Below, piece by piece: positions 1-64,000 of a stretch of DNA of 64,000 bases. Each line of letters begins with the position of its first letter. Within the stretch, counting starts at the first letter, position 1. A program made the position numbers and the translations under genes. The stretch comes from Microbotryum silenes-acaulis (taxonomy: Eukaryota > Basidiomycota > Microbotryomycetes > Microbotryales > Microbotryaceae). The stretch covers positions 496,001 through 560,000 of the forward strand of contig QPFY01000005.1 in assembly GCA_003665825.1 (NCBI GenBank), in the 5' to 3' direction. The notes under the pieces were generated by a model. The model did not search any database, was not told the DNA's origin, and was given only the letters and a program-made list of their open reading frames with translations.

Positions 1-605
1 GGACAGCACCCTTCCTGTCTTTACCCCCTTGTACCAGCACCGCATATTATGACCGTCTTATACGTTTGTGCTCCTTTAGTCATCAGCCACTTTTGGCTTC
101 TCGTTTTGGCTTGTCTCTATCAATGATGTCTTGGGCCTTCTAGCAGCTTCACTCGCTTTCCTCAGTCTCCTGTGCTTCCTTCTGCAAATTCACTCGTCAC
201 AGCTTTTTGATACACAGCCATCCGTACTTCGGATTAAACTGTATTGGATTAGTTACACGTAAGTGACTAAGGGGAATGCCACGAGTGACGACGGGCGTCC
301 GCCCGCCCTCGTTCTAACAGAAGATGGCGGAAGCACAATCCAAGTTAGATGATCCGGAGATAAGACTCGTGGCTGCTGAGGAAGCGTATGTAAAGGAGGC
401 ATGTGAAGATATACCAAGAAAGGAGATATAGACGCTCTATGGGGTCTAGGGAACAGCGCGGACTATGCGACGGCATCGGGAGCGACGGCGACGAAGCTAC
501 CACGGGAACCGTGTCGGGGGTGATGGGGTGGGTGAGCGCTGAAGATATCAAAGCGGACTGGATGAGCAGCAATTCCTTTCAAAGAGGGAGAAGATCGATT
601 ATAGC
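1..605. other. Left-edge intergenic sequence
   Basis: No reading frame here has convincing protein character or splice-linked exons. It lies beyond the 3' end of the HAD phosphatase gene, which reads leftward and stops at 606, so the right part is probably that gene's 3' UTR and terminator. I see no tRNA, LTR or tandem repeat. Confidence 0.5.
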
Positions 606-2499
606 TCACTCGATGACAATCTTGATGCGGCCGTCCTTCTGAGGGAATGCGTGGACGCAGTCCAACGAGGCTGATAATGGAGATGTCTCAAGCGATGTCA
701 ACACCTCTTCAACTTCTTCTCAATGACTGAGATAGAGAACTACTTACGAACGATGTAGTGCGCTCCGCTATCCGAGATCTTCTCGACGGGGTGGGACGTG
801 CAGATGGCGATCGTTTTTGCGCCGGAGGAGACACCCGCTTTGATGCCCGACGGCGAGTCCTCAAAGACGAGGCACGTCTCGACGGGGATGCCGAGCTCCT
901 CGGCGGCCTAGAGTTGCGAAAGGATGGTCCGTCAGCATGCAGATGAAATGTCCAGACGGAAATCCAGTGCTCCATGACTGACCAAGATGAACGGATCGGG
1001 GTGGGGCTTGCCGCGCTTGAGCCTCGGGTCATCGGCAGTGATCGTCACGGCAGGTCGCTTGATGCCGGCGCGGGCAAGGGCTCCGTGGCAGTCTATTGCG
1101 GTCAATCGGACGTTTCAGGACGACAGATTAATCAACATCGCATGTGGATGCAACTTACAAGTCTTGGCACCTGAGGTGGCGACAGCATAACGAGCTTGGG
1201 GCAGGGAGGCGATCAGGCGGCGCACACCGGGCAGGATGCGGACAGACTTGTCTTGGCAGCTACAGTGTCGAAAGAACACAGTCAGTGATCGGGTCACATT
1301 AGGGCATGACCGTCATGTTAGAACGCACCCAATCTCCTCTTCGGTGTATTCGCTGATGTCAAAGTCGTCGTCGGACTCGTCGTCATCATCGAAGGGCGAT
1401 GTTAATTCAGCGAGGCGATCTCGGCTCGGCGCATCCCCGGTCGAAAGTCTGGCGAGCTTCGCATTGACGGTGTCGAGGTTGGCACTGTCGTTGTTTGTTC
1501 CTAGGCCAGTATCCTCGGGACTTTCGGTGGCTTGAGGGGTCTGCATGATCGATGATCATCCCGTCAGATCAGTTTGAACAAACCTTCGATGAGGATGCTC
1601 GAAACAGTGACTCACAGCGATCTTGCTCATGCCGAATTGACCACCGGCGAGACCGGACAGGAGAGGGTTCGGTCCTGACGAGTGGGAAGGTCGGCGACTC
1701 CCGGCATTGGAGCCACGTCGACTGTTGGACTGCGAGTTGCGGCGACTGGACGCCTCTGAGCTCCTCCTTGAGCGCACCTTGACGGAGAACTCGTCGGCTT
1801 CCCTGAGAATGCGCTTCTCGAACTGGTGATCGCACGGGCAGGAGGGTAAACGTGTCAGTTCACAAGACCAGGTAGAAAAGCCTGGCTCGAACGCGAGATG
1901 ACCCAGCAGCACTCACCTCCTCGACATGGGGTTCCATCTGCTCGTTCGTCAATCGACGGAGCTGGGGCTTGAGATCGCGCAAGTTGTCGATCGCGCGACG
2001 TCCGTGAGTCGCGGCGATGACCTCGTCGGCGGGCTTGCCCAACTCTTCTGCGACCGAGCTCCATGCTGACTCTACGGCGGCGATCGAATCGACCAATGTG
2101 CCTGTCGAGGTTCAAATTCTTGAGAGTAAGTGACATGAAAACAGAATCGATGGCCGAGGGATTGAGATTAGCGCCCGTCCGGCTCGCTGTCGCTTATCGA
2201 CTTGGAGTGCCGAGTCCCACGCTCGGGCTCGGTCATCATCGTCATGCAATATCGATCCGTGCGCGCGCTCGCTCGCCCAGACGGCGAACGTTTCGACACG
2301 GAGCGCGCTGACTTTGCCGAAACGCTGGGGTGTTGTGTGACCCGGTAGAGGGGAGATCAACACGACGAGTCGTTTGGATCTAGTTCGACTCACCGTCCAT
2401 GTCAAAGAGGATGCCCTCGACGTAGAATTCGGCGTGTTCGACGGGGTGTGTCGGCGAGAGCGACATCTCGAGCGCGGAAGGCTGTTTGGTGAGCTGCAT
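606..2499 (-). CDS. HAD-superfamily sugar/glycerol phosphatase with RRxS-rich insert
   Basis: Eight exons on the minus strand: 2499-2394, 2101-1917, 1822-1616, 1540-1329, 1259-1159, 1092-983, 907-748 and 670-606. They join in phase to 381 residues. Motif I is FDMDGT at residues 32-37 (nucleophile Asp33, acid/base Asp35), split by intron 1. Later exons give VATSG (motif II), GKPHPDPF (motif III lysine region) and FEDSPSGIKAG (motif IV acids). This order is that of the GPP1/DOG family, cytosolic phosphatases acting on glycerol-3-phosphate or 2-deoxyglucose-6-phosphate; the substrate cannot be decided here. Family members are usually about 240-260 residues. The excess lies in exons 3 and 4 (residues 98-237), with repeated RRSS, RRNS, RRGS and RRPS tetrapeptides followed by an acidic stretch. 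The start is the first ATG in frame with motif I; a 5' UTR intron is possible just upstream. Confidence 0.85.
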
Positions 2500-5396
2500 G
2501 ATCGTCTGTGCAGTGCAATCGCCGACAGAGACACGAGGCACAGGAATCAGGGCAAGAGTGTTCAGAATAGGTCAGCTCGAGTATCCCTGAGACCAGACTT
2601 TATGGTGGGCGGGCGAGCAAGCAACAGCGCGAGGAGACACCGTCGAGCTAATCGCAGCGACCCGACGTGCTGGGACCCCGGCGGAAGCGCCTCGAGCGCC
2701 GGCGCGTGTCCGAACGAGGGTTTGGGAAGAGAGTGCTGGCGCGACAAGGCGAAGAGGGCCCATGATACTTACAGGTCCAATCAAAGTTGTGATGGGGCGA
2801 CTTGACAAAATCAGGTTGTAGTCAGAGTTATGGGGCCGGGCAAGAGAGCCGTCGAGCTGCCCGACGGTAGCGAAAGAAAATCGGCCAAACACGAGGGCAC
2901 CAGAAAATGGCGGAATGACGTAACGTCCGCCGCGCCAGAACGGCTTGCGAAGCACCCCAAAGCCGACTGGATGGTCGAACCCCCCCCCCCGGGCCCACGC
3001 AGCCGCGGGAGCGGGTGTAGATTTCGACCGAGCCCTATCCTTATAGACAATACCAATATTCCTACTAATGTTCCGAAGAGTCGAATTCGGAACGGAAATG
3101 CGATATAGCTGTTGTACCCAATACCGCCCGCTGACGAGATGGAGGATACGACCAAGTAATCTGCACAGGTAAGACAGCTGCTGTATTGACCCTCTGCACC
3201 CCCCCCACCCCGCTCCTAATTTCTGCTTTTCTTCACTCACTACTCACTACCCCCCACCCCCCTTTTTTTGATAGATTTCAATAAGAATATAATTATGTTA
3301 ATGCCTAAAAACCTTTGGAAAAGTCGGAGGGCATGAGTTAAGCACACTGGCTAGGCCAGCTTCGGAGCTTCGGATCTCGAGGATGGGAATTTCCTTTAGC
3401 CGAGTCATATTGGGCCCTACTGGGTCTTAAATGGTATTAATAGTTTTGGGACCAAAAAGCTTGCTGGTCACTTGCTGTTATTGAAGTCTGTTAGACAAAA
3501 AAGGAGGCTCACGGTTCCCTCCCGCACGTTGACCTTGGCCCAAGTACATCGAAGCGTCGACGCACACTGGGTGACTAAATGCTCCTCAAATTGACTCGGA
3601 TCAGGTTGATGATCGGTCCCTCTTCTTGTTCTTCCCCAATGCTCGATTGGGAGCAATCATACACCCTGTCCAAACACGACCTCATCGCTGTCTCTCGAGC
3701 CTCGCATCTTAACCAATGATCATTTTGTGATTGTTCCGGGCCGCGTCTCGATCGTTGTTGACACAAAGCACACAAGGGGACCACACCGGTGACATTTCCG
3801 GTAGGACGTCTCAGAATTTGGGTGTGTAGCTCTTCATTATCTCGTCATCTGATTAGGTCCTATTCTCTGAAGTGCGGCTTGACTTCTGACAAATCGCACT
3901 TTTCACAATGCATGCATGACAGGGACTTATCGCTTGACCCTCAGCTGCGCACCCAACGCAGAATCGAACACTGCAGTAGAAGGCTGTGGGCGACTTGGTG
4001 GGAAATGCAATACAGAGGGCGACTGGTAATTCTCAGGTTCGACTTTCACAAATATGTCTGCCATTTGGAAACCCGAGTGTTCAAGACGATTTCGATCGCA
4101 ATGTTGACCACCGGTGGATTCTCCCCGCGTCGGGTACTCTGACTGAAAAACCTAGTCACTTTCAGTGCCACTACAGTACGGTCTAATGAAGACCCTCGTT
4201 TTTAAAAAGAAGATTTCAAGCAAACAGAACCGAGGAGACCGATTGAGATACCACCAGAAGTGTCATCTGCAAAGGCTGCGTTGGTCGACAGTAGAAACAA
4301 TCGGAGGCCAGCAATAGCTCGCAGGCCACTCGTGCACTCTGATGCGAGGAGGAATGGTAGAGTACGAAGAATAACATCGTGATTCTGACTCAAAAATGTT
4401 CGTTCAGGAGTATACACCTCACTGTTCAGTCCATAGCTAACTCTGAGCTTCTGCCTTTACGATGTTGTACTACATGTACCGGTGAGAGCACGCGACGGAT
4501 CGGGTCACACGGCCGAGAGCACATGAAATGCGCAGGTGTGATTGGCATCAAAGTCGCCTGTTTCTCAGCACACGGGACAGAGATTATGGGTGTATCGTCA
4601 AACTCATTCCTCCTTATCAAACTAGAATTGGTTCGATTATACACGAACATCCGGTCAGGGGTACTGAGTGCGTCGTCATGTATCTGAAATGTCGAGAGTC
4701 CAGTGTCGACGCAAACATTTAACTGTCTTAGTGGCTGCGTGGCTTAAAACGGCCAAGACAACACCATTGAAAAGCACCGAAAAACAGATTGAGTATGGGA
4801 CCAGGTTAGCTTTCGTTCGAGTACACATTAGAATTCGAGTGGGGGTTAATGGAGTCTGATAATTAGCAATGTGATCTCTGCTGAGATCTCAGGAAGTATC
4901 AGCAAAGACCTGGCACGGACTTCGGGCATCTGACTGGCCTGACTGCGCACCCTATAAACACCAAACGCAATGGCGGAAATTGGAAAGCGCACTCACTAAG
5001 CGCAGCCCAGAAGAATGCCCGCTTATCTTATCACCAGCAGCAGAGAGCTTTCCTCCTGGATTTCTAGCTGACCTGATAGACCTCCCGCTGTCAGCACTAC
5101 TGCTGGGCAGTGACCTTTTCAAGCGGGCTAGAGCGCATTTAAGCGGTAGCCAACCCCTGCCAGCGTTGGTTGCCTCTCGGTCGTATGGTTGCTACTTTGC
5201 ATTCTCTGCACTTCCGGGGGAAGGGCCATATTGTATGACATGAAGACACACTAGTCAATAAAAAGGCAAAAGCACGCGAGCGCTCGCATCATCTGTTTGG
5301 ATTGAGGCATTTGGAACAAGAGCCTTCGATACCAGACAGCCACTGAAGATTTCACCAAGTTTCGTCATCACTGCCATCATCTTCCGCATTCAAGTC
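2500..5396. other. Gene-poor interval
   Basis: No convincing coding sequence. Frames are short and lack family motifs, including a 222-codon minus-strand frame at 2572-3240 made mostly of low-complexity residues. Homopolymer C runs occur near 2980 and 3200. A MITE-like inverted repeat lies at 3263-3502. The 2.5-2.9 kb end is the promoter side of the phosphatase gene. Confidence 0.5.
3263..3502. repeat. MITE-like element with imperfect terminal inverted repeats
   Basis: The left end reads TTTTTTTGATAGATTTCAAT and the right end (3475-3502) reads as its imperfect reverse complement, TATTGAAGTCTGTTAGACAA followed by A. About 68 bases of the left arm (3263-3330) match 58423-58491 in the opposite orientation at an eye-estimated 80-85%. 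A dispersed short sequence with inverted ends and no ORF fits a non-autonomous DNA transposon remnant. No target-site duplication is clear, and the mobile nature is inferred. Confidence 0.45.
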
Positions 5397-5782
5397 TCAC
5401 TCCTCAAGCCTAAATGCACCGTTGTCTGTGGCGTCGATAGAGTGATGACTCAAATCGTCGCTCGACTGATCACTCATATCAAAGTCAACTCCTTCGTTCG
5501 TGTTGTCGTCCGTCTCATCAATCGTCTCATAGGGCTGCCGGCAAACGAAGTCAAATCCTGCAGGTCATCCGCTGTCGTTCGCTGAGAAAGTTCCGCGTCG
5601 TCGGTACACCAAAGCCGAAGCTCCACGCACCCCTCCATCTGTTGTTCGCCAGTGTCCTGGGTGCACCGCCACAAGTAATCAAGGCTCGGGATCGATGGCA
5701 ATGGAGGAGGGCTCGGGTCGGCGTTTGGACGCCGCCTCGTCGGGATGCCGTGGATACTGTTGGATCCGGTCGCATCCGCCAT
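5397..5782 (-). CDS. Possible hypothetical gene, 3' exons only
   Basis: A minus-strand frame ending at a TGA at 5397-5399 encodes an acidic C-terminus with ETIDETDDNTNEGVDF followed by MSDQSSDDLSHH. It can be joined through a GTGTAC donor and a CTGCAG acceptor to an upstream frame around 5600-5780, where a proline-rich frame starting MADATGSNS also opens. Neither arrangement gives a recognisable domain. The acidic, serine-rich composition looks more protein-like than the surroundings. Function unknown; it may be a chance frame. Confidence 0.25.
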
Positions 5783-11425
<5,643 letters not shown>

Positions 11426-11796
11426 AAGACTGGCTCCTTTTCTCGTTCTCGCACGGGCCATGACCTCATCTTTTTCTTTTTCTTCTTCTTCTTCGCCCCC
11501 TCCTCTGGTCCCGTGGTCGCCCCGTTCTCGATGATCGTGTCAGCCGGCTTCTTCTTCCTCCTCCTCCTCGTGAATTTCTTACGCTTGGTCTTGGTCTCTT
11601 CTTCCTTATCTTTCCCATCTAGGGACGCTGAATTTGCTTGTGGTAGTGGCGGTGCGTGTCGCAGGGAGCCCATGCTTGAAGCGATGCCGATGGGTGCATT
11701 GCGGTGGGGGAGGCTTGAAGCTTGAAGGTGGGGGTGCCACTGGCCAGTGTGTGCTGAGGCAAAGGCCCGATTAGCGTAGGCGAGTAGCAAGTGCAC
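11426..11796 (-). pseudogene. Lysine-rich ORF possibly split by copia element 1
   Basis: On the minus strand this stretch encodes a lysine/arginine-rich tail (KRKKFTRRRRKKKPADTI and a run of eight lysines). At the insertion site the frame continues across to 6403-6311 once the element and one TSD copy are ignored, adding about 28 codons before a stop. Nucleolar and ribosome-biogenesis proteins often have such tails, but no domain identifies it, and a CTT-rich microsatellite alone could create the frame. Whether this was a gene is uncertain. Confidence 0.3.
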
Positions 11797-12646
11797 TACT
11801 TAGCCGCTATTTTGCCTCCGGGCGCTGGCGGTGGGGGAGGGATGGTATACCATGCCTGTACCAACGTTTTCCTGGGTCAAATTTCAAAAATGTTCTTTTC
11901 GGCCTTTGCTGCAAGGATTTGACGCGCCGATCGAGCTCGCGCGCTCGGGCCTCCCCTCTCCTCTCTCCCCTGCTGAGCTATAGCTGTGCCTCGTACACAC
12001 GCGGGCTCACAGGCGGTCACTCGCGCTGCACGTTCCCTTCAGGGCCTTCACTGCACCGTCGACGTCTCCACCAGCCTCTGCCGCTGCGTTTACCACCGTT
12101 GATACGGGTGCGTTCCTCACTCCCAAGATCACCTCACAGTTGACGAAGTCGCTGACCGAGAGTTCCATCTTGCCGGACGTTCACAGCTGCTAGCAGCTCG
12201 TTATGAAACCCTCGACGTGGCTCGCTTAGAGTAGCTCGGGGTAAGTGCTTCGATACACCCAAGCTTGTTGCACGGTGTACTTTGCACTTGGATCCCTGCA
12301 AATTCTTTGTGGGGGCATTTTGCTCCGGGCCCTTGTTGGGCAACGAGCTAAATCGCATATCTCTCAGCAGACCCTTTGCCGTCCTTTGCACCAACCGCGC
12401 CCCAACTGTATCACCAAGAAGTTCGGACTCTCTTCTGTTTAGATCAATCTCTTGCGGTTTTCCCCAGAGGGCTGGGTTTCACCGCTTGAGGTATTTGTTT
12501 AACAACTCCTCTCCTAGATTTGCACCGCTTGTGCACCCCTTGTGCTCCGCTTCTACATAGCTTTTGACACCAATGTTGTCCTTCGTCTTGCTGCAACTCG
12601 AACCACTATTCCGCTGCGACTCGCGCGAGTGGTCAGGGGAGTCGAC

Positions 12647-12814
12647 CATGGACGGGCAACACAAGTAATGGGTCGTTCGGACTCAGAGTAGTACGAGCAG
12701 ATGCGTTAAAATACGAGTGTCATGTAACAACCACCAAGAACATTGCTTTTTTCATTGTTGCTGCTACAAATCAGGTCGACTTGGTGACCTCGGGTGACTG
12801 AGAGGTCTCCTTTT
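12647..12814. repeat. Direct repeat, copy 1
   Basis: About 168 bp repeated at 12962-13130 with about 93% identity by eye, offset by 315 bases. Both copies begin CCATGGAC and end GTCTCCTTTT. No ORF or terminal inverted repeat is visible. Confidence 0.85.
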
Positions 12815-12961
12815 AGTCGGTGAGAGATCGAAAGATGAGGGAGTGAGAGGGTAGTACCCGAGGTGCTCGTCGCGTCAGACGTGAACAGGTTGCGCGTGAC
12901 GGGGACCGGCGCGCTCCTGGCTCATCAGCTCGATCTTCTGACCCCTCAAAATGACTCCGAG

Positions 12962-13130
12962 CCATGGACAGGCAACACAAGTAATGGGTCGTTCGTACTC
13001 AGAGTAGTACGAGCAGACGCGTTAAAATACGAGTGTCATTTTGCAACCATCAAGAACACTGCTTTGTTCATTGTTGCTGCTACAAATCAGGTCGACTTGG
13101 TGACCTCGGGTGACCGAGGGGTCTCCTTTT
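12962..13130. repeat. Direct repeat, copy 2
   Basis: Second copy of the 12647-12814 repeat. It differs by scattered substitutions such as GGACAGG for GGACGGG and a small change near CATTTTGCAACC. Confidence 0.85.
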
Positions 13131-13271
13131 TCGGAAGACCGCAGGGCCGGGGCAGCTGCGATGCCGAGCGGCGGCGGCGGCGCGGGCTGGCGTCATTGGC
13201 ACCGATGACGCAAGCTAGTAGAGCTTGACCTCGAGTCGCTTGATAAGCGCCAAACCTGGCCTCAGGGCGAG

Positions 13272-13279
13272 TATAAAAG
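13272..13279 (+). promoter_or_regulatory. TATA-box-like element
   Basis: TATAAAAG followed within about 50 bases by a CT-rich tract (TCTCTCTCTCC and CTTCTTCTTCG) and an ATG at 13327, a typical fungal core-promoter layout. No convincing protein follows; the short frame from that ATG meets a GTAGGT after 24 codons. It may drive an unrecognised or non-coding transcript. Confidence 0.4.
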
Positions 13280-13739
13280 CGCCCCCCCCTCTCACCTCTC
13301 TCTCTCTCCTTCCTTCTTCTTCGTTGATGAGTACCTCTCACACTCCTCCACCACTGGGCCGTAACCGACTAGCGCATCGACGCAGCACCGAGGCGGTAGG
13401 TGGTGGAAGTCGGCAGTAGTGTACCATCAGCCACCGTGAGTTCACCCCTCCCACTCGTTGCAAGTACCACCCTCGCTGACTTGGGCACTGCCCTCCTCTC
13501 GTCTTGACTCGGATCGTCACCAGCCTCCGATCGCACGCTCTTGATCGAAGAGGGGCCCACGGCAGTCCTGGTCGTCTTGCGAGGTAAAAAGTTTGGGAGA
13601 AGTTGTTGGTTATCATTGTATCGGGTCAGTCCCGCTTGTGGCCGCCTCCGAGCATGCACCCCCACCGCCACCGCAGCTGCCATCATCGGCCGGACACGAC
13701 CTCGTACGACGGACTTGGGCTGACCTTGCTCCGACCTTC

Positions 13740-14090
13740 ACCTTTGCATGCCCGTTCATCTTCATCTACCTTCACATCACACCATCTTCACCTCCATCAC
13801 CATCTTCACCTCTACATCGATTCTCGTCTTCACCTTCACCCTTCACCCTTCCCCATCACGTTCGCTTCCACCTCGAATCACCTCCACCTCACCACCTTCA
13901 TCCCTTGTCTTCACCTCTACGTCTGTTCCTCCCCATTGCACCTCCACCTTCGACGTGCCCTCATTTCATGTTGCTCTTTCTTTGACCTTGATCTTGATCG
14001 TCAACCTCCCCTTCACCGCACCGTCAACCTCTTGCTTACGTCATCCACCTCCACCTCCACCTTTGCCTCCACCTCGGGATTTGGCGTTAC
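13740..14090. repeat. Pyrimidine-rich low-complexity tract
   Basis: Dominated by imperfect repeats of CTTCACCTCCAC-like units on the plus strand over about 350 bases. Plus-strand frames read through it only as Pro/Ser/His/Thr-rich low complexity, and minus-strand frames are interrupted. Confidence 0.6.
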
Positions 14091-14705
14091 AGGGGGTTTC
14101 CTTGTCCGCTAATCGGCAGTGCAAGACGTCATGACCGGTATCAATGATGAATCAACAACTTTGTCCACAAAAAGTGAGTTTTATGCACACCAAGTGTGAC
14201 TGCCTACTAGTAGTTCCGTCTGCTCGAACGTAAAGTTGCGAGCTGCTGCTAACGTGGTCACCCGCTGCCAACAGCTGCTTCAACTGGCAATGCGGCGGGA
14301 CAGGTCAGACTCGAGGATGGGGATGATGGAGAGGAAGTGGGGATGTGTGGGAGTTCGCCGTGTCTGCTTTTTTAGTCTTTTTATCACGTGCACGTATCAG
14401 GCCGCGTTGCACAGCGACTCCGACTGGTGTCCTCTTCTTTGTTTTCTCATGGTTTGGGTAGAACAGAGTCCGAGGATTAACCGTACTGGAATGTCGAGCA
14501 GCAGGTCCTCTCCCGGCGACGTTGATAGGGCACAAAAGATACGGGTGCCGATGGGATGTCGTTCAGGGCTTCTTGAAAAAATCAAACTGTTACAGAAATG
14601 CAATACGTGACCATCTCCGCCCTAGCGACGGAAAAAAAATGAAAAATAGTTCAATACGGACCCCTATAACGTTATCGCTCTACCAGACGCTGCGCCGAGT
14701 GGTCC

Positions 14706-16523
14706 TCAGTCGCCTTGTCTGACGGGAGCAGAAACGACCCGAATCCCAATTTGAGAAACCTCGTGTTCCTTCCAATCCCACTTGATACTTTCCCAGGGCC
14801 AAGCCCGCTTCGACGATTGACTCCTCCACTCGTCCAGGATCGCCCGAGTCATCCTCCCCTCCCAGCTCTCGCTCGCGGTCATATCCTCAAAGATGCCGTC
14901 CTCGATCAATTCCTTTGGCGACGCGAGCAGCTCGGCGCCGTATTTTTCGTGCTCCAGAATGCGCTTGCGTTCGTCCCCTTTCAATTCTTGCTCGGTCGGC
15001 ACGTAATGAGACGCGCACCCGAGGGGTCCCTCGATCGCCCGCCAATCCGTGTGCACGTCTTTGGCGACCTCGGCTTTCGCGATACAATTCGCGAGCGATC
15101 GTTGCGCGTAGTGGTTGATGCCTAATGAGTTGTCGGGAAGGACCAGGCCCTTCATCGGGTAGATGTTGTTGGGGGGCTTGAGTCGATTCCCGAGCGCGTC
15201 CATGATGATGTTGGCTTCTGGGCGGTCGCCATTCGAAGCCTGGCAGCTGTGTGCTCCCCACCACGACGCCGGGCGAGGTACATTCGGGTCCGGCCATTGA
15301 AGCAGCATCTGGAAGTACAAGGGCCAAATTTTCAAATATTTACCATTCGTCAGTCCTAGCATCTAGCAATCCGGAGCGCCGAACGACTGACCTTTCCCCA
15401 AGTTTTCCTACCGGGATCCTTCTTCTCCCGAACGACGTGTCTCTCCGTCACGTATTCCATACCGATCTCTCGTACGCCCACGTTAGTGAACGTGATCCTG
15501 GGGATCGGCACGCAAGTCGCATTTATTAGCTCGTGTGAGAGCAGGTGGTGCAGCGGGTAATCCCAGTTGTTCAGCTCGACCTGGCTCAATTTCCCAGATG
15601 TGCTTGGTCTTGGAACTTGGGCTGTGCTTGATGCCGAATCTAGCACGAGGAACTCGTCGACGTCCATGTGAGCCGCCCAGAGAGAGGTGGAAAGGACCTC
15701 ACGCTCGCAGAGCCTCAGCAGGTCGTCACGATGATGAGCTCCAACAAGGACGTCGTCTGGTGAAGCAGCGTCGGGGCCCAAGAAGTGTCAGCGAGTTCCC
15801 GCGGAGCAGTACGCGAGTCGCACTCTTCAAAGTACAAAACATAACTGACCTGGATAGTTGAGCTCGTACAGGACCACGCTGCCCTCTTCGAGCCACGGTC
15901 GTAAAAGCTTGCGCATCCTGAGCGTCGGCTTGTTGTCGAATAAGTATATCCGCTCTACATCCAGATGATGTTTAGATAGGGGTGGATTCAGTATGAAAGA
16001 CCCATATGCTACTTTGCACCTTGTGAGTTCAGCCACGAAGCGAGGACGAGCACTCACCAACTCCGAGCAAGCGGTGCCACGTGATCCACTCGACGAGGAA
16101 CTCTTCCTCGTGCGTCGCGATGCTGCAAAGGCTGAGGTTGAACTGCGTCGGTCGGTTCTTCTGGTCCAAGAGATTGAATTCGGCGATGGCCTGCACGAGT
16201 GGCACCGCGGTCGTTTCATCCGTCGAGACCGGATCACGCTCGATGAAGGGAAATGGTCGGGTCGACTCGTCCACCGTTTCGGAGTCCGTCAATCGGTCAA
16301 ACTTGGCTCTATAGACACGCGCCAACACGGAGTATGGTCAACCAACGAATGCGTCGCTCGGCGCCTCCATGCTCGTGGGTCATTCAAGCTGGACGTACCG
16401 TACACTGGCCGAAGCCAGCTTTCGCAGCGTTTGTTTGCTCGACGCGCTGAACGACACAACGAGTGCCACAACGAGCAGCACCGAGAGCACCGCGAGCCGG
16501 CGCGACGGCGTGACGACGGCCAT
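14706..16523 (-). CDS. Glycosyltransferase family 92 (DUF23-like) membrane protein
   Basis: Five exons on the minus strand: 16523-16399, 16308-16058, 15954-15850, 15756-15392 and 15308-14706. They give 482 residues in phase. A short basic N-terminus is followed by a hydrophobic signal-anchor (residues about 12-27, LAVLSVLLVVALVVSF), predicting a type II Golgi protein. The GT92 core reads LCSIATHEEEFLVEWITWHRLLGV across exon 2, then ERIYLFDNKPT, and MDVDEFLVL, the DxD-like metal/nucleotide-sugar site. The family transfers galactose or related sugars in animals and plants; the fungal acceptor is unknown. The start is the ATG just before the hydrophobic segment. Confidence 0.88.
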
Positions 16524-18210
16524 GCTCGAGCGCGTCTGGCAAGCGGTAGCTTTAGGGTCGAGTCGAACGAAGGGATCGAGCTGATCACTGAAGCCACATC
16601 CACCGGGCCAAAGAGGTGTCCTGGGATCAGGTGACGTCGAAGAGACTGGTCTGAAAGGAGAGCTGGCCGACGTTCCGATAACCAACGCGCAAGGTACTCT
16701 CTGACTTGGGAGACACGCGCGGACGCGGGTCGGGCGCAGCGCTCCGGGAGCAATTTCTCGCGTCAGCTTCAGGTCCGGGAGCCCTGCATCGAAACATGAA
16801 TCGCGAGCCCTGACAGCTCGTCGTTGCCCTCACCCTCCACCAGAGTCTGAGACACACTCACATACTGTAGCCTTCTCGTTCGTGTTATCAGGTTTGGACC
16901 CGGCGCGTTCAGCTTGAGTTTTAATATTAGTTTCGGGCCCCGGTTGGGGTTGAGTACCGAGTACCTGAATATAAAATAGGTACCTAATAGGTAGGTAATC
17001 CGCCTGCACCGGTTGCTGCTGCGGCAGGTTCCGCCCCCGCGCGACCAAGAAACATCGTAATTGAAAGGGGACGGGCGCGAGTCGCGTCGCTGTCGCTGCA
17101 GACACGTTTGGCGTACGCGAGTCCGCTCGCCTCCCGCCTTCGGCCAAGCTGAAAGAGGTCCTAATCACGTCGTACTTCCCTTATATCCTCCTTTATATCC
17201 AGCTTACTGTAAATACCTACCAACACAAGATAGGGAAACATCAGGACCTGAGGTCTGATTTCCTTGGGCTCAACTTAACGCTCAAGCTCATGACGACTCC
17301 TCATCAGCAGCTCTCGAGCCTACACGAGGGAACGCAGTCGAGTGAGTCTTCGGCGTCAAATTCGTGTCTCCGATCGCTGCGAAAACATTTGCCCTGGCAC
17401 AGGGTCGGCTCGATCACAGGTTCGGGACCTTTGGCAAGGTCCGTACACACCTGCCTAGGTACTCTGAAGCTGTCAGCTGAGGATGACCTATCACACGCCG
17501 GGGAGAGGCCGATGCATATGTAATTCACTCGCCCGCCAGCGGATCGATTTAGATGACTGAAAAAAGTTTTAGATTCGCTCGAATCATTGTTGTGGTTTGG
17601 AAGTTGGCAAGATAACGCGTCGAGCCCTTTATAATCACGACTGACTCGGATCACGTTCTGAGTCGTTGTCCTCGTCGTCCTCGCCGCCCGGGTACGAATG
17701 TGACGAGGCTTTCAATCAATCCACGCGAGATATCAAAGGAGTGGTGAAAAAGGTTAATTTTTCTTCTCCGTGATTGCAACCTTCCCCAGCGAGGCGATCA
17801 CCTGCAGCGTTGTAGAGGCATAGAAATGCTAAGCGCTTGCGGTCACAGTCGGAGCTGTCCATTCATCCCCGGCCACGCGCAATCATAACTTACGACGTCT
17901 TGCCTTGGAGCCTAACATCACGGTACTATCGTTAACATATATCTCATTCTGCGCGATTGAAGACAAAGGGTTGCGCGTATCCATCCCGCCTACTGCGGTG
18001 GACGCCATATCATTCGGGAAAAGAGTGCGCGCAGCGGGGGCCCCTCTCTTGCCAAGGTGCTGAATAAACCTCCAAGAAAAAAATTCACTCGTCGTGTGCA
18101 AGCCAGGGGGCATCGGACACTACCGAGGCATAGAGAAAGAACAGTCCAACTGTATGTATTGCATAACCAGCTCAGGCACCATTCTAGCCCTACAACCCGC
18201 ACGGCACACT
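16524..18210. other. Intergenic region between GT92 and eIF3d genes
   Basis: About 1.7 kb. The left part is the GT92 upstream region. A short frame at 17290-17341 starts with ATG and ends at a GTGAGT donor, but I cannot link it to other exons. No repeat or RNA gene recognised. Confidence 0.4.
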
Positions 18211-20187
18211 TTAGTTTCCACCGTCCTGAGATTGATCGTCGCCCCCTGCGGCGATAGCTGCCTCGTCCTCATCCTCACCCTCGAAAGCGCCTTCGGGAAG
18301 AGCGTACAATCGGATGACGGGCTGTGAGATCACGTTCGAAACACAAAAAGTCAGCTCCATGAAACCAGAATAAAAATATCGACGAACGTGATCTTTAAAC
18401 GCACCTTGTTGGGATCCTTGAGCAAGATGTACTTGCCGTCGGGCTGCTTGAAGCACAGGTCGGCGATGGTGCGCACGATACCCCACCCATTCGAAAGGTT
18501 GACGTTCATCTGGGCAGCAAAGTCGCGGGGTTTGTACCATTGCGTGCCCAAGATGGTGTGACGCGATGATTCGCGCGGGTTCGCTCGCGAGACGTAACCC
18601 ATCTTTATCTGCTCCGCACCGGCGAGGATGCTCGAGACGGCCCATCGGGCGAGCTTGCTCGAGTTGTTCTTCATCTCGGTCGCGACAACGGCACCTCGTT
18701 GGCTGTCGAGCTTGCTCCTCCAGTCGGGTGCCCCACCCGAGCCTTGTGCGCGCGAATCGAACTCGTTGAGCGTCTTGAACGTGATGTACGTGTTGTCCTC
18801 GTTGGCGGTCGCGCCTCGAACGAACGAGTCAACCTCGGTTCGGACCACAATCTGTACGTCCTCGTCCTCGCTCGTCGAGAGATCGAACAAGCGGTAGCGG
18901 TAGGCGCACGAGGCGAGCGGCTCGGTCTCGTCCGATGAGTAGAAAGGGTTGGGGTGCTCGAGCTCGATCCTCGCGTCCGGGTGTTCGCGCACAACTTGGA
19001 ACGCAAAGTTTTGGTTGATGTAGGTCGCTTCGAGCGACAGCGACGAGGGAGAGTTGAGCGTATCTTTCTCGCCATCAAGGGGAGGATCGGCAGCGTTTTC
19101 GTTGACGGACAGGTAGTCGAAAGTCGCCCCCTCTCGCTTGTCCATGAAGAGCTTGTCGCCCTCGCGCGTGAGCACAATGTCCCACGGGTAAACTGTTCGG
19201 GTCGTGCACATGAGCATCGCCAAGATGGCGTCGGTCGCAAAGATCTGTGCCTTGCCGTGGGCGGCGAGGTCCTGGATGACGGGATCGTCGGATGTGGTCG
19301 GGTTGTAGCGGATGCGCTCGATAATCTGTAGCGGCTTCTCGTTCTTGGTCGTGACACGGTCGTAGGTCTTGTCATACTCGTACAGGAAACCATGCGATAA
19401 GATCGTTTCCGGGTCTTCGGTGTCAACGTCGAGGCGCAGCTTGCCGAGACGGGAGAACTCGATCTCCTCGAGCACCTGCCAGTCGGCGCCGATGACGACG
19501 CTCGCGTCTCGTGTTCGCTGCTCCTTATTCCAGTCTCGCCATCCGAAGCGACCACCTTGTCCTCCGCCTCGTCCACCACGTCCTCCGGCCTGGCCACCAC
19601 GACCACCGCCCTGCATGGCGTTTCGTCCGCCCCGTGCACCGGCGGCTCCACCTCGGTTGCCACCTCGTCCTCCCCCGCGGTTGTTCTGGTTCGATCGTCC
19701 GAGGTTGCCGAGTCCACCACCGGTGGATCCACCCCGCTTCGACGCGGCGCTCTTGCTACCGTCGACGAGCGAAAAGCTGGCTTCGTCCTCGTCGTGGAAG
19801 TAGGCGAACGTGCCCGCACTCGAGGCGCCGAAGGCCTCCTTGGGCTCGCGACCGTACTTGCCCGCGCCGGCGGTTTGACCGGGTCGTCGTTGCCCTGCGC
19901 CGGATTGACCGCCCGAGGTCGACGCATCCATGTTCCAGTCGACGATGCGACCGAGCTTGTCGTTCTTGGAGAAGGGCGCATACGGGATACTGTGATCAAA
20001 TTCGTACACGGACGAGGGTCAGTTTGTGTGATGCGAGTTGGTGGAGCCTCGAGATTCGAGGAGGAGAGAAGGGGAGGGGTGAAACGCATGAAACGCACTC
20101 TTTGTATTGAGCAGGCAAATGCTCGGCCGAGGGGCCAAAGCCGTCCTGGTTGTCGACGACCGAGGCGATGAGATCGGAAAGACTCAT
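18211..20187 (-). CDS. Translation initiation factor eIF3 subunit d
   Basis: Three exons: 20187-20099, 19989-18405 and 18321-18211, giving 594 residues. The N-terminus reads VVDNQDGFGP, then IPYAPFSKNDKLGRIVDW, the conserved eIF3d opening, with the lysine-Asp junction split by intron 1. A Gly/Arg-rich RGG segment follows (about residues 120-180), the RNA-binding part of the family, then the cap-binding-domain core, ending KPVIRLYALPEGAFE and an acidic tail. eIF3d is a peripheral subunit of the 13-subunit eIF3 complex and binds the mRNA cap on selected messages. An in-frame ATG 11 codons upstream (20220) could also be used. It is divergently arranged with the nitroreductase gene. Confidence 0.93.
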
Positions 20188-20220
20188 GTCTGGTGAAGGG
20201 GTGTCGGTAGGTGTAGGCAT

Positions 20221-21157
20221 TAGAGGGCAGAGCAGAGGGAGCGTAAGTGTGGTTGCGAACGCGACGGCGCCAAGGGACGTGACAGAGGGCAACAGCAAGT
20301 GGAGAGCAGGAAGAGTCGTATCAGCAAGAAAGGCTCAATCTGAAGAAAGAAGCAAGTTCCCCGAGCCAACTCACTGTAGTTCTTGATGACGTTTAGGGTC
20401 GGGAAGGAAGCCAGGGGCCAGCGGCTCGCCGGGCTTGAGAAATGCAAGAAGAACAATTTGGCAGAGCGGCTCGCACGGACCGCTTCAGAATGTATTTTGG
20501 ACGCCGCCGCTCGGCTAAGAGTCGGCTTTAGTCGACATGTCTGACAGTGACGCTGTGACACGCCACTTGTCGCCGCTGACTCGGCATAGGGTCAACTTTA
20601 TCTGTAATCTAATTAAGTAGATGTATCTGGCTGTCCCCCGACAGCACTAGGAACTGGGCGTCGCGCCGTCGATGTCCTCAGGACCTCACTGGGTCCTGAT
20701 CAGAAGTCGGCCCACACTGGCAGTCCGACTTGGCTCGTTTTAGGCAACCCAGCGCCTCATTCCGCAGCGCCATGCTGACGCAGGCTGACGAGATCCGCTC
20801 GTAAGCACGTCGTTTCTAGTTTCCACTCGGTTCCTTGACCGTCGATCACTTCGCGAGTTCGGACATAAGTGTCAATCCCACTCTGCATCTGACCGAGCTT
20901 GCCTTTCTTCCTCTTTCTGTTCACATCTCTTCACATCTTTGAAACGTTCCTCAGTCGTACCCTTCTTAACCTAAGGTGAGTATTTCTCGCTCAATCTTTC
21001 TTACGGTCCACTCGGCGTGCCCACCTCGGCTCGCGCTCGGAGACGGCAGACCCAACTCGTGGACGACCAATTTCCGCAGCTGCAGCGGCCCCCAAGCTGA
21101 CCCAGTGACCCTCGATCCGCACTCTTACCATCAGCCGCCCATCCTCAAATAAGCATC
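20221..21157. other. Shared upstream region of eIF3d and nitroreductase genes
   Basis: About 940 bases between two divergent start codons. CT-rich stretches lie just before both starts (20930-20970 on the plus strand). Either gene may have a 5' UTR intron here, for example a plus-strand GTGAGT donor near 20975. No ORF is supported. Confidence 0.45.
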
Positions 21158-22137
21158 ATGTCTTCCAAGTTCATCTCCTCTTTGACTGCCCGTCGCACCG
21201 TCTACGCCTTGTCGGCCTCTTCTCCCGTCCCCAACTCGAAGGTCAGTCCAAGCCTCAGGGGACTTGGGTCGATCAGATTAGGAAAGCTCGTCGCTCGGAA
21301 GTGGGAGCGTCGTTCACTGATGCGAGTTCATCTCGCAACGTTTCGCAGATTGTGGAGATTGTCAATGAAATCGTCAAGCACTCGCCGACGTCGTTCAACT
21401 CGCAGTCTTCAAGGGCCGTTGTAGTCTTTGGTGAGTCTCCGCTTTCTCCGGATCCCCCTCGGAGTAGCCTTCAGGCAAGTCGATCCGGAAAGAGCATCGA
21501 GCTGATCGAGTATTGTGTGTCTTCCCTCCTCATCTCCTCTATTTCCTCCAGGCGATGAGCACAAGAAGGTAAGCACTGGCTCAAGTTCTGCAAGATACGA
21601 CGACATGGCCTCGTATGCTAATGACGATCCAATTTCTTAGGTCTGGCAATTCACCAAGAAGGCGCTCAAGGCGATCGTCCCCGCCGAAGCGTGGCCCCAA
21701 TCCGAGCAACGCCTCAGTGGGTTCGAGAACGCTCACGGCACGGTCCTTCTCTACGAGGACAAGAACGTCGTCAAGGGTCTGCAGGAAAAGATGCCCATGT
21801 ACGCGGACAAATTCCCGCAATGGGCCGACCATGCTCATGGGTAAGCCGAAAGAAAGCCTCTCGTTGCGAGTTTTGATCTTCCGAGCTAACTCGTCCTTGA
21901 TCTCTACGTTCATTCAGAATCCTCGCTTCCAACTTGTGGGTCGCGCTTGAGCTCGAAGGTCTCGGCGCCAATTTGCAGCACTACAACCCTCTTTTGGACG
22001 CCGACGTTCAAAAGGAGTTTGACATCCCCGAAGGATGGGAACTCAAGGCGCAACTCGTGTTCGGCAAAGTTGAGGCTCCTGCCGGCGAGAAGACGCTCCA
22101 ACCTCTCGAGAGCCGAGTCAAGGTCTTTGGTGCCTAA
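21158..22137 (+). CDS. FRM2/HBN1-like nitroreductase
   Basis: Five exons: 21158-21241, 21349-21430, 21552-21568 (17 bases), 21641-21840 and 21918-22137, giving 200 residues. The motif KHSPTSFNSQSSRAVVVFG followed by DEHKKVWQ matches the FMN-binding N-terminal half of yeast Frm2/Hbn1, and GLGANLQHYNP plus IPEGWELKAQLVFG match the C-terminal half. These are small NAD(P)H-dependent nitroreductase-fold enzymes linked to lipid signalling and oxidative or nitro-compound stress; the physiological substrate is not known. Length agrees with the family (about 190-200). The start lies before a conserved arginine pair (ARRTVYAL), as in homologues. Confidence 0.92.
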
Positions 22138-22364
22138 ACGTGGTTTGAATTTGGTAGAGCAGTCGAATCGGTAGTGCTTGGAAACTCGATCTTAGTTTTG
22201 CATGACGAGCATTACATTTGTCACACTTAGTCCCCACGGACGGTTCAATAAGCTTCCAAGGCCGAATCTCGTTCGTCCGATTCGGTCCACCGAGGTTGGG
22301 CATCTGGAAACTCGGCACCTCGTACCTTGAGATTATAAGAAGCTACAGTGTAAGGAGGAAAAGG

Positions 22365-23555
22365 TCAGCAATCTTGGAGCAAGCGGTCGACATGCGAAGG
22401 TGCGACCGCACCGAGTTCAATCTTGCTCAAGCTCTGATCGAGCACGACCAATTTTTTGCCCAGCCACCGTGCGTAAGGTGCAAGTGGATCCAAATCTGCG
22501 TACGCCCAGATGAAAGAGGTCAATCACTCATGCCCGAAGCTCGAGGGACAATTGCTTGCTCCGACTCACCTCCTTTGATAGCCCTCACCAACCTCCCGAG
22601 ATCATCGATATCCTCCCCCTTGTCTCCACCCGCCGCGGCCGTCGCAGCCGCCAACGACTTGCCAATCGAAGCAATGGCCAAACGCATCAACTCACCCGTC
22701 AGATCCGCAATGCCCCCTAGATAATCCTCTGCTGTGACTCGAACCAAGGGGGTTCGTTCGTAGGGTTTGGTTGTGGATTCGGAGGATTCGGCGGGAAGAG
22801 GCGATAGTAGGGAAGCCTGAGCTTCGGAAAGAGTCGGAATCCTTCGGTGGAGTATGTAGTAATAAAAGGTCCATCCCTCGAGCTGTGTAGAGGGGCACTA
22901 GGTCAGCGAACCCAAAGCTCGTCCAGAAAGAGCACGACTTGGAAAGACGAACATATTCCTGTATTCCTGGTGAAATCACTTTCTCGTATCTGTGGTGAGG
23001 ACAGAGAAGCAACGGTTCAGCCAAAATTACGTTTACACAAGTTCTCTTGCCTAGGACGTACCTCCAGAATTGATCGCCTTGGACCTCAACGTGCACCTTG
23101 ATGAAGAGCTCTCTCAGTTGCGCGATCTTGGCCTCGGCTTCTTTGAGGACTGTAGCGCGAGGGGTGTTGGTGATTCTACAAATTATTTGGTTTTTCTGTC
23201 AGCATTTAGTGTCTGTGCCTTTCCATGATGAACCCGAGCGGCTGAGACGTACCGATGGAGGGTGAAGATGAGTTTCTTGGACAGCGCAGTGATGTCACGC
23301 GAGGTCTTGATCACTCGTTCCCTTCGGTCTTGCTACAGTTCGAACCGTGTCAAAGCGCAGACATCAGCTTACAAGCCCATCCGGCGGGATGTACAGTTCC
23401 CGTATCGCAGGAAGCGAGAGACCGACATGAGCATCCAACTCAGTTCGAAAGCCGGCAAAGTCGTCGAGCAGGGATTGACCACGCGTGCGTTTCAGGGAAG
23501 GTGTATCGAGCGTTTTAGCCGAGGTGGTCGCCACTGATTCCGAGAGAGTTGCCAT
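22365..23555 (-). CDS. Translin-associated factor X (TRAX), C3PO catalytic subunit
   Basis: Six exons: 23555-23427, 23332-23253, 23175-23062, 22989-22953, 22882-22570 and 22495-22365, giving 267 residues. Signature segments are FRTELDAH, then RRERVIKTSRDITALSKKLI, SPGIQEYLEGWTFYYYI and DYLGGIADLTGELMRLAI, with a C-terminal KKLVVLDQSLSKIE. The acidic residues in QEYLE and ADLTGE correspond to those essential for the RNase activity of human TRAX, so catalysis is probably retained. TRAX pairs with translin in the C3PO endoribonuclease, which trims tRNA precursors in Neurospora and activates RISC in animals. Translin itself is not in this window. The donor after exon 4 is an unusual GTTCGT but gives the family alignment. 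It shares a 375-base promoter with PDB1. Confidence 0.92.
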
Positions 23556-23930
23556 TGCGGAGGAATGAAGAAGAGAAGGCCAGCTGTGTCGTGTCGGTCC
23601 GGTGCAAGCAAGTGGGGGGCGCGAAGTGCGAGGCGGGACGAGTCGTATGTAACGCTTGGACAACTTAAGTGCTCGGACCGTGCGGCAAGGCGTGCCGGCG
23701 TACTGGCGCGTGCAGCGGCTCAGTGGCTCAGGCGCTCAGGCGTAGCAGGCGGAGCAAGCGGAGCTGCAGGCAAGCAATGCCTCGACCCTCCTCGACCAGC
23801 CTCGACCCAACGGATCGATTCGCGAGGCGACTGCTCGGAAAGCGCGACGTCGTATCCCTCGGCCGGCATCGTGATCCTACTCTCTCCCGCCCACCTCCGT
23901 CCCTCCCACTCCCCCCTTCTCCGCCCAAGC

Positions 23931-26156
23931 ATGTCTTCCCTGCGAGCCTCTCAGCAGCTGTTGCGTTCGGTCGTGCGCCCCTCGCCGTCGACATCGACCG
24001 CGCGATTCGCCGCCGCAACTCGTGGCCTCAAGACCTCGGCGCGCTCCACCGTTGCGAACCAGCTCATCAACAAGCGATTCGCCTCGAGTGACGCTTCCAA
24101 CGATGGGTCCATCCAGGTCGGTTTCAGCGCTTGTTTCTTGGTTGCATTGGCACAGGGCTCCTCCAATCCGACGCGTGTCTCGGTCGGAATTGTCTCCCCC
24201 CACCCATCCGCCGTTCCTCCCCCAAGCTCCGCAACCGCCGACAGCCAACAAGCAGCGCCGCCGGCCACGGAGTGATCCGCTATGATGTCCATCAACCAGC
24301 GTCGCATCGTGAGGACTCCGACGCCGATTTCATCGCATGATATCTTTGAGATCATCGGCAATGGGACCGCAGGGCTTGGAGCGCTTGGCGACACGGATTC
24401 ATGCTCTTTGGGGGTCGCGTCGGCATCGACGGGCCGTTGGCTCCACGCACTCCTCCCTGATCCCCCACCCTCGCACGCCCGAATCCAACAGCGCAACAGT
24501 AGTTCGCCCACCAACTTTGGGCGGGTCAGAAGGACTGATATGAGCTCTTCTTCCTTGCATCCTCACTCCAGATGACCGTTCGTGAGGCATTGAACTCGGC
24601 GATGGAGGAGGAGATGATCCGAGACGAGACCGTCTTCATCCTCGGTGAGGAGGTCGCTCAATACAATGGTGCCTACAAGGTCAGTCTTGATCCCTAGCAC
24701 CTTTCCAACCAGAAAAGCTCACATATACTGACTCCAAAACTTTGTCACCTCAGGTCACGAAAGGTCTGCTCGACAAATTCGGCGAGAAGCGAGTTATCGA
24801 TACACGTCAGTCCGTCTCCACCACGTGATCCGGTCTTGATCACCGTTGCTCATGTTTCATCTCCGCGTTTCATTCCACAGCGATTACCGAGGCTGGTTTT
24901 ACGGGTTTGGCCGTCGGTGCCGCTTTCGCAGGATTGAGGCCCATCTGCGAGTTCATGACCTTCAACTTTGCCATGCAAGCCATCGACCAAATCGTCAACT
25001 CGGCAGGAAAGACCTACTACATGTCCGGAGGGTACGTACAGACGACATCGCAACTCGTTGTTTGCTCTTGGCTGATTTATGGGACTTGCTTTCTCGATTA
25101 AGTAACGTACCGTGCCCCATCGTCTTCCGAGGCGCCAACGGTGCCGCCGCTGGTGTCGGTGCTCAGCACTCGCAAGACTACGCTTGTCAGTTATTCTCTC
25201 TCTGTCAAGGCTTGTGAATGGCGTGGGTCTGATGGGCTCATCTTCACGCCACAGCTTGGTACGGTCAAATCCCCGGCCTCAAGGTCGTGTCGCCCTATAG
25301 TGCCGAGGACTGCCGTGGGCTCCTCAAGGTAGGTGCTGTATCGCCCATTTGAACATGTGAGATCTAGAAGCTTATGGTCATCTATTCTCGAATGCAATTT
25401 GCGCACCCAGGCCGCCATCCGTGACCCCAACCCGGTCGTCTTTCTCGAAAACGAGATCCTGTACGGTCAAAACTTCCCCGTCTCGAAGGAGGCGCAATCG
25501 ACCGACTTCCTGCTCCCGATCGGCAAAGCCAAGATCGAACGCAAGGGAACGGACGTGACCGTCGTCGCTCACTCGCGCATGGTCGGCCTTTCGCTTGAAG
25601 CTGCGGAGATCTTGAAGAAGGAGGAGGGCATCGAGGTCGAGGTCATCAACATGAGGAGTATCAGGCCGTTGGACATTGAGACTATCATCGAGAGTGTCAA
25701 GAAGACAAACAGGTATGTTGACGAGGGTGATGGGTCGCTGCAATAACTACTTGGCTGATATGACAATCCACCACCCTTTCATGTACAGGCTTGTGACCGT
25801 TGAGGGTGGTTTCCCTGCGTTCGGCGTTGGATCCGAAATGTACGTGATCGGATGATACGATGAAAGATGTCTATCCTCGTGCTGATCCTTGGTCACTACG
25901 TACTCTCCAGCTGCGCGCAAGTTGTCGAGTCCGAGGCCTTCAGCTACCTCGACGCACCCGTCGAGCGAGTCACCGGTGCCGATCTCCCCACTCCCGTGCG
26001 TATCACAAGCATTCGCCCTATCCTTGTGACTGAGCTGAAACTCACTGTCTTGATCCAATGCTCAACTTGCAGTACGCTCAAGTGCTCGAGGACCTTGCTT
26101 TCCCTACGACCGATATCATCGTCAAGGTCATCAAGAGGTCCCTTTACAAGTCGTAA
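23931..26156 (+). CDS. PDB1: Pyruvate dehydrogenase E1 component, beta subunit
   Basis: Ten exons: 23931-24116, 24572-24679, 24754-24805, 24881-25031, 25103-25185, 25255-25328, 25411-25712, 25789-25839, 25911-25995 and 26073-26156, giving 391 residues. The first exon encodes an Arg/Ser/Ala-rich mitochondrial presequence of about 60 residues. The mature part opens [15 protein letters not shown] and contains [50 protein letters not shown] and [14 protein letters not shown], diagnostic of E1 beta. With E1 alpha it forms the thiamine-diphosphate decarboxylase of the mitochondrial pyruvate dehydrogenase complex. Intron 1 is 455 bases, several times longer than the others. Confidence 0.97.
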
Positions 26157-28089
26157 AGAAAGAAAGCCATCTACCCCCCACCCCCCCTTCCCCCCTTAAC
26201 CCTCTACTTTGTCATTCTTCTTCTTTCTTTCGGAGCCCGTGGGGATCTGCTGCTGCAATATTGTTTGGACTAGAGTAAACTGAGGAACAGGCGCCTCGGC
26301 TTCTCGCTGACCTTGAGAGCTGCGAAGTACGTCCAAGATCGGCCCGTCGAGGCTGATGTACAGAACAAAGGAGGGCCGAGCGACTTCAGGCTGCGAAAGA
26401 AGGGCTCGGGTGGGTTGATAGGCAGAGGTTGGCCCCTCATTCGATCGACGGCAGCAAGCACTTGTTGGTCTCGCCTTCACGAACCACAACAGACGGCTCT
26501 CATCTGCTGCGGATCCCCCCCCCCCCCCTCACTCTTGTTCGGGCGGCTCCGAGAACCAGACGAGTCGCAGTCGGGAAGCCTACACCCTCTGTAGCCAGAT
26601 AACCCCTCTGCACCCTGCTTCTGAAGCGCTACCTAGTATCAGCATGGAGGTTTGTCTCTGCACAGGCTTCGGCGAATGCAGGGCGGGGCGGCCGCGATGA
26701 TGTACGCGGAAAGTGGAAATGATTCGGCCTGGTGGAGGCAACTTCACACTATTGCTGTATCTTGTCGCATACAGCTACAGGCGGTAACTCTGCAGCGCAC
26801 TCTTGTTCGCACTCCAGCTGTCTAGCTAGCAGGGGACCCCTCGAGTCAGACCTGTGATTCGAGGAGCGATCGGCGCGCCCCGGCAAGCCATGTGGGAGGA
26901 ATTGGAGCGCAACACCCCGCGCGGTCCTTCGGTAGAGTTCGGCTTATCTCCAAGTTCTCCGAGGAGTTCCTGCAGTGTCTAGACTTTTCGGATGGGAGGT
27001 CTCTATCTACGCTTCAAGTTGGTGTGCTCTGAAGCTCTCTGCTCTCCAAGCTCAGCGGGGGATAAGACGGTGCAAAAGTTCAACCGAGCCGAGCTCGGCC
27101 GACGTGGAGATACACGATTGCGCCATAGTAGCCCCTGAGTACGCAGACCCCCTTTACCTTCGGTCTCAAAGCTGACGTGATCACATATAGGAGCGCTGAG
27201 ATTTTTAGCACGGAGGCCCCACGGGCGTGTTTTTTTAATCGTGAGCGTAGTGTGCACATCGGCTAGCCGTCGTCCCAGCGAAACTTTATTCCACGGGAGG
27301 AGCTGTTGTGTTGCCCCTTGTTCAGGTGGATATCAGTGGATTGCTGTTTGCTGCCCTCGGAGTAGTCTGAGACCGCGTGACCAAAAATAGGCATCGTAAT
27401 TGTGACTCGCGTCCCTAGCGCAGCCAGTAGCGCGCGGTGCGATTTGCGACATTGCCTTGGCGTTCAATCCGCGACCAGTGGGACAGTGGGAACGGCGCCA
27501 ATCCGCGCGATGACACGCGACAAAGTCGTTTTGCCGCGGGGCTCCAAGTGCGGCGGATCCACACCAGGGCAATCCCGCAGTTGCATGTGAGCTTGTAGGG
27601 AGCGACTAGTCGTAGGGAGCGATCTCAGTTGTTCCTTAATGCTAGAAGCACGCGGTTCGCCCAGGGCGCAACGCTCTCGGCTAAAAATGCTCGATGTCGC
27701 CATCACGGAGCTTGCCGAGATGAAGCCCCCGAGTTGGCCTACTCCTTTTCTCTATCTTGCGCACCCCCCACTGCTCGACAATCGACTCGTACCAGGTGGT
27801 CAACACCAGGATCAATCGATACTACAACACTGGAAGAAGGCGACAATACTACTTTCACATCGCTTCTCTCGACGAAACCATATAGTACGTCGGGACTGTT
27901 TTCCCTTCCTCGGCAACTCGACGAGCGCGCCACAACCCTCGGCAATCTGCAGTTGAAGTCGACCGGTGACGCGCTGCGCAAGCCGCTGCCAGCGTCGCCG
28001 AAACTGTTGGAACATCGCACGCCCATTCGTTGCTGACTTTTGAGCATATCCACACGCTTCTTGTTCGACCCCTCCCTTTCAGAACGATC
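26157..28089. other. Intergenic region between PDB1 and PTR2
   Basis: About 1.9 kb with no supported gene. It starts with C-rich and CT-rich tracts (26170-26200) and contains a 13-base C run near 26515. No tRNA, LTR or repeat recognised. The last 100 bases before 28090 are pyrimidine-rich, consistent with a PTR2 promoter. Confidence 0.45.
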
Positions 28090-30627
28090 ATGGCTGGTAT
28101 GCAAGGAACCGACGCCGCAGTGGCAGGACTCGCCTTCGCCACTCATGACGAAGCGCTCCAGCAGGAGCGGTTCGCCAACTCGGAAAAGGCCCCTGCGTCA
28201 TATGGCAGTCCCAAGCGATCCGACTCTTTCGAGGCTTCTACCGCCGCGATCGCTTCTGACGCCCCGACGGAGGAAGACAAGGTTAATCTGCGTCGAGTCC
28301 CCGCACCCATCCCCATTGCCAGTTTCCTCGTGTGCGTTCCAATCTCCTCCTGAGTCCTTTGCTTTAACAGGTGGCGATGTTCGGAAGGCGCTTTGCCCCT
28401 TCTTCCTGCCACCTGCGACGGAGCCGCGCTTGGGTGCCGCGACATGACAAAGATGACTAATTCGTTCGCAAAACCCCGCACACTTTACATTTTGCTTCCT
28501 CATTGCAGTGGTTTCATCGAACTCGTGAGTCCGCTCTCCGCTACCTCCACTTGTGATGTCTCAGATGACGTGCTTTGTCCGGTGTGCCCCCACCTTTTTC
28601 CTGGCATCCCTGCTGACTCGCCCGCTGTTCCTCCTTTTTCCCTCTCTACTCAGGCTGAGCGATTTTCCTACTAGTACGTTCGAAGCATACCGCTGGTCGG
28701 ACGCCCACTCAGTACATTACCATAGTGTCTGACCGAGTTATTTCGTCCGGCATCTTTTCTTTGCTCGCTCAACCGCACAGTGGAAGTACCGTTGTCTTCA
28801 CCAAGTACGTGTGATTTTTCTTCGTCTTTTATTTTGCGACCTCCGAAACTGACGTGCCCAATTTGTGCAAACCTCTCTCAGCTTCATTCAACAAAAGCTC
28901 CCCGCTGGCTCGACCACGGGTTCGTCAACCGCGAACCAGGTCTCAGGAGCTCTCGGCAAAGGTCAACGCGCGTCGACCGGTTTGACAACCTTCAACTCCT
29001 TCTGGGTGTACGTCACGCCGCTGTTCGGTGCCTACATCGCCGATACCTACCTCGGACGTTACAAGACGATCTGCTGGGCCGTTCTTGTCGCCTTGATCGG
29101 CCACGTCATTCTCACCGTCTCAGCAATCCCTTCGGTTATTGCCAAGCCCGACACGGCGCTCGGTGAGTGCGGAAGCCCCTCGTGGGAGCGCTCAATTTTT
29201 GTGCGAGAAGGTCAATAACTGAACTCGGAAAAAATTCACAGGTATCTTTGTTGTCGCCATCATCATCATGGGTATCGGAACCGGCGCATTCAAGTCCAAC
29301 ATCTCGCCCCTGATTGCCGAACAGTCCGCTGTGGGATCCCTCCGAGTCGAGACGCGCAAGAACGGCGAGCGCGTTCTCGTCGACCCCATCCTGACGGCAT
29401 CGCGCGTTTACATGTACTTCTACCTCTCGGTCAATGTTGGTGCTTTGGTTGGACAGATCAGCATGGTCTACGCCGAGAAACGTGTCGGTTTTTGGCTCTC
29501 GTACCTCCTGCCGACTTTGGTCTTCCTCTTCTGCCCCGTCATTTTGTGGATCGGTCGCAACCGCTACATCAAGACCCCTCCCAACGGTTCGGTTCTCTCC
29601 AAGTCGATGCGCGTCATCCGATTCGCTGGTCGAGGCAAGTGGACCCAGCCCAAGAGGCTCATGGCCAACGACTTCTGGGATGCCGCCAAGCCCTTCAACA
29701 TCCCCGTCGAGCAACGACCCGGGTGGATGACCTTTGACGACGCTTATGTTGATGAGCTGAGGCGTGGATTGAAGGCGTGCAAGGTGTTCGTGTGGTACCC
29801 CATCTGGTGGCTGACGTACAACCAATGCAACAATAACCTCGTGTCACAAGCTGCTACGATGCAGACCCACGGTCTCCCCAACGATGTCTTGTCCAACTTG
29901 GACCCCTTCGCGCTCGTCATCCTCATTCCGGTCTGCGACTTGCTCGTCTACCCCGCCCTGCGCAAGTACGGTATCCGCTTCACCCCCATCAAGCGCATCA
30001 CTGCCGGTTTCCTGATCGGTGCTCTGGCCATGCTTTGCGCTGCTGTAAGTTAATCAATACGGTGAACCTTTTGCGCAGCCATTTCTATGCTGACACTTCT
30101 TTCTCCACCACGGTGATCTAGATCGTCCAATGGCAAATCTACAAGCAATCCCCCTGCGGATACCAGGCCGCCACTTGCGAAGAGTTCGCTCCCATCAACG
30201 TATGGGCTCAGGTAAGCACGAGTCGGGCCTACATGATCCAGTCCTATTCCAGAGTTCTGATCCGACCTTTTTTCACCAGACTCCGTCTTACGTCTTCATC
30301 GCGCTGTCCGAGATCTTCGCCTCCATCACCGGTCTCGAAATCGCCTACACGAAAGCGCCCAAGTCGATGCGTTCGCTCGTCACCGCTGTCTTCCTCTTCA
30401 CGTCGGCGATCTCTTCCGCCCTCGGCGAGGCGTTCCTCGCCTTATCGAGCGACCCCCTCCTCATCTGGAACTACGGCGTGATGGGTGTTTTGTCCTTCGT
30501 CGCCGGGATCGGATTCTTCCTCTCGTTCCGCGAATTGGATGCCGACGAAGAACGCCTCAACGATTTGCCCGAAGGTCACGTCTCGCAGAAATACACGGAA
30601 AAGGAGTTGCAGGCCGAACGATCTTGA
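28090..30627 (+). CDS. PTR2: Proton-coupled oligopeptide transporter (POT/PTR2 family)
   Basis: Eight exons: 28090-28331, 28509-28524 (16 bases), 28654-28673 (20), 28781-28804 (24), 28882-29162, 29242-30044, 30122-30211 and 30280-30627, giving 607 residues. The microexons encode the proton-coupling ExxER motif: ELAERFSYYGSTVVFTNF. Next come GAYIADTYLGRYKTI (cytoplasmic signature) and GIGTGAFKSNISPLI, then SVNVGALVGQ. About twelve hydrophobic segments are expected. Family members import di- and tripeptides across the plasma membrane using the proton gradient. The N-terminal 75 residues are hydrophilic and serine-rich, a usual site of regulation. AATAAA at 30659 is a plausible poly(A) signal. 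Confidence 0.95.
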
Positions 30628-31569
30628 AAAAAAAGATTCGAGTTGCTTTCTATAGATAATAAATATCGATAACCTTGACCCGAGTCTTAAAAGTTGTAAG
30701 ACTTGTAATACGCTCGAATGCTACAATGTTCAAGAACTCGGGGGACTTGTCTGAGACGGGATTGTGGTTGCGCGGTGAGGGCTGTACTACATTTAAAGCT
30801 GCTAGAGGGACTTTACAACAACTGGGCTCCACCCAAGGTACCCCATGGATGGCTGGCCGCAAAGTTGGCCGCTGTCACCCTGATTCGAATGCACGTTGCT
30901 GATCAACCACGCCACACCGAACGTTTCGTTCCCCACTCATGCTTTGGCTGAACTTGCAGACCGTGGAAGTTTGTGCGTTCCAAAAAGGATGTTTGCGCCG
31001 ATACTGCTCCGGTAAGGGTGCTAGAGTCTGCAAGTGTGGTCTCAGTCGACCTCCTCGGCACCGTGCTTCCCGGCCGCCGGTGCGCCGCCGCGGGCAGCCG
31101 ACAACACCATCGACTTGAGAAAGTTGAAAGGCGCTGTGTCAAAGGCCCGTTCAGAACTTGGCAAGCATGTGGGTCGCAGGTTTGCTGGGTCGTCTCGATG
31201 TTTGGTGGTGTGAACTCTTGTGAACTTGCGCCGGCTGATGACGTGCCCTCCGTGGGCTGGCTCCGACCCTCTTCCTTGCACCCCTCGAATGAGCAGGCCA
31301 AGGACGCTGTTGCAACGAGCAAGCCTCCTCATGCCGCCGCCATCGAATGGTACAGAAAGTCGCAGTGTCCGGTAGGAATGGGAACCCCGACGCAAGTTTT
31401 CGTCGGCTACTTTCGTCTTTTGGTACGTCACTGGGCGGGGTACTACCGACCGCCGCCGATGGCTGTGCTCATCGATTGATCCTCGGCGGCAGGGACTGAC
31501 GTAGCACCTGCTCGACTCCCGCCCCGGGGCTCCCGCTCCCACCCGCCGACTTCCTTGTGGCCGTAACAG
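30628..31569. other. Intergenic region between PTR2 and the 128-residue gene
   Basis: Begins with the PTR2 3' end (AATAAA at 30659). An AG acceptor directly precedes the ATG at 31570, so the next gene may have a 5' UTR exon somewhere in 31300-31450. No other feature is supported. Confidence 0.4.
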
Positions 31570-32212
31570 ATGACGATCGCCGTAGGAAAGGCCGAGGAAC
31601 AGACCGTCTCGGATGCGTACGGCGCGTGGGTCGAGACGAAATCAGAGGCCGTCGTCGAACAATACGCCAAGATGGTAGCCGAGAGTTACGGCAGCCGCAA
31701 ACCTCGCTTCGAGGAGTGAGTGTCCAGCGTCGGGTCCCATTCCCCACCCGCGGATGATGGTGCCACCTGCATCTCTCGGCTCCGCCCCGATGTTCACCCC
31801 CACTCACACGTCGTCCGTCGCCCATGACGAATTTTTCTTTTTCTTTCTTCTGCCGATAGGGTCGTCGCCGGATTGCTCCCCGGCGATCTGATTCGTCACG
31901 ATGACACCGAATCGCTCGTCGCTACAGTCGGGCAGCTTGACCCTGTGGCCTGGCCTTTACAACGAGCGATCGACGATATCGCTCATTTGGACGGCGCGAT
32001 TCATGTTGCTAGCATCGACAAGGTGAGTACTACTAGCCGCGAGTCTGATCTCGGGTGGCAGAGCTCGGCTCCGAAACGGTTCCACTCACAGTGGAACCAG
32101 TAGGGCTCATCTCGAGAGTGCTTGCCCGTCGCAGCCTCAAGTCCTCGTTGCGCTGATTGAGAAGCACGGCGTGGCGGAGGCGACGGCCAAGATCTGGCTC
32201 GACCTTGCCTGA
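31570..32212 (+). CDS. Small protein of unknown function (128 residues)
   Basis: Three exons (31570-31715, 31860-32022, 32135-32212) with clean GT-AG borders and consistent phase give 128 residues. I do not recognise the family. The sequence is well mixed and protein-like: an amphipathic helix-rich N-terminus (VVEQYAKMVAESYG), a middle segment LLPGDLIRHDDTESLVATVG, and a hydrophobic C-terminus (PQVLVALIEKHGVAEATAKI). No signal peptide or membrane segment. TAACAG immediately before the ATG may be a splice acceptor, so the true start could lie in an upstream exon. It is convergent with the RAD54-like gene. Confidence 0.65.
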
Positions 32213-33027
32213 GGCGGTGACCCTTCCCCCACACAAAGGTTTGTCTCTTCCTCCAGTCTCGCATCCCGCCCACGGGAGGGGGGGCGGTGATCCCTCGAAG
32301 TCCCCTCCAGGTGATCGTCTGCCATACGCCGCTGATTAGGCTCCCTTCGTCACGCAGTACAGACACTTTCGATAACAGAATGTACATCTCCCAAGGTCAC
32401 GTTCACTTTTGCCTTTCTCTTCTCCACAACAACAACGCCCCTTGTACACCACTCGACGTGCTTTCGACTAGTACGGTACATGCGTCGTGTCTACAGTACC
32501 TGCATCGTGTCCACAGCTCTGCCGCCACTGATCCCGGCTGGAATCCAAGCATCATGCGCCTGCGTCTGAGCCCTCCTTGATCCGAAGCGAGCATGCGAGA
32601 TTTCCTCGCTATGGTATGGAATCTAGTTCTCGTCCTCCTGTTAGGTTGGGAAGGATCACTGGGTGTATGGGACATGCTCGATTGATAGCTAGGCGAAGGT
32701 TGGTACAACAAAGCAGAACGAGAAGGAAGCGAAAAACGGCGCGATAAAAACAAAAACGAAACGACTCGATTGTCTCACACTCACACAGAGACGAGATTCA
32801 AGCAGATATATACTGAAAGCAAGCCGTGACTCTCCCCGATCCCGTCTCGCCCGTCAAAAGATCATCACGGATCTTCCCGAGACACGCACCGCTCAAGTGG
32901 CTCCAGCTGTCGGTACACGTGACTCCCACATCAGCTTTCATTGAAGGTAAAAAGACCTGAACTCATCAAGCAACTGGTGTACGCACGTGCGGGTATCAGC
33001 GTACACCATCGCGTGCGATTCGACCAT
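32213..33027. other. Convergent intergenic region
   Basis: Lies between the 3' ends of the small plus-strand gene and the RAD54-like minus-strand gene. No coding signal; it presumably holds both terminators. Confidence 0.4.
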
Positions 33028-34323
33028 TTAGACCCCGTCTTTGCAGCGCTTGCATTCGAATAGATAGTGGGTCTGATCGAACGATGGGGTTTAACGTCAG
33101 ATCCTGGCACAGATCAGATCAGGTATGCCCGCGCGGAGCTCACTTCGCATTCTGACTCCTTGTACTGCAACATTTGAAGCAAATCATCGCCCGAGAAGTG
33201 AGCCAGGATCTCCTCGTTCGAATCGACGACGAAGGAGGGCAGACTTTGGCTATGCAGTTGGTGTTGGAAGACTGCGGATCGACGATGGCTGGTCAGCATT
33301 CGTGTTCCTGGAATTTCGAGGAACAGAAAGAGCAGCTCGATCACTCTTTTCCTCGACTGTTCCAGTCGCGATGAGGCGATAGATGAAACCTGGGAGCGGG
33401 GAGGCAACGGAACCGCGGTCAGCGAGATCCACCCCCTCTGGTCATCGCAAAACACGATGGCGGCCTCACAATTCTTTTTCTGTCCATCACGCCAGACCCG
33501 AGCGATGGCGTGGGCATCCGAAGCGATGTTCCAATCTACCAACCCCGCAAGACATGGACCCGTCAGCGTAAATCCTCCAACGGGGTCTCATGGCGGTGGC
33601 ACACGAGACTGACCCGGATCCAAGAGGATCAATCGATTCGCGCCCACCAGGTTGACCCCACACCCACCGGTCTTAGACAACAACAAGAAGACACGTTCCT
33701 CGCCGGTCGGATCGTTGAACCGATCGACCAACTTCTGCCTCTTCTCTGTGCTCATCGAACCATCGAGCCTCAAAAAATTGTACTTTCGAGCATGACACAA
33801 GCGTCCGATGATGTCGAGCGTCGAGGTAAAATTACTGCAGACGACGATCTTGTCGGTCGTTTCGCGTCGCATCTTGTCGAGGAACCGATCGACGACGGCA
33901 AGCTTGCCCGACAATTCGGCCTGGCATGACTCGTAGCGCGAACGTTTGTCGCGTGGGTTGTAGCCGGGTGGGAAGAGGTCCTCGAGGTAGGGAACATCTC
34001 CGTCATAGTCGAGCAAGTCGGGGTGGTTGCACAACTTGCGGAGGATCGTGATCGCCTGAAAGGGTTCCGACCCCTGACCGCGCAGCAATTCCTTGGTCTC
34101 TGGCGCATGCATGACGCGTTGGTACAAGGCGAGTTGGAACGGCGACAACGTGCAAAAAACGACGTGCTCATGTTTGACGGGGAGGTACTTGGACAAGACG
34201 TCGTTCGTACGGCGGATGATGTACTTGTTGGATTTGGTGTTCAGCTCCCCGAGTTCCTCGCTGCCGGTCTCTCGTTCCTGCCCCGTCGCCTCACCATCTT
34301 GGCCGCGCAGAATCGGCACCTCG

Positions 34324-34570
34324 TGTCGTTTGATATGTGTCTGTGCCTGTGGTATCTGCGCGGATGCGCGTGCGTTTAGTCATTAGTCACTTTGGTATTG
34401 GAGTTTGATCTGTTTAAGTTAGGGAGCGCGCGGGGCTTTCTTCCCGCGCGGCTGTTTACTCTTGGTAGCTTTCTCATCACTCGCTCTACATTGTGGTCCT
34501 GACTTCTCGGCGTCGTGCACCCTCACCTATCGGAAGGCTTTACTTCCGCGCTCGCATCTTTTCTGCGATA
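34324..34570 (+). repeat. 5' LTR of copia element 2
   Basis: 247 bp, TGTCG...CGATA. It contains a GC-rich hairpin-like segment (GCGCGCGGGGC...CCCGCGCGGC) near 34425-34455. Confidence 0.9.
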
Positions 34571-34641
34571 GGTTGAGTCCAACGGGTAGCGTAGGAGGCC
34601 CGGGTCAGCAAAGCGATTCACATCGCACCACCAACATCGGA

Positions 34642-37600
34642 ATGGACACCGAAACACACTCCACTGAAACGAGTGAACGTGGATTACATGTCCCAATTCT
34701 TCGGGCATCCAACTATATGGATTGGCGTCGACGTCTGATTGGTCGTCTTGGGTCCAAGGATTTGCATCTTTGCGCCTCGAGGCGGATGAGCCCGGCTGCG
34801 GAGGCGGTTCTCCAAGCCGCAATCGACGATCGATCGCGTGGCTTCCACTCGCCCCTCGAGCGGCTCGACTTCGCAGCTATGGACGCGAAGATCGCCAAGG
34901 AGCTAAAGAAGGAGGTTCGAACTCAAGCTGAAATCATTCAGTTTCTCGATGAGGCCAATCTTCGCTTGGTCAGGGGTTGTTACACGTCTTACGACATACT
35001 CGACTCGCTGAACACGTTCTACCTCGGAACGATGAGCGCTCAGATTTCCGCCTTGACGACTGAGCTCTATGCGCGCAAGTTCTCGTCTGGCGATCGTGGG
35101 CAGTTACTGCACCACTTGATCACCATTCAAGGAATTTTGCAAGATCTTGAGGCGTGTGGCTCTGGGATGCCACCAGCTCAGCAGTCGACGCTGATGCTCG
35201 ATTCCGTCTTTGACTCCCAACACGACTCGTTCACAAGCTCACTGCGTCGACCTCTGGTTCTACCTTCGGAGATTGTTTCCGAGGCACGGTCTTACCAGTT
35301 CAAAGTCTCGCTGGCAAGTCGAATCAATGGACTATCTGCCACGACTTCCGGACGCGCCATTGCTCAGTCGCCTGTTCCTGCGCTCGTTGCACAAGGCGAA
35401 TCGCAAAAGGGCCCGCGTCGCAAAAGAGGTCACAAGAAAGGCAATCGCGACGGTCAAGGAAATCGCCGTCCTCCCGATTCTACCTGTCATGCGTGTGGAG
35501 CGAAGGGACACTGGTCTAGCGATGCAGTGTGCCCGGAAAACCGTTCAAAGTCATCTGCAGCCCCCGCGTTGGTTGCAATGAACTCCCATTCCCTTTACCT
35601 TGCTGGTTCTTCCTCGAGAGCTCCCGATACCGACTTCGTTTGGATCGCGGATACCGGAGCTGGTCACCACTTTGTTGGCGATCGCTCGCTGCTCTCGGAT
35701 TTCAAAGAATCCCCGATTCAAGTCCAGATGGCCGACAACTCGCTTGGTCAAGCCACTGGATACGGGCGAATGTCTGTTAAGACTTCGCAAGGTCACCTTC
35801 TCAAATTCAAGGAGATGTACTACCTCCCTGGATCGAAGTATGGTCTAATCTCAATGTCGTCGCTCCGCGCTGGAGGCGCGATATTGGTTTATGGCCATGG
35901 GGGAGATACTCAACAGGTTTGGCTTGACGGCTCTCTCGTCGCCGAAACTGTCAAGACGAAGGCCAAACAACCAAGTTACGTCTTCGATTTTGAGATTGTC
36001 TCTCCCCCCTCGCCTGTGCTCGTCGCAGCTACCCGTGCTTCCGTTGGAGCTTCGCTCATGGAATGGCATCGGAACTTCGGACACATGGCACCCTCTTCAA
36101 TTCTTCAACTCGTCAAATCCAAGGCTATCGTTAGAATTCGTTTACTCGACAAGAAGATTGAAGACTGTGAGCCGTGCATTATCGCGAAGGCGCGCGCGGG
36201 CTCTCACAATCATGTCAGTCGAAAACCCGAACATGTTCTTCAACGGGTTTCGATCGATCTGGGATTCGTCAACGATGACGATACCAATGGGCGATCCATC
36301 TACATGGTTATCGTTGACCAACTTTCAACCTATAAGTGGGCTTTTCCACTTGGTTCGAAGTCGGCATCTGAAGTCCTCGAGGTCTGGCGCGGCTTTCAAG
36401 CGCAGGTCGAGAGGCAGTCCGGTCAGAAGATCAAGTTTGTTCGTTCTGACAATGGAGGCGAGTTCGTCAACCAACTCCTTGGCGGCGAATTCAAGGCACT
36501 TGGCATCACCCATGAACTGGCTGCACGCTACACGCCGCAGCAGAATGGTCAAGCGGAGCGCGCGAACGGCTCTCTCTTCGCGCTCGTCCGTGCCATGCTC
36601 AAGGACTCCGGACTTCCCAAGAAGTATTGGTTCTACGCATTGGAAGCGGCTGTTTTCGTTTCCAACCGCGGTCCTCACCCGCATCTCAAGGGCATGACTG
36701 CGTTCGAGGTCTTCTTCGGCAAGCAACCCGACGTTTCGCATCTTCGCGCGTTCGGATCTACTGCCTACGTTCTCGTCCCCAAGGCGATTCGTAAGAAGCT
36801 CGATGACCATACTGTCAAGGGTACTTTCCTCGGCTATTCGGGGGAGTACAACTACAAGGTTCGCGTCGAACACGGTCGGTCTTTCAAGATCGTCGTCTCT
36901 TCCGATGTCACCTTCTCCGACAAGGCTCCTTCGATCGCGGACTCGACTGTCGAGCCTCGCATCTACGAAGTTGAACCTCTACAGGAACACGAGTTAGTAC
37001 ACCAACTGCCGTTTCCTGGCTTGGAGCAGATTCCGGCTTTACGGCCTGCTCCCCTACCTGAGGCAGGTTTGGCTTTACGGCCTGCGCTCGTACCCGAGGC
37101 AGAAGTTCCGGCTTTACGGCCTGCGCTCGTACCCGAGCTTGGTCCGGCTTTTCGGCCAGCTCCCGCTCCTCTTCCACGTTTCCAACATATGGACGATGAC
37201 GACGTTGCTCCTCCTCCTTTCCCGGCTGTCGGTCCATTGGCCGAAGACGCTGAAGTTGAAGAGGACCCGATCGATCATCGACGCGAGGAAGCTGTTGAGG
37301 CTATCGGCAGTGACGACGACGACGGCCCTGCGGAACACGATCAACCATTACCTCCTGAGGAGGGTTACGAGTATCGACCTTACCGTGTCGGCCGCAACCC
37401 TGGTGCGCTCGAGAACGTCGATGCAGGTAACATTTTACCGACTCGCCTGCGTGCTCAGCATCACACAGGCGCCCTTCGTGTCGTGTCTACTCGCTCGGTC
37501 TACCGTCGTCCACCAGAGCTCATTGCTATGGTTTCGTCTCGTCACCCCCCGCTTCCCAAGAATTTTGTGGAGGCGATGGCCTCTCCTGAGGCCAAACACT

Positions 37601-39117
37601 GGATGGCCGCTTCTGAAAAGGAGTTGGGCTCATTCAAATTGCACAAGGTCTTCAAGCTTACGAGGCTACCCACCGGGGCTCGCGCCCTGGGCTATCGTTG
37701 GGTGTTCACTCGCAAAGAAGACGCTGAAGGCAATATCATCAGCTACAAGGCTCGGCTCGTTATCCAAGGCTTCGCTCAACGACTTGGGATCGACTACAAC
37801 GAGACGTTTGCTCCTGTCTCGTCGATCACGACGATTTTGTTTCTCATTGCCGTTTCTGCCGCTCTCGGACTCGTCCTCGAACAGTTCGACTATGATTCTG
37901 CGTTTCTCAACGGGATCATGGAGGAGGATGTCTACATGAAGATTCCTGAAGGATGGACTGGTGGCTCTCAGCCCGGTCACGCTCTCAAGCTCCTTAAATC
38001 TATGTACGGCACCAAGCAGGCTCCTCGGCAATGGAACGCGGCTCTCCACAAGCTGATGACGGATCGCGGCTATACGCGCTCCAATGTCGATGCTTGTCTG
38101 TACTTCAAGTATCATGGCAAGTCGTTCGCAATCATCACTTTGTACGTTGATGATGGGCTTGCTGCATCGAACAACCAGGCTTTTCTGGACTCGGAGATTT
38201 CGGCTTTCGATGCGGTCTACAAGCTCAAGCGACTTGGCCCGGTCAAGACGTTCCTCGGTCTCGAGTTTATTCGTACCAAGGATTTCATCTTTGTCCACCA
38301 GTCCAAATACATTCGAGGCTTACTCAAGCATTACACGTTCGAAAGCAAGTCGAAGAAACCGGTCGCGACTCCAATGGAGGATCGCGTCGTTTCGTCTTCT
38401 ACTGCTTCGTTCGCCGACATCCTCGTTTACCAATCGGCTGTGGGAGCGCTTCAATATGCTGCGCAACGTGTTCGTTCCAATATCGCGACTGCTGTTCGTG
38501 CGGTGGCGAAGTGCGTGGCTGCTCCAACCGAAGGAGACTGGATCTGCGTCAAGCGAATCTTTCGCTATCTTTCTGACACCGTCGACTATGGGCTACTCTA
38601 CCGCGTAAGCGGTTCTACCAAGTTCGAGGTGTACAGTGACGCGTCGTTTGGTTGCGATCACGACAACGGAAGATCTGTGGGAGCGTATGTTGTCATTATG
38701 GCTGGCGCTGCCATTTCCTGGAAGTCGAAGCAACCAACGATGGTCGCTTCTTCTACAGCAGAGTCTGAGACTCTGGCTGCTTCAACCGCAGCAAAGGAGG
38801 CTATCGGTCTTCGCAACCTGGCGTCCGAACTTCGCATCAATCAAGGTCAATCTACTGTTCTGCACGAGGACAACCAACCTTGCATCGATTTGGCGAAGAA
38901 TCCCGGAGCTCGAGGTCGTACACGCCATTGGAATGTGCATCATTTCTATCTACGCGAACGAATCGAGGTTGGCGATATTGATCTCCGCTACTGTCCGACC
39001 GATCTGAACACGGCCGACATTTTCACGAAACCCCTGTCCAAACTCAAGTTCGCTACGCATCGCGAGGGACTCGGGATGGTCTCGCTGGCTACCTTGGCAT
39101 GGGGGAGTGTCGTTTGA
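34642..39117 (+). CDS. Copia element 2 Gag-Pol polyprotein
   Basis: One open frame of 1491 residues from the first ATG after the 5' LTR. Gag ends in a zinc-knuckle-like CHACGAKGHWSSDAVC (C282-C297) with CX2CX4HX6C spacing instead of CX2CX4HX4C. Protease ADTGAGHHF (Asp337); integrase His476 finger and D539-D603-E639 triad; RT with LYVDDG near residue 1168; RNase H with YSDASFG and ASSTAESE; C-terminal ADIFTKPLSK. Between integrase and RT is a proline-rich linker with imperfect ALRPALVPE repeats (37030-37170). The TGA stop falls 8-10 bases inside the 3' LTR. Sequence and codon choice differ from element 1, so this is a separate copia lineage. Confidence 0.95.
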   Translation: MDTETHSTETSERGLHVPILRASNYMDWRRRLIGRLGSKDLHLCASRRMSPAAEAVLQAAIDDRSRGFHSPLERLDFAAMDAKIAKELKKEVRTQAEIIQFLDEANLRLVRGCYTSYDILDSLNTFYLGTMSAQISALTTELYARKFSSGDRGQLLHHLITIQGILQDLEACGSGMPPAQQSTLMLDSVFDSQHDSFTSSLRRPLVLPSEIVSEARSYQFKVSLASRINGLSATTSGRAIAQSPVPALVAQGESQKGPRRKRGHKKGNRDGQGNRRPPDSTCHACGAKGHWSSDAVCPENRSKSSAAPALVAMNSHSLYLAGSSSRAPDTDFVWIADTGAGHHFVGDRSLLSDFKESPIQVQMADNSLGQATGYGRMSVKTSQGHLLKFKEMYYLPGSKYGLISMSSLRAGGAILVYGHGGDTQQVWLDGSLVAETVKTKAKQPSYVFDFEIVSPPSPVLVAATRASVGASLMEWHRNFGHMAPSSILQLVKSKAIVRIRLLDKKIEDCEPCIIAKARAGSHNHVSRKPEHVLQRVSIDLGFVNDDDTNGRSIYMVIVDQLSTYKWAFPLGSKSASEVLEVWRGFQAQVERQSGQKIKFVRSDNGGEFVNQLLGGEFKALGITHELAARYTPQQNGQAERANGSLFALVRAMLKDSGLPKKYWFYALEAAVFVSNRGPHPHLKGMTAFEVFFGKQPDVSHLRAFGSTAYVLVPKAIRKKLDDHTVKGTFLGYSGEYNYKVRVEHGRSFKIVVSSDVTFSDKAPSIADSTVEPRIYEVEPLQEHELVHQLPFPGLEQIPALRPAPLPEAGLALRPALVPEAEVPALRPALVPELGPAFRPAPAPLPRFQHMDDDDVAPPPFPAVGPLAEDAEVEEDPIDHRREEAVEAIGSDDDDGPAEHDQPLPPEEGYEYRPYRVGRNPGALENVDAGNILPTRLRAQHHTGALRVVSTRSVYRRPPELIAMVSSRHPPLPKNFVEAMASPEAKHWMAASEKELGSFKLHKVFKLTRLPTGARALGYRWVFTRKEDAEGNIISYKARLVIQGFAQRLGIDYNETFAPVSSITTILFLIAVSAALGLVLEQFDYDSAFLNGIMEEDVYMKIPEGWTGGSQPGHALKLLKSMYGTKQAPRQWNAALHKLMTDRGYTRSNVDACLYFKYHGKSFAIITLYVDDGLAASNNQAFLDSEISAFDAVYKLKRLGPVKTFLGLEFIRTKDFIFVHQSKYIRGLLKHYTFESKSKKPVATPMEDRVVSSSTASFADILVYQSAVGALQYAAQRVRSNIATAVRAVAKCVAAPTEGDWICVKRIFRYLSDTVDYGLLYRVSGSTKFEVYSDASFGCDHDNGRSVGAYVVIMAGAAISWKSKQPTMVASSTAESETLAASTAAKEAIGLRNLASELRINQGQSTVLHEDNQPCIDLAKNPGARGRTRHWNVHHFYLRERIEVGDIDLRYCPTDLNTADIFTKPLSKLKFATHREGLGMVSLATLAWGSVV

Positions 39118-39437
39118 TATGTGTCTGTGCCTGTGGTATCTGCGCGGATGCGCGTGCGTTTAGTCATTAGTCACTTTGGTATTGGAGTTTGATCTGTTTA
39201 AGTTAGGGAGCGCGCGGGGCTTTCTTCCCGCGCGGCTGTTTACTCTTGATAGCTTTCTCATCACTTGCTCTACATTGTGGTCCTGACTTCTCGGCGTCGT
39301 GCACCCTCACCTATCGGAAGGTTAGTTACTGGAATACTTATTATCACTTGCTCTACATTGTGGTCCTGACTTCTCGGCGTCGTGCACCCTCACCTATCGG
39401 AAGGCTTTACTTCCGCGCTCGCATCTTTTCTGCGATA
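39108..39437 (+). repeat. 3' LTR of copia element 2, with internal duplication
   Basis: 330 bp. Compared with the 5' LTR it has 83 extra bases (39322-39404): a 62-base copy of 39260-39321 preceded by 21 unrelated bases (TTAGTTACTGGAATACTTAT plus T). Otherwise nearly identical to the 5' LTR. Confidence 0.9.
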
Positions 39438-40490
39438 CCTCGTAGCACTTGTGGAAGTCCTGTTTCGTACCGAGGTAACAGGGGTTGCAGAATGAAAGCA
39501 AGCTAAAGTACTCGTCCAAATCGTTCTGTTGAGGAAGAGGAATCTCCTGGTCAACAAGGTGTCGGAACAGGCGCTGTCGTGAGCACGCCGCAACGGACCT
39601 GGATCGGGTCACCGGTAAGAACGATGCGATGCTTGCAGTTGATCGACATGAGCGCCGTATAGATTCGATTCTCTGTGGCGACCACGCAAAGAAAGATCAG
39701 AGCATGCTTACACCCACGGGTGCAATCAAAGTCACCACGTACCCGAGTTCTTGAGACGATGCCCTTCATCGGCGAGGAGCAACCCAACCTCGGTCTGCCC
39801 CAGTTCCTCCGTCAACCAGCCGATTCGTTCGTATGAGACAATGACAACCGTTCGAGGAGGATACGGTGTCAGTACATGGGCTCGCTTCTCCATCGACCGA
39901 AACGAAATACTTACCCAGCTCATTGGCCCAGTGGCGCACGAGCGATGACGGACACACGACCACGGCCTTGTCGATGGCCAGTCGATTCGCAGTCGGAGGT
40001 TGCTTGAGCAGCGTCCACATGAGCGTGATGCATTGTAGCTGCAAAGACAAGGGTGAGACTGGATCAGTGATTGCGCAAAGCCCAATTGACCCTGACCACA
40101 CTACCCACCCTTTTGCCGACACCCGATGCGTCGGCCACGATACAGCTGGGTTGGACAAGAATCGCATCAGTTCCATGGGAGAATAGCCTCGTAGATCCGA
40201 ACGAATGCGCACCCATAAGCGTTCTCATCCGTCATGCCCGTCACGCAGCGGTACAAAAACTTGACGCCTTCGACTTGATGCGGTCGCAGGAACTTGCCAA
40301 CGCTCGAATCGATGACGAAAGAGAGATTGGACTGCTCGTTGGAGTCAACTTCCAGCTTGTCGATGTCGAGGACCACGTGCAGATTGCGAGGATCCTTGGG
40401 GCGCTCGGCTTGAGCTTCAGAGATGCACGGCCTTGAGAGCGCGAATAGGGGCCAGCAGAACTCACTGGGACGATGCCGTTCGAATGGCCG

Positions 40491-41354
40491 CTAGTGATAA
40501 GCAGGTGGTGCATGAGGGGAAGCAGGGCAGCCGCTGGGAACTGGATGACCGGCAATGGACAAGCGTCGAGACGAACGAGGAAGAGCTTCTTCTGGGGTCT
40601 TTCGCAGCTTGTCCCTCGAACCCTCGATAATCTCTTGGTCGAGCCTGCCAACTTGACCCTCGCTCGCCTCCAGGTTCAGTCGACCGATCGAAGCTTCGAC
40701 TTGGACGCCTTGACCCCCGAGCTCCTTGCGGTTAAAGTCGGAGCGAGTAACGATTCGTGGTTTGTCCTCGGTGCACGCCACCGTCACGCGCTATTTGATC
40801 CTCACAGTCTTTGTGTAAAATTGTCCCTCACCATCCTGATCTTCGAACTTCAGGTATGCGGGTGGCAGCTCCCAGTGGATAAACACGACGCCGGCTCGGA
40901 TCCACTTGTTGCTGCCCGAGTCGACGAAGAGGTAGCGGTTGCGACGGGGATCGATGTCCGGAGTCTCCGCAGGACCCGCTTCCTCACGATTGAGGTGCTT
41001 TTGAAGCTCCTCCGCCGTCATCGGCACCGCGCTCGACGCGGACAGACAAGGGAGACCGGGCAGGAGCTGAGGTGCGCAGAGGTATTCCATGCCCCACTCC
41101 GGGTCACCTTCGCCGACGAGTCGTGCCTCGTTCCAGTCAATGGAGGGGAATTTGAGTTGGAGATTCTTTTTGTGGAACGCGGAAGTGTTGAAGATCCTCT
41201 CGATTGCGGCCTCCGTCTTCAAGGGGCGAAAGTAGGGCATCCAGTCGTTGTCCCACTCGGGTTGGGACGATTTGTCATGAACGACGGATGCGGACGCCCC
41301 TGTCCTTCCCTCGCTGCGTCTATCCGACAACCAGCCCAAGGAGCCTGCTAACAT
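40491..41354 (-). pseudogene. Unrecognised ORF with one in-frame stop, upstream of RAD54-like gene
   Basis: On the minus strand a protein-like frame runs from about 41354 to 40491 and is broken only by a TAG at 40791-40793. Before the stop are DWMPYFRPLKTEAAIERIF, GDPEWGMEYLCAPQLLPG and NKWIRAGVVFIHWELPP; after it, DKPRIVTRSDFNRKELGG and LEASEGQVGRLDQEIIEG. I do not recognise the family. It sits where the N-terminal exons of the RAD54-like gene would be expected, but it does not resemble the RAD54 N-terminal domain. It could be a decayed separate gene, a decayed 5' part, or hold a very small intron over the stop (15 bases, too short to be credible). Confidence 0.45.
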
Positions 41355-41832
41355 TCAGCAACACGAAACCCCTTGATTCTTCTCACTTAGAACATCGTCT
41401 TTGTCATCGTCGTCATTGTCATCGTCGGCATTGTCATCGTCGTCGTCGTCGTCTGCGTCGCCGTCATCGTTGTTGGATATCAAGTCATGGGTTGGCAGGT
41501 CGCTGGGAATGGAAGGATAAGGACGGCACGACAGGTTAGAAAGCGAATGGTGGGATGCAACACTCCCACGGCTTGGGTTCTGTGACTGGTTTGAAATAGT
41601 TTTCTTTGGTCGAGGTAGGTTACATCGCGCACACACCAGTGCGGGTGGCATTCAAGAAGCTTCCCCGGGCTGCACATTCCGTGCGCCCGTCCGATGTTGC
41701 AATCTACTTTTGCGCAAGGGACCGTTTCCAAACATTCCAGCAGCCCCCCAATGGCCCGTCGACGCGCGCAATGTGAGAGTGTTCTTTGAAAATTGCGATG
41801 GTAACTGCTGCCTTTGCTACATGTCAGGATGA

Positions 41833-41890
<58 letters not shown>

Positions 41891-42139
41891 AATTGATGCA
41901 CCAGTCGTGGGAAAGCGAACGAACGAAGTAAGGTCAAAAAAATAAGCGTGGGGGGAAAGAGCTTCAAAAGATGTTGGGGCGAGTGTGTAGTACCACAAAG
42001 AATCGAAAGAGACGTCGACTGAGAGGAATAGGACAAGAAGTCATGGTTGAGGGGAGAGGGGTATTCGTAAAGACACTGAAGATGCTTGCGACTCGAAGAA
42101 GGAAAGCCAGGATACGGAACGCAGATGTCGAATCGTCGA
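41355..42139. other. Intergenic region with acidic low-complexity frame and microsatellite
   Basis: Between 41390 and 41470 the plus strand is rich in GTC/ATC triplets; on the minus strand this reads as an Asp-rich run that could belong to the adjacent broken ORF. A (GA)n microsatellite follows at 41836-41888. Otherwise probably the 3' flank of the UPF0658 gene. Confidence 0.4.
41836..41888. repeat. (GA)n microsatellite
   Basis: An essentially uninterrupted GA dinucleotide run of about 50 bases, continuing an imperfect GAGAGGGA start. Confidence 0.95.
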
Positions 42140-43670
42140 TCAGTCCAGACTCATGCGATGTTCGAGCTTGTAGTTGTTCCCTGACGTCGTGATACTACTC
42201 CCGTCGATTTCACTTTCGTCGACCAATTTGACTTTGTTCCTCATTACTGCAGAGAGGCCAATTTAAATGATGAGCATCCCCACTCTCCTCTTCCTTGTCT
42301 TGCCCCAGTCGACTCCATCCGCCACAGTGACTCACGATGATACCTCAGCCCTCTCCCAAAGTTGCGATAACAGATCGTCGAAGTCGTGATGGTCCACACC
42401 AGCGCGGCGAAACACAACGCCGCGAAGAGGGTCAACGACTTGAACACGAGGACGTAGTCAGTTGATCGGAGTTGATAGATCCGCACGAGCTGTGTGGAAA
42501 AGGGAGTGTAAGGATCCGAACACCAGGAGAAACGCTCAGATTTTGAGAAAATAAAACTTTACCTTGTAAGTAAAGTAGATCAAGCCCAGCCCACAGCCGA
42601 CGGTGAAGATCCAGTACAGCGATTTTTGCTCCTTCCTCACGCCCAGATACCCACAGACCAAGATCGCGGTCGTCGCTGGTAATGCAGCGACGGTCAACCA
42701 CCTCTCGACATCGTTCTGCTTCAGAACGAGGAATACGAGTTGGAGCGAGAAGGCGAGGAAGAAGAAGACGTCTGTGAGAAGGGGTCAGAAGGGGATCAGT
42801 TGAGAACAAGAATCGGTCGAATCGAGCGCAAAGTCAAGAGCACCCACCAAACTTGAGAATGACGAGAAAGACCTGATACCACATGTAAGCCTTCTTGATT
42901 CCCCTATCCGCACCGATCCTTTTGAAGACCTGCCACCCGAAATCGCGGTAGATGAACCAAAAGGTCGCGAGGTAGGTGATTTGCGTGACGAGGATCATCC
43001 CTGGGATGAGCCAAACGAGGATCCGGAGGACGCCTTTGGCGATAAGGCTTTTGATTTCGAGAATTTGGACGATAGAGTAGGCGAGAAAGAGGGTGTTGAA
43101 CATGATGAGAGCGACCTTTTGAAGAGAGGGTGAGAGCTAACGTTAGTCATCGGACACCCAAAAGTCACTTGCGGCGGGCAAAGGGCTGCTTACGACTTGA
43201 ATCGTGTTCTTGGCGACGATCGCATCCATCGCCAATACGAGTTGGACGATATGGGCCAAGATGAATCTGTGTTGGGTGCGGTGCGCAGGGCAGGGCAGAC
43301 GAGGTCAGATTTTTCTCGCGCGCGATCCGAAATCTTTGGAGTTTTTCCCTGGACTGACAATCCCATGTAGACGGGCAGAACGGAGTCCTCGTTCCTCTTG
43401 AGCACGGTCTGAAAGACATGTTCCTCGAACGAATTGAGCAAGACGGCGACGATGCAAATATCACTGTGAGGGATCGAACGACATTCCAGATCGAGGAGAA
43501 TGGGTTGAGTGAAATGATTAGCGCCCCGAAAGCCATACGCGCGCGGGTTGAGAATCGAGTTGGTTCACTTGCATAATGGTTTCAAAGAGGGTGACGGAGA
43601 GGAATATCTGGGAAGAGGGGGATTGGGGAATGTAGGAGAGTAGACGTTCTTTCCATTCGCGGATCGTCAT
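42140..43670 (-). CDS. UPF0658 Golgi apparatus membrane protein
   Basis: Seven exons: 43670-43573, 43463-43359, 43266-43194, 43115-42848, 42771-42563, 42489-42336 and 42246-42140, giving 337 residues. Family segments include VAVLLNSFEEHVFQTVLKRNE, AMDAIVAKNTIQV, KKAYMWYQVFLVILKFDVFFF, VERWLTVAALPATTAILVCGY and ICYRNFGRGL. Six to seven hydrophobic segments predict a multispanning protein; fission-yeast relatives are placed in the Golgi, and the molecular function is unknown. Intron 1 must use a GC donor (GCAAGT) to keep phase; the available GT donors give a stop or the wrong frame. It is divergent from the JmjC gene. Confidence 0.88.
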
Positions 43671-44364
43671 CGCTGCTGGAGGGGGTGGTGGTGGGGAAGC
43701 CCTTGTTCAGGAGAGAGCGAGAGCGCGTGCGCGCGCACACGGACGACGGGCAGTAAGACACGCGTATAGGGAACGGGAACTCTGCGGCGGACGTTGGAAT
43801 GATCGAGCCGAGTTGTGTGGAGTCTACTTGGTTTAGATGGGGGGTACGACGTCTTCTGCTGACCGTTGTTGAATCTGGCGTGCAAGAAGAGGAAGCGCAA
43901 CCGTATCCAGTTGGTGACGCTAGCGACAAAGGAGGAGCGCTTGGATCGGTCCGGGCCGCGGTGCTGCTGGCTATGCAGTGCGATTGCGATGCGCGGCGGG
44001 TGGTCGTCGAGTAGAGTGAAGCGAGCAAGCCACGAGACGCTGCGGATGGGAAAGACGGGGAGTGAATGAATGCGGTCGGGTTGCAAGTCGGGTACGAAGC
44101 GAGAGAGGAGAGGAATGTATCACAAGTGAGACATGCGGCAGTAGCGTGCACGGTACTCAGTCGGTACCCGTCCGCCGGCGCCGGCGCCGCTTGGCGTAGA
44201 AGACTCTCGACGCGATTATCGACGCGACGCGCGCGAAGCGTTCGATCATTGATGAGCGCCCCTCCTCGCCCCTCTTGACGCGTTGCCATCAATTTCCGGT
44301 CTCGCGCATCAGGACAACGGGTTTGCTCTGGGCTTGTCCTGCCTCCCGGATTACCATCCACGAC
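43671..44364. other. Shared upstream region of UPF0658 and JmjC genes
   Basis: About 690 bases between divergent starts. It includes a GC-rich alternating stretch (GCGCGTGCG and CCGCCGGCGCCGGCGCC near 43725 and 44170) that could be promoter structure. No ORF supported. Confidence 0.4.
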
Positions 44365-45285
44365 ATGGCCACACGAAGGACGATCCGTCGTATCGTCACC
44401 ACCACCCCCAGCGTATCATCCTGGCTATCGCCCCCAGCGGGCCAACCCCTCCTCCCGACGCTCATCTCGATCCCACCCGTCCCAGCGCAATCCAAATGGT
44501 TCCTGCCGCACCCCCCCACGAACAAGCTTGATCGTCCACATCGTCACCTCAACCTCGACCACCTCACCGAATCGGGAACCCAAAACCCTGTCGTCAACAT
44601 CGAGCATACGCGAACGGGAACCGAATCCTACTTCGAGCGCCTCGAAGTACCATGGTCCTATTACCTGCACTACCTCGATAATCCACCCTTCCCGAACACG
44701 TTCTCGAATGAGCCGCTTTCAACTTCAACACTTTACCTAGCCCAATCGCTTCCACCCTCCCACCTCCTACCCGACCTAACCCTCCCCCAAACTCAACAAA
44801 ACTTGCCCCTCTCCGGTCAGACCCCTTCCTCCCTCTGGATGGGCCGAACCCCGACCACGACCCCCATGCATCAAGATCCGGACCATAACCTATTCCTCCA
44901 ATTGTGCGGGGAGAAGAAGTTTAGGTTGATGGAACCCAAGGTGGGGAAGAGCGTTTTCGAAAAAGTTCAAGAGAGGGGACTCGGAAGACTGGGTAAGGCG
45001 GCGGGGTTGAGGGATCGGAGAGGTCGTTTGAGAGGGGAGGAGATGATGTTGCCCGGTCCGGAAGGGGACAGGGACGCGTTGGAACGAGCGGTGTGGGAGG
45101 ATAGTTGTGATGGGCAAGTTGGATCCGAGTCGGAGCAGGCGCAGGAAGAGGTCTTCCAAGTTACGGTCCAGAGTGGTCAAGCTTTGTTGATCCCTCAGGG
45201 ATGGTGGCATGCCGTGAGGTCGAGGTCGACTAGGAGGGATGGCGAAGAGGAACTATCCGTGTCGGTCAATTGGTGGTTCAGGTGA
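44365..45285 (+). CDS. JmjC/cupin-8 domain protein, probable Fe(II)/2-oxoglutarate oxygenase
   Basis: A single uninterrupted frame of 306 residues. The motif LWMGRTPTTTPMHQDPDHN supplies the HxD metal ligands, with KKFRLMEP following, and GWWHAVRS near the C-terminus supplies the second histidine after LLIPQ. The final VSVNWWF matches the closing strand of the JmjC barrel in KDM8/FIH-type proteins. These hydroxylate proteins or RNA; the substrate here is unknown. The frame is open upstream, but its first ATG is 44365. The first 30 residues (RRTIRRIVTTTPSV) are basic and could be a mitochondrial presequence. It is unusual in lacking introns among intron-rich neighbours. Confidence 0.82.
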   Translation: MATRRTIRRIVTTTPSVSSWLSPPAGQPLLPTLISIPPVPAQSKWFLPHPPTNKLDRPHRHLNLDHLTESGTQNPVVNIEHTRTGTESYFERLEVPWSYYLHYLDNPPFPNTFSNEPLSTSTLYLAQSLPPSHLLPDLTLPQTQQNLPLSGQTPSSLWMGRTPTTTPMHQDPDHNLFLQLCGEKKFRLMEPKVGKSVFEKVQERGLGRLGKAAGLRDRRGRLRGEEMMLPGPEGDRDALERAVWEDSCDGQVGSESEQAQEEVFQVTVQSGQALLIPQGWWHAVRSRSTRRDGEEELSVSVNWWFR

Positions 45286-45566
45286 AGAATATGGGCAGGG
45301 AGAGTTCCTTTGCGAACGACGGCTTGATCGTTTTCGGATCGGAGGCTTTCGCAGCAGCGTAGGGTGCGATAATCAAGTAGGAGCAGAAGAGTATTACATG
45401 ACAGAACGTAAGCGGTCGGAGCAAAATAGCAAATGAGATGAAAAAGAGGACGACTCGTTCCTCAGCGATTGTGGCAACGAGCGTCGGCAAATATAACGAC
45501 GGTCGTGAAATCGTCAAGAGAGAGGGGTTGAGACGAACGCCCGACCAGTAGCACTGCTAACAACTT

Positions 45567-46754
45567 TTACATGACGACGCAGCACGAGTTTTGCTTTTGT
45601 GCGGTCTTGTAAAAGTTTTTAGATCTGCGAGGGAGAGGAGCGAGGCTGAGTGTGAGCTTCTCGTTCCTTGGATGGGGTGAGGTTGCAGTAAAGTGCTTGG
45701 ACTGACGAAGCTGAGAGTGCGGCGGATTTGTCGACCAGACTGTCAAGTTTCTCCCCTCGTTCCAGAACGGATTCGATCGTCTTGTGCTGTAGGGTGTGGG
45801 ACCGAGTCAGGTGTCAAGCTTCGTCTTTCTTTCCGAGCGACTGAACGGACCAGAATGATTTTGGTCTCGTCCAACTCTTGCTGCACCTTCATGATTGTGT
45901 CGGCCTGCTTGGGGTCCTGGTACTTGGTGCAATACTCTTGCAACTGCGGGAACTCGACGAGGTACTGCTTGCCGGCCTGCCTCGATTCTCTCGCCTTGGC
46001 CTCCCACACGTCCCTCTTGACCTGGGTGGTGAACTCGTCGAGGATCTTGTTGATCAACGAGAACGCGACGCGCACGGGGTATTCCTGATCGGTGATGATC
46101 ACGCCGGCTAGGTTGTCCGAGGCGCGGGTGTAGGCGTGGGCGGTGTAGGCCGTCGAGGCGGATTCTTGTTCGACCGATTGGCGTTGACCGGGCGCGGTTC
46201 GTTCGGCGACCGTTCGAGAAAAGAAATCCATGAATTGAGAGATGCTGCAAGGATGATCGGGTTCAGCTGTCAGCAAAAGGAAAGGGATTGTGCTTTGGTG
46301 AGGACGATCTAGCTATAGGGAGCCGATTCGGTCGCGCGCCTTGGACGACGGTTTGGGCGACGTGACGCGGTGTGTCCGGGGAGCAGCGTGACACGGCGAG
46401 CTCGGTCGGGTCAACACGAGCGGGTTGCAGCCGAGTGCATCACCTTGATCGCTTCGACGACATATGCTTGGCTTCCTCTTGACTACTCAGATGATCGCTC
46501 CCACATGCACCGTATCGCTCCCACATATGCGCGGTCGCACGACATCACCACCCCCGACTCGGCTTGATCGAAGAACGACCGCCGTTCCCTATCCCCATCT
46601 CCGACTTGGATTCGTGCAAATCCAATCGCCCAACTTACACTGATCGTTGATAGAACGAGAACGAGGAAAGGTTCAATGCGGCGGCGACGGGTACGGCGGG
46701 GATCGCTGACCTCGCCGGCTCGACCGCGAGGATCTGGATCGAGATGATCTTCAT
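45567..46754 (-). CDS. YKT6: R-SNARE YKT6
   Basis: Four exons: 46754-46639, 46244-45851, 45786-45707 and 45624-45567, giving 215 residues. It opens [10 protein letters not shown] (longin strand 1), with [30 protein letters not shown] and [20 protein letters not shown] in the longin domain. The SNARE helix runs [46 protein letters not shown], with Arg in the central layer position expected for an R-SNARE. It ends NSCCVVM, giving a palmitoylated cysteine followed by a farnesylated CVVM CAAX box. YKT6 acts in Golgi, vacuole and autophagosome fusion. Slightly longer than yeast Ykt6 (200). It shares a 330-base promoter with BUD31. Confidence 0.96.
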
Positions 46755-47084
46755 ACTGTGGGCAGAGACCGAGTCGCGCGTTGGTGGAATTGTTGAGGGC
46801 TACTGCTGCGTTTGTTGACAGTGTTGGGGTGTCGAGTTGCAAGGAGAGCGGGGTGAGCGCGTGTGGGTGGTGTAGGTCGAGGTCGAGGTCGAGAGGTAAC
46901 GAAGGTTCAAACGTTCAAAGACAAAGTGCGCCACCGAAGCGTAACGGTCGACCGTTACTAATCCTCCGTTATAGCCTGGACGCGTCAAGGTAGTAACGCG
47001 CAATTTGGAGTCGCGCGACTCTTTGGGGCAGGTTCACCGTTGATCTCTCACTCTTGGCATCCCACATTCCTCGTTCGGACCAAC

Positions 47085-48005
47085 ATGCCCAAAGTCAAGA
47101 CATCCAGAACCAAGCCACCACCAGGTCAGTACCTCACTCCTACAGGAACGACGTCGTCGCCTTCCCCAAAGGAAATCATGCGATCCGTAGAGTAGCTCGT
47201 TAACGGAGCTGACCCCGCTTCATTCATGCTCCTGCAGAGGGATTCGATGAGATTGAACAGATCTTGGAGGACTACCAGAGAAAGATGAGGGATGGTACGT
47301 TCTTGTGAATCATCGGGGGGGCCTACAAGGATGGCGAGAACCGGCGATCCGGAGACTGAACTACTGGCGTCTCTCTCACTCTGCGCACAGCCGAGGCCGA
47401 GTCGCACGAAGGGAAACGCAAGACCGAGTCGCTATGGCCCATCATGAGGATCACACATACACGGTCAAGGTGCGTACCCAACACCACCTGTCCACCTGTG
47501 CTCGTGCAGGGATGGACGTAGCCTTCGCGAGCTGATTCCGAGTCGGCGATGATTTCCCCTTGGCGCTGGAGAAACAGATACATCTATGACCTCTACCACA
47601 AACGAGAAGCCATCTCGAGAGAACTGTACGACTGGTTGCTCAAGGAGGGTTACGCAGATGCAAAGTCAGTCCTCTTGCTTTCGTTCAACCGCGAACGGAA
47701 TCTGGCGCAGAGTGCCTGATCAAGTGCTTGCTCTGCGTATTCTCCAGTTTGATTGCCAAGTGGAAAAAGCAAGGTTACGAAAAGCTGTGTTGCGCGAGGT
47801 GTATTCAAGCCCGGGTACGTGGCACTCACTTTCAAGCCGACGAATTCGGACCCGCCCGACTCACGAGACCCTTCTCTGCGCATCTCAGGACATGAACTAT
47901 GCCGGCTCGACGTGCATCTGCCGCGTCCCTAAAGCACAGCTCAAGGCCGGGGTCGTCGTCGAATGCACACATTGCGGTTGCCGAGGATGTGCTTCTCAGG
48001 ACTAG
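47085..48005 (+). CDS. BUD31: Pre-mRNA splicing factor BUD31 (G10)
   Basis: Six exons: 47085-47124, 47238-47294, 47391-47469, 47578-47664, 47748-47814 and 47889-48005, giving 148 residues. The sequence reads [20 protein letters not shown], then [20 protein letters not shown], and a C-terminal cysteine cluster ([31 protein letters not shown]) that binds zinc. BUD31 is a core component of the activated spliceosome (Bact complex). Length equals that of fungal orthologues. Confidence 0.98.
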
Positions 48006-48327
48006 AGGCAAAAAAATAACCCCCCGAGCGAGAGATTGACCTCTGACTCGAGTGAGTGCGTTGGGAGTTCGTATTGTAGAATTTTACAAGCTTGTATGAT
48101 GAATATGATGCGCACTGTGCCTTGTAAGGGCATCGGATCTGATGGGCAAGGGCAGAGCCTCGGAGAGAATCGCGCGAGAAATGATTACTTCGGTACCTAA
48201 GTGGGTGCGCGATGCTACACCAAGTCCGGGCATCTCGAGCAGCTTGCATTTGCAGCTCAAGCCATCGGCATGCGTTGAAAGATGATGCAATTCAGTCAAG
48301 CGCTTGCACTCTTGCTTGCACTCTTCT
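48006..48327. other. Convergent intergenic region BUD31/uS15m
   Basis: About 320 bases between the 3' ends of two convergent genes. No coding or repeat signal. Confidence 0.5.
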
Positions 48328-49496
48328 CTACTCGCCCCTAATCAACTCCCTCAACGCCTTTTTGGTAACGACGACCTCCCCTTCGACAGCCCTCGGTTCG
48401 ACTCCAATATTGAGCAAGCAGTCTTCGTACCTCCTCACGTCGGTCACTTTGAGGTACTTGAGCACCTTGGCGCGGTCTTGGATCATGGCGCGGAGCGATC
48501 TTCGGTTGTGGATATCGCGCGGTTGCGAGATGAGATGCGTCAAGAGGGAGTGGATACGGGCGGTGAGAATCGCAGCTGGGGACAGCAGTGAAAGTGAACG
48601 TGGAAAGAGTTAGTCCCCAGCTCGGAACGACCGCCAAGACGTGCAAGAGCGGTGAAACGCACCCACGACCTCTGGACTACCCGTATCGTTCTCATCCTTG
48701 CCAAACGCCTTGACGATCCTCCTCACATTCTCGACTTGGATGGCTTTACTTGCCGCATTGCCCAAATCCAAGATCCTCATCAACTTGTCCTTCTTGTCCA
48801 TCTCCCTCTGCTCGGCCTTGGCCAACCGGTTCTCGTTCAATTCCTGCGACGCCAAGCGACCTGACGTAGTGACGACGTCGCGCATCATCGACACATTCGG
48901 GAGCGATTGACTGAGCACTTTTACGTCCTGTTCGTTCAGTCCAAAGTTGTAATGTCGTTCGACGGTGGCCCCCTGCAGCTTGCGCTCTTTACCCTGCTCC
49001 TGCTCCTCTTCCTCCTCCTCCTCCTCTACGACCCCCCTCTTGACCCCTTCCCACAACACCTCCCTATCCAACAAGGTCCGTTTCAACAAACAACGTTCCC
49101 AAATTTCACCACCGATCTCCTTGTTGTAACCGAGAACGGGATCGGGTTGGTTCTGGAGGTGGGATTGGACCAGGAGCGCTTTCTTCTCAATGTGCGCTTT
49201 GCGAACTAGACGGGCTTTGCGGAGTCGTTTGGATTCAGAGGCGTGGGAGGTGCTGGAGAAAGGGTGGGAGTGGGAGGTGGTGGGCAGTAGAGTGGACGTC
49301 GAGGTGGAGGTGGAGGTGGAGGTGGAGGTGGAAGTGGAGGTGGAGGCGAGGGCTGGATTGGAGGTGGGTACGAGGACTGCGAAAGGGGAGGAGGTAGATC
49401 GATTCGGTTGAGCGTTGGGTCAGACGGACTAGGTCAAGGAGGTAGAACGGTGCAGGACTCACCCCTTGGACTCCGACTGGCTATCCGAGCGAACAT
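48328..49496 (-). CDS. Mitochondrial small ribosomal subunit protein uS15m
   Basis: Three exons: 49496-49463, 49376-48663 and 48575-48328, giving 331 residues. The uS15 core lies in the C-terminal third: DTGSPEVVAAILTARIHSLL, THLISQPRDIHNRRSLRAMI, QDRAKVLKYLK. The N-terminus (MFARIASRSPRG) is a mitochondrial presequence, followed by an ST-dipeptide repeat (49295-49345 on the DNA) and an extension with an acidic Glu run. Bacterial S15 has about 89 residues; long N-terminal extensions are known in fungal mitoribosomes (yeast Mrps28). It binds 15S rRNA. Divergent from VID27. Confidence 0.94.
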
Positions 49497-49530
49497 GCTG
49501 CGAGAGGTCTCGAGTGGTGCGACGACGACG

Positions 49531-49558
49531 ACGATGCACGATGCACGATGCACGATGC
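49531..49558. repeat. Tandem repeat of ACGATGC
   Basis: Four 7-base units, preceded by a short CGA triplet run. Confidence 0.9.
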
Positions 49559-49873
49559 GGGCCTCAGCAGAACGGCAAGAGTCGCACACGCCGGCCCAGC
49601 CTTACTGCGGGCCGGCGCGGGGCGTAGTAGTATATCCGATGCGAACCACTGCACGGGACATGGCACGAGTCAGTTTTCAGACGCTTTGTGATATTTTACT
49701 CGGTCAACGAAACTATAGAAAAAATATCGATGCCGAGCTTGTACTCGTTTTGGATAAAGACGGAAAAATCGAGCCCCGCCTCCCGAAGGTCAAGTCACGC
49801 GAGGTCCGCGCGCGCTGGTCGAGCTCCCGTCCCTATCTCAGTCACCTGAATCTGAGCAGCCGAGCCCACCGTA

Positions 49874-49911
49874 ACGCAGGCACGCAGGCACGCAGGCACG
49901 CAGGCACGCAG
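49874..49911. repeat. Tandem repeat of ACGCAGGC
   Basis: Four full 8-base units plus a partial one, about 30 bases upstream of the VID27 start, so within its 5' UTR or core promoter. Confidence 0.9.
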
Positions 49912-49937
49912 CCTCCCACTGGCGCACCACAACCATC

Positions 49938-52900
49938 ATGTTTCTCGTAAGTTCATTCCACAGTTGCACGCCTACCTCCGCACTGATCAGCTTCCTGTCG
50001 CGCTGCAAACAACAGGTCAACCGACGTCAGTAGTTCTCGGCTCGTCGACCCCCACCCACTCGACCGCCTCCCGTGCTGTGCCCAGCGTACCCTTCTCTTT
50101 CTGCACTATCCACGCTCATTCTCACCTCCACCACACACAGTGCTGGGAACGAACAAGCCCAAGGTCGGCGCAGAAGAGTTGACCGTGATCGACCAAGGAC
50201 GGCTTTATCTCGTCCGACCCGACAGCCTCAAGGCCGGCAGGGAGTGCATGTCAGTCCGCCATCACCGCCGCCATCCTCTCCGCCACAACCCAACACATTC
50301 GTATTGTATGCCCACAGCTTCATCGACGCGTCCATCTCGATCCGAAGGACCACGTACGAACACACCTACCAACTCGTCGTCACCAGGACCTTCCAAGAAG
50401 GCGAGGAGCAATTGCTCGAAGAGGATGCAGAGAGTCAGTTCTGCAGATCCCCCCCTGTATCCATTCTCTTGTCATCTTTTGAACTCACCCCCCCCCCTTG
50501 TACCCGCCCACCCGCCCACAGACTCGGACGAACGTGCGTTCCTGATCGACGAGAATCTCTTCCTCTCCGTCGGACCGACCCTCGACCCTTCCGCCGCCAC
50601 ACCCCCCCCCTCCTCCATCACCTGGGCCGACCCCGAAGGCGATGGACCCGAAGACGAGTTCGAATTCGTGCTCGCTCCCGCACCCGACATCACCGCTCAG
50701 GCCCACGAGTTTGAGAGGCTCGTTTGGAGGTGTCTCTGGGAGGACAAGACGAACAGAAGTTGGCCGACGGATGCGAGGGAGGTCGCGATGATCGAGGAGA
50801 ACGAGTTGCAGCAATTCATGATCGAGTACGTTTTTACGTTGATGCGACCGTGTTCTTCGGGCGAGTCGGCTGCTGTTGGCTACTCGCGCGGTGAAGCGCT
50901 ATGGAGGCGCGATGCGGGGAGAGGAGGTCAATGCCGATTTCGAAGCTTAAGCGTGGGCTGACGTGTGATCCTTCCTCCTCCACTATACCGTGCACGATGC
51001 CTAGACGCACCGCACCTCAACCATTGACGGCCTCGACCAAGCAACCCTTGTTCCGAGCAGCGACCCCCGAATCCGACTCTGATGCCGAAGACTTTCGTCC
51101 TCCCCCGCCTTCGGCACGCAAGCTGACCACCGCCGACTTGGACGACTCGGACGACTCACGCCACGACGACTCGGACGACGAACGCCACCAGCTGGCTGCG
51201 ACGCTGATGAAGAAGGCGACCCTCACCCCTTCCTCGACCGCCAAGGGCAAAGTCAAGGCCACGTCGGCACCCGCCTCTGCCGCCCCCACGCCTTCGAGGA
51301 CAAAGTCGAAGGCGAAGGAGCCGATCGAGACCGTGACCGAACAACCGCCCAAACGATCGACCCCGGGCGGCGTCGTCAAGCAAGCCTTGGTCAGCGTCGA
51401 AGGTGATCTGTACCTCTACGATCGAGCGACGGGGATGTTCATGATGCAGGAACCTTTGGTCCAAGCGAGCATCCATCGTACGATGGAGGCGTACTGGCTC
51501 ATCGTCGAGGGCAAGACGGGGCCGTGGGTCAGTCAGGGCATCGATTCCGAAACGACGTTCAGCGAGGTCAGTCCTTTCCCAAATTGGTCTAGAATCGTTT
51601 CCGCAGAAGTAAATTGGACTAACGTCGAACATGGGGAGGAACGAACCGCAGGCGGAGAAATCCATGGTCTTCAACTACCGTTCCGAACCCGAAGACGGGC
51701 TGGGCGAGTCGTCCCAAGTCTACACTTGGCTCGTGAGGTTCCCTACGAGCAAGCCGTTTGAGATCATCCAACAGGCCGTGACGACCGCGTTGTTCGAGGA
51801 CAAGTTCGGTAGCGGGACGTGGCAAAAGTTGAAGGAAGATGAACAGGCTTATCAACGACGGGCTTATATTGACGATGCGGAGATGTTTGATGCGGTGGAG
51901 GAAGAGGAAGAGGGTCAGGGCCAGAGTCAGGAGGAGGTCGATGAGCTGGATGAAGAAGAGGAGGAAGGGGAAGAAGGGGAGGATGACGACGAGCGACCCA
52001 AGTTTGGAGAGGGGACGAGGACGAAGAATTCTCAGTTGGCCGTGGGTTACAAGGACTCGTTGTCGTTCGTGGTGCAGGGGGATATGATTGGCGTGTTCAA
52101 GCAACAACGCGATGGGGGCAAGAAGGTGAGCAATGCCAATTCCTGAAGTGAATCGAGGCCGTTCAGAGGTTGGAGATTTGACTCTGACGCGATCCGCGGT
52201 CGTGGGGGGAACAGCTCAAATTCGTTACGAGCATCGTCAACATCTCGACACCCGATGGCAAGAAGGCGTTCACACCGCAAAAGGTCATGCTGCACAACCA
52301 AGGTGAGTGTCCAAAGTATATAGGGTCCTGTGGACTTGAGTGAAGCTGACCATGTTGAAATACATTCCCTTTCGCCAGACACATCGATGATCTTGCAAAA
52401 CCCTCTTGCGCCTGGCTCGCTCTACCGGCTAGATCTCACGACGGGCCAAGTCGTTGACGAGTACAAGGTTTCGGATGAGGTGCAGGTCAAGTCCTTCCTT
52501 CCCGACTCCAAGTTTGCCCAAACGACGCAACAACAGACCTTCATCGGTCTCTCGCACAACAGCGTCTTCCGCATCGACCCTCGTCTCTCGGGAAGCAAGC
52601 TCGTCAACGATGAATTCAAACAATACGTGACCAAGAACGATTTCTCGGTCGCCACGACGACTGAATCGGGTCGGTTGGCCGTCGCTTCCAACAAGGGTGA
52701 TATCCGCTTGTTTGACAAGCTCGGCAAGAACGCCAAGACGGCTTTACCTGCGTTGGGGGACCCGATCCTCGGAATCGACGTGACCGCCAATGGGCGATGG
52801 GTCCTCGCGACATGCAGGACGTATCTCTTGTTGATCGATACGCTAATTCCCGAAGGCGCAGGGCGCTACGGTGGTTCATCGGGCTTCGATCGTTCCTTCC

Positions 52901-53418
52901 CTGCAGGCCAGAAACCCATGCCCAAGCGCCTGCAACTCAAACCCGAACACGTAGCGTACATGCAAGAACAATCGAGGGAAGGGGTTTCCTTTACGCCCGC
53001 GAAATTCAATGCCGGTCTAGGAGCGGATGAGAGGACGATCGTCACTTCGACGGGGCCTTACATCGTCGCCTGGAATTTCAGACAGGTCAAGCAGGGGAAC
53101 GTCGCGAATTATACGTTGAGGAGGTTCTCGGATACTATTGTGGCGGATTCGTTCAAGTTCGGGGGGGATCGAGAGATTGTGAGTGGCTGATTGCCCGTTT
53201 GAGGCGCTTTCGAAATGTGGAGCTGACGGGGGTTTTGCTTGATTCAGATCGCCATGTTGCCGAACGACGTCTTTGTCGAGGACAAAAAGAAGCTCAAAGG
53301 TCAGTCCAAGAGCTTGATTTTTTTATGTGATTCATGACCACCGACGTCACTGTCCTTGCTACCCACAGCTCCCAATCGCGATTCCATCTCGAGCGTCGTC
53401 AAGAGCTACTACGCTTGA
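49938..53418 (+). CDS. VID27: VID27 vacuolar import and degradation protein
   Basis: Eleven exons: 49938-49946 (9 bases), 50016-50025 (10 bases), 50141-50249, 50318-50433, 50522-50825, 51005-51566, 51652-52125, 52215-52302, 52379-53178, 53248-53299 and 53369-53418, giving 857 residues. N-terminal segments match VID27 (IDQGRLYLVRPDSLKAG, FIDASISIRRTTYEHTYQLV), followed by a phospho-rich linker, a PH-like middle (GDLYLYDRATGMFMMQEP), an acidic run and a C-terminal WD40-like propeller (LYRLDLTTGQVVDEYKV, FIGLSHNSVFRIDPR, VATTTESGRLAVASNKGDI, GPYIVAWNFRQV). Genetic work in yeast links VID27 to vacuolar degradation of fructose-bisphosphatase; mechanism unknown. The two tiny first exons are the only arrangement I found that keeps phase. 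Confidence 0.92.
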
Positions 53419-53942
53419 ACGGTGCTTTGTCAGTGCAGGACCTTCTTCTTTCTCAGAACTTGACTAGATCTTTGTGTCTTTTCTCTTGTACCCTCCTCTT
53501 CTTTTCTCGCCTTTCCCTTTACATAATGAGCACGGGGTCTTTCAGTCGAGCTTTCCCGAACGGGCTCTGCTGTCGTTGATCCTGATGACGACTAGTGCTT
53601 CGGGGATCCTTTCTAGTCTAGTAATGCAATGAAGATATATGCTTTGTTCAAGGTCGAAAAATGTATCGCGGTCCTATTGCTCACTAGATCGTTGATGATT
53701 CGTTTTGCGCATCGACCCCGCTCGTCATTCTGAGCTCGGGGACTTGACCAGCAGTCGACGTCAGCAAGTTGGCTCGTTCCTCTCGTCATCCGTCTTTCTC
53801 CCTCTTGCGCCACCCTCACCCCCTCACCCCCTCACCCCCACACACCCTGAACCGCTCACTGAGCACTCTCATATCAAGTTCCGAACCCAAAGAAAACCAG
53901 ACTCGACGCCACTCATACACGGACCCCTTGTCTGCTCCCATC
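53419..53942. other. Intergenic region VID27/DDI1
   Basis: About 520 bases between two plus-strand genes. A C/CT-rich stretch (53800-53850) lies upstream of the DDI1 start and probably marks its promoter. No other feature. Confidence 0.45.
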
Positions 53943-55947
53943 ATGCGCATCACCATCACCTCCGAAGCAGGCGATCACTTCATCAACCTCGACGTCGACC
54001 CCTCGATGGAGGTCGAGAATGTAAAGGCATTGTTGGAAGCCGAGGTGAGTACGCGCTCGTTTATCTGAAGATGGCAGGACCAGAAGCTGTAGACGGTGTT
54101 ATTGGAGGTTGGACTCGCGCTCTCCCCCCCGCCAGTTCCCCCACATGGACGGCGCTTCGTCATCGGTCGATCCCAGACTCTGACGGAGGCGCTGACCGTC
54201 TCTCCCTACAATCATCGGGACCCAGTCCAACGTTCCCACAGCAGACCAACTTCTCTTCTTCTCCGGTCGACAACTCTTGGGGGACAAGGACTCCTTGGCG
54301 GTGAGTCGACTTCCTGATCCAACTTATGACCGCTTGCGAGAGTCGAGACTCACGGCCTTCGATTTTGAGCGGGGGCGCACAGAGCTACGACATCAAGGAG
54401 GACGATATGCTTCTCTTGAGGAGAAAGAGCAACGAACCTGCCGCGGCACCTTCGGTCGCAGGGCGTAATGTCGAGACCGATGCCGAGACGATGCGCCAGC
54501 AACTCATCGGGAACCCTCAATTGCTGTCCCAGTTGCAAAGGGTGAGCTGCTCGCGAGCTTTGCCGTCATCACCTCAAACTTGTAAAGCAAACCGTATTTC
54601 GCGTGTCGTGCATCACAGACGCAACCCGAATTCGCCGACGCAGCGCTCAACAACCCCGACCGATTCCGTGACATGCTGTCGAGATTTTCGGCGATGCAAC
54701 AATCCGCGCAACTGACCCAACAGCACGAGGCCGACTTGCTCGGTAGCGACCCTTACAACGTCGAGGCGCAACGCAAGATCGAGGAGGCGATTCGGCAAGA
54801 GGCAGTGTTGGAGAATATGGAAACGGCTTGGGAGAACATGCCCGAAGCGTTGAGTCCAGAGCTGATGCGCGTGAGCTTTGATATGGGCGAAGAGCTTGCT
54901 CATCGTTTGGGTTCTCGCGACAGTTTCGGACAGGTACATATGCTTTACGTCAATGTCGAGGTCAACGGGCACTCGGTCAAGGCATTCGTCGATTCTGGAG
55001 CCCAAGCCACAATCAGTCAGTGGAGCCCTCGGTCGAAGGCTGCCACCGCAGCAGACACTGATGAATCTACCCAATTTGTTTTTGTTTTGCAGTGTCGCCT
55101 GATTGTGCCGAACGATGTGGTATCATGCGCTTGCTCGACACTCGTTTCGCTGGCATGGCTCGAGGTGTAGGAACGGCCAAGATCTTGGGACGAGTACACA
55201 GCGCTCAACTCAAGATGGGCCAAGACCTCTTCCTCCAATGCAGTTTCACAATCTTAGAGGTGCGTGTGGTGCTGAGGGGCTATCATGTCCCTTGGATGCG
55301 TTGTGGAAAAAGCGGTTGACCTTTTTATACCTTTGCTTTGGTTCGCACAGGGGAAGGACGTTGACTTGTTGTTTGGGCTGGACATGCTGAAGCGACACCA
55401 GGCGTGCATCGACTTGCAGAAGGATGCGCTCGTCATCCAAGGGAGGGAGATCAGGTTCTTGTCCGAGCACGAACTGCCGAATAGCTTCGAAAATGGGCCG
55501 ATGGGGGATGAGCCAGCTGGGTGAGTGGATGTCTCCTGGTCGAGGTCTCATTAAGTTGACACAACTGCCTAACGGGAGTAACTCAGCGCCGACAGAACAT
55601 CGCAATCTTTGTCCGCACCAGCAGTCGGCTCTGGCCCCGGTTCAGCATCAGCACCAACGGCGTCGACTTCCGCCTTCCCGGGATCGGGCCAAGCCTTGGG
55701 AGCGCCTCCGAACCGAGCCGCCCCGTTGGCAGGGCCGTCTTCCTCCTCCTCATTCGCCCCCTCCTCCGGCCCCACATCGACCTCGACCTCGACGACGACA
55801 CCACAACCCCCTTCCAAACATTCCGAAGGCAAGGTTTCCAACCTTGTCGCTTTGGGCGTTTCGAGACCCGAGGCGATCAAATTGCTCGATTTGACCAATG
55901 GCCACGTCGAACAAGCTGCTGGGCTGCTCTTTTCGGGCGATTTCTGA
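53943..55947 (+). CDS. DDI1: DDI1 ubiquitin-shuttle protein with retroviral-like aspartyl protease
   Basis: Seven exons: 53943-54044, 54226-54300, 54383-54541, 54619-55015, 55093-55259, 55351-55520 and 55587-55947, giving 476 residues. Domain order is UBL ([19 protein letters not shown]...[12 protein letters not shown]), helical region, protease ([15 protein letters not shown] with catalytic DSGA, then [15 protein letters not shown] and [13 protein letters not shown]), a Ser/Thr/Pro linker and a C-terminal UBA domain ([20 protein letters not shown]). DDI1 cleaves polyubiquitylated substrates and shuttles them to the proteasome. Domain order and length fit fungal orthologues. Confidence 0.97.
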
Positions 55948-56239
55948 GGACGGGTATGGATGCTTTCTGCGTTGCGACCAATTCTTGCAATTGTAATTAG
56001 ATTCCTCCATCGATTCTGTACACAAGTCCAGTGTTGCATCACCCCTAAACTCGCTCACTGCCAGCCAGGAAGTCGATGTCGATGCCCTGATCGGCGGTCG
56101 TATACTCGGGGAAAACTCTGATAGTTTCAAAGCCACGAACACCACATGATAGACCTTTTTGTCTTTGGCTCTTTTGAAGCACAGTGGGCAAAAATAGAAG
56201 ATCAAGTTTGATGAGACCAAAAGACGAACTGTTTCTTGG

Positions 56240-56791
56240 CTTTCTACCTTCACGTGCGTGGCGTGGTGTTTCAGAAATCCACCCTTGAACGTCTGGCCCA
56301 GATCCTTGAGTTGATCGACCTTGTCCGTGATGCGCTTGAGAAACTCGCCAAGATTGGTGTCCTCATCGTACGACGCGTTGGAGATCTCCATGAGTAGCGT
56401 ACGAATCTTGAACGGATCGGCGTTCCCTTCGTGGCGTTGTTTCAACTTCTCCCAAATAGACTTGGCCGTGAGCGACTTGCTCTTGACCATCTTGAGGTTT
56501 GAATCGTCGAGGCACGACTCGGAGATGATGATCGCGCGTGCTTGACGGTCCCGCTTGTTGAGGAAGGTGGGAACGTTCTCCTCCTCAAGGCTTGTGTAGA
56601 TGCCATGGAGCAATCTCCATGCTTTCGCATATACTCGTAGGACGTTCAACACCATGCTCGATAACACTGGTGTGACCACGACCTTCGAGGAACGCATCAA
56701 CTCTGATCGATGAGAGCTCGTAGTTGTCTTTACCGAGCTTGACGATCTTGACTTCCCCTTCATTCGATACATTGGTAGACGATGAACTCAT
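56240..56791 (-). pseudogene. Decayed copia-type gag fragment
   Basis: The minus strand reads [10 protein letters not shown] and [10 protein letters not shown] from an ATG at 56791, then, after a frameshift near 56650-56690, [40 protein letters not shown] and [15 protein letters not shown]. This is the UBN2-type Gag of Ty1/copia elements. No LTR, protease or pol is found nearby, and the gag differs from those of both full elements. It is an old remnant abutting the truncated GMC pseudogene. Confidence 0.7.
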
Positions 56792-56847
56792 AACCTGTTG
56801 TAATTCTTCAAGAGATGCATGCGCTGAATCCTCTTTCAACACTTTCC

Positions 56848-58177
56848 AGAGTCCTCAGTTGTTGATGGTGTCCGGCATCGGTCCCAAAGACCAACTCGCT
56901 CAATTTGGGTAACTCTGACGGCAGCCTCTCAATCCTCGAACACTCGCGAATCACTCACGCCCCGTATTTGGAAATTCGCAGAATCAAGCAACTTGTCGAT
57001 TTGCCTGGAGTCGGCCAAAACCTACATTCTTCTCCCCACGCTACGAGATCAACAACAACATCTACAACCTCGGTGCTCAGACCCAACCTTCCAACCTAGG
57101 ACGTGCCGAAGGGCAAGTCCTCAATCACAACCTCGGTTCGCTCACCAATCCCGTCTCGGACCACATCGCCTGGGGTCGTATGAGCTCCCGCTTCTTCAAG
57201 AAACATCGGGCGGCGGCTGCAATCAACGACCCCAAGAAGCATGGAACGCTGTTTCCCCATTACGAGTTGATCTCCTCGGCGGGATTGACGGGCGATTTCA
57301 GCAACCTGAACACAATGAACTCGGTTCTCGCCGCTCAGAACCCTCCACGTCTCTTCTATGCTCTCTTGGGGGCATTGGTCGCTCCGCTTTCACGAGGTCA
57401 GTGCGGGCGGCCTTTCCCTCGGTGCCCGGACCCAAGCGGGCGGGGCATTGATCATCCTGATCTTTTGAGCAGGTACCGTCACCCTAGCTTCGGCCGATAC
57501 GAAAGTCTACCCCAAGATCGATCCGAATTGGATCACCCATCCTGGGGACAAGGCCGTGGCGATCGAGATCTACAGGAAGATCCGCCGAATTTTCAATACC
57601 CGAGCTTTCAGGGCGGTCAGGGCCAATAACGAGGAGTACTACCCTGGTACATTTTCGAGCCGTCGATTCACTTCACAGAAACTGCACTGATCTTATCACC
57701 TCCACCTTAGGTCTCAACGTCACGACTGACGCTCAAATCCTTGAAACGATCCAAGCTTCGGTCCAAACGGCATGCGTCATGGTCAGTTAGAGGCCGCGCG
57801 TATTCATTAATTTTCGTAGATCTGATTCAATCGTTGTAAATTGTAGCACCTGCGCCATGGGTGCTCGTTCAAAGGGCGGGGTGCTTGACCCCTATCTCCG
57901 GGTCCACGGTGTGACCTCTCTCCATGTCGTCGACGCCTCAGCCTTCCCTATGCTCCCTCCTGGACATCCTCAATCGGTTGTGTGTAAGTGGACTGACTAA
58001 CCCAACATCCACATGATACCCAGCTCTCAAGCTGACCAGGCCCACTTTCGACGATCAAACATGCTTGCCGAACGTGCAGCCGATTTCATCAAAGAGACCC
58101 GCACCGGGGTGCGCATCCCTCCTCCCCAGGTCACACTTCCCACAGGTGATCTCGGGGGTCCTTACACCGGTAACTGA
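56848..58177 (+). pseudogene. GMC oxidoreductase pseudogene, 5'-truncated
   Basis: Homologous to the C-terminal half of the intact GMC gene at 59313-61975. Homology begins abruptly with [12 protein letters not shown], continues [13 protein letters not shown], then loses about 10 bases where the intact copy has QDHV, shifting frame. Later pieces include [62 protein letters not shown] and [10 protein letters not shown], ending at a TGA at 58175-58177. The codons for the catalytic WHAA motif are altered. The FAD-binding N-terminal half is absent, and a copia gag remnant lies next to the break. Confidence 0.9.
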
Positions 58178-59312
58178 TTCGGAAGTACTTGTTTGATTTT
58201 GAGCCGATACACTGGATACTCTCGCGCCCTGTAAAGCTTTTTCCTGTTGCCTGCGAAAAGTTTGAGTCGTGTCCGTAAGACCGAGTCTTCGACTTCTTCG
58301 CGCTATGCCTCTTGTATACCCCCGGGTTTCGCACAAAGTATACCCCTCTTGTCTCGGGTGTAATACAATCCGTAATTTTACTACTTTTACACAACATATG
58401 TTCTATTCCATGATCAATTGACATCCGACTTTTCCAATGGTTTCCAGGTATTAATATAATTATACTGCTATTGAAATCTATCAAACAAAAAGCGATTGTC
58501 ACGACACTTGCAGGGCGTGCCTGCATGACCCTTCTGAGCCGACAGGGTGAGACTCTCCTATTCAATCACCGACTTTTGTGGAAGAGTCGGTCTCGGGGAA
58601 AATCGCGTCACATTTCATAAACCTACCCTTCAAGTCCCCAGCGGGCAATACTTCAGCGAAGACATCAGTGGCAGATGCCCACGCGCTAGGACGGTCAGTG
58701 TGAAGGAATTACGTACGCAAATTCGGCGAGCAAGCTAGGGAGCGCTTGCACCCGAAACTCGTTCGGGAGAACCTTCAGTTTGAGGAAATGAAACACTCTC
58801 GGACTATCTCTGAGATGCGGGGCTCTCAATCACACTTTGGAGAGCTCGAGCCCTCGGCTTACCCGACGCCATTGCCACTACCCCATCGAGAGCGATTCCT
58901 CCCCGCCAGATGGGAAAGACGGCCTCGTGCGGGGTCGTACTGCCTAGTCCGCATTTTGGTTGGTCTGGATGAACCAACCCCGGATTTGGATCCTAGTCAG
59001 TTTCAAGAGGTTGTGCATTGGGCACCATGAGGCCTGAGCACCTGAAGGGTCGTCACTTGGGACAGTCCGGAGGGTCTTGGCCGCAGCTCCGAGGGCTTGA
59101 GCACGCCTCCCTTTCAAATGCGAATCGTCCGGAACAGCGGTCGTCCGGTGCGGACTTCCCTCAATCGTCTGTATCCTCTTGATCGTGCCTGTATAATACC
59201 TAGCTATCAATCTCTCTTTCGTTCTATACCTCCCGTCCATCATCACCTACCTTGTCCTCTTGTTTCAATCTCCTCTGCTGTCACATCATCTCTCAGCACA
59301 TTACAGTCCATA
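58178..59312. other. Region between GMC pseudogene and GMC gene
   Basis: No supported gene. It holds the 58423-58491 repeat matching the 3.3-kb MITE-like element. The last 100 bases are CT-rich and act as the GMC gene's upstream region. Confidence 0.5.
58423..58491 (+). repeat. Second copy of MITE-like sequence
   Basis: Matches the reverse complement of 3263-3330 over about 68 bases, for example TTTCCAATGGTTTCCAGGTA here against TTTCCAAAGGTTTTTAGGCA there. Only one end of the putative element is visible here. Confidence 0.6.
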
Positions 59313-61975
59313 ATGACTGCGCGCGTGACGCATCATGCCCGTATCACCATCGCTATGACACTCCTTCTTTCCTGCTTCACTTTGGCCTCGGCCAAGATCA
59401 CGCAAGAGAAGAGGGCCATTCCCTTGCCAGGCGCGACGTACGATTACGTCGTCATTGGAGCTGGTACAGCAGGCGCCACCATCGCCGCTCGACTGGCCGA
59501 GGATCCTTCCGTTACCGTCGCTGTGATCGAAGCCGGCGATGGTCTACAGAACATCAACCCACTTGCGTTCATTCCCGGAGGCGATGTGCTTGGTGTTGGA
59601 GCGGACTCGTCCGACAAGCAGATTTTGAACGACTGGGCGCCGATCACGCAACCGCAGCGGGGGGCGGGTAACCGCCAACTCCACTACGCCCGAGGCAAGG
59701 GAGTCGGCGGTTCGTCGATCAAGAACTTCATGGTCAGTGCAGCAGCAACCGGACGGGTGAAGGAGGCGATTTACTGATTTGGATAGACTGGTCAACCAGA
59801 TTTATCAACGACCGGACAGGACGTCCTTCGACGCGTGGGAGCAGGCCACCGCAGGTCAAGACTCTCCCGGTTGGACTTGGGAGGACGTCTACCCGTACTT
59901 TACGTGAGCAACATATTCCATATTCTTCCTCGAGCCATACTTGGCGAACCTGCTGCTCATGCGAGGACTTGCCTATTCTTCCACCCTGAGCAGTAAGAGT
60001 GTGGTCATCACTCCGGCGAACAACGAGAAGAGAGGGGCTCAATATACCCCCCGCTACAAGTGCGTCGACTCACACTGAGGGAATCATGTATCTTACCCCG
60101 TGTGCTGATCAGGTGTGACCGCACCCGCCGATAGCCCAGCCGCGTTTCCTCAAACCGACTCCTCGCAGGCGCCGCTGACACTCGGTTATCCCAATTTTGC
60201 CTTCGAGTACGGCACGACGCTTGCCGCCGCGTACGACGAGCTCGGATACCCAGCCGCATCCGACTTTTCCTCGGGCACTCTCAACGGCTACGCCTACAAC
60301 CCATCGACTATCGACGCGAGCAACGGGCACCGTGCAACCTCACAGAAATTCATCAAAAATGCCCAAAACCAGGGACTGTCAAACCTCAAGGTCATCTCGA
60401 GTGCGATGGTCAAAAAGATCAACTTTGACTCTCAAATGAATGGTGAGTGGTGTACCAAGATGTGGGTTTTTCCGCCCATTAAACCAATCTTCGACACGTG
60501 GTGGTCCGTGCGCAGCTGTCTCGTGCACCTATACGACCTTGTTTGGGGCATTCCAAACGACTGTCTCGGCACGAAGGGAGATCATCCTCTCGGCCGGGGC
60601 CTTCCAAAGCCCCCAGCTGTTGATGGTCTCTGGGATTGGACCAAAAGCCCAGTTGTCCAAGTTTGGGTGAGTCAGTTATATATCGGGTGAAGTACATCCG
60701 CCGTTCGATAGCGTCCGTGTCACTAATGCACGTTCGTCAACCTCTTCGTGCTCAGTATCAATCAGCTGGTCGACTTGCCTGGCGTCGGGCAAAATCTTCA
60801 GGATCACGTTTTCTTCTCGCCGTCGTATGAGATCAAAAACCACATCTACAATCTTGGTGGAGAAACTCGGCTCTTCAAGCTGCTGCTGGCTGGAGGTTCG
60901 GCTCTGTTCACGAATTCGGGCTCGCTGACCAACCCGGTGGCGGATCATTTGAACTGGGGAAGGTTCAACGACTCCTTCTTCGAAGCACACCCCGAGGCGG
61001 CCGCTATCAGCAACACGTCCCAATATGGCTCGCTATGGCCCCATTACGAGTTCCTCGCCGCTCCCGGCTTGACCAAGGACTTCAGCAACCTGTTTACACT
61101 GAACAGCGCTCTGGCATCGCAGAGTCCTCCGCGGTTCTTCTACTCGCTTCTCGGTGCATTGGTGGCACCACTATCACGAGGTCAGTACTATGAGACCCCA
61201 TGTTCCGGCAGGTAAGACCGATTCATTGAAGTTTCGATGCAATAAACGCATAACGCAGGTACCGTTAGCCTCGCGTCAGCGGACTCTAGCGTATATCCCA
61301 AGATCGACCCCAACTGGATCACCCACCCTGGAGATCAAGCCGTCGCGATCGAAATCTTCAAAAAGATCCGCCGCATCTTCAACACGGAAGCTTTCAAGGC
61401 CGTGCGCGCCAACACCCAGGAGTACTACCCAGGTAAGAATACGGCATGCCTTGCAGTGTACGGGGCGTAGGTCAAGACGTGCTGACTGACGGGTACCCCT
61501 ATATGTTTCAGGTCTCGACGTCCAAAGCGATGCGGACATTCTCAAAACCATTCAAGCTTCCGTACAGACGGTGTGGCATGCAGCTTGGTGAGCCTGGATG
61601 GACTCAAGACTATTTGGAAGTATGACATTGATCGCAAGCCATTCCTTGGCTTGCAGTACCTGCGCCATGGGGTCTCGTTCAAGCGGCGGTGTTCTCGATC
61701 CCTACCTCCGCGTGTACGGCGTGAACCGGCTCCGTGTTGTCGACGCTTCATCCTTCCCCATGTTGCCGCCGGGGCACCCCCAATCCAGTATTTGTGAGCA
61801 GTATATCTGTGCCTTGAGAGCGTAGCGTGCACCATAGCTGACTCTGAGTTCGGCTTCAGACATGCTTGCCGAGCGTGCGGCAGACTTTATTAGAGCCACC
61901 CGCACCGGCGCCATCACTCCTCCCAGCGTCACGATGCCCGAGGGCGACTCTGGTTCTCCTTTCACGGGGAACTGA
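59313..61975 (+). CDS. Secreted GMC oxidoreductase (aryl-alcohol oxidase/glucose-oxidase type)
   Basis: Ten exons: 59313-59732, 59800-59903, 59994-60059, 60135-60442, 60516-60666, 60756-61180, 61259-61432, 61512-61587, 61657-61793 and 61860-61975, giving 658 residues. A signal peptide (residues 1-27, [17 protein letters not shown]) is followed by a KR dibasic site. The FAD fold starts [20 protein letters not shown], with the GMC signature [13 protein letters not shown], second signature [17 protein letters not shown], and catalytic region QTVWHAACTCAMG plus [20 protein letters not shown], giving the paired active-site histidines. It is expected to oxidise an alcohol or sugar outside the cell, producing hydrogen peroxide, or to act as a dehydrogenase; the substrate cannot be told. 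A truncated paralogue lies immediately upstream. Confidence 0.93.
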
Positions 61976-62159
61976 GTGTCACAGTTAGTGGTTAAGAGTC
62001 TGAAGAGTTTCTATTCTGGTTTGAACTCCTGATTCTATTTCTGATATGCTAAACGGAAGATATTCTTGCTTCATAAATCTTGCCCTGGCCTTACAAGTAA
62101 TTAGCTTGTTAGTATGTTTAGTGCGCCTGGGTGACACTTTACTTCTTAGTCTCTTCTCC

Positions 62160-62198
62160 GTTCGCTCTCGCAACGGTTCTGACTGAAGTGTCATTCAG
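62160..62198. repeat. 39-bp direct repeat, copy 1
   Basis: GTTCGCTCTCGCAACGGTTC and the following bases to CATTCAG are repeated exactly at 62221-62259, offset by 61 bases. Confidence 0.9.
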
Positions 62199-62220
62199 GT
62201 GAGTTGTCATTATATCTATT

Positions 62221-62259
62221 GTTCGCTCTCGCAACGGTTCTGACTGAAGTGTCATTCAG
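62221..62259. repeat. 39-bp direct repeat, copy 2
   Basis: Exact second copy of 62160-62198, separated from it by 22 bases (GTGAGTTGTCATTATATCTA then TT). Confidence 0.9.
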
Positions 62260-63250
62260 TGCGAGATACATAGCGTCCCAAATCCATCATACTGAGCAAA
62301 CCCTTATACCTACCATAAATACGAGTCAGTATCTCCCAATGACGCTAGCAACATTTAGTAATATGTGTCCACTAGTATGTGTCCATGAAGGGCGTAGTTC
62401 TAGACCTGGGTCCTGATAGGCTGGAGGGTACATCAGTGGGTCTGCTATTCTGGCTGAAGGGTCGGCGATTATCGTCGATCCGCGAGTGATTTCCGACAAG
62501 TCGAAACTTCACTCAGTTGGGTGGGTATCGTGTCGACAGGCGAGCCCCTGGATTCAATTGGCGTGGACAATTTTTTGAGACATGCTAAATAGGACAAGCC
62601 GAGGCGAAGAACTCTGCAGGACGGTGATCACCGCGGAATCCGGACTCATGTGACAAGCCACTTTCCTAGAAAACACCGCTTTGATCCAACAATGCTTGGA
62701 GGTAGGGCTAGCAGAAAGTTCGGCCTCAGTCTCTAGTACATCGCGTGCTCGCCGAGACCCTGAAGGGCTGTCGAGATGAAAACTCCTTGTTGTCGAAAAG
62801 TTCCAGCCCCTGACCTCGCGGATACGTCACTGCACAGCAATTAAAGCAAGGCTGGGCCAGCTTTGAGTACTCAAGTTTACACTGCTTCATCTGTACTCAA
62901 AGTTACACTGCTACTGTCGAGATGGCCGCGGACGCCAGGACCCCCCGCGGCCTTGAACCGACTCGGGTTCCGCGGCTGCGAAAAATAGGCTCACCGCATC
63001 ACAGTTTTACAGTTGTTCCATGACATGCGCCAGAATCTCAAGGCAACAACCTGGAGCAATTGAGCTACATCTGCGCTCGATGCTGGGGAGCGCGTTGACC
63101 CATGCATACAAAGTGCTTGGCGGCTGGCACGGTCTCACTGAGGGTTCGAAACACCGAAAACGCCCGCGGCCCTGGCGACCTCGGCTTGGCGATGTGGGGC
63201 CTGCGATCGCCGAGCATGATGTTGCAAACCATGACCGAGTCTCGTATATT

Positions 63251-64000
63251 TCAAGCTAGCTCAAAGGATTCGCAATTCGTCACACATCCTGCGTTGTCAG
63301 ACTGACGAGGTCCCCAACCTTGATCGAAGGCCTGACGCCCTCGGGACTTCGACTTAGATCCTTCCTCCAAATCATATGCGTGCCTAATCAAGCAACAGTT
63401 CATTAGGATCCTGATCAACCTTATGTCAAGCGTCCTGAATAGCTCACCAAATTCGATCCTTCCCTTAATCGACTTCCTCCTCCTCGCCAACGTATTGAAA
63501 GGTTCGTTCGTCTTGATCCCCGTCTCTTGATGGACGCCAATCATCAAACATCGCCTACATGCCCCTAGAGCTTGAAATAATTTGTCCCCGATACGGAGGA
63601 GGTCGATCGAGTCTTCGAAGAAAGGTGGTAGGTCGATGTCCTCGTCATCGTCATCGGCGCGGGAGGGGTCGGCGTTCGAGGTGGTGAGCTCAAAGTTGGC
63701 TCTGAAACAAGCTGATGAGATCGATGTGGGGGAGGTCGATGAGTGGCCCGATTCGTTCGAGATCCATTCGTTTACTCGTTTCGTGGAAGAGGAGCTGATG
63801 AGGAGGAAAGGCGATTCGTTGGAGAGCAGGAGGGGTCGAGGTGGTCCTTCGAAATGCGCATGTCGTGAAGACGTCGTCGAGCCTGACGGGAATCGACGTA
63901 GTTGACATTCGAGGCCGAGGAAGGTTGAGAACCATAGGTCGAGATGGGTGTCGACATGTTGTGTCGATACGAGATCACCGCACAGTTGAGCTTCTCGAGT
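63251..64000 (-). CDS. Unknown protein, 3' part (gene runs off the right edge)
   Basis: Two minus-strand exons: one from beyond the window edge to about 63783, joined through a GTAAAC donor and TTTCAG acceptor (near 63702) to a frame that ends at 63251. Readable pieces are STYGSQPSSASNVNYVD, ANFELTTSNADPSRADDDDE, DIDLPPFFEDSIDLLRIGDK, ACRRCLMIGVHQETGIK and IEFGELFRTLDIRLIRILMN. No family recognised. The N-terminus and probably further exons lie outside. The extreme C-terminus (SKSRGRQAFDQ onward) could instead be intronic. Composition is protein-like, so I regard it as a real gene of unknown function. Confidence 0.5.
   Translation of the reverse strand, partial: TREAQLCGDLVSTQHVDTHLDLWFSTFLGLECQLRRFPSGSTTSSRHAHFEGPPRPLLLSNESPFLLISSSSTKRVNEWISNESGHSSTSPTSISSACFRANFELTTSNADPSRADDDDEDIDLPPFFEDSIDLLRIGDKLFQALGACRRCLMIGVHQETGIKTNEPFNTLARRRKSIKGRIEFGELFRTLDIRLIRILMNCCLIRHAYDLEEGSKSKSRGRQAFDQGWGPRQSDNAGCVTNCESFELA

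What the first reader, a model, noticed from the sequence alone, without database searches (positions are those of the whole stretch)
33028..40421. RAD54-like recombination gene cut in half by a young copia retrotransposon
The element at 34319-39442 sits inside a conserved SNF2-helicase exon, in antisense, with the CCTCG duplication on both sides. The host frame matches exactly across the site (FHKCYE on one side, PILRGQDG on the other). Near-identical LTRs argue for a recent event. If this is the only RAD54 locus, homologous recombination should be crippled; otherwise it is one allele of a diploid or dikaryon, or a dispensable paralogue.
Basis: partly seen in the sequence, partly recalled or inferred. 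Interest (0 to 1): 0.75.

Follow-up and report, generated by a model that had tools for sequence, protein, structure and literature searches.

The report
Jumping gene in a dead RAD54 copy
In an anther-smut fungus a young copia retrotransposon sits inside a spare RAD54 copy that had already decayed, while an intact RAD54 lies on another contig, so DNA repair by this route is not expected to be lost.

Summary
In detail: a copia element (34324-39437) with 5-bp duplications CCTCG lies antisense in a RAD54-type exon, and the host frame matches across the site. The alarming reading fails. The host is a Microbotryum (anther smut); its intact RAD54, on contig C3, is 92% identical to that of M. silenes-dioicae. 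The window copy, on C5, is an old paralogue (75-79% DNA identity, introns included) with faults of its own: at least 225 N-terminal codons missing at a joint with a C6-like repeat (40420/40421), exon 4 and a splice acceptor lost, motif I GKT now GKR, motif III TGT now TGD, and a stop in exon 11. It departs from RAD54 at 47 of 239 near-invariant sites, C3 at 0: too many changes for an element with 2 LTR substitutions in 247, so the target was not a working RAD54. Yet its remaining exons keep C3's lengths and 9 of 9 testable introns keep GT-AG, so it was probably a coding gene for most of its life. In passing: 6 of 8 elements of this family with matching target duplications have unequal LTR repeat numbers.

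The parts
34324..39437 (+). copia-type LTR retrotransposon inserted in the RAD54-like copy
   Evidence: LTRs, 5-bp duplication, one 1564-codon frame with gag, integrase and then reverse transcriptase domains
34319..34323 (.). target-site duplication CCTCG, left
39438..39442 (.). target-site duplication CCTCG, right
34324..34570 (+). 5' LTR, 247 bp, one 83-bp unit
39108..39437 (+). 3' LTR, 330 bp, two 83-bp units
34423..39117 (+). gag-pol open frame (stop to stop); PF14223, PF22936, PF13976, PF00665, PF25597 and PF07727 matches in that order of the element's frame
32798..34318 (-). RAD54-like paralogue, part downstream of the insertion: rest of exon 7 and exons 8-12, to the natural stop at 32798-32800
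39443..40420 (-). RAD54-like paralogue, part upstream of the insertion: tail of exon 1, exons 2, 3, 5, 6 and the start of exon 7
33028..33030 (-). premature in-frame stop in exon 11 of the paralogue
39848..39914 (-). 67 nt left where the C3 gene has intron 3, exon 4 and intron 4 (66 + 123 + 70 nt); exon 4 is lost and the acceptor before exon 5 is not AG
40109..40145 (-). exon 2 with altered motif I (Walker A): ADASGVGKR where RAD54 has ADEMGLGKT
39599..39672 (-). exon 6 with altered motif III: LTGDPIQ where RAD54 mostly has LSGTPIQ or LTGTPIQ
40420..40421 (.). joint where RAD54 homology stops (at least 225 N-terminal codons missing) and C6-like sequence begins
40421..41255 (.). sequence 89% identical to contig C6 (319500-320329)
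41305..41707 (.). dispersed repeat (also on C6, C23, C3, C2, C11 and C4); in the four copies looked at (C6, C23, C3, one on C2) it ends at the same point, ...TCTAC

Best explanation
In a Microbotryum genome RAD54 was duplicated long ago. The C3 copy stayed the working RAD54. The C5 copy drifted away: it kept its reading frame and splice sites for most of its history, but accepted changes at sites that RAD54 hardly ever changes, including the ATPase motifs. It lost its 5' end at a joint with a C6-like repeat, lost exon 4 and gained a stop. Very recently a copia element of an expanding family inserted antisense into exon 7. Shown: the two copies, the lesions, the element and its duplication, and the open C3 gene. 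Inferred: that C3 is the working copy, the order of events (the divergence between copies is far older than the element), and that the insertion has no effect on recombination because its target was not a working RAD54.
For: Genome-wide protein search: 2 of 16 matches are RAD54-grade (the window, and C3 at 78%); the other 14 are 28-50% identical. C3 gives an 857-residue open product with Rad54_N, SNF2 and Helicase_C, 92%, 91% and 85% identical to the RAD54s of three Microbotryum species. C5 departs at 47 of 239 sites that are at least 98% conserved in 119 full-length RAD54s; C3 at 0; the worst of the 119 at 11, median 0. Truncation, exon 4 loss, missing acceptor and stop. Ages: C5-C3 dS 0.62, dN 0.14 over 584 codons against 2 substitutions in 247 LTR positions; both of these are variants found in other copies of the family. 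C5 falls in the Microbotryum clade (support 100/99) with a branch of 0.27 against 0 for C3.
Against: No expression data: a truncated or chimeric transcript could still have had a use before the insertion. The order of truncation, exon loss and stop relative to the insertion cannot be read one by one; only the bulk of the substitutions must be older. The long-kept frame says the copy was not idle for most of its life. A C5 orthologue in other Microbotryum may be unannotated, merged at 90% clustering, or of a length (435-470 residues) that neither protein search covered.
Confidence: 0.9

Rival explanations
1. One reading: the copia insertion disrupted the fungus's working RAD54 and cripples homologous recombination.
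For: The insertion is real, lies within a RAD54-type ATPase exon and is young.
Against: A RAD54 with all motifs and an open product is on C3; the window copy has changed motifs I and III, no N-terminal part, a lost exon and a stop.
Confidence: 0.02
2. The C5 sequence is a gene fragment carried there by a transposon or a rearrangement, neutral from the start, not a former gene.
For: It starts abruptly mid-exon at a joint with a C6-like sequence and a dispersed repeat, and no remnant of its 5' part was found in the genome.
Against: The 11 remaining exons keep the C3 lengths (exon 1 only as far as its tail goes) and 9 of 9 testable introns keep GT-AG, while those introns carry 49 gaps in 677 bp; about 64 exon indels would be expected on the C5 branch if it had been neutral throughout. 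Pairwise dN/dS is 0.23.
Confidence: 0.15
3. The window copy is the other allele of a diploid or dikaryotic assembly.
For: Dikaryons occur in this group (recalled).
Against: 21-25% divergence, different long contigs, one STE3 locus in the assembly.
Confidence: 0.02
4. The junctions are an assembly error.
For: The element family is repetitive, with 44 LTR matches listed.
Against: Perfect 5-bp duplication, host frame matched to the base, and flanks of one gene on both sides. Reads were not available.
Confidence: 0.03

Closest known systems
RAD54 / rhp54 (SNF2 family DNA translocase; Pfam PF08658 + PF00176 + PF00271)
   Same: The C5 fragment is a RAD54 homologue by sequence, intron positions and tree
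   Different: It lacks the N-terminal domain and exon 4, has altered motifs I and III, and a stop; it is not a working member
Ty1/copia LTR retrotransposons of Microbotryum (6.04% of base pairs on average over the Microbotryum genomes of PMC10502011; passages read)
   Same: Domain order gag - integrase - reverse transcriptase, short LTRs, 5-bp duplication, low divergence between copies
   Different: LTRs end TG...TA rather than the usual TG...CA (the usual form is recalled); 83-bp units vary in number between the two LTRs of one element
Pseudogenes of duplicated genes
   Same: Old duplicate with gathered lesions beside an intact copy
   Different: Frame and splice sites were kept for long while RAD54-specific sites were lost

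Membership tests
RAD54 | Rad54_N domain (PF08658) | tested here: not met
   Window copy begins after most of it; no remnant in the window or elsewhere in the genome at E up to 1. C3 copy: met, 110 bits
RAD54 | Two RecA-like halves (PF00176, PF00271) | tested here: inconclusive
   Pieces of both found on the two sides of the element, in 2 of the 6 frames given to Pfam, with exon 4 missing
RAD54 | Motif I GKT and motif III (S/T)GT | tested here: not met
   GKR and TGD; 119 of 119 full-length RAD54s have T at both places
RAD54 | Closest relatives are RAD54 rather than other SNF2 proteins | tested here: met
   PDB best match a RAD54-like protein at 212.7 bits, next 107; C5 falls with Microbotryum RAD54 at 100/99 (which held RAD54 rows only)
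RAD54 | dsDNA-stimulated ATPase and Rad51 partner activity | not testable with these tools
   no experiment available
Ty1/copia retrotransposon | Integrase upstream of reverse transcriptase | tested here: met
   rve 604-705 (31.4 bits, just under Pfam's cut-off of 32.6), with gag_pre-integrs 519-589 and SH3_retrovirus 765-834 beside it; RVT_2 1075-1319, 198 bits
Ty1/copia retrotransposon | Two LTRs and 5-bp target-site duplication | tested here: met
Ty1/copia retrotransposon | Primer-binding site matching a host tRNA | not tested
   Only noted that the bases next to the 5' LTR differ from other copies

The most novel reading that the evidence does not exclude
Before it died, the C5 copy was a RAD54 paralogue kept by selection for something other than RAD54's ATPase work: a spliced, frame-conserved RAD54-type pseudo-ATPase (GKR, TGD) peculiar to part of Microbotryum. 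The window would then show such a gene just after its loss, with the copia element as the last blow.
Probability: 0.25. Interest if true: 0.5.

Novelty: new member of a known kind. Interest (0 to 1): 0.25.

Why it matters
It removes a false alarm: this assembly holds an intact RAD54, so no defect in homologous recombination is implied. It also gives a rough series of events at one locus (old duplication, joint with a repeat, young retrotransposon) and a possible case of a RAD54 paralogue that kept its frame while losing the catalytic signature. Genomes of other Microbotryum species could settle whether that paralogue ever had a job of its own.

Tried and rejected
RIP as the cause of the C5 changes: rejected. 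C:G to T:A changes from C3 to C5 number 130, the reverse 143; TCG to TTG changes (either strand) 15, the reverse 18.

Lost 5' end moved elsewhere: the 295-residue N-terminal query (E up to 1) gives 3 matches: two pieces of the C3 gene and the known C5 tail.

A C5 orthologue in other Microbotryum: none seen among the best 120 listed of 995 proteins (136-434 aa), nor among the best 120 of 4303 (471-1500 aa, scored on the exon 7 region only). A product as close as C5 should rank near the top of either list. Lengths of 435-470 aa, unannotated copies and 90% clustering limit this.

Capture of the RAD54 piece inside an inverted-repeat transposon: no inverted repeats of 30 bases or more (14-base seeds) in 32500-41500, and the end motif at 41707 has no exact inverted partner in the window. 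What the repeat at 40421-41707 is stayed open: Pfam finds nothing in the two C6 reading frames tested.

A fused gene of C6-like sequence and RAD54: the C6-like frame ends at 40791 in the window while it continues in C6; judged unlikely.

Literature: 'Microbotryum' with 'RAD54' gave 1 paper, on a cheese fungus (listing only); RAD54 + pseudogene + fungi + gene duplication + paralog gave 2, neither on fungi by title (listing only); 'Microbotryum' + copia + 'gene fragment' gave 0; one search for LTRs of unequal length gave 0 (its terms were narrow); 'anther-smut' + copia + insertion + 'gene loss' gave 3 (listing); one search listed 20 of 31 papers on Microbotryum, retrotransposons and RIP. Passages of PMC10502011 and PMC5381629 were read; no whole paper was read.

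Full report
What is there. The element is real and its ends are exact: TGTCG... at 34324 to ...GCGATA at 39437, flanked by CCTCG. It carries one 1564-codon frame with gag, integrase and reverse transcriptase matches in copia order; the integrase core match (31.4 bits) lies just under Pfam's cut-off of 32.6. The host exons are on the other strand. Aligned separately to the same gene elsewhere, the upstream flank ends at ...FHKCYE and the downstream flank begins EVPILRGQDG; the C3 gene reads FHKCYEMPILRGRDG without a break.

Which organism. The window lies at C5:496001-560000 of an assembly of 29.85 Mb in 88 contigs. The intact RAD54 of this assembly is 92%, 91% and 85% identical to those of Microbotryum silenes-dioicae, M. 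saponariae and M. intermedium, and 71% or less to the rest of the 120 proteins listed. The host is therefore taken to be a Microbotryum species, an anther smut; which one is not settled. One STE3 pheromone receptor locus, on C6 (3 of 3 matches, neighbouring exons), suggests a haploid assembly.

Is it the only RAD54? No. A search with the exon 7 product found 16 matches: the window at 100%, C3:1832048-1832767 at 78%, and 14 others at 28-50%. The C3 gene was pieced into 13 exons with 12 GT-AG introns, an 857-residue open product (its start codon not fixed) and canonical ADEMGLGKT, DEGH, LTGTPIQ and ARVWRDGQ motifs, with Rad54_N at 110 bits, SNF2 at 255 and Helicase_C at 79.

State of the window copy. 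Counting C3's exons from the long N-terminal one as 1, the window holds the tail of exon 1, exons 2, 3 and 5 to 12, with introns, at 75-79% DNA identity. Five things are wrong with it apart from the element. (1) At least 225 N-terminal codons are absent; RAD54 homology stops at 40420 and at 40421 a sequence 89% identical to C6 begins, and no remnant of the lost part was found in the genome. (2) Between exon 3 and exon 5 only 67 nt remain of 259, exon 4 is gone, and the acceptor AG before exon 5 is missing. (3) Motif I reads GVGKR for GLGKT. (4) Motif III reads TGD for TGT. For comparison I used 119 full-length RAD54s: of the 120 proteins listed, one of 727 residues was left out; 332 proteins were held in all. 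Of the compared sites 239 are at least 98% conserved; the C5 copy differs at 47, the C3 copy at none. The worst of the 119 (Mixia) differs at 11, the median at 0.

Order of events. C5 and C3 differ by dS 0.62 and dN 0.14 over 584 codons, dN/dS 0.23. The C6-like stretch differs from its C6 relative by 11%, though C6 need not be its direct source. The two LTRs differ by 2 substitutions in 247 positions, and both variants occur in other copies of the family, so they may be older than the insertion. By my arithmetic (0.4% per lineage over about 1770 exon bases) some seven substitutions at most would be expected in the paralogue's exons since the insertion, so the many changed invariant sites must be older. 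That the target was not a working RAD54 when hit is thus well supported. The place of each single lesion in the order is inferred.

A puzzle. A neutral pseudogene as diverged as this should be full of frameshifts. The 11 remaining exons have the same lengths as in C3 (exon 1 only in its tail, compared from the 3' end), and 9 of 9 testable introns keep GT...AG. The same nine introns have 49 alignment gaps in 677 bp. At that rate about 64 exon indels would be expected on the C5 branch if neutral throughout, about 26 if neutral for 40% of it, and 6.4 if for 10% (P of none 0.0017). These figures depend on gaps drawn in divergent introns; with a third of them real and 40% neutral time, 8.5 are expected (P 0.0002). 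One search drew 10 exon gaps: three in the exon 4 deletion, three at alignment ends, and two +/- pairs that cancel. So the C5 copy was probably read as a gene for most of its life, yet without RAD54's constraints. This leaves room for a paralogue with another role, or with a weaker version of the same one. No RIP-like pattern explains the changes.

The tree (20 rows, exon 7 part only) puts C5 in the Microbotryum clade at 100/99 but does not resolve whether it split before or after M. intermedium; its branch is 0.27 against 0 for C3. In the same exon it matches the three Microbotryum RAD54s at 181-183 of 236 residues and the C3 copy at 186 of 236.

What it does. Nothing is expected to follow for homologous recombination. 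The element is one of a family with low divergence: 44 LTR matches are listed, 40 of 72 candidates having been scored, and three LTRs appear as two pieces. Passages of PMC10502011 describe copia bursts that reached all genomic compartments in Microbotryum and state, citing other work, that copia elements prefer to insert in genes.

Aside on the family. I paired LTRs by hand. Eight two-LTR elements have matching target duplications: in six the number of 83-bp units differs between 5' and 3' LTR (window 1/2, C10 1/3, C1 2/3, C9 3/2, C12 2/1, C3 2/1); in two it is equal (C5:1392135-1397162 and C4:1534669-1538142, 1/1). Units were counted from LTR lengths and core matches; the exact-word count gave 1 for the C12 5' LTR, which has a mismatch in one core. 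Two pairs on C36 (1/2 and 1/1) were left out for want of matching duplications, and solo or unpaired LTRs were not counted. LTRs are copied from one template at insertion (recalled), so a count that changes so often points to jumps between repeat units during reverse transcription, to recombination between copies, or to assembly error. LTR dating in this family should leave the units out.

Noticed in passing
window 34324-34570 and 39108-39437; L023/L037, L036/L039, L031/L038, L035/L078, L027/L080: 83-bp tandem units in the LTRs differ in number between the 5' and 3' LTR of the same element in 6 of 8 elements with matching target duplications.
   Followed up: partly
window 34571-34577: The bases just inside the 5' LTR read GGTTGAG, while the 15 other LTRs followed by internal sequence read GGTTATGA: a 2-base difference where the primer-binding site is expected.
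   Followed up: no
window 40421-41707; C6 (L059), C23 (L060): Repeat of unknown kind; four copies looked at share the end ...TCTAC at 41707. On C6 part of it lies in a 1.9-kb inverted repeat (97%, L059:3510-5392).
   Followed up: partly
window 6363-11234 (+): A second long copia-type frame (1624 codons, RVT_2, rve) in the same window.
   Followed up: no
window 55753-56787 (-): A copia gag-type frame (Retrotran_gag_2), perhaps a fragment.
   Followed up: no
window 18354-20018 (-), 29223-30053 (+), 44200-45282 (+), 50895-53187 (+): Ordinary genes nearby: eIF3 zeta, a PTR2 peptide transporter, a cupin-like protein and VID27.
   Followed up: no
G000:C36 and C8 (L069, L072): LTR copies on C36 and C8 share the same left flank GGGGAAGGC, a possible redundant contig or segmental duplication.
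   Followed up: no
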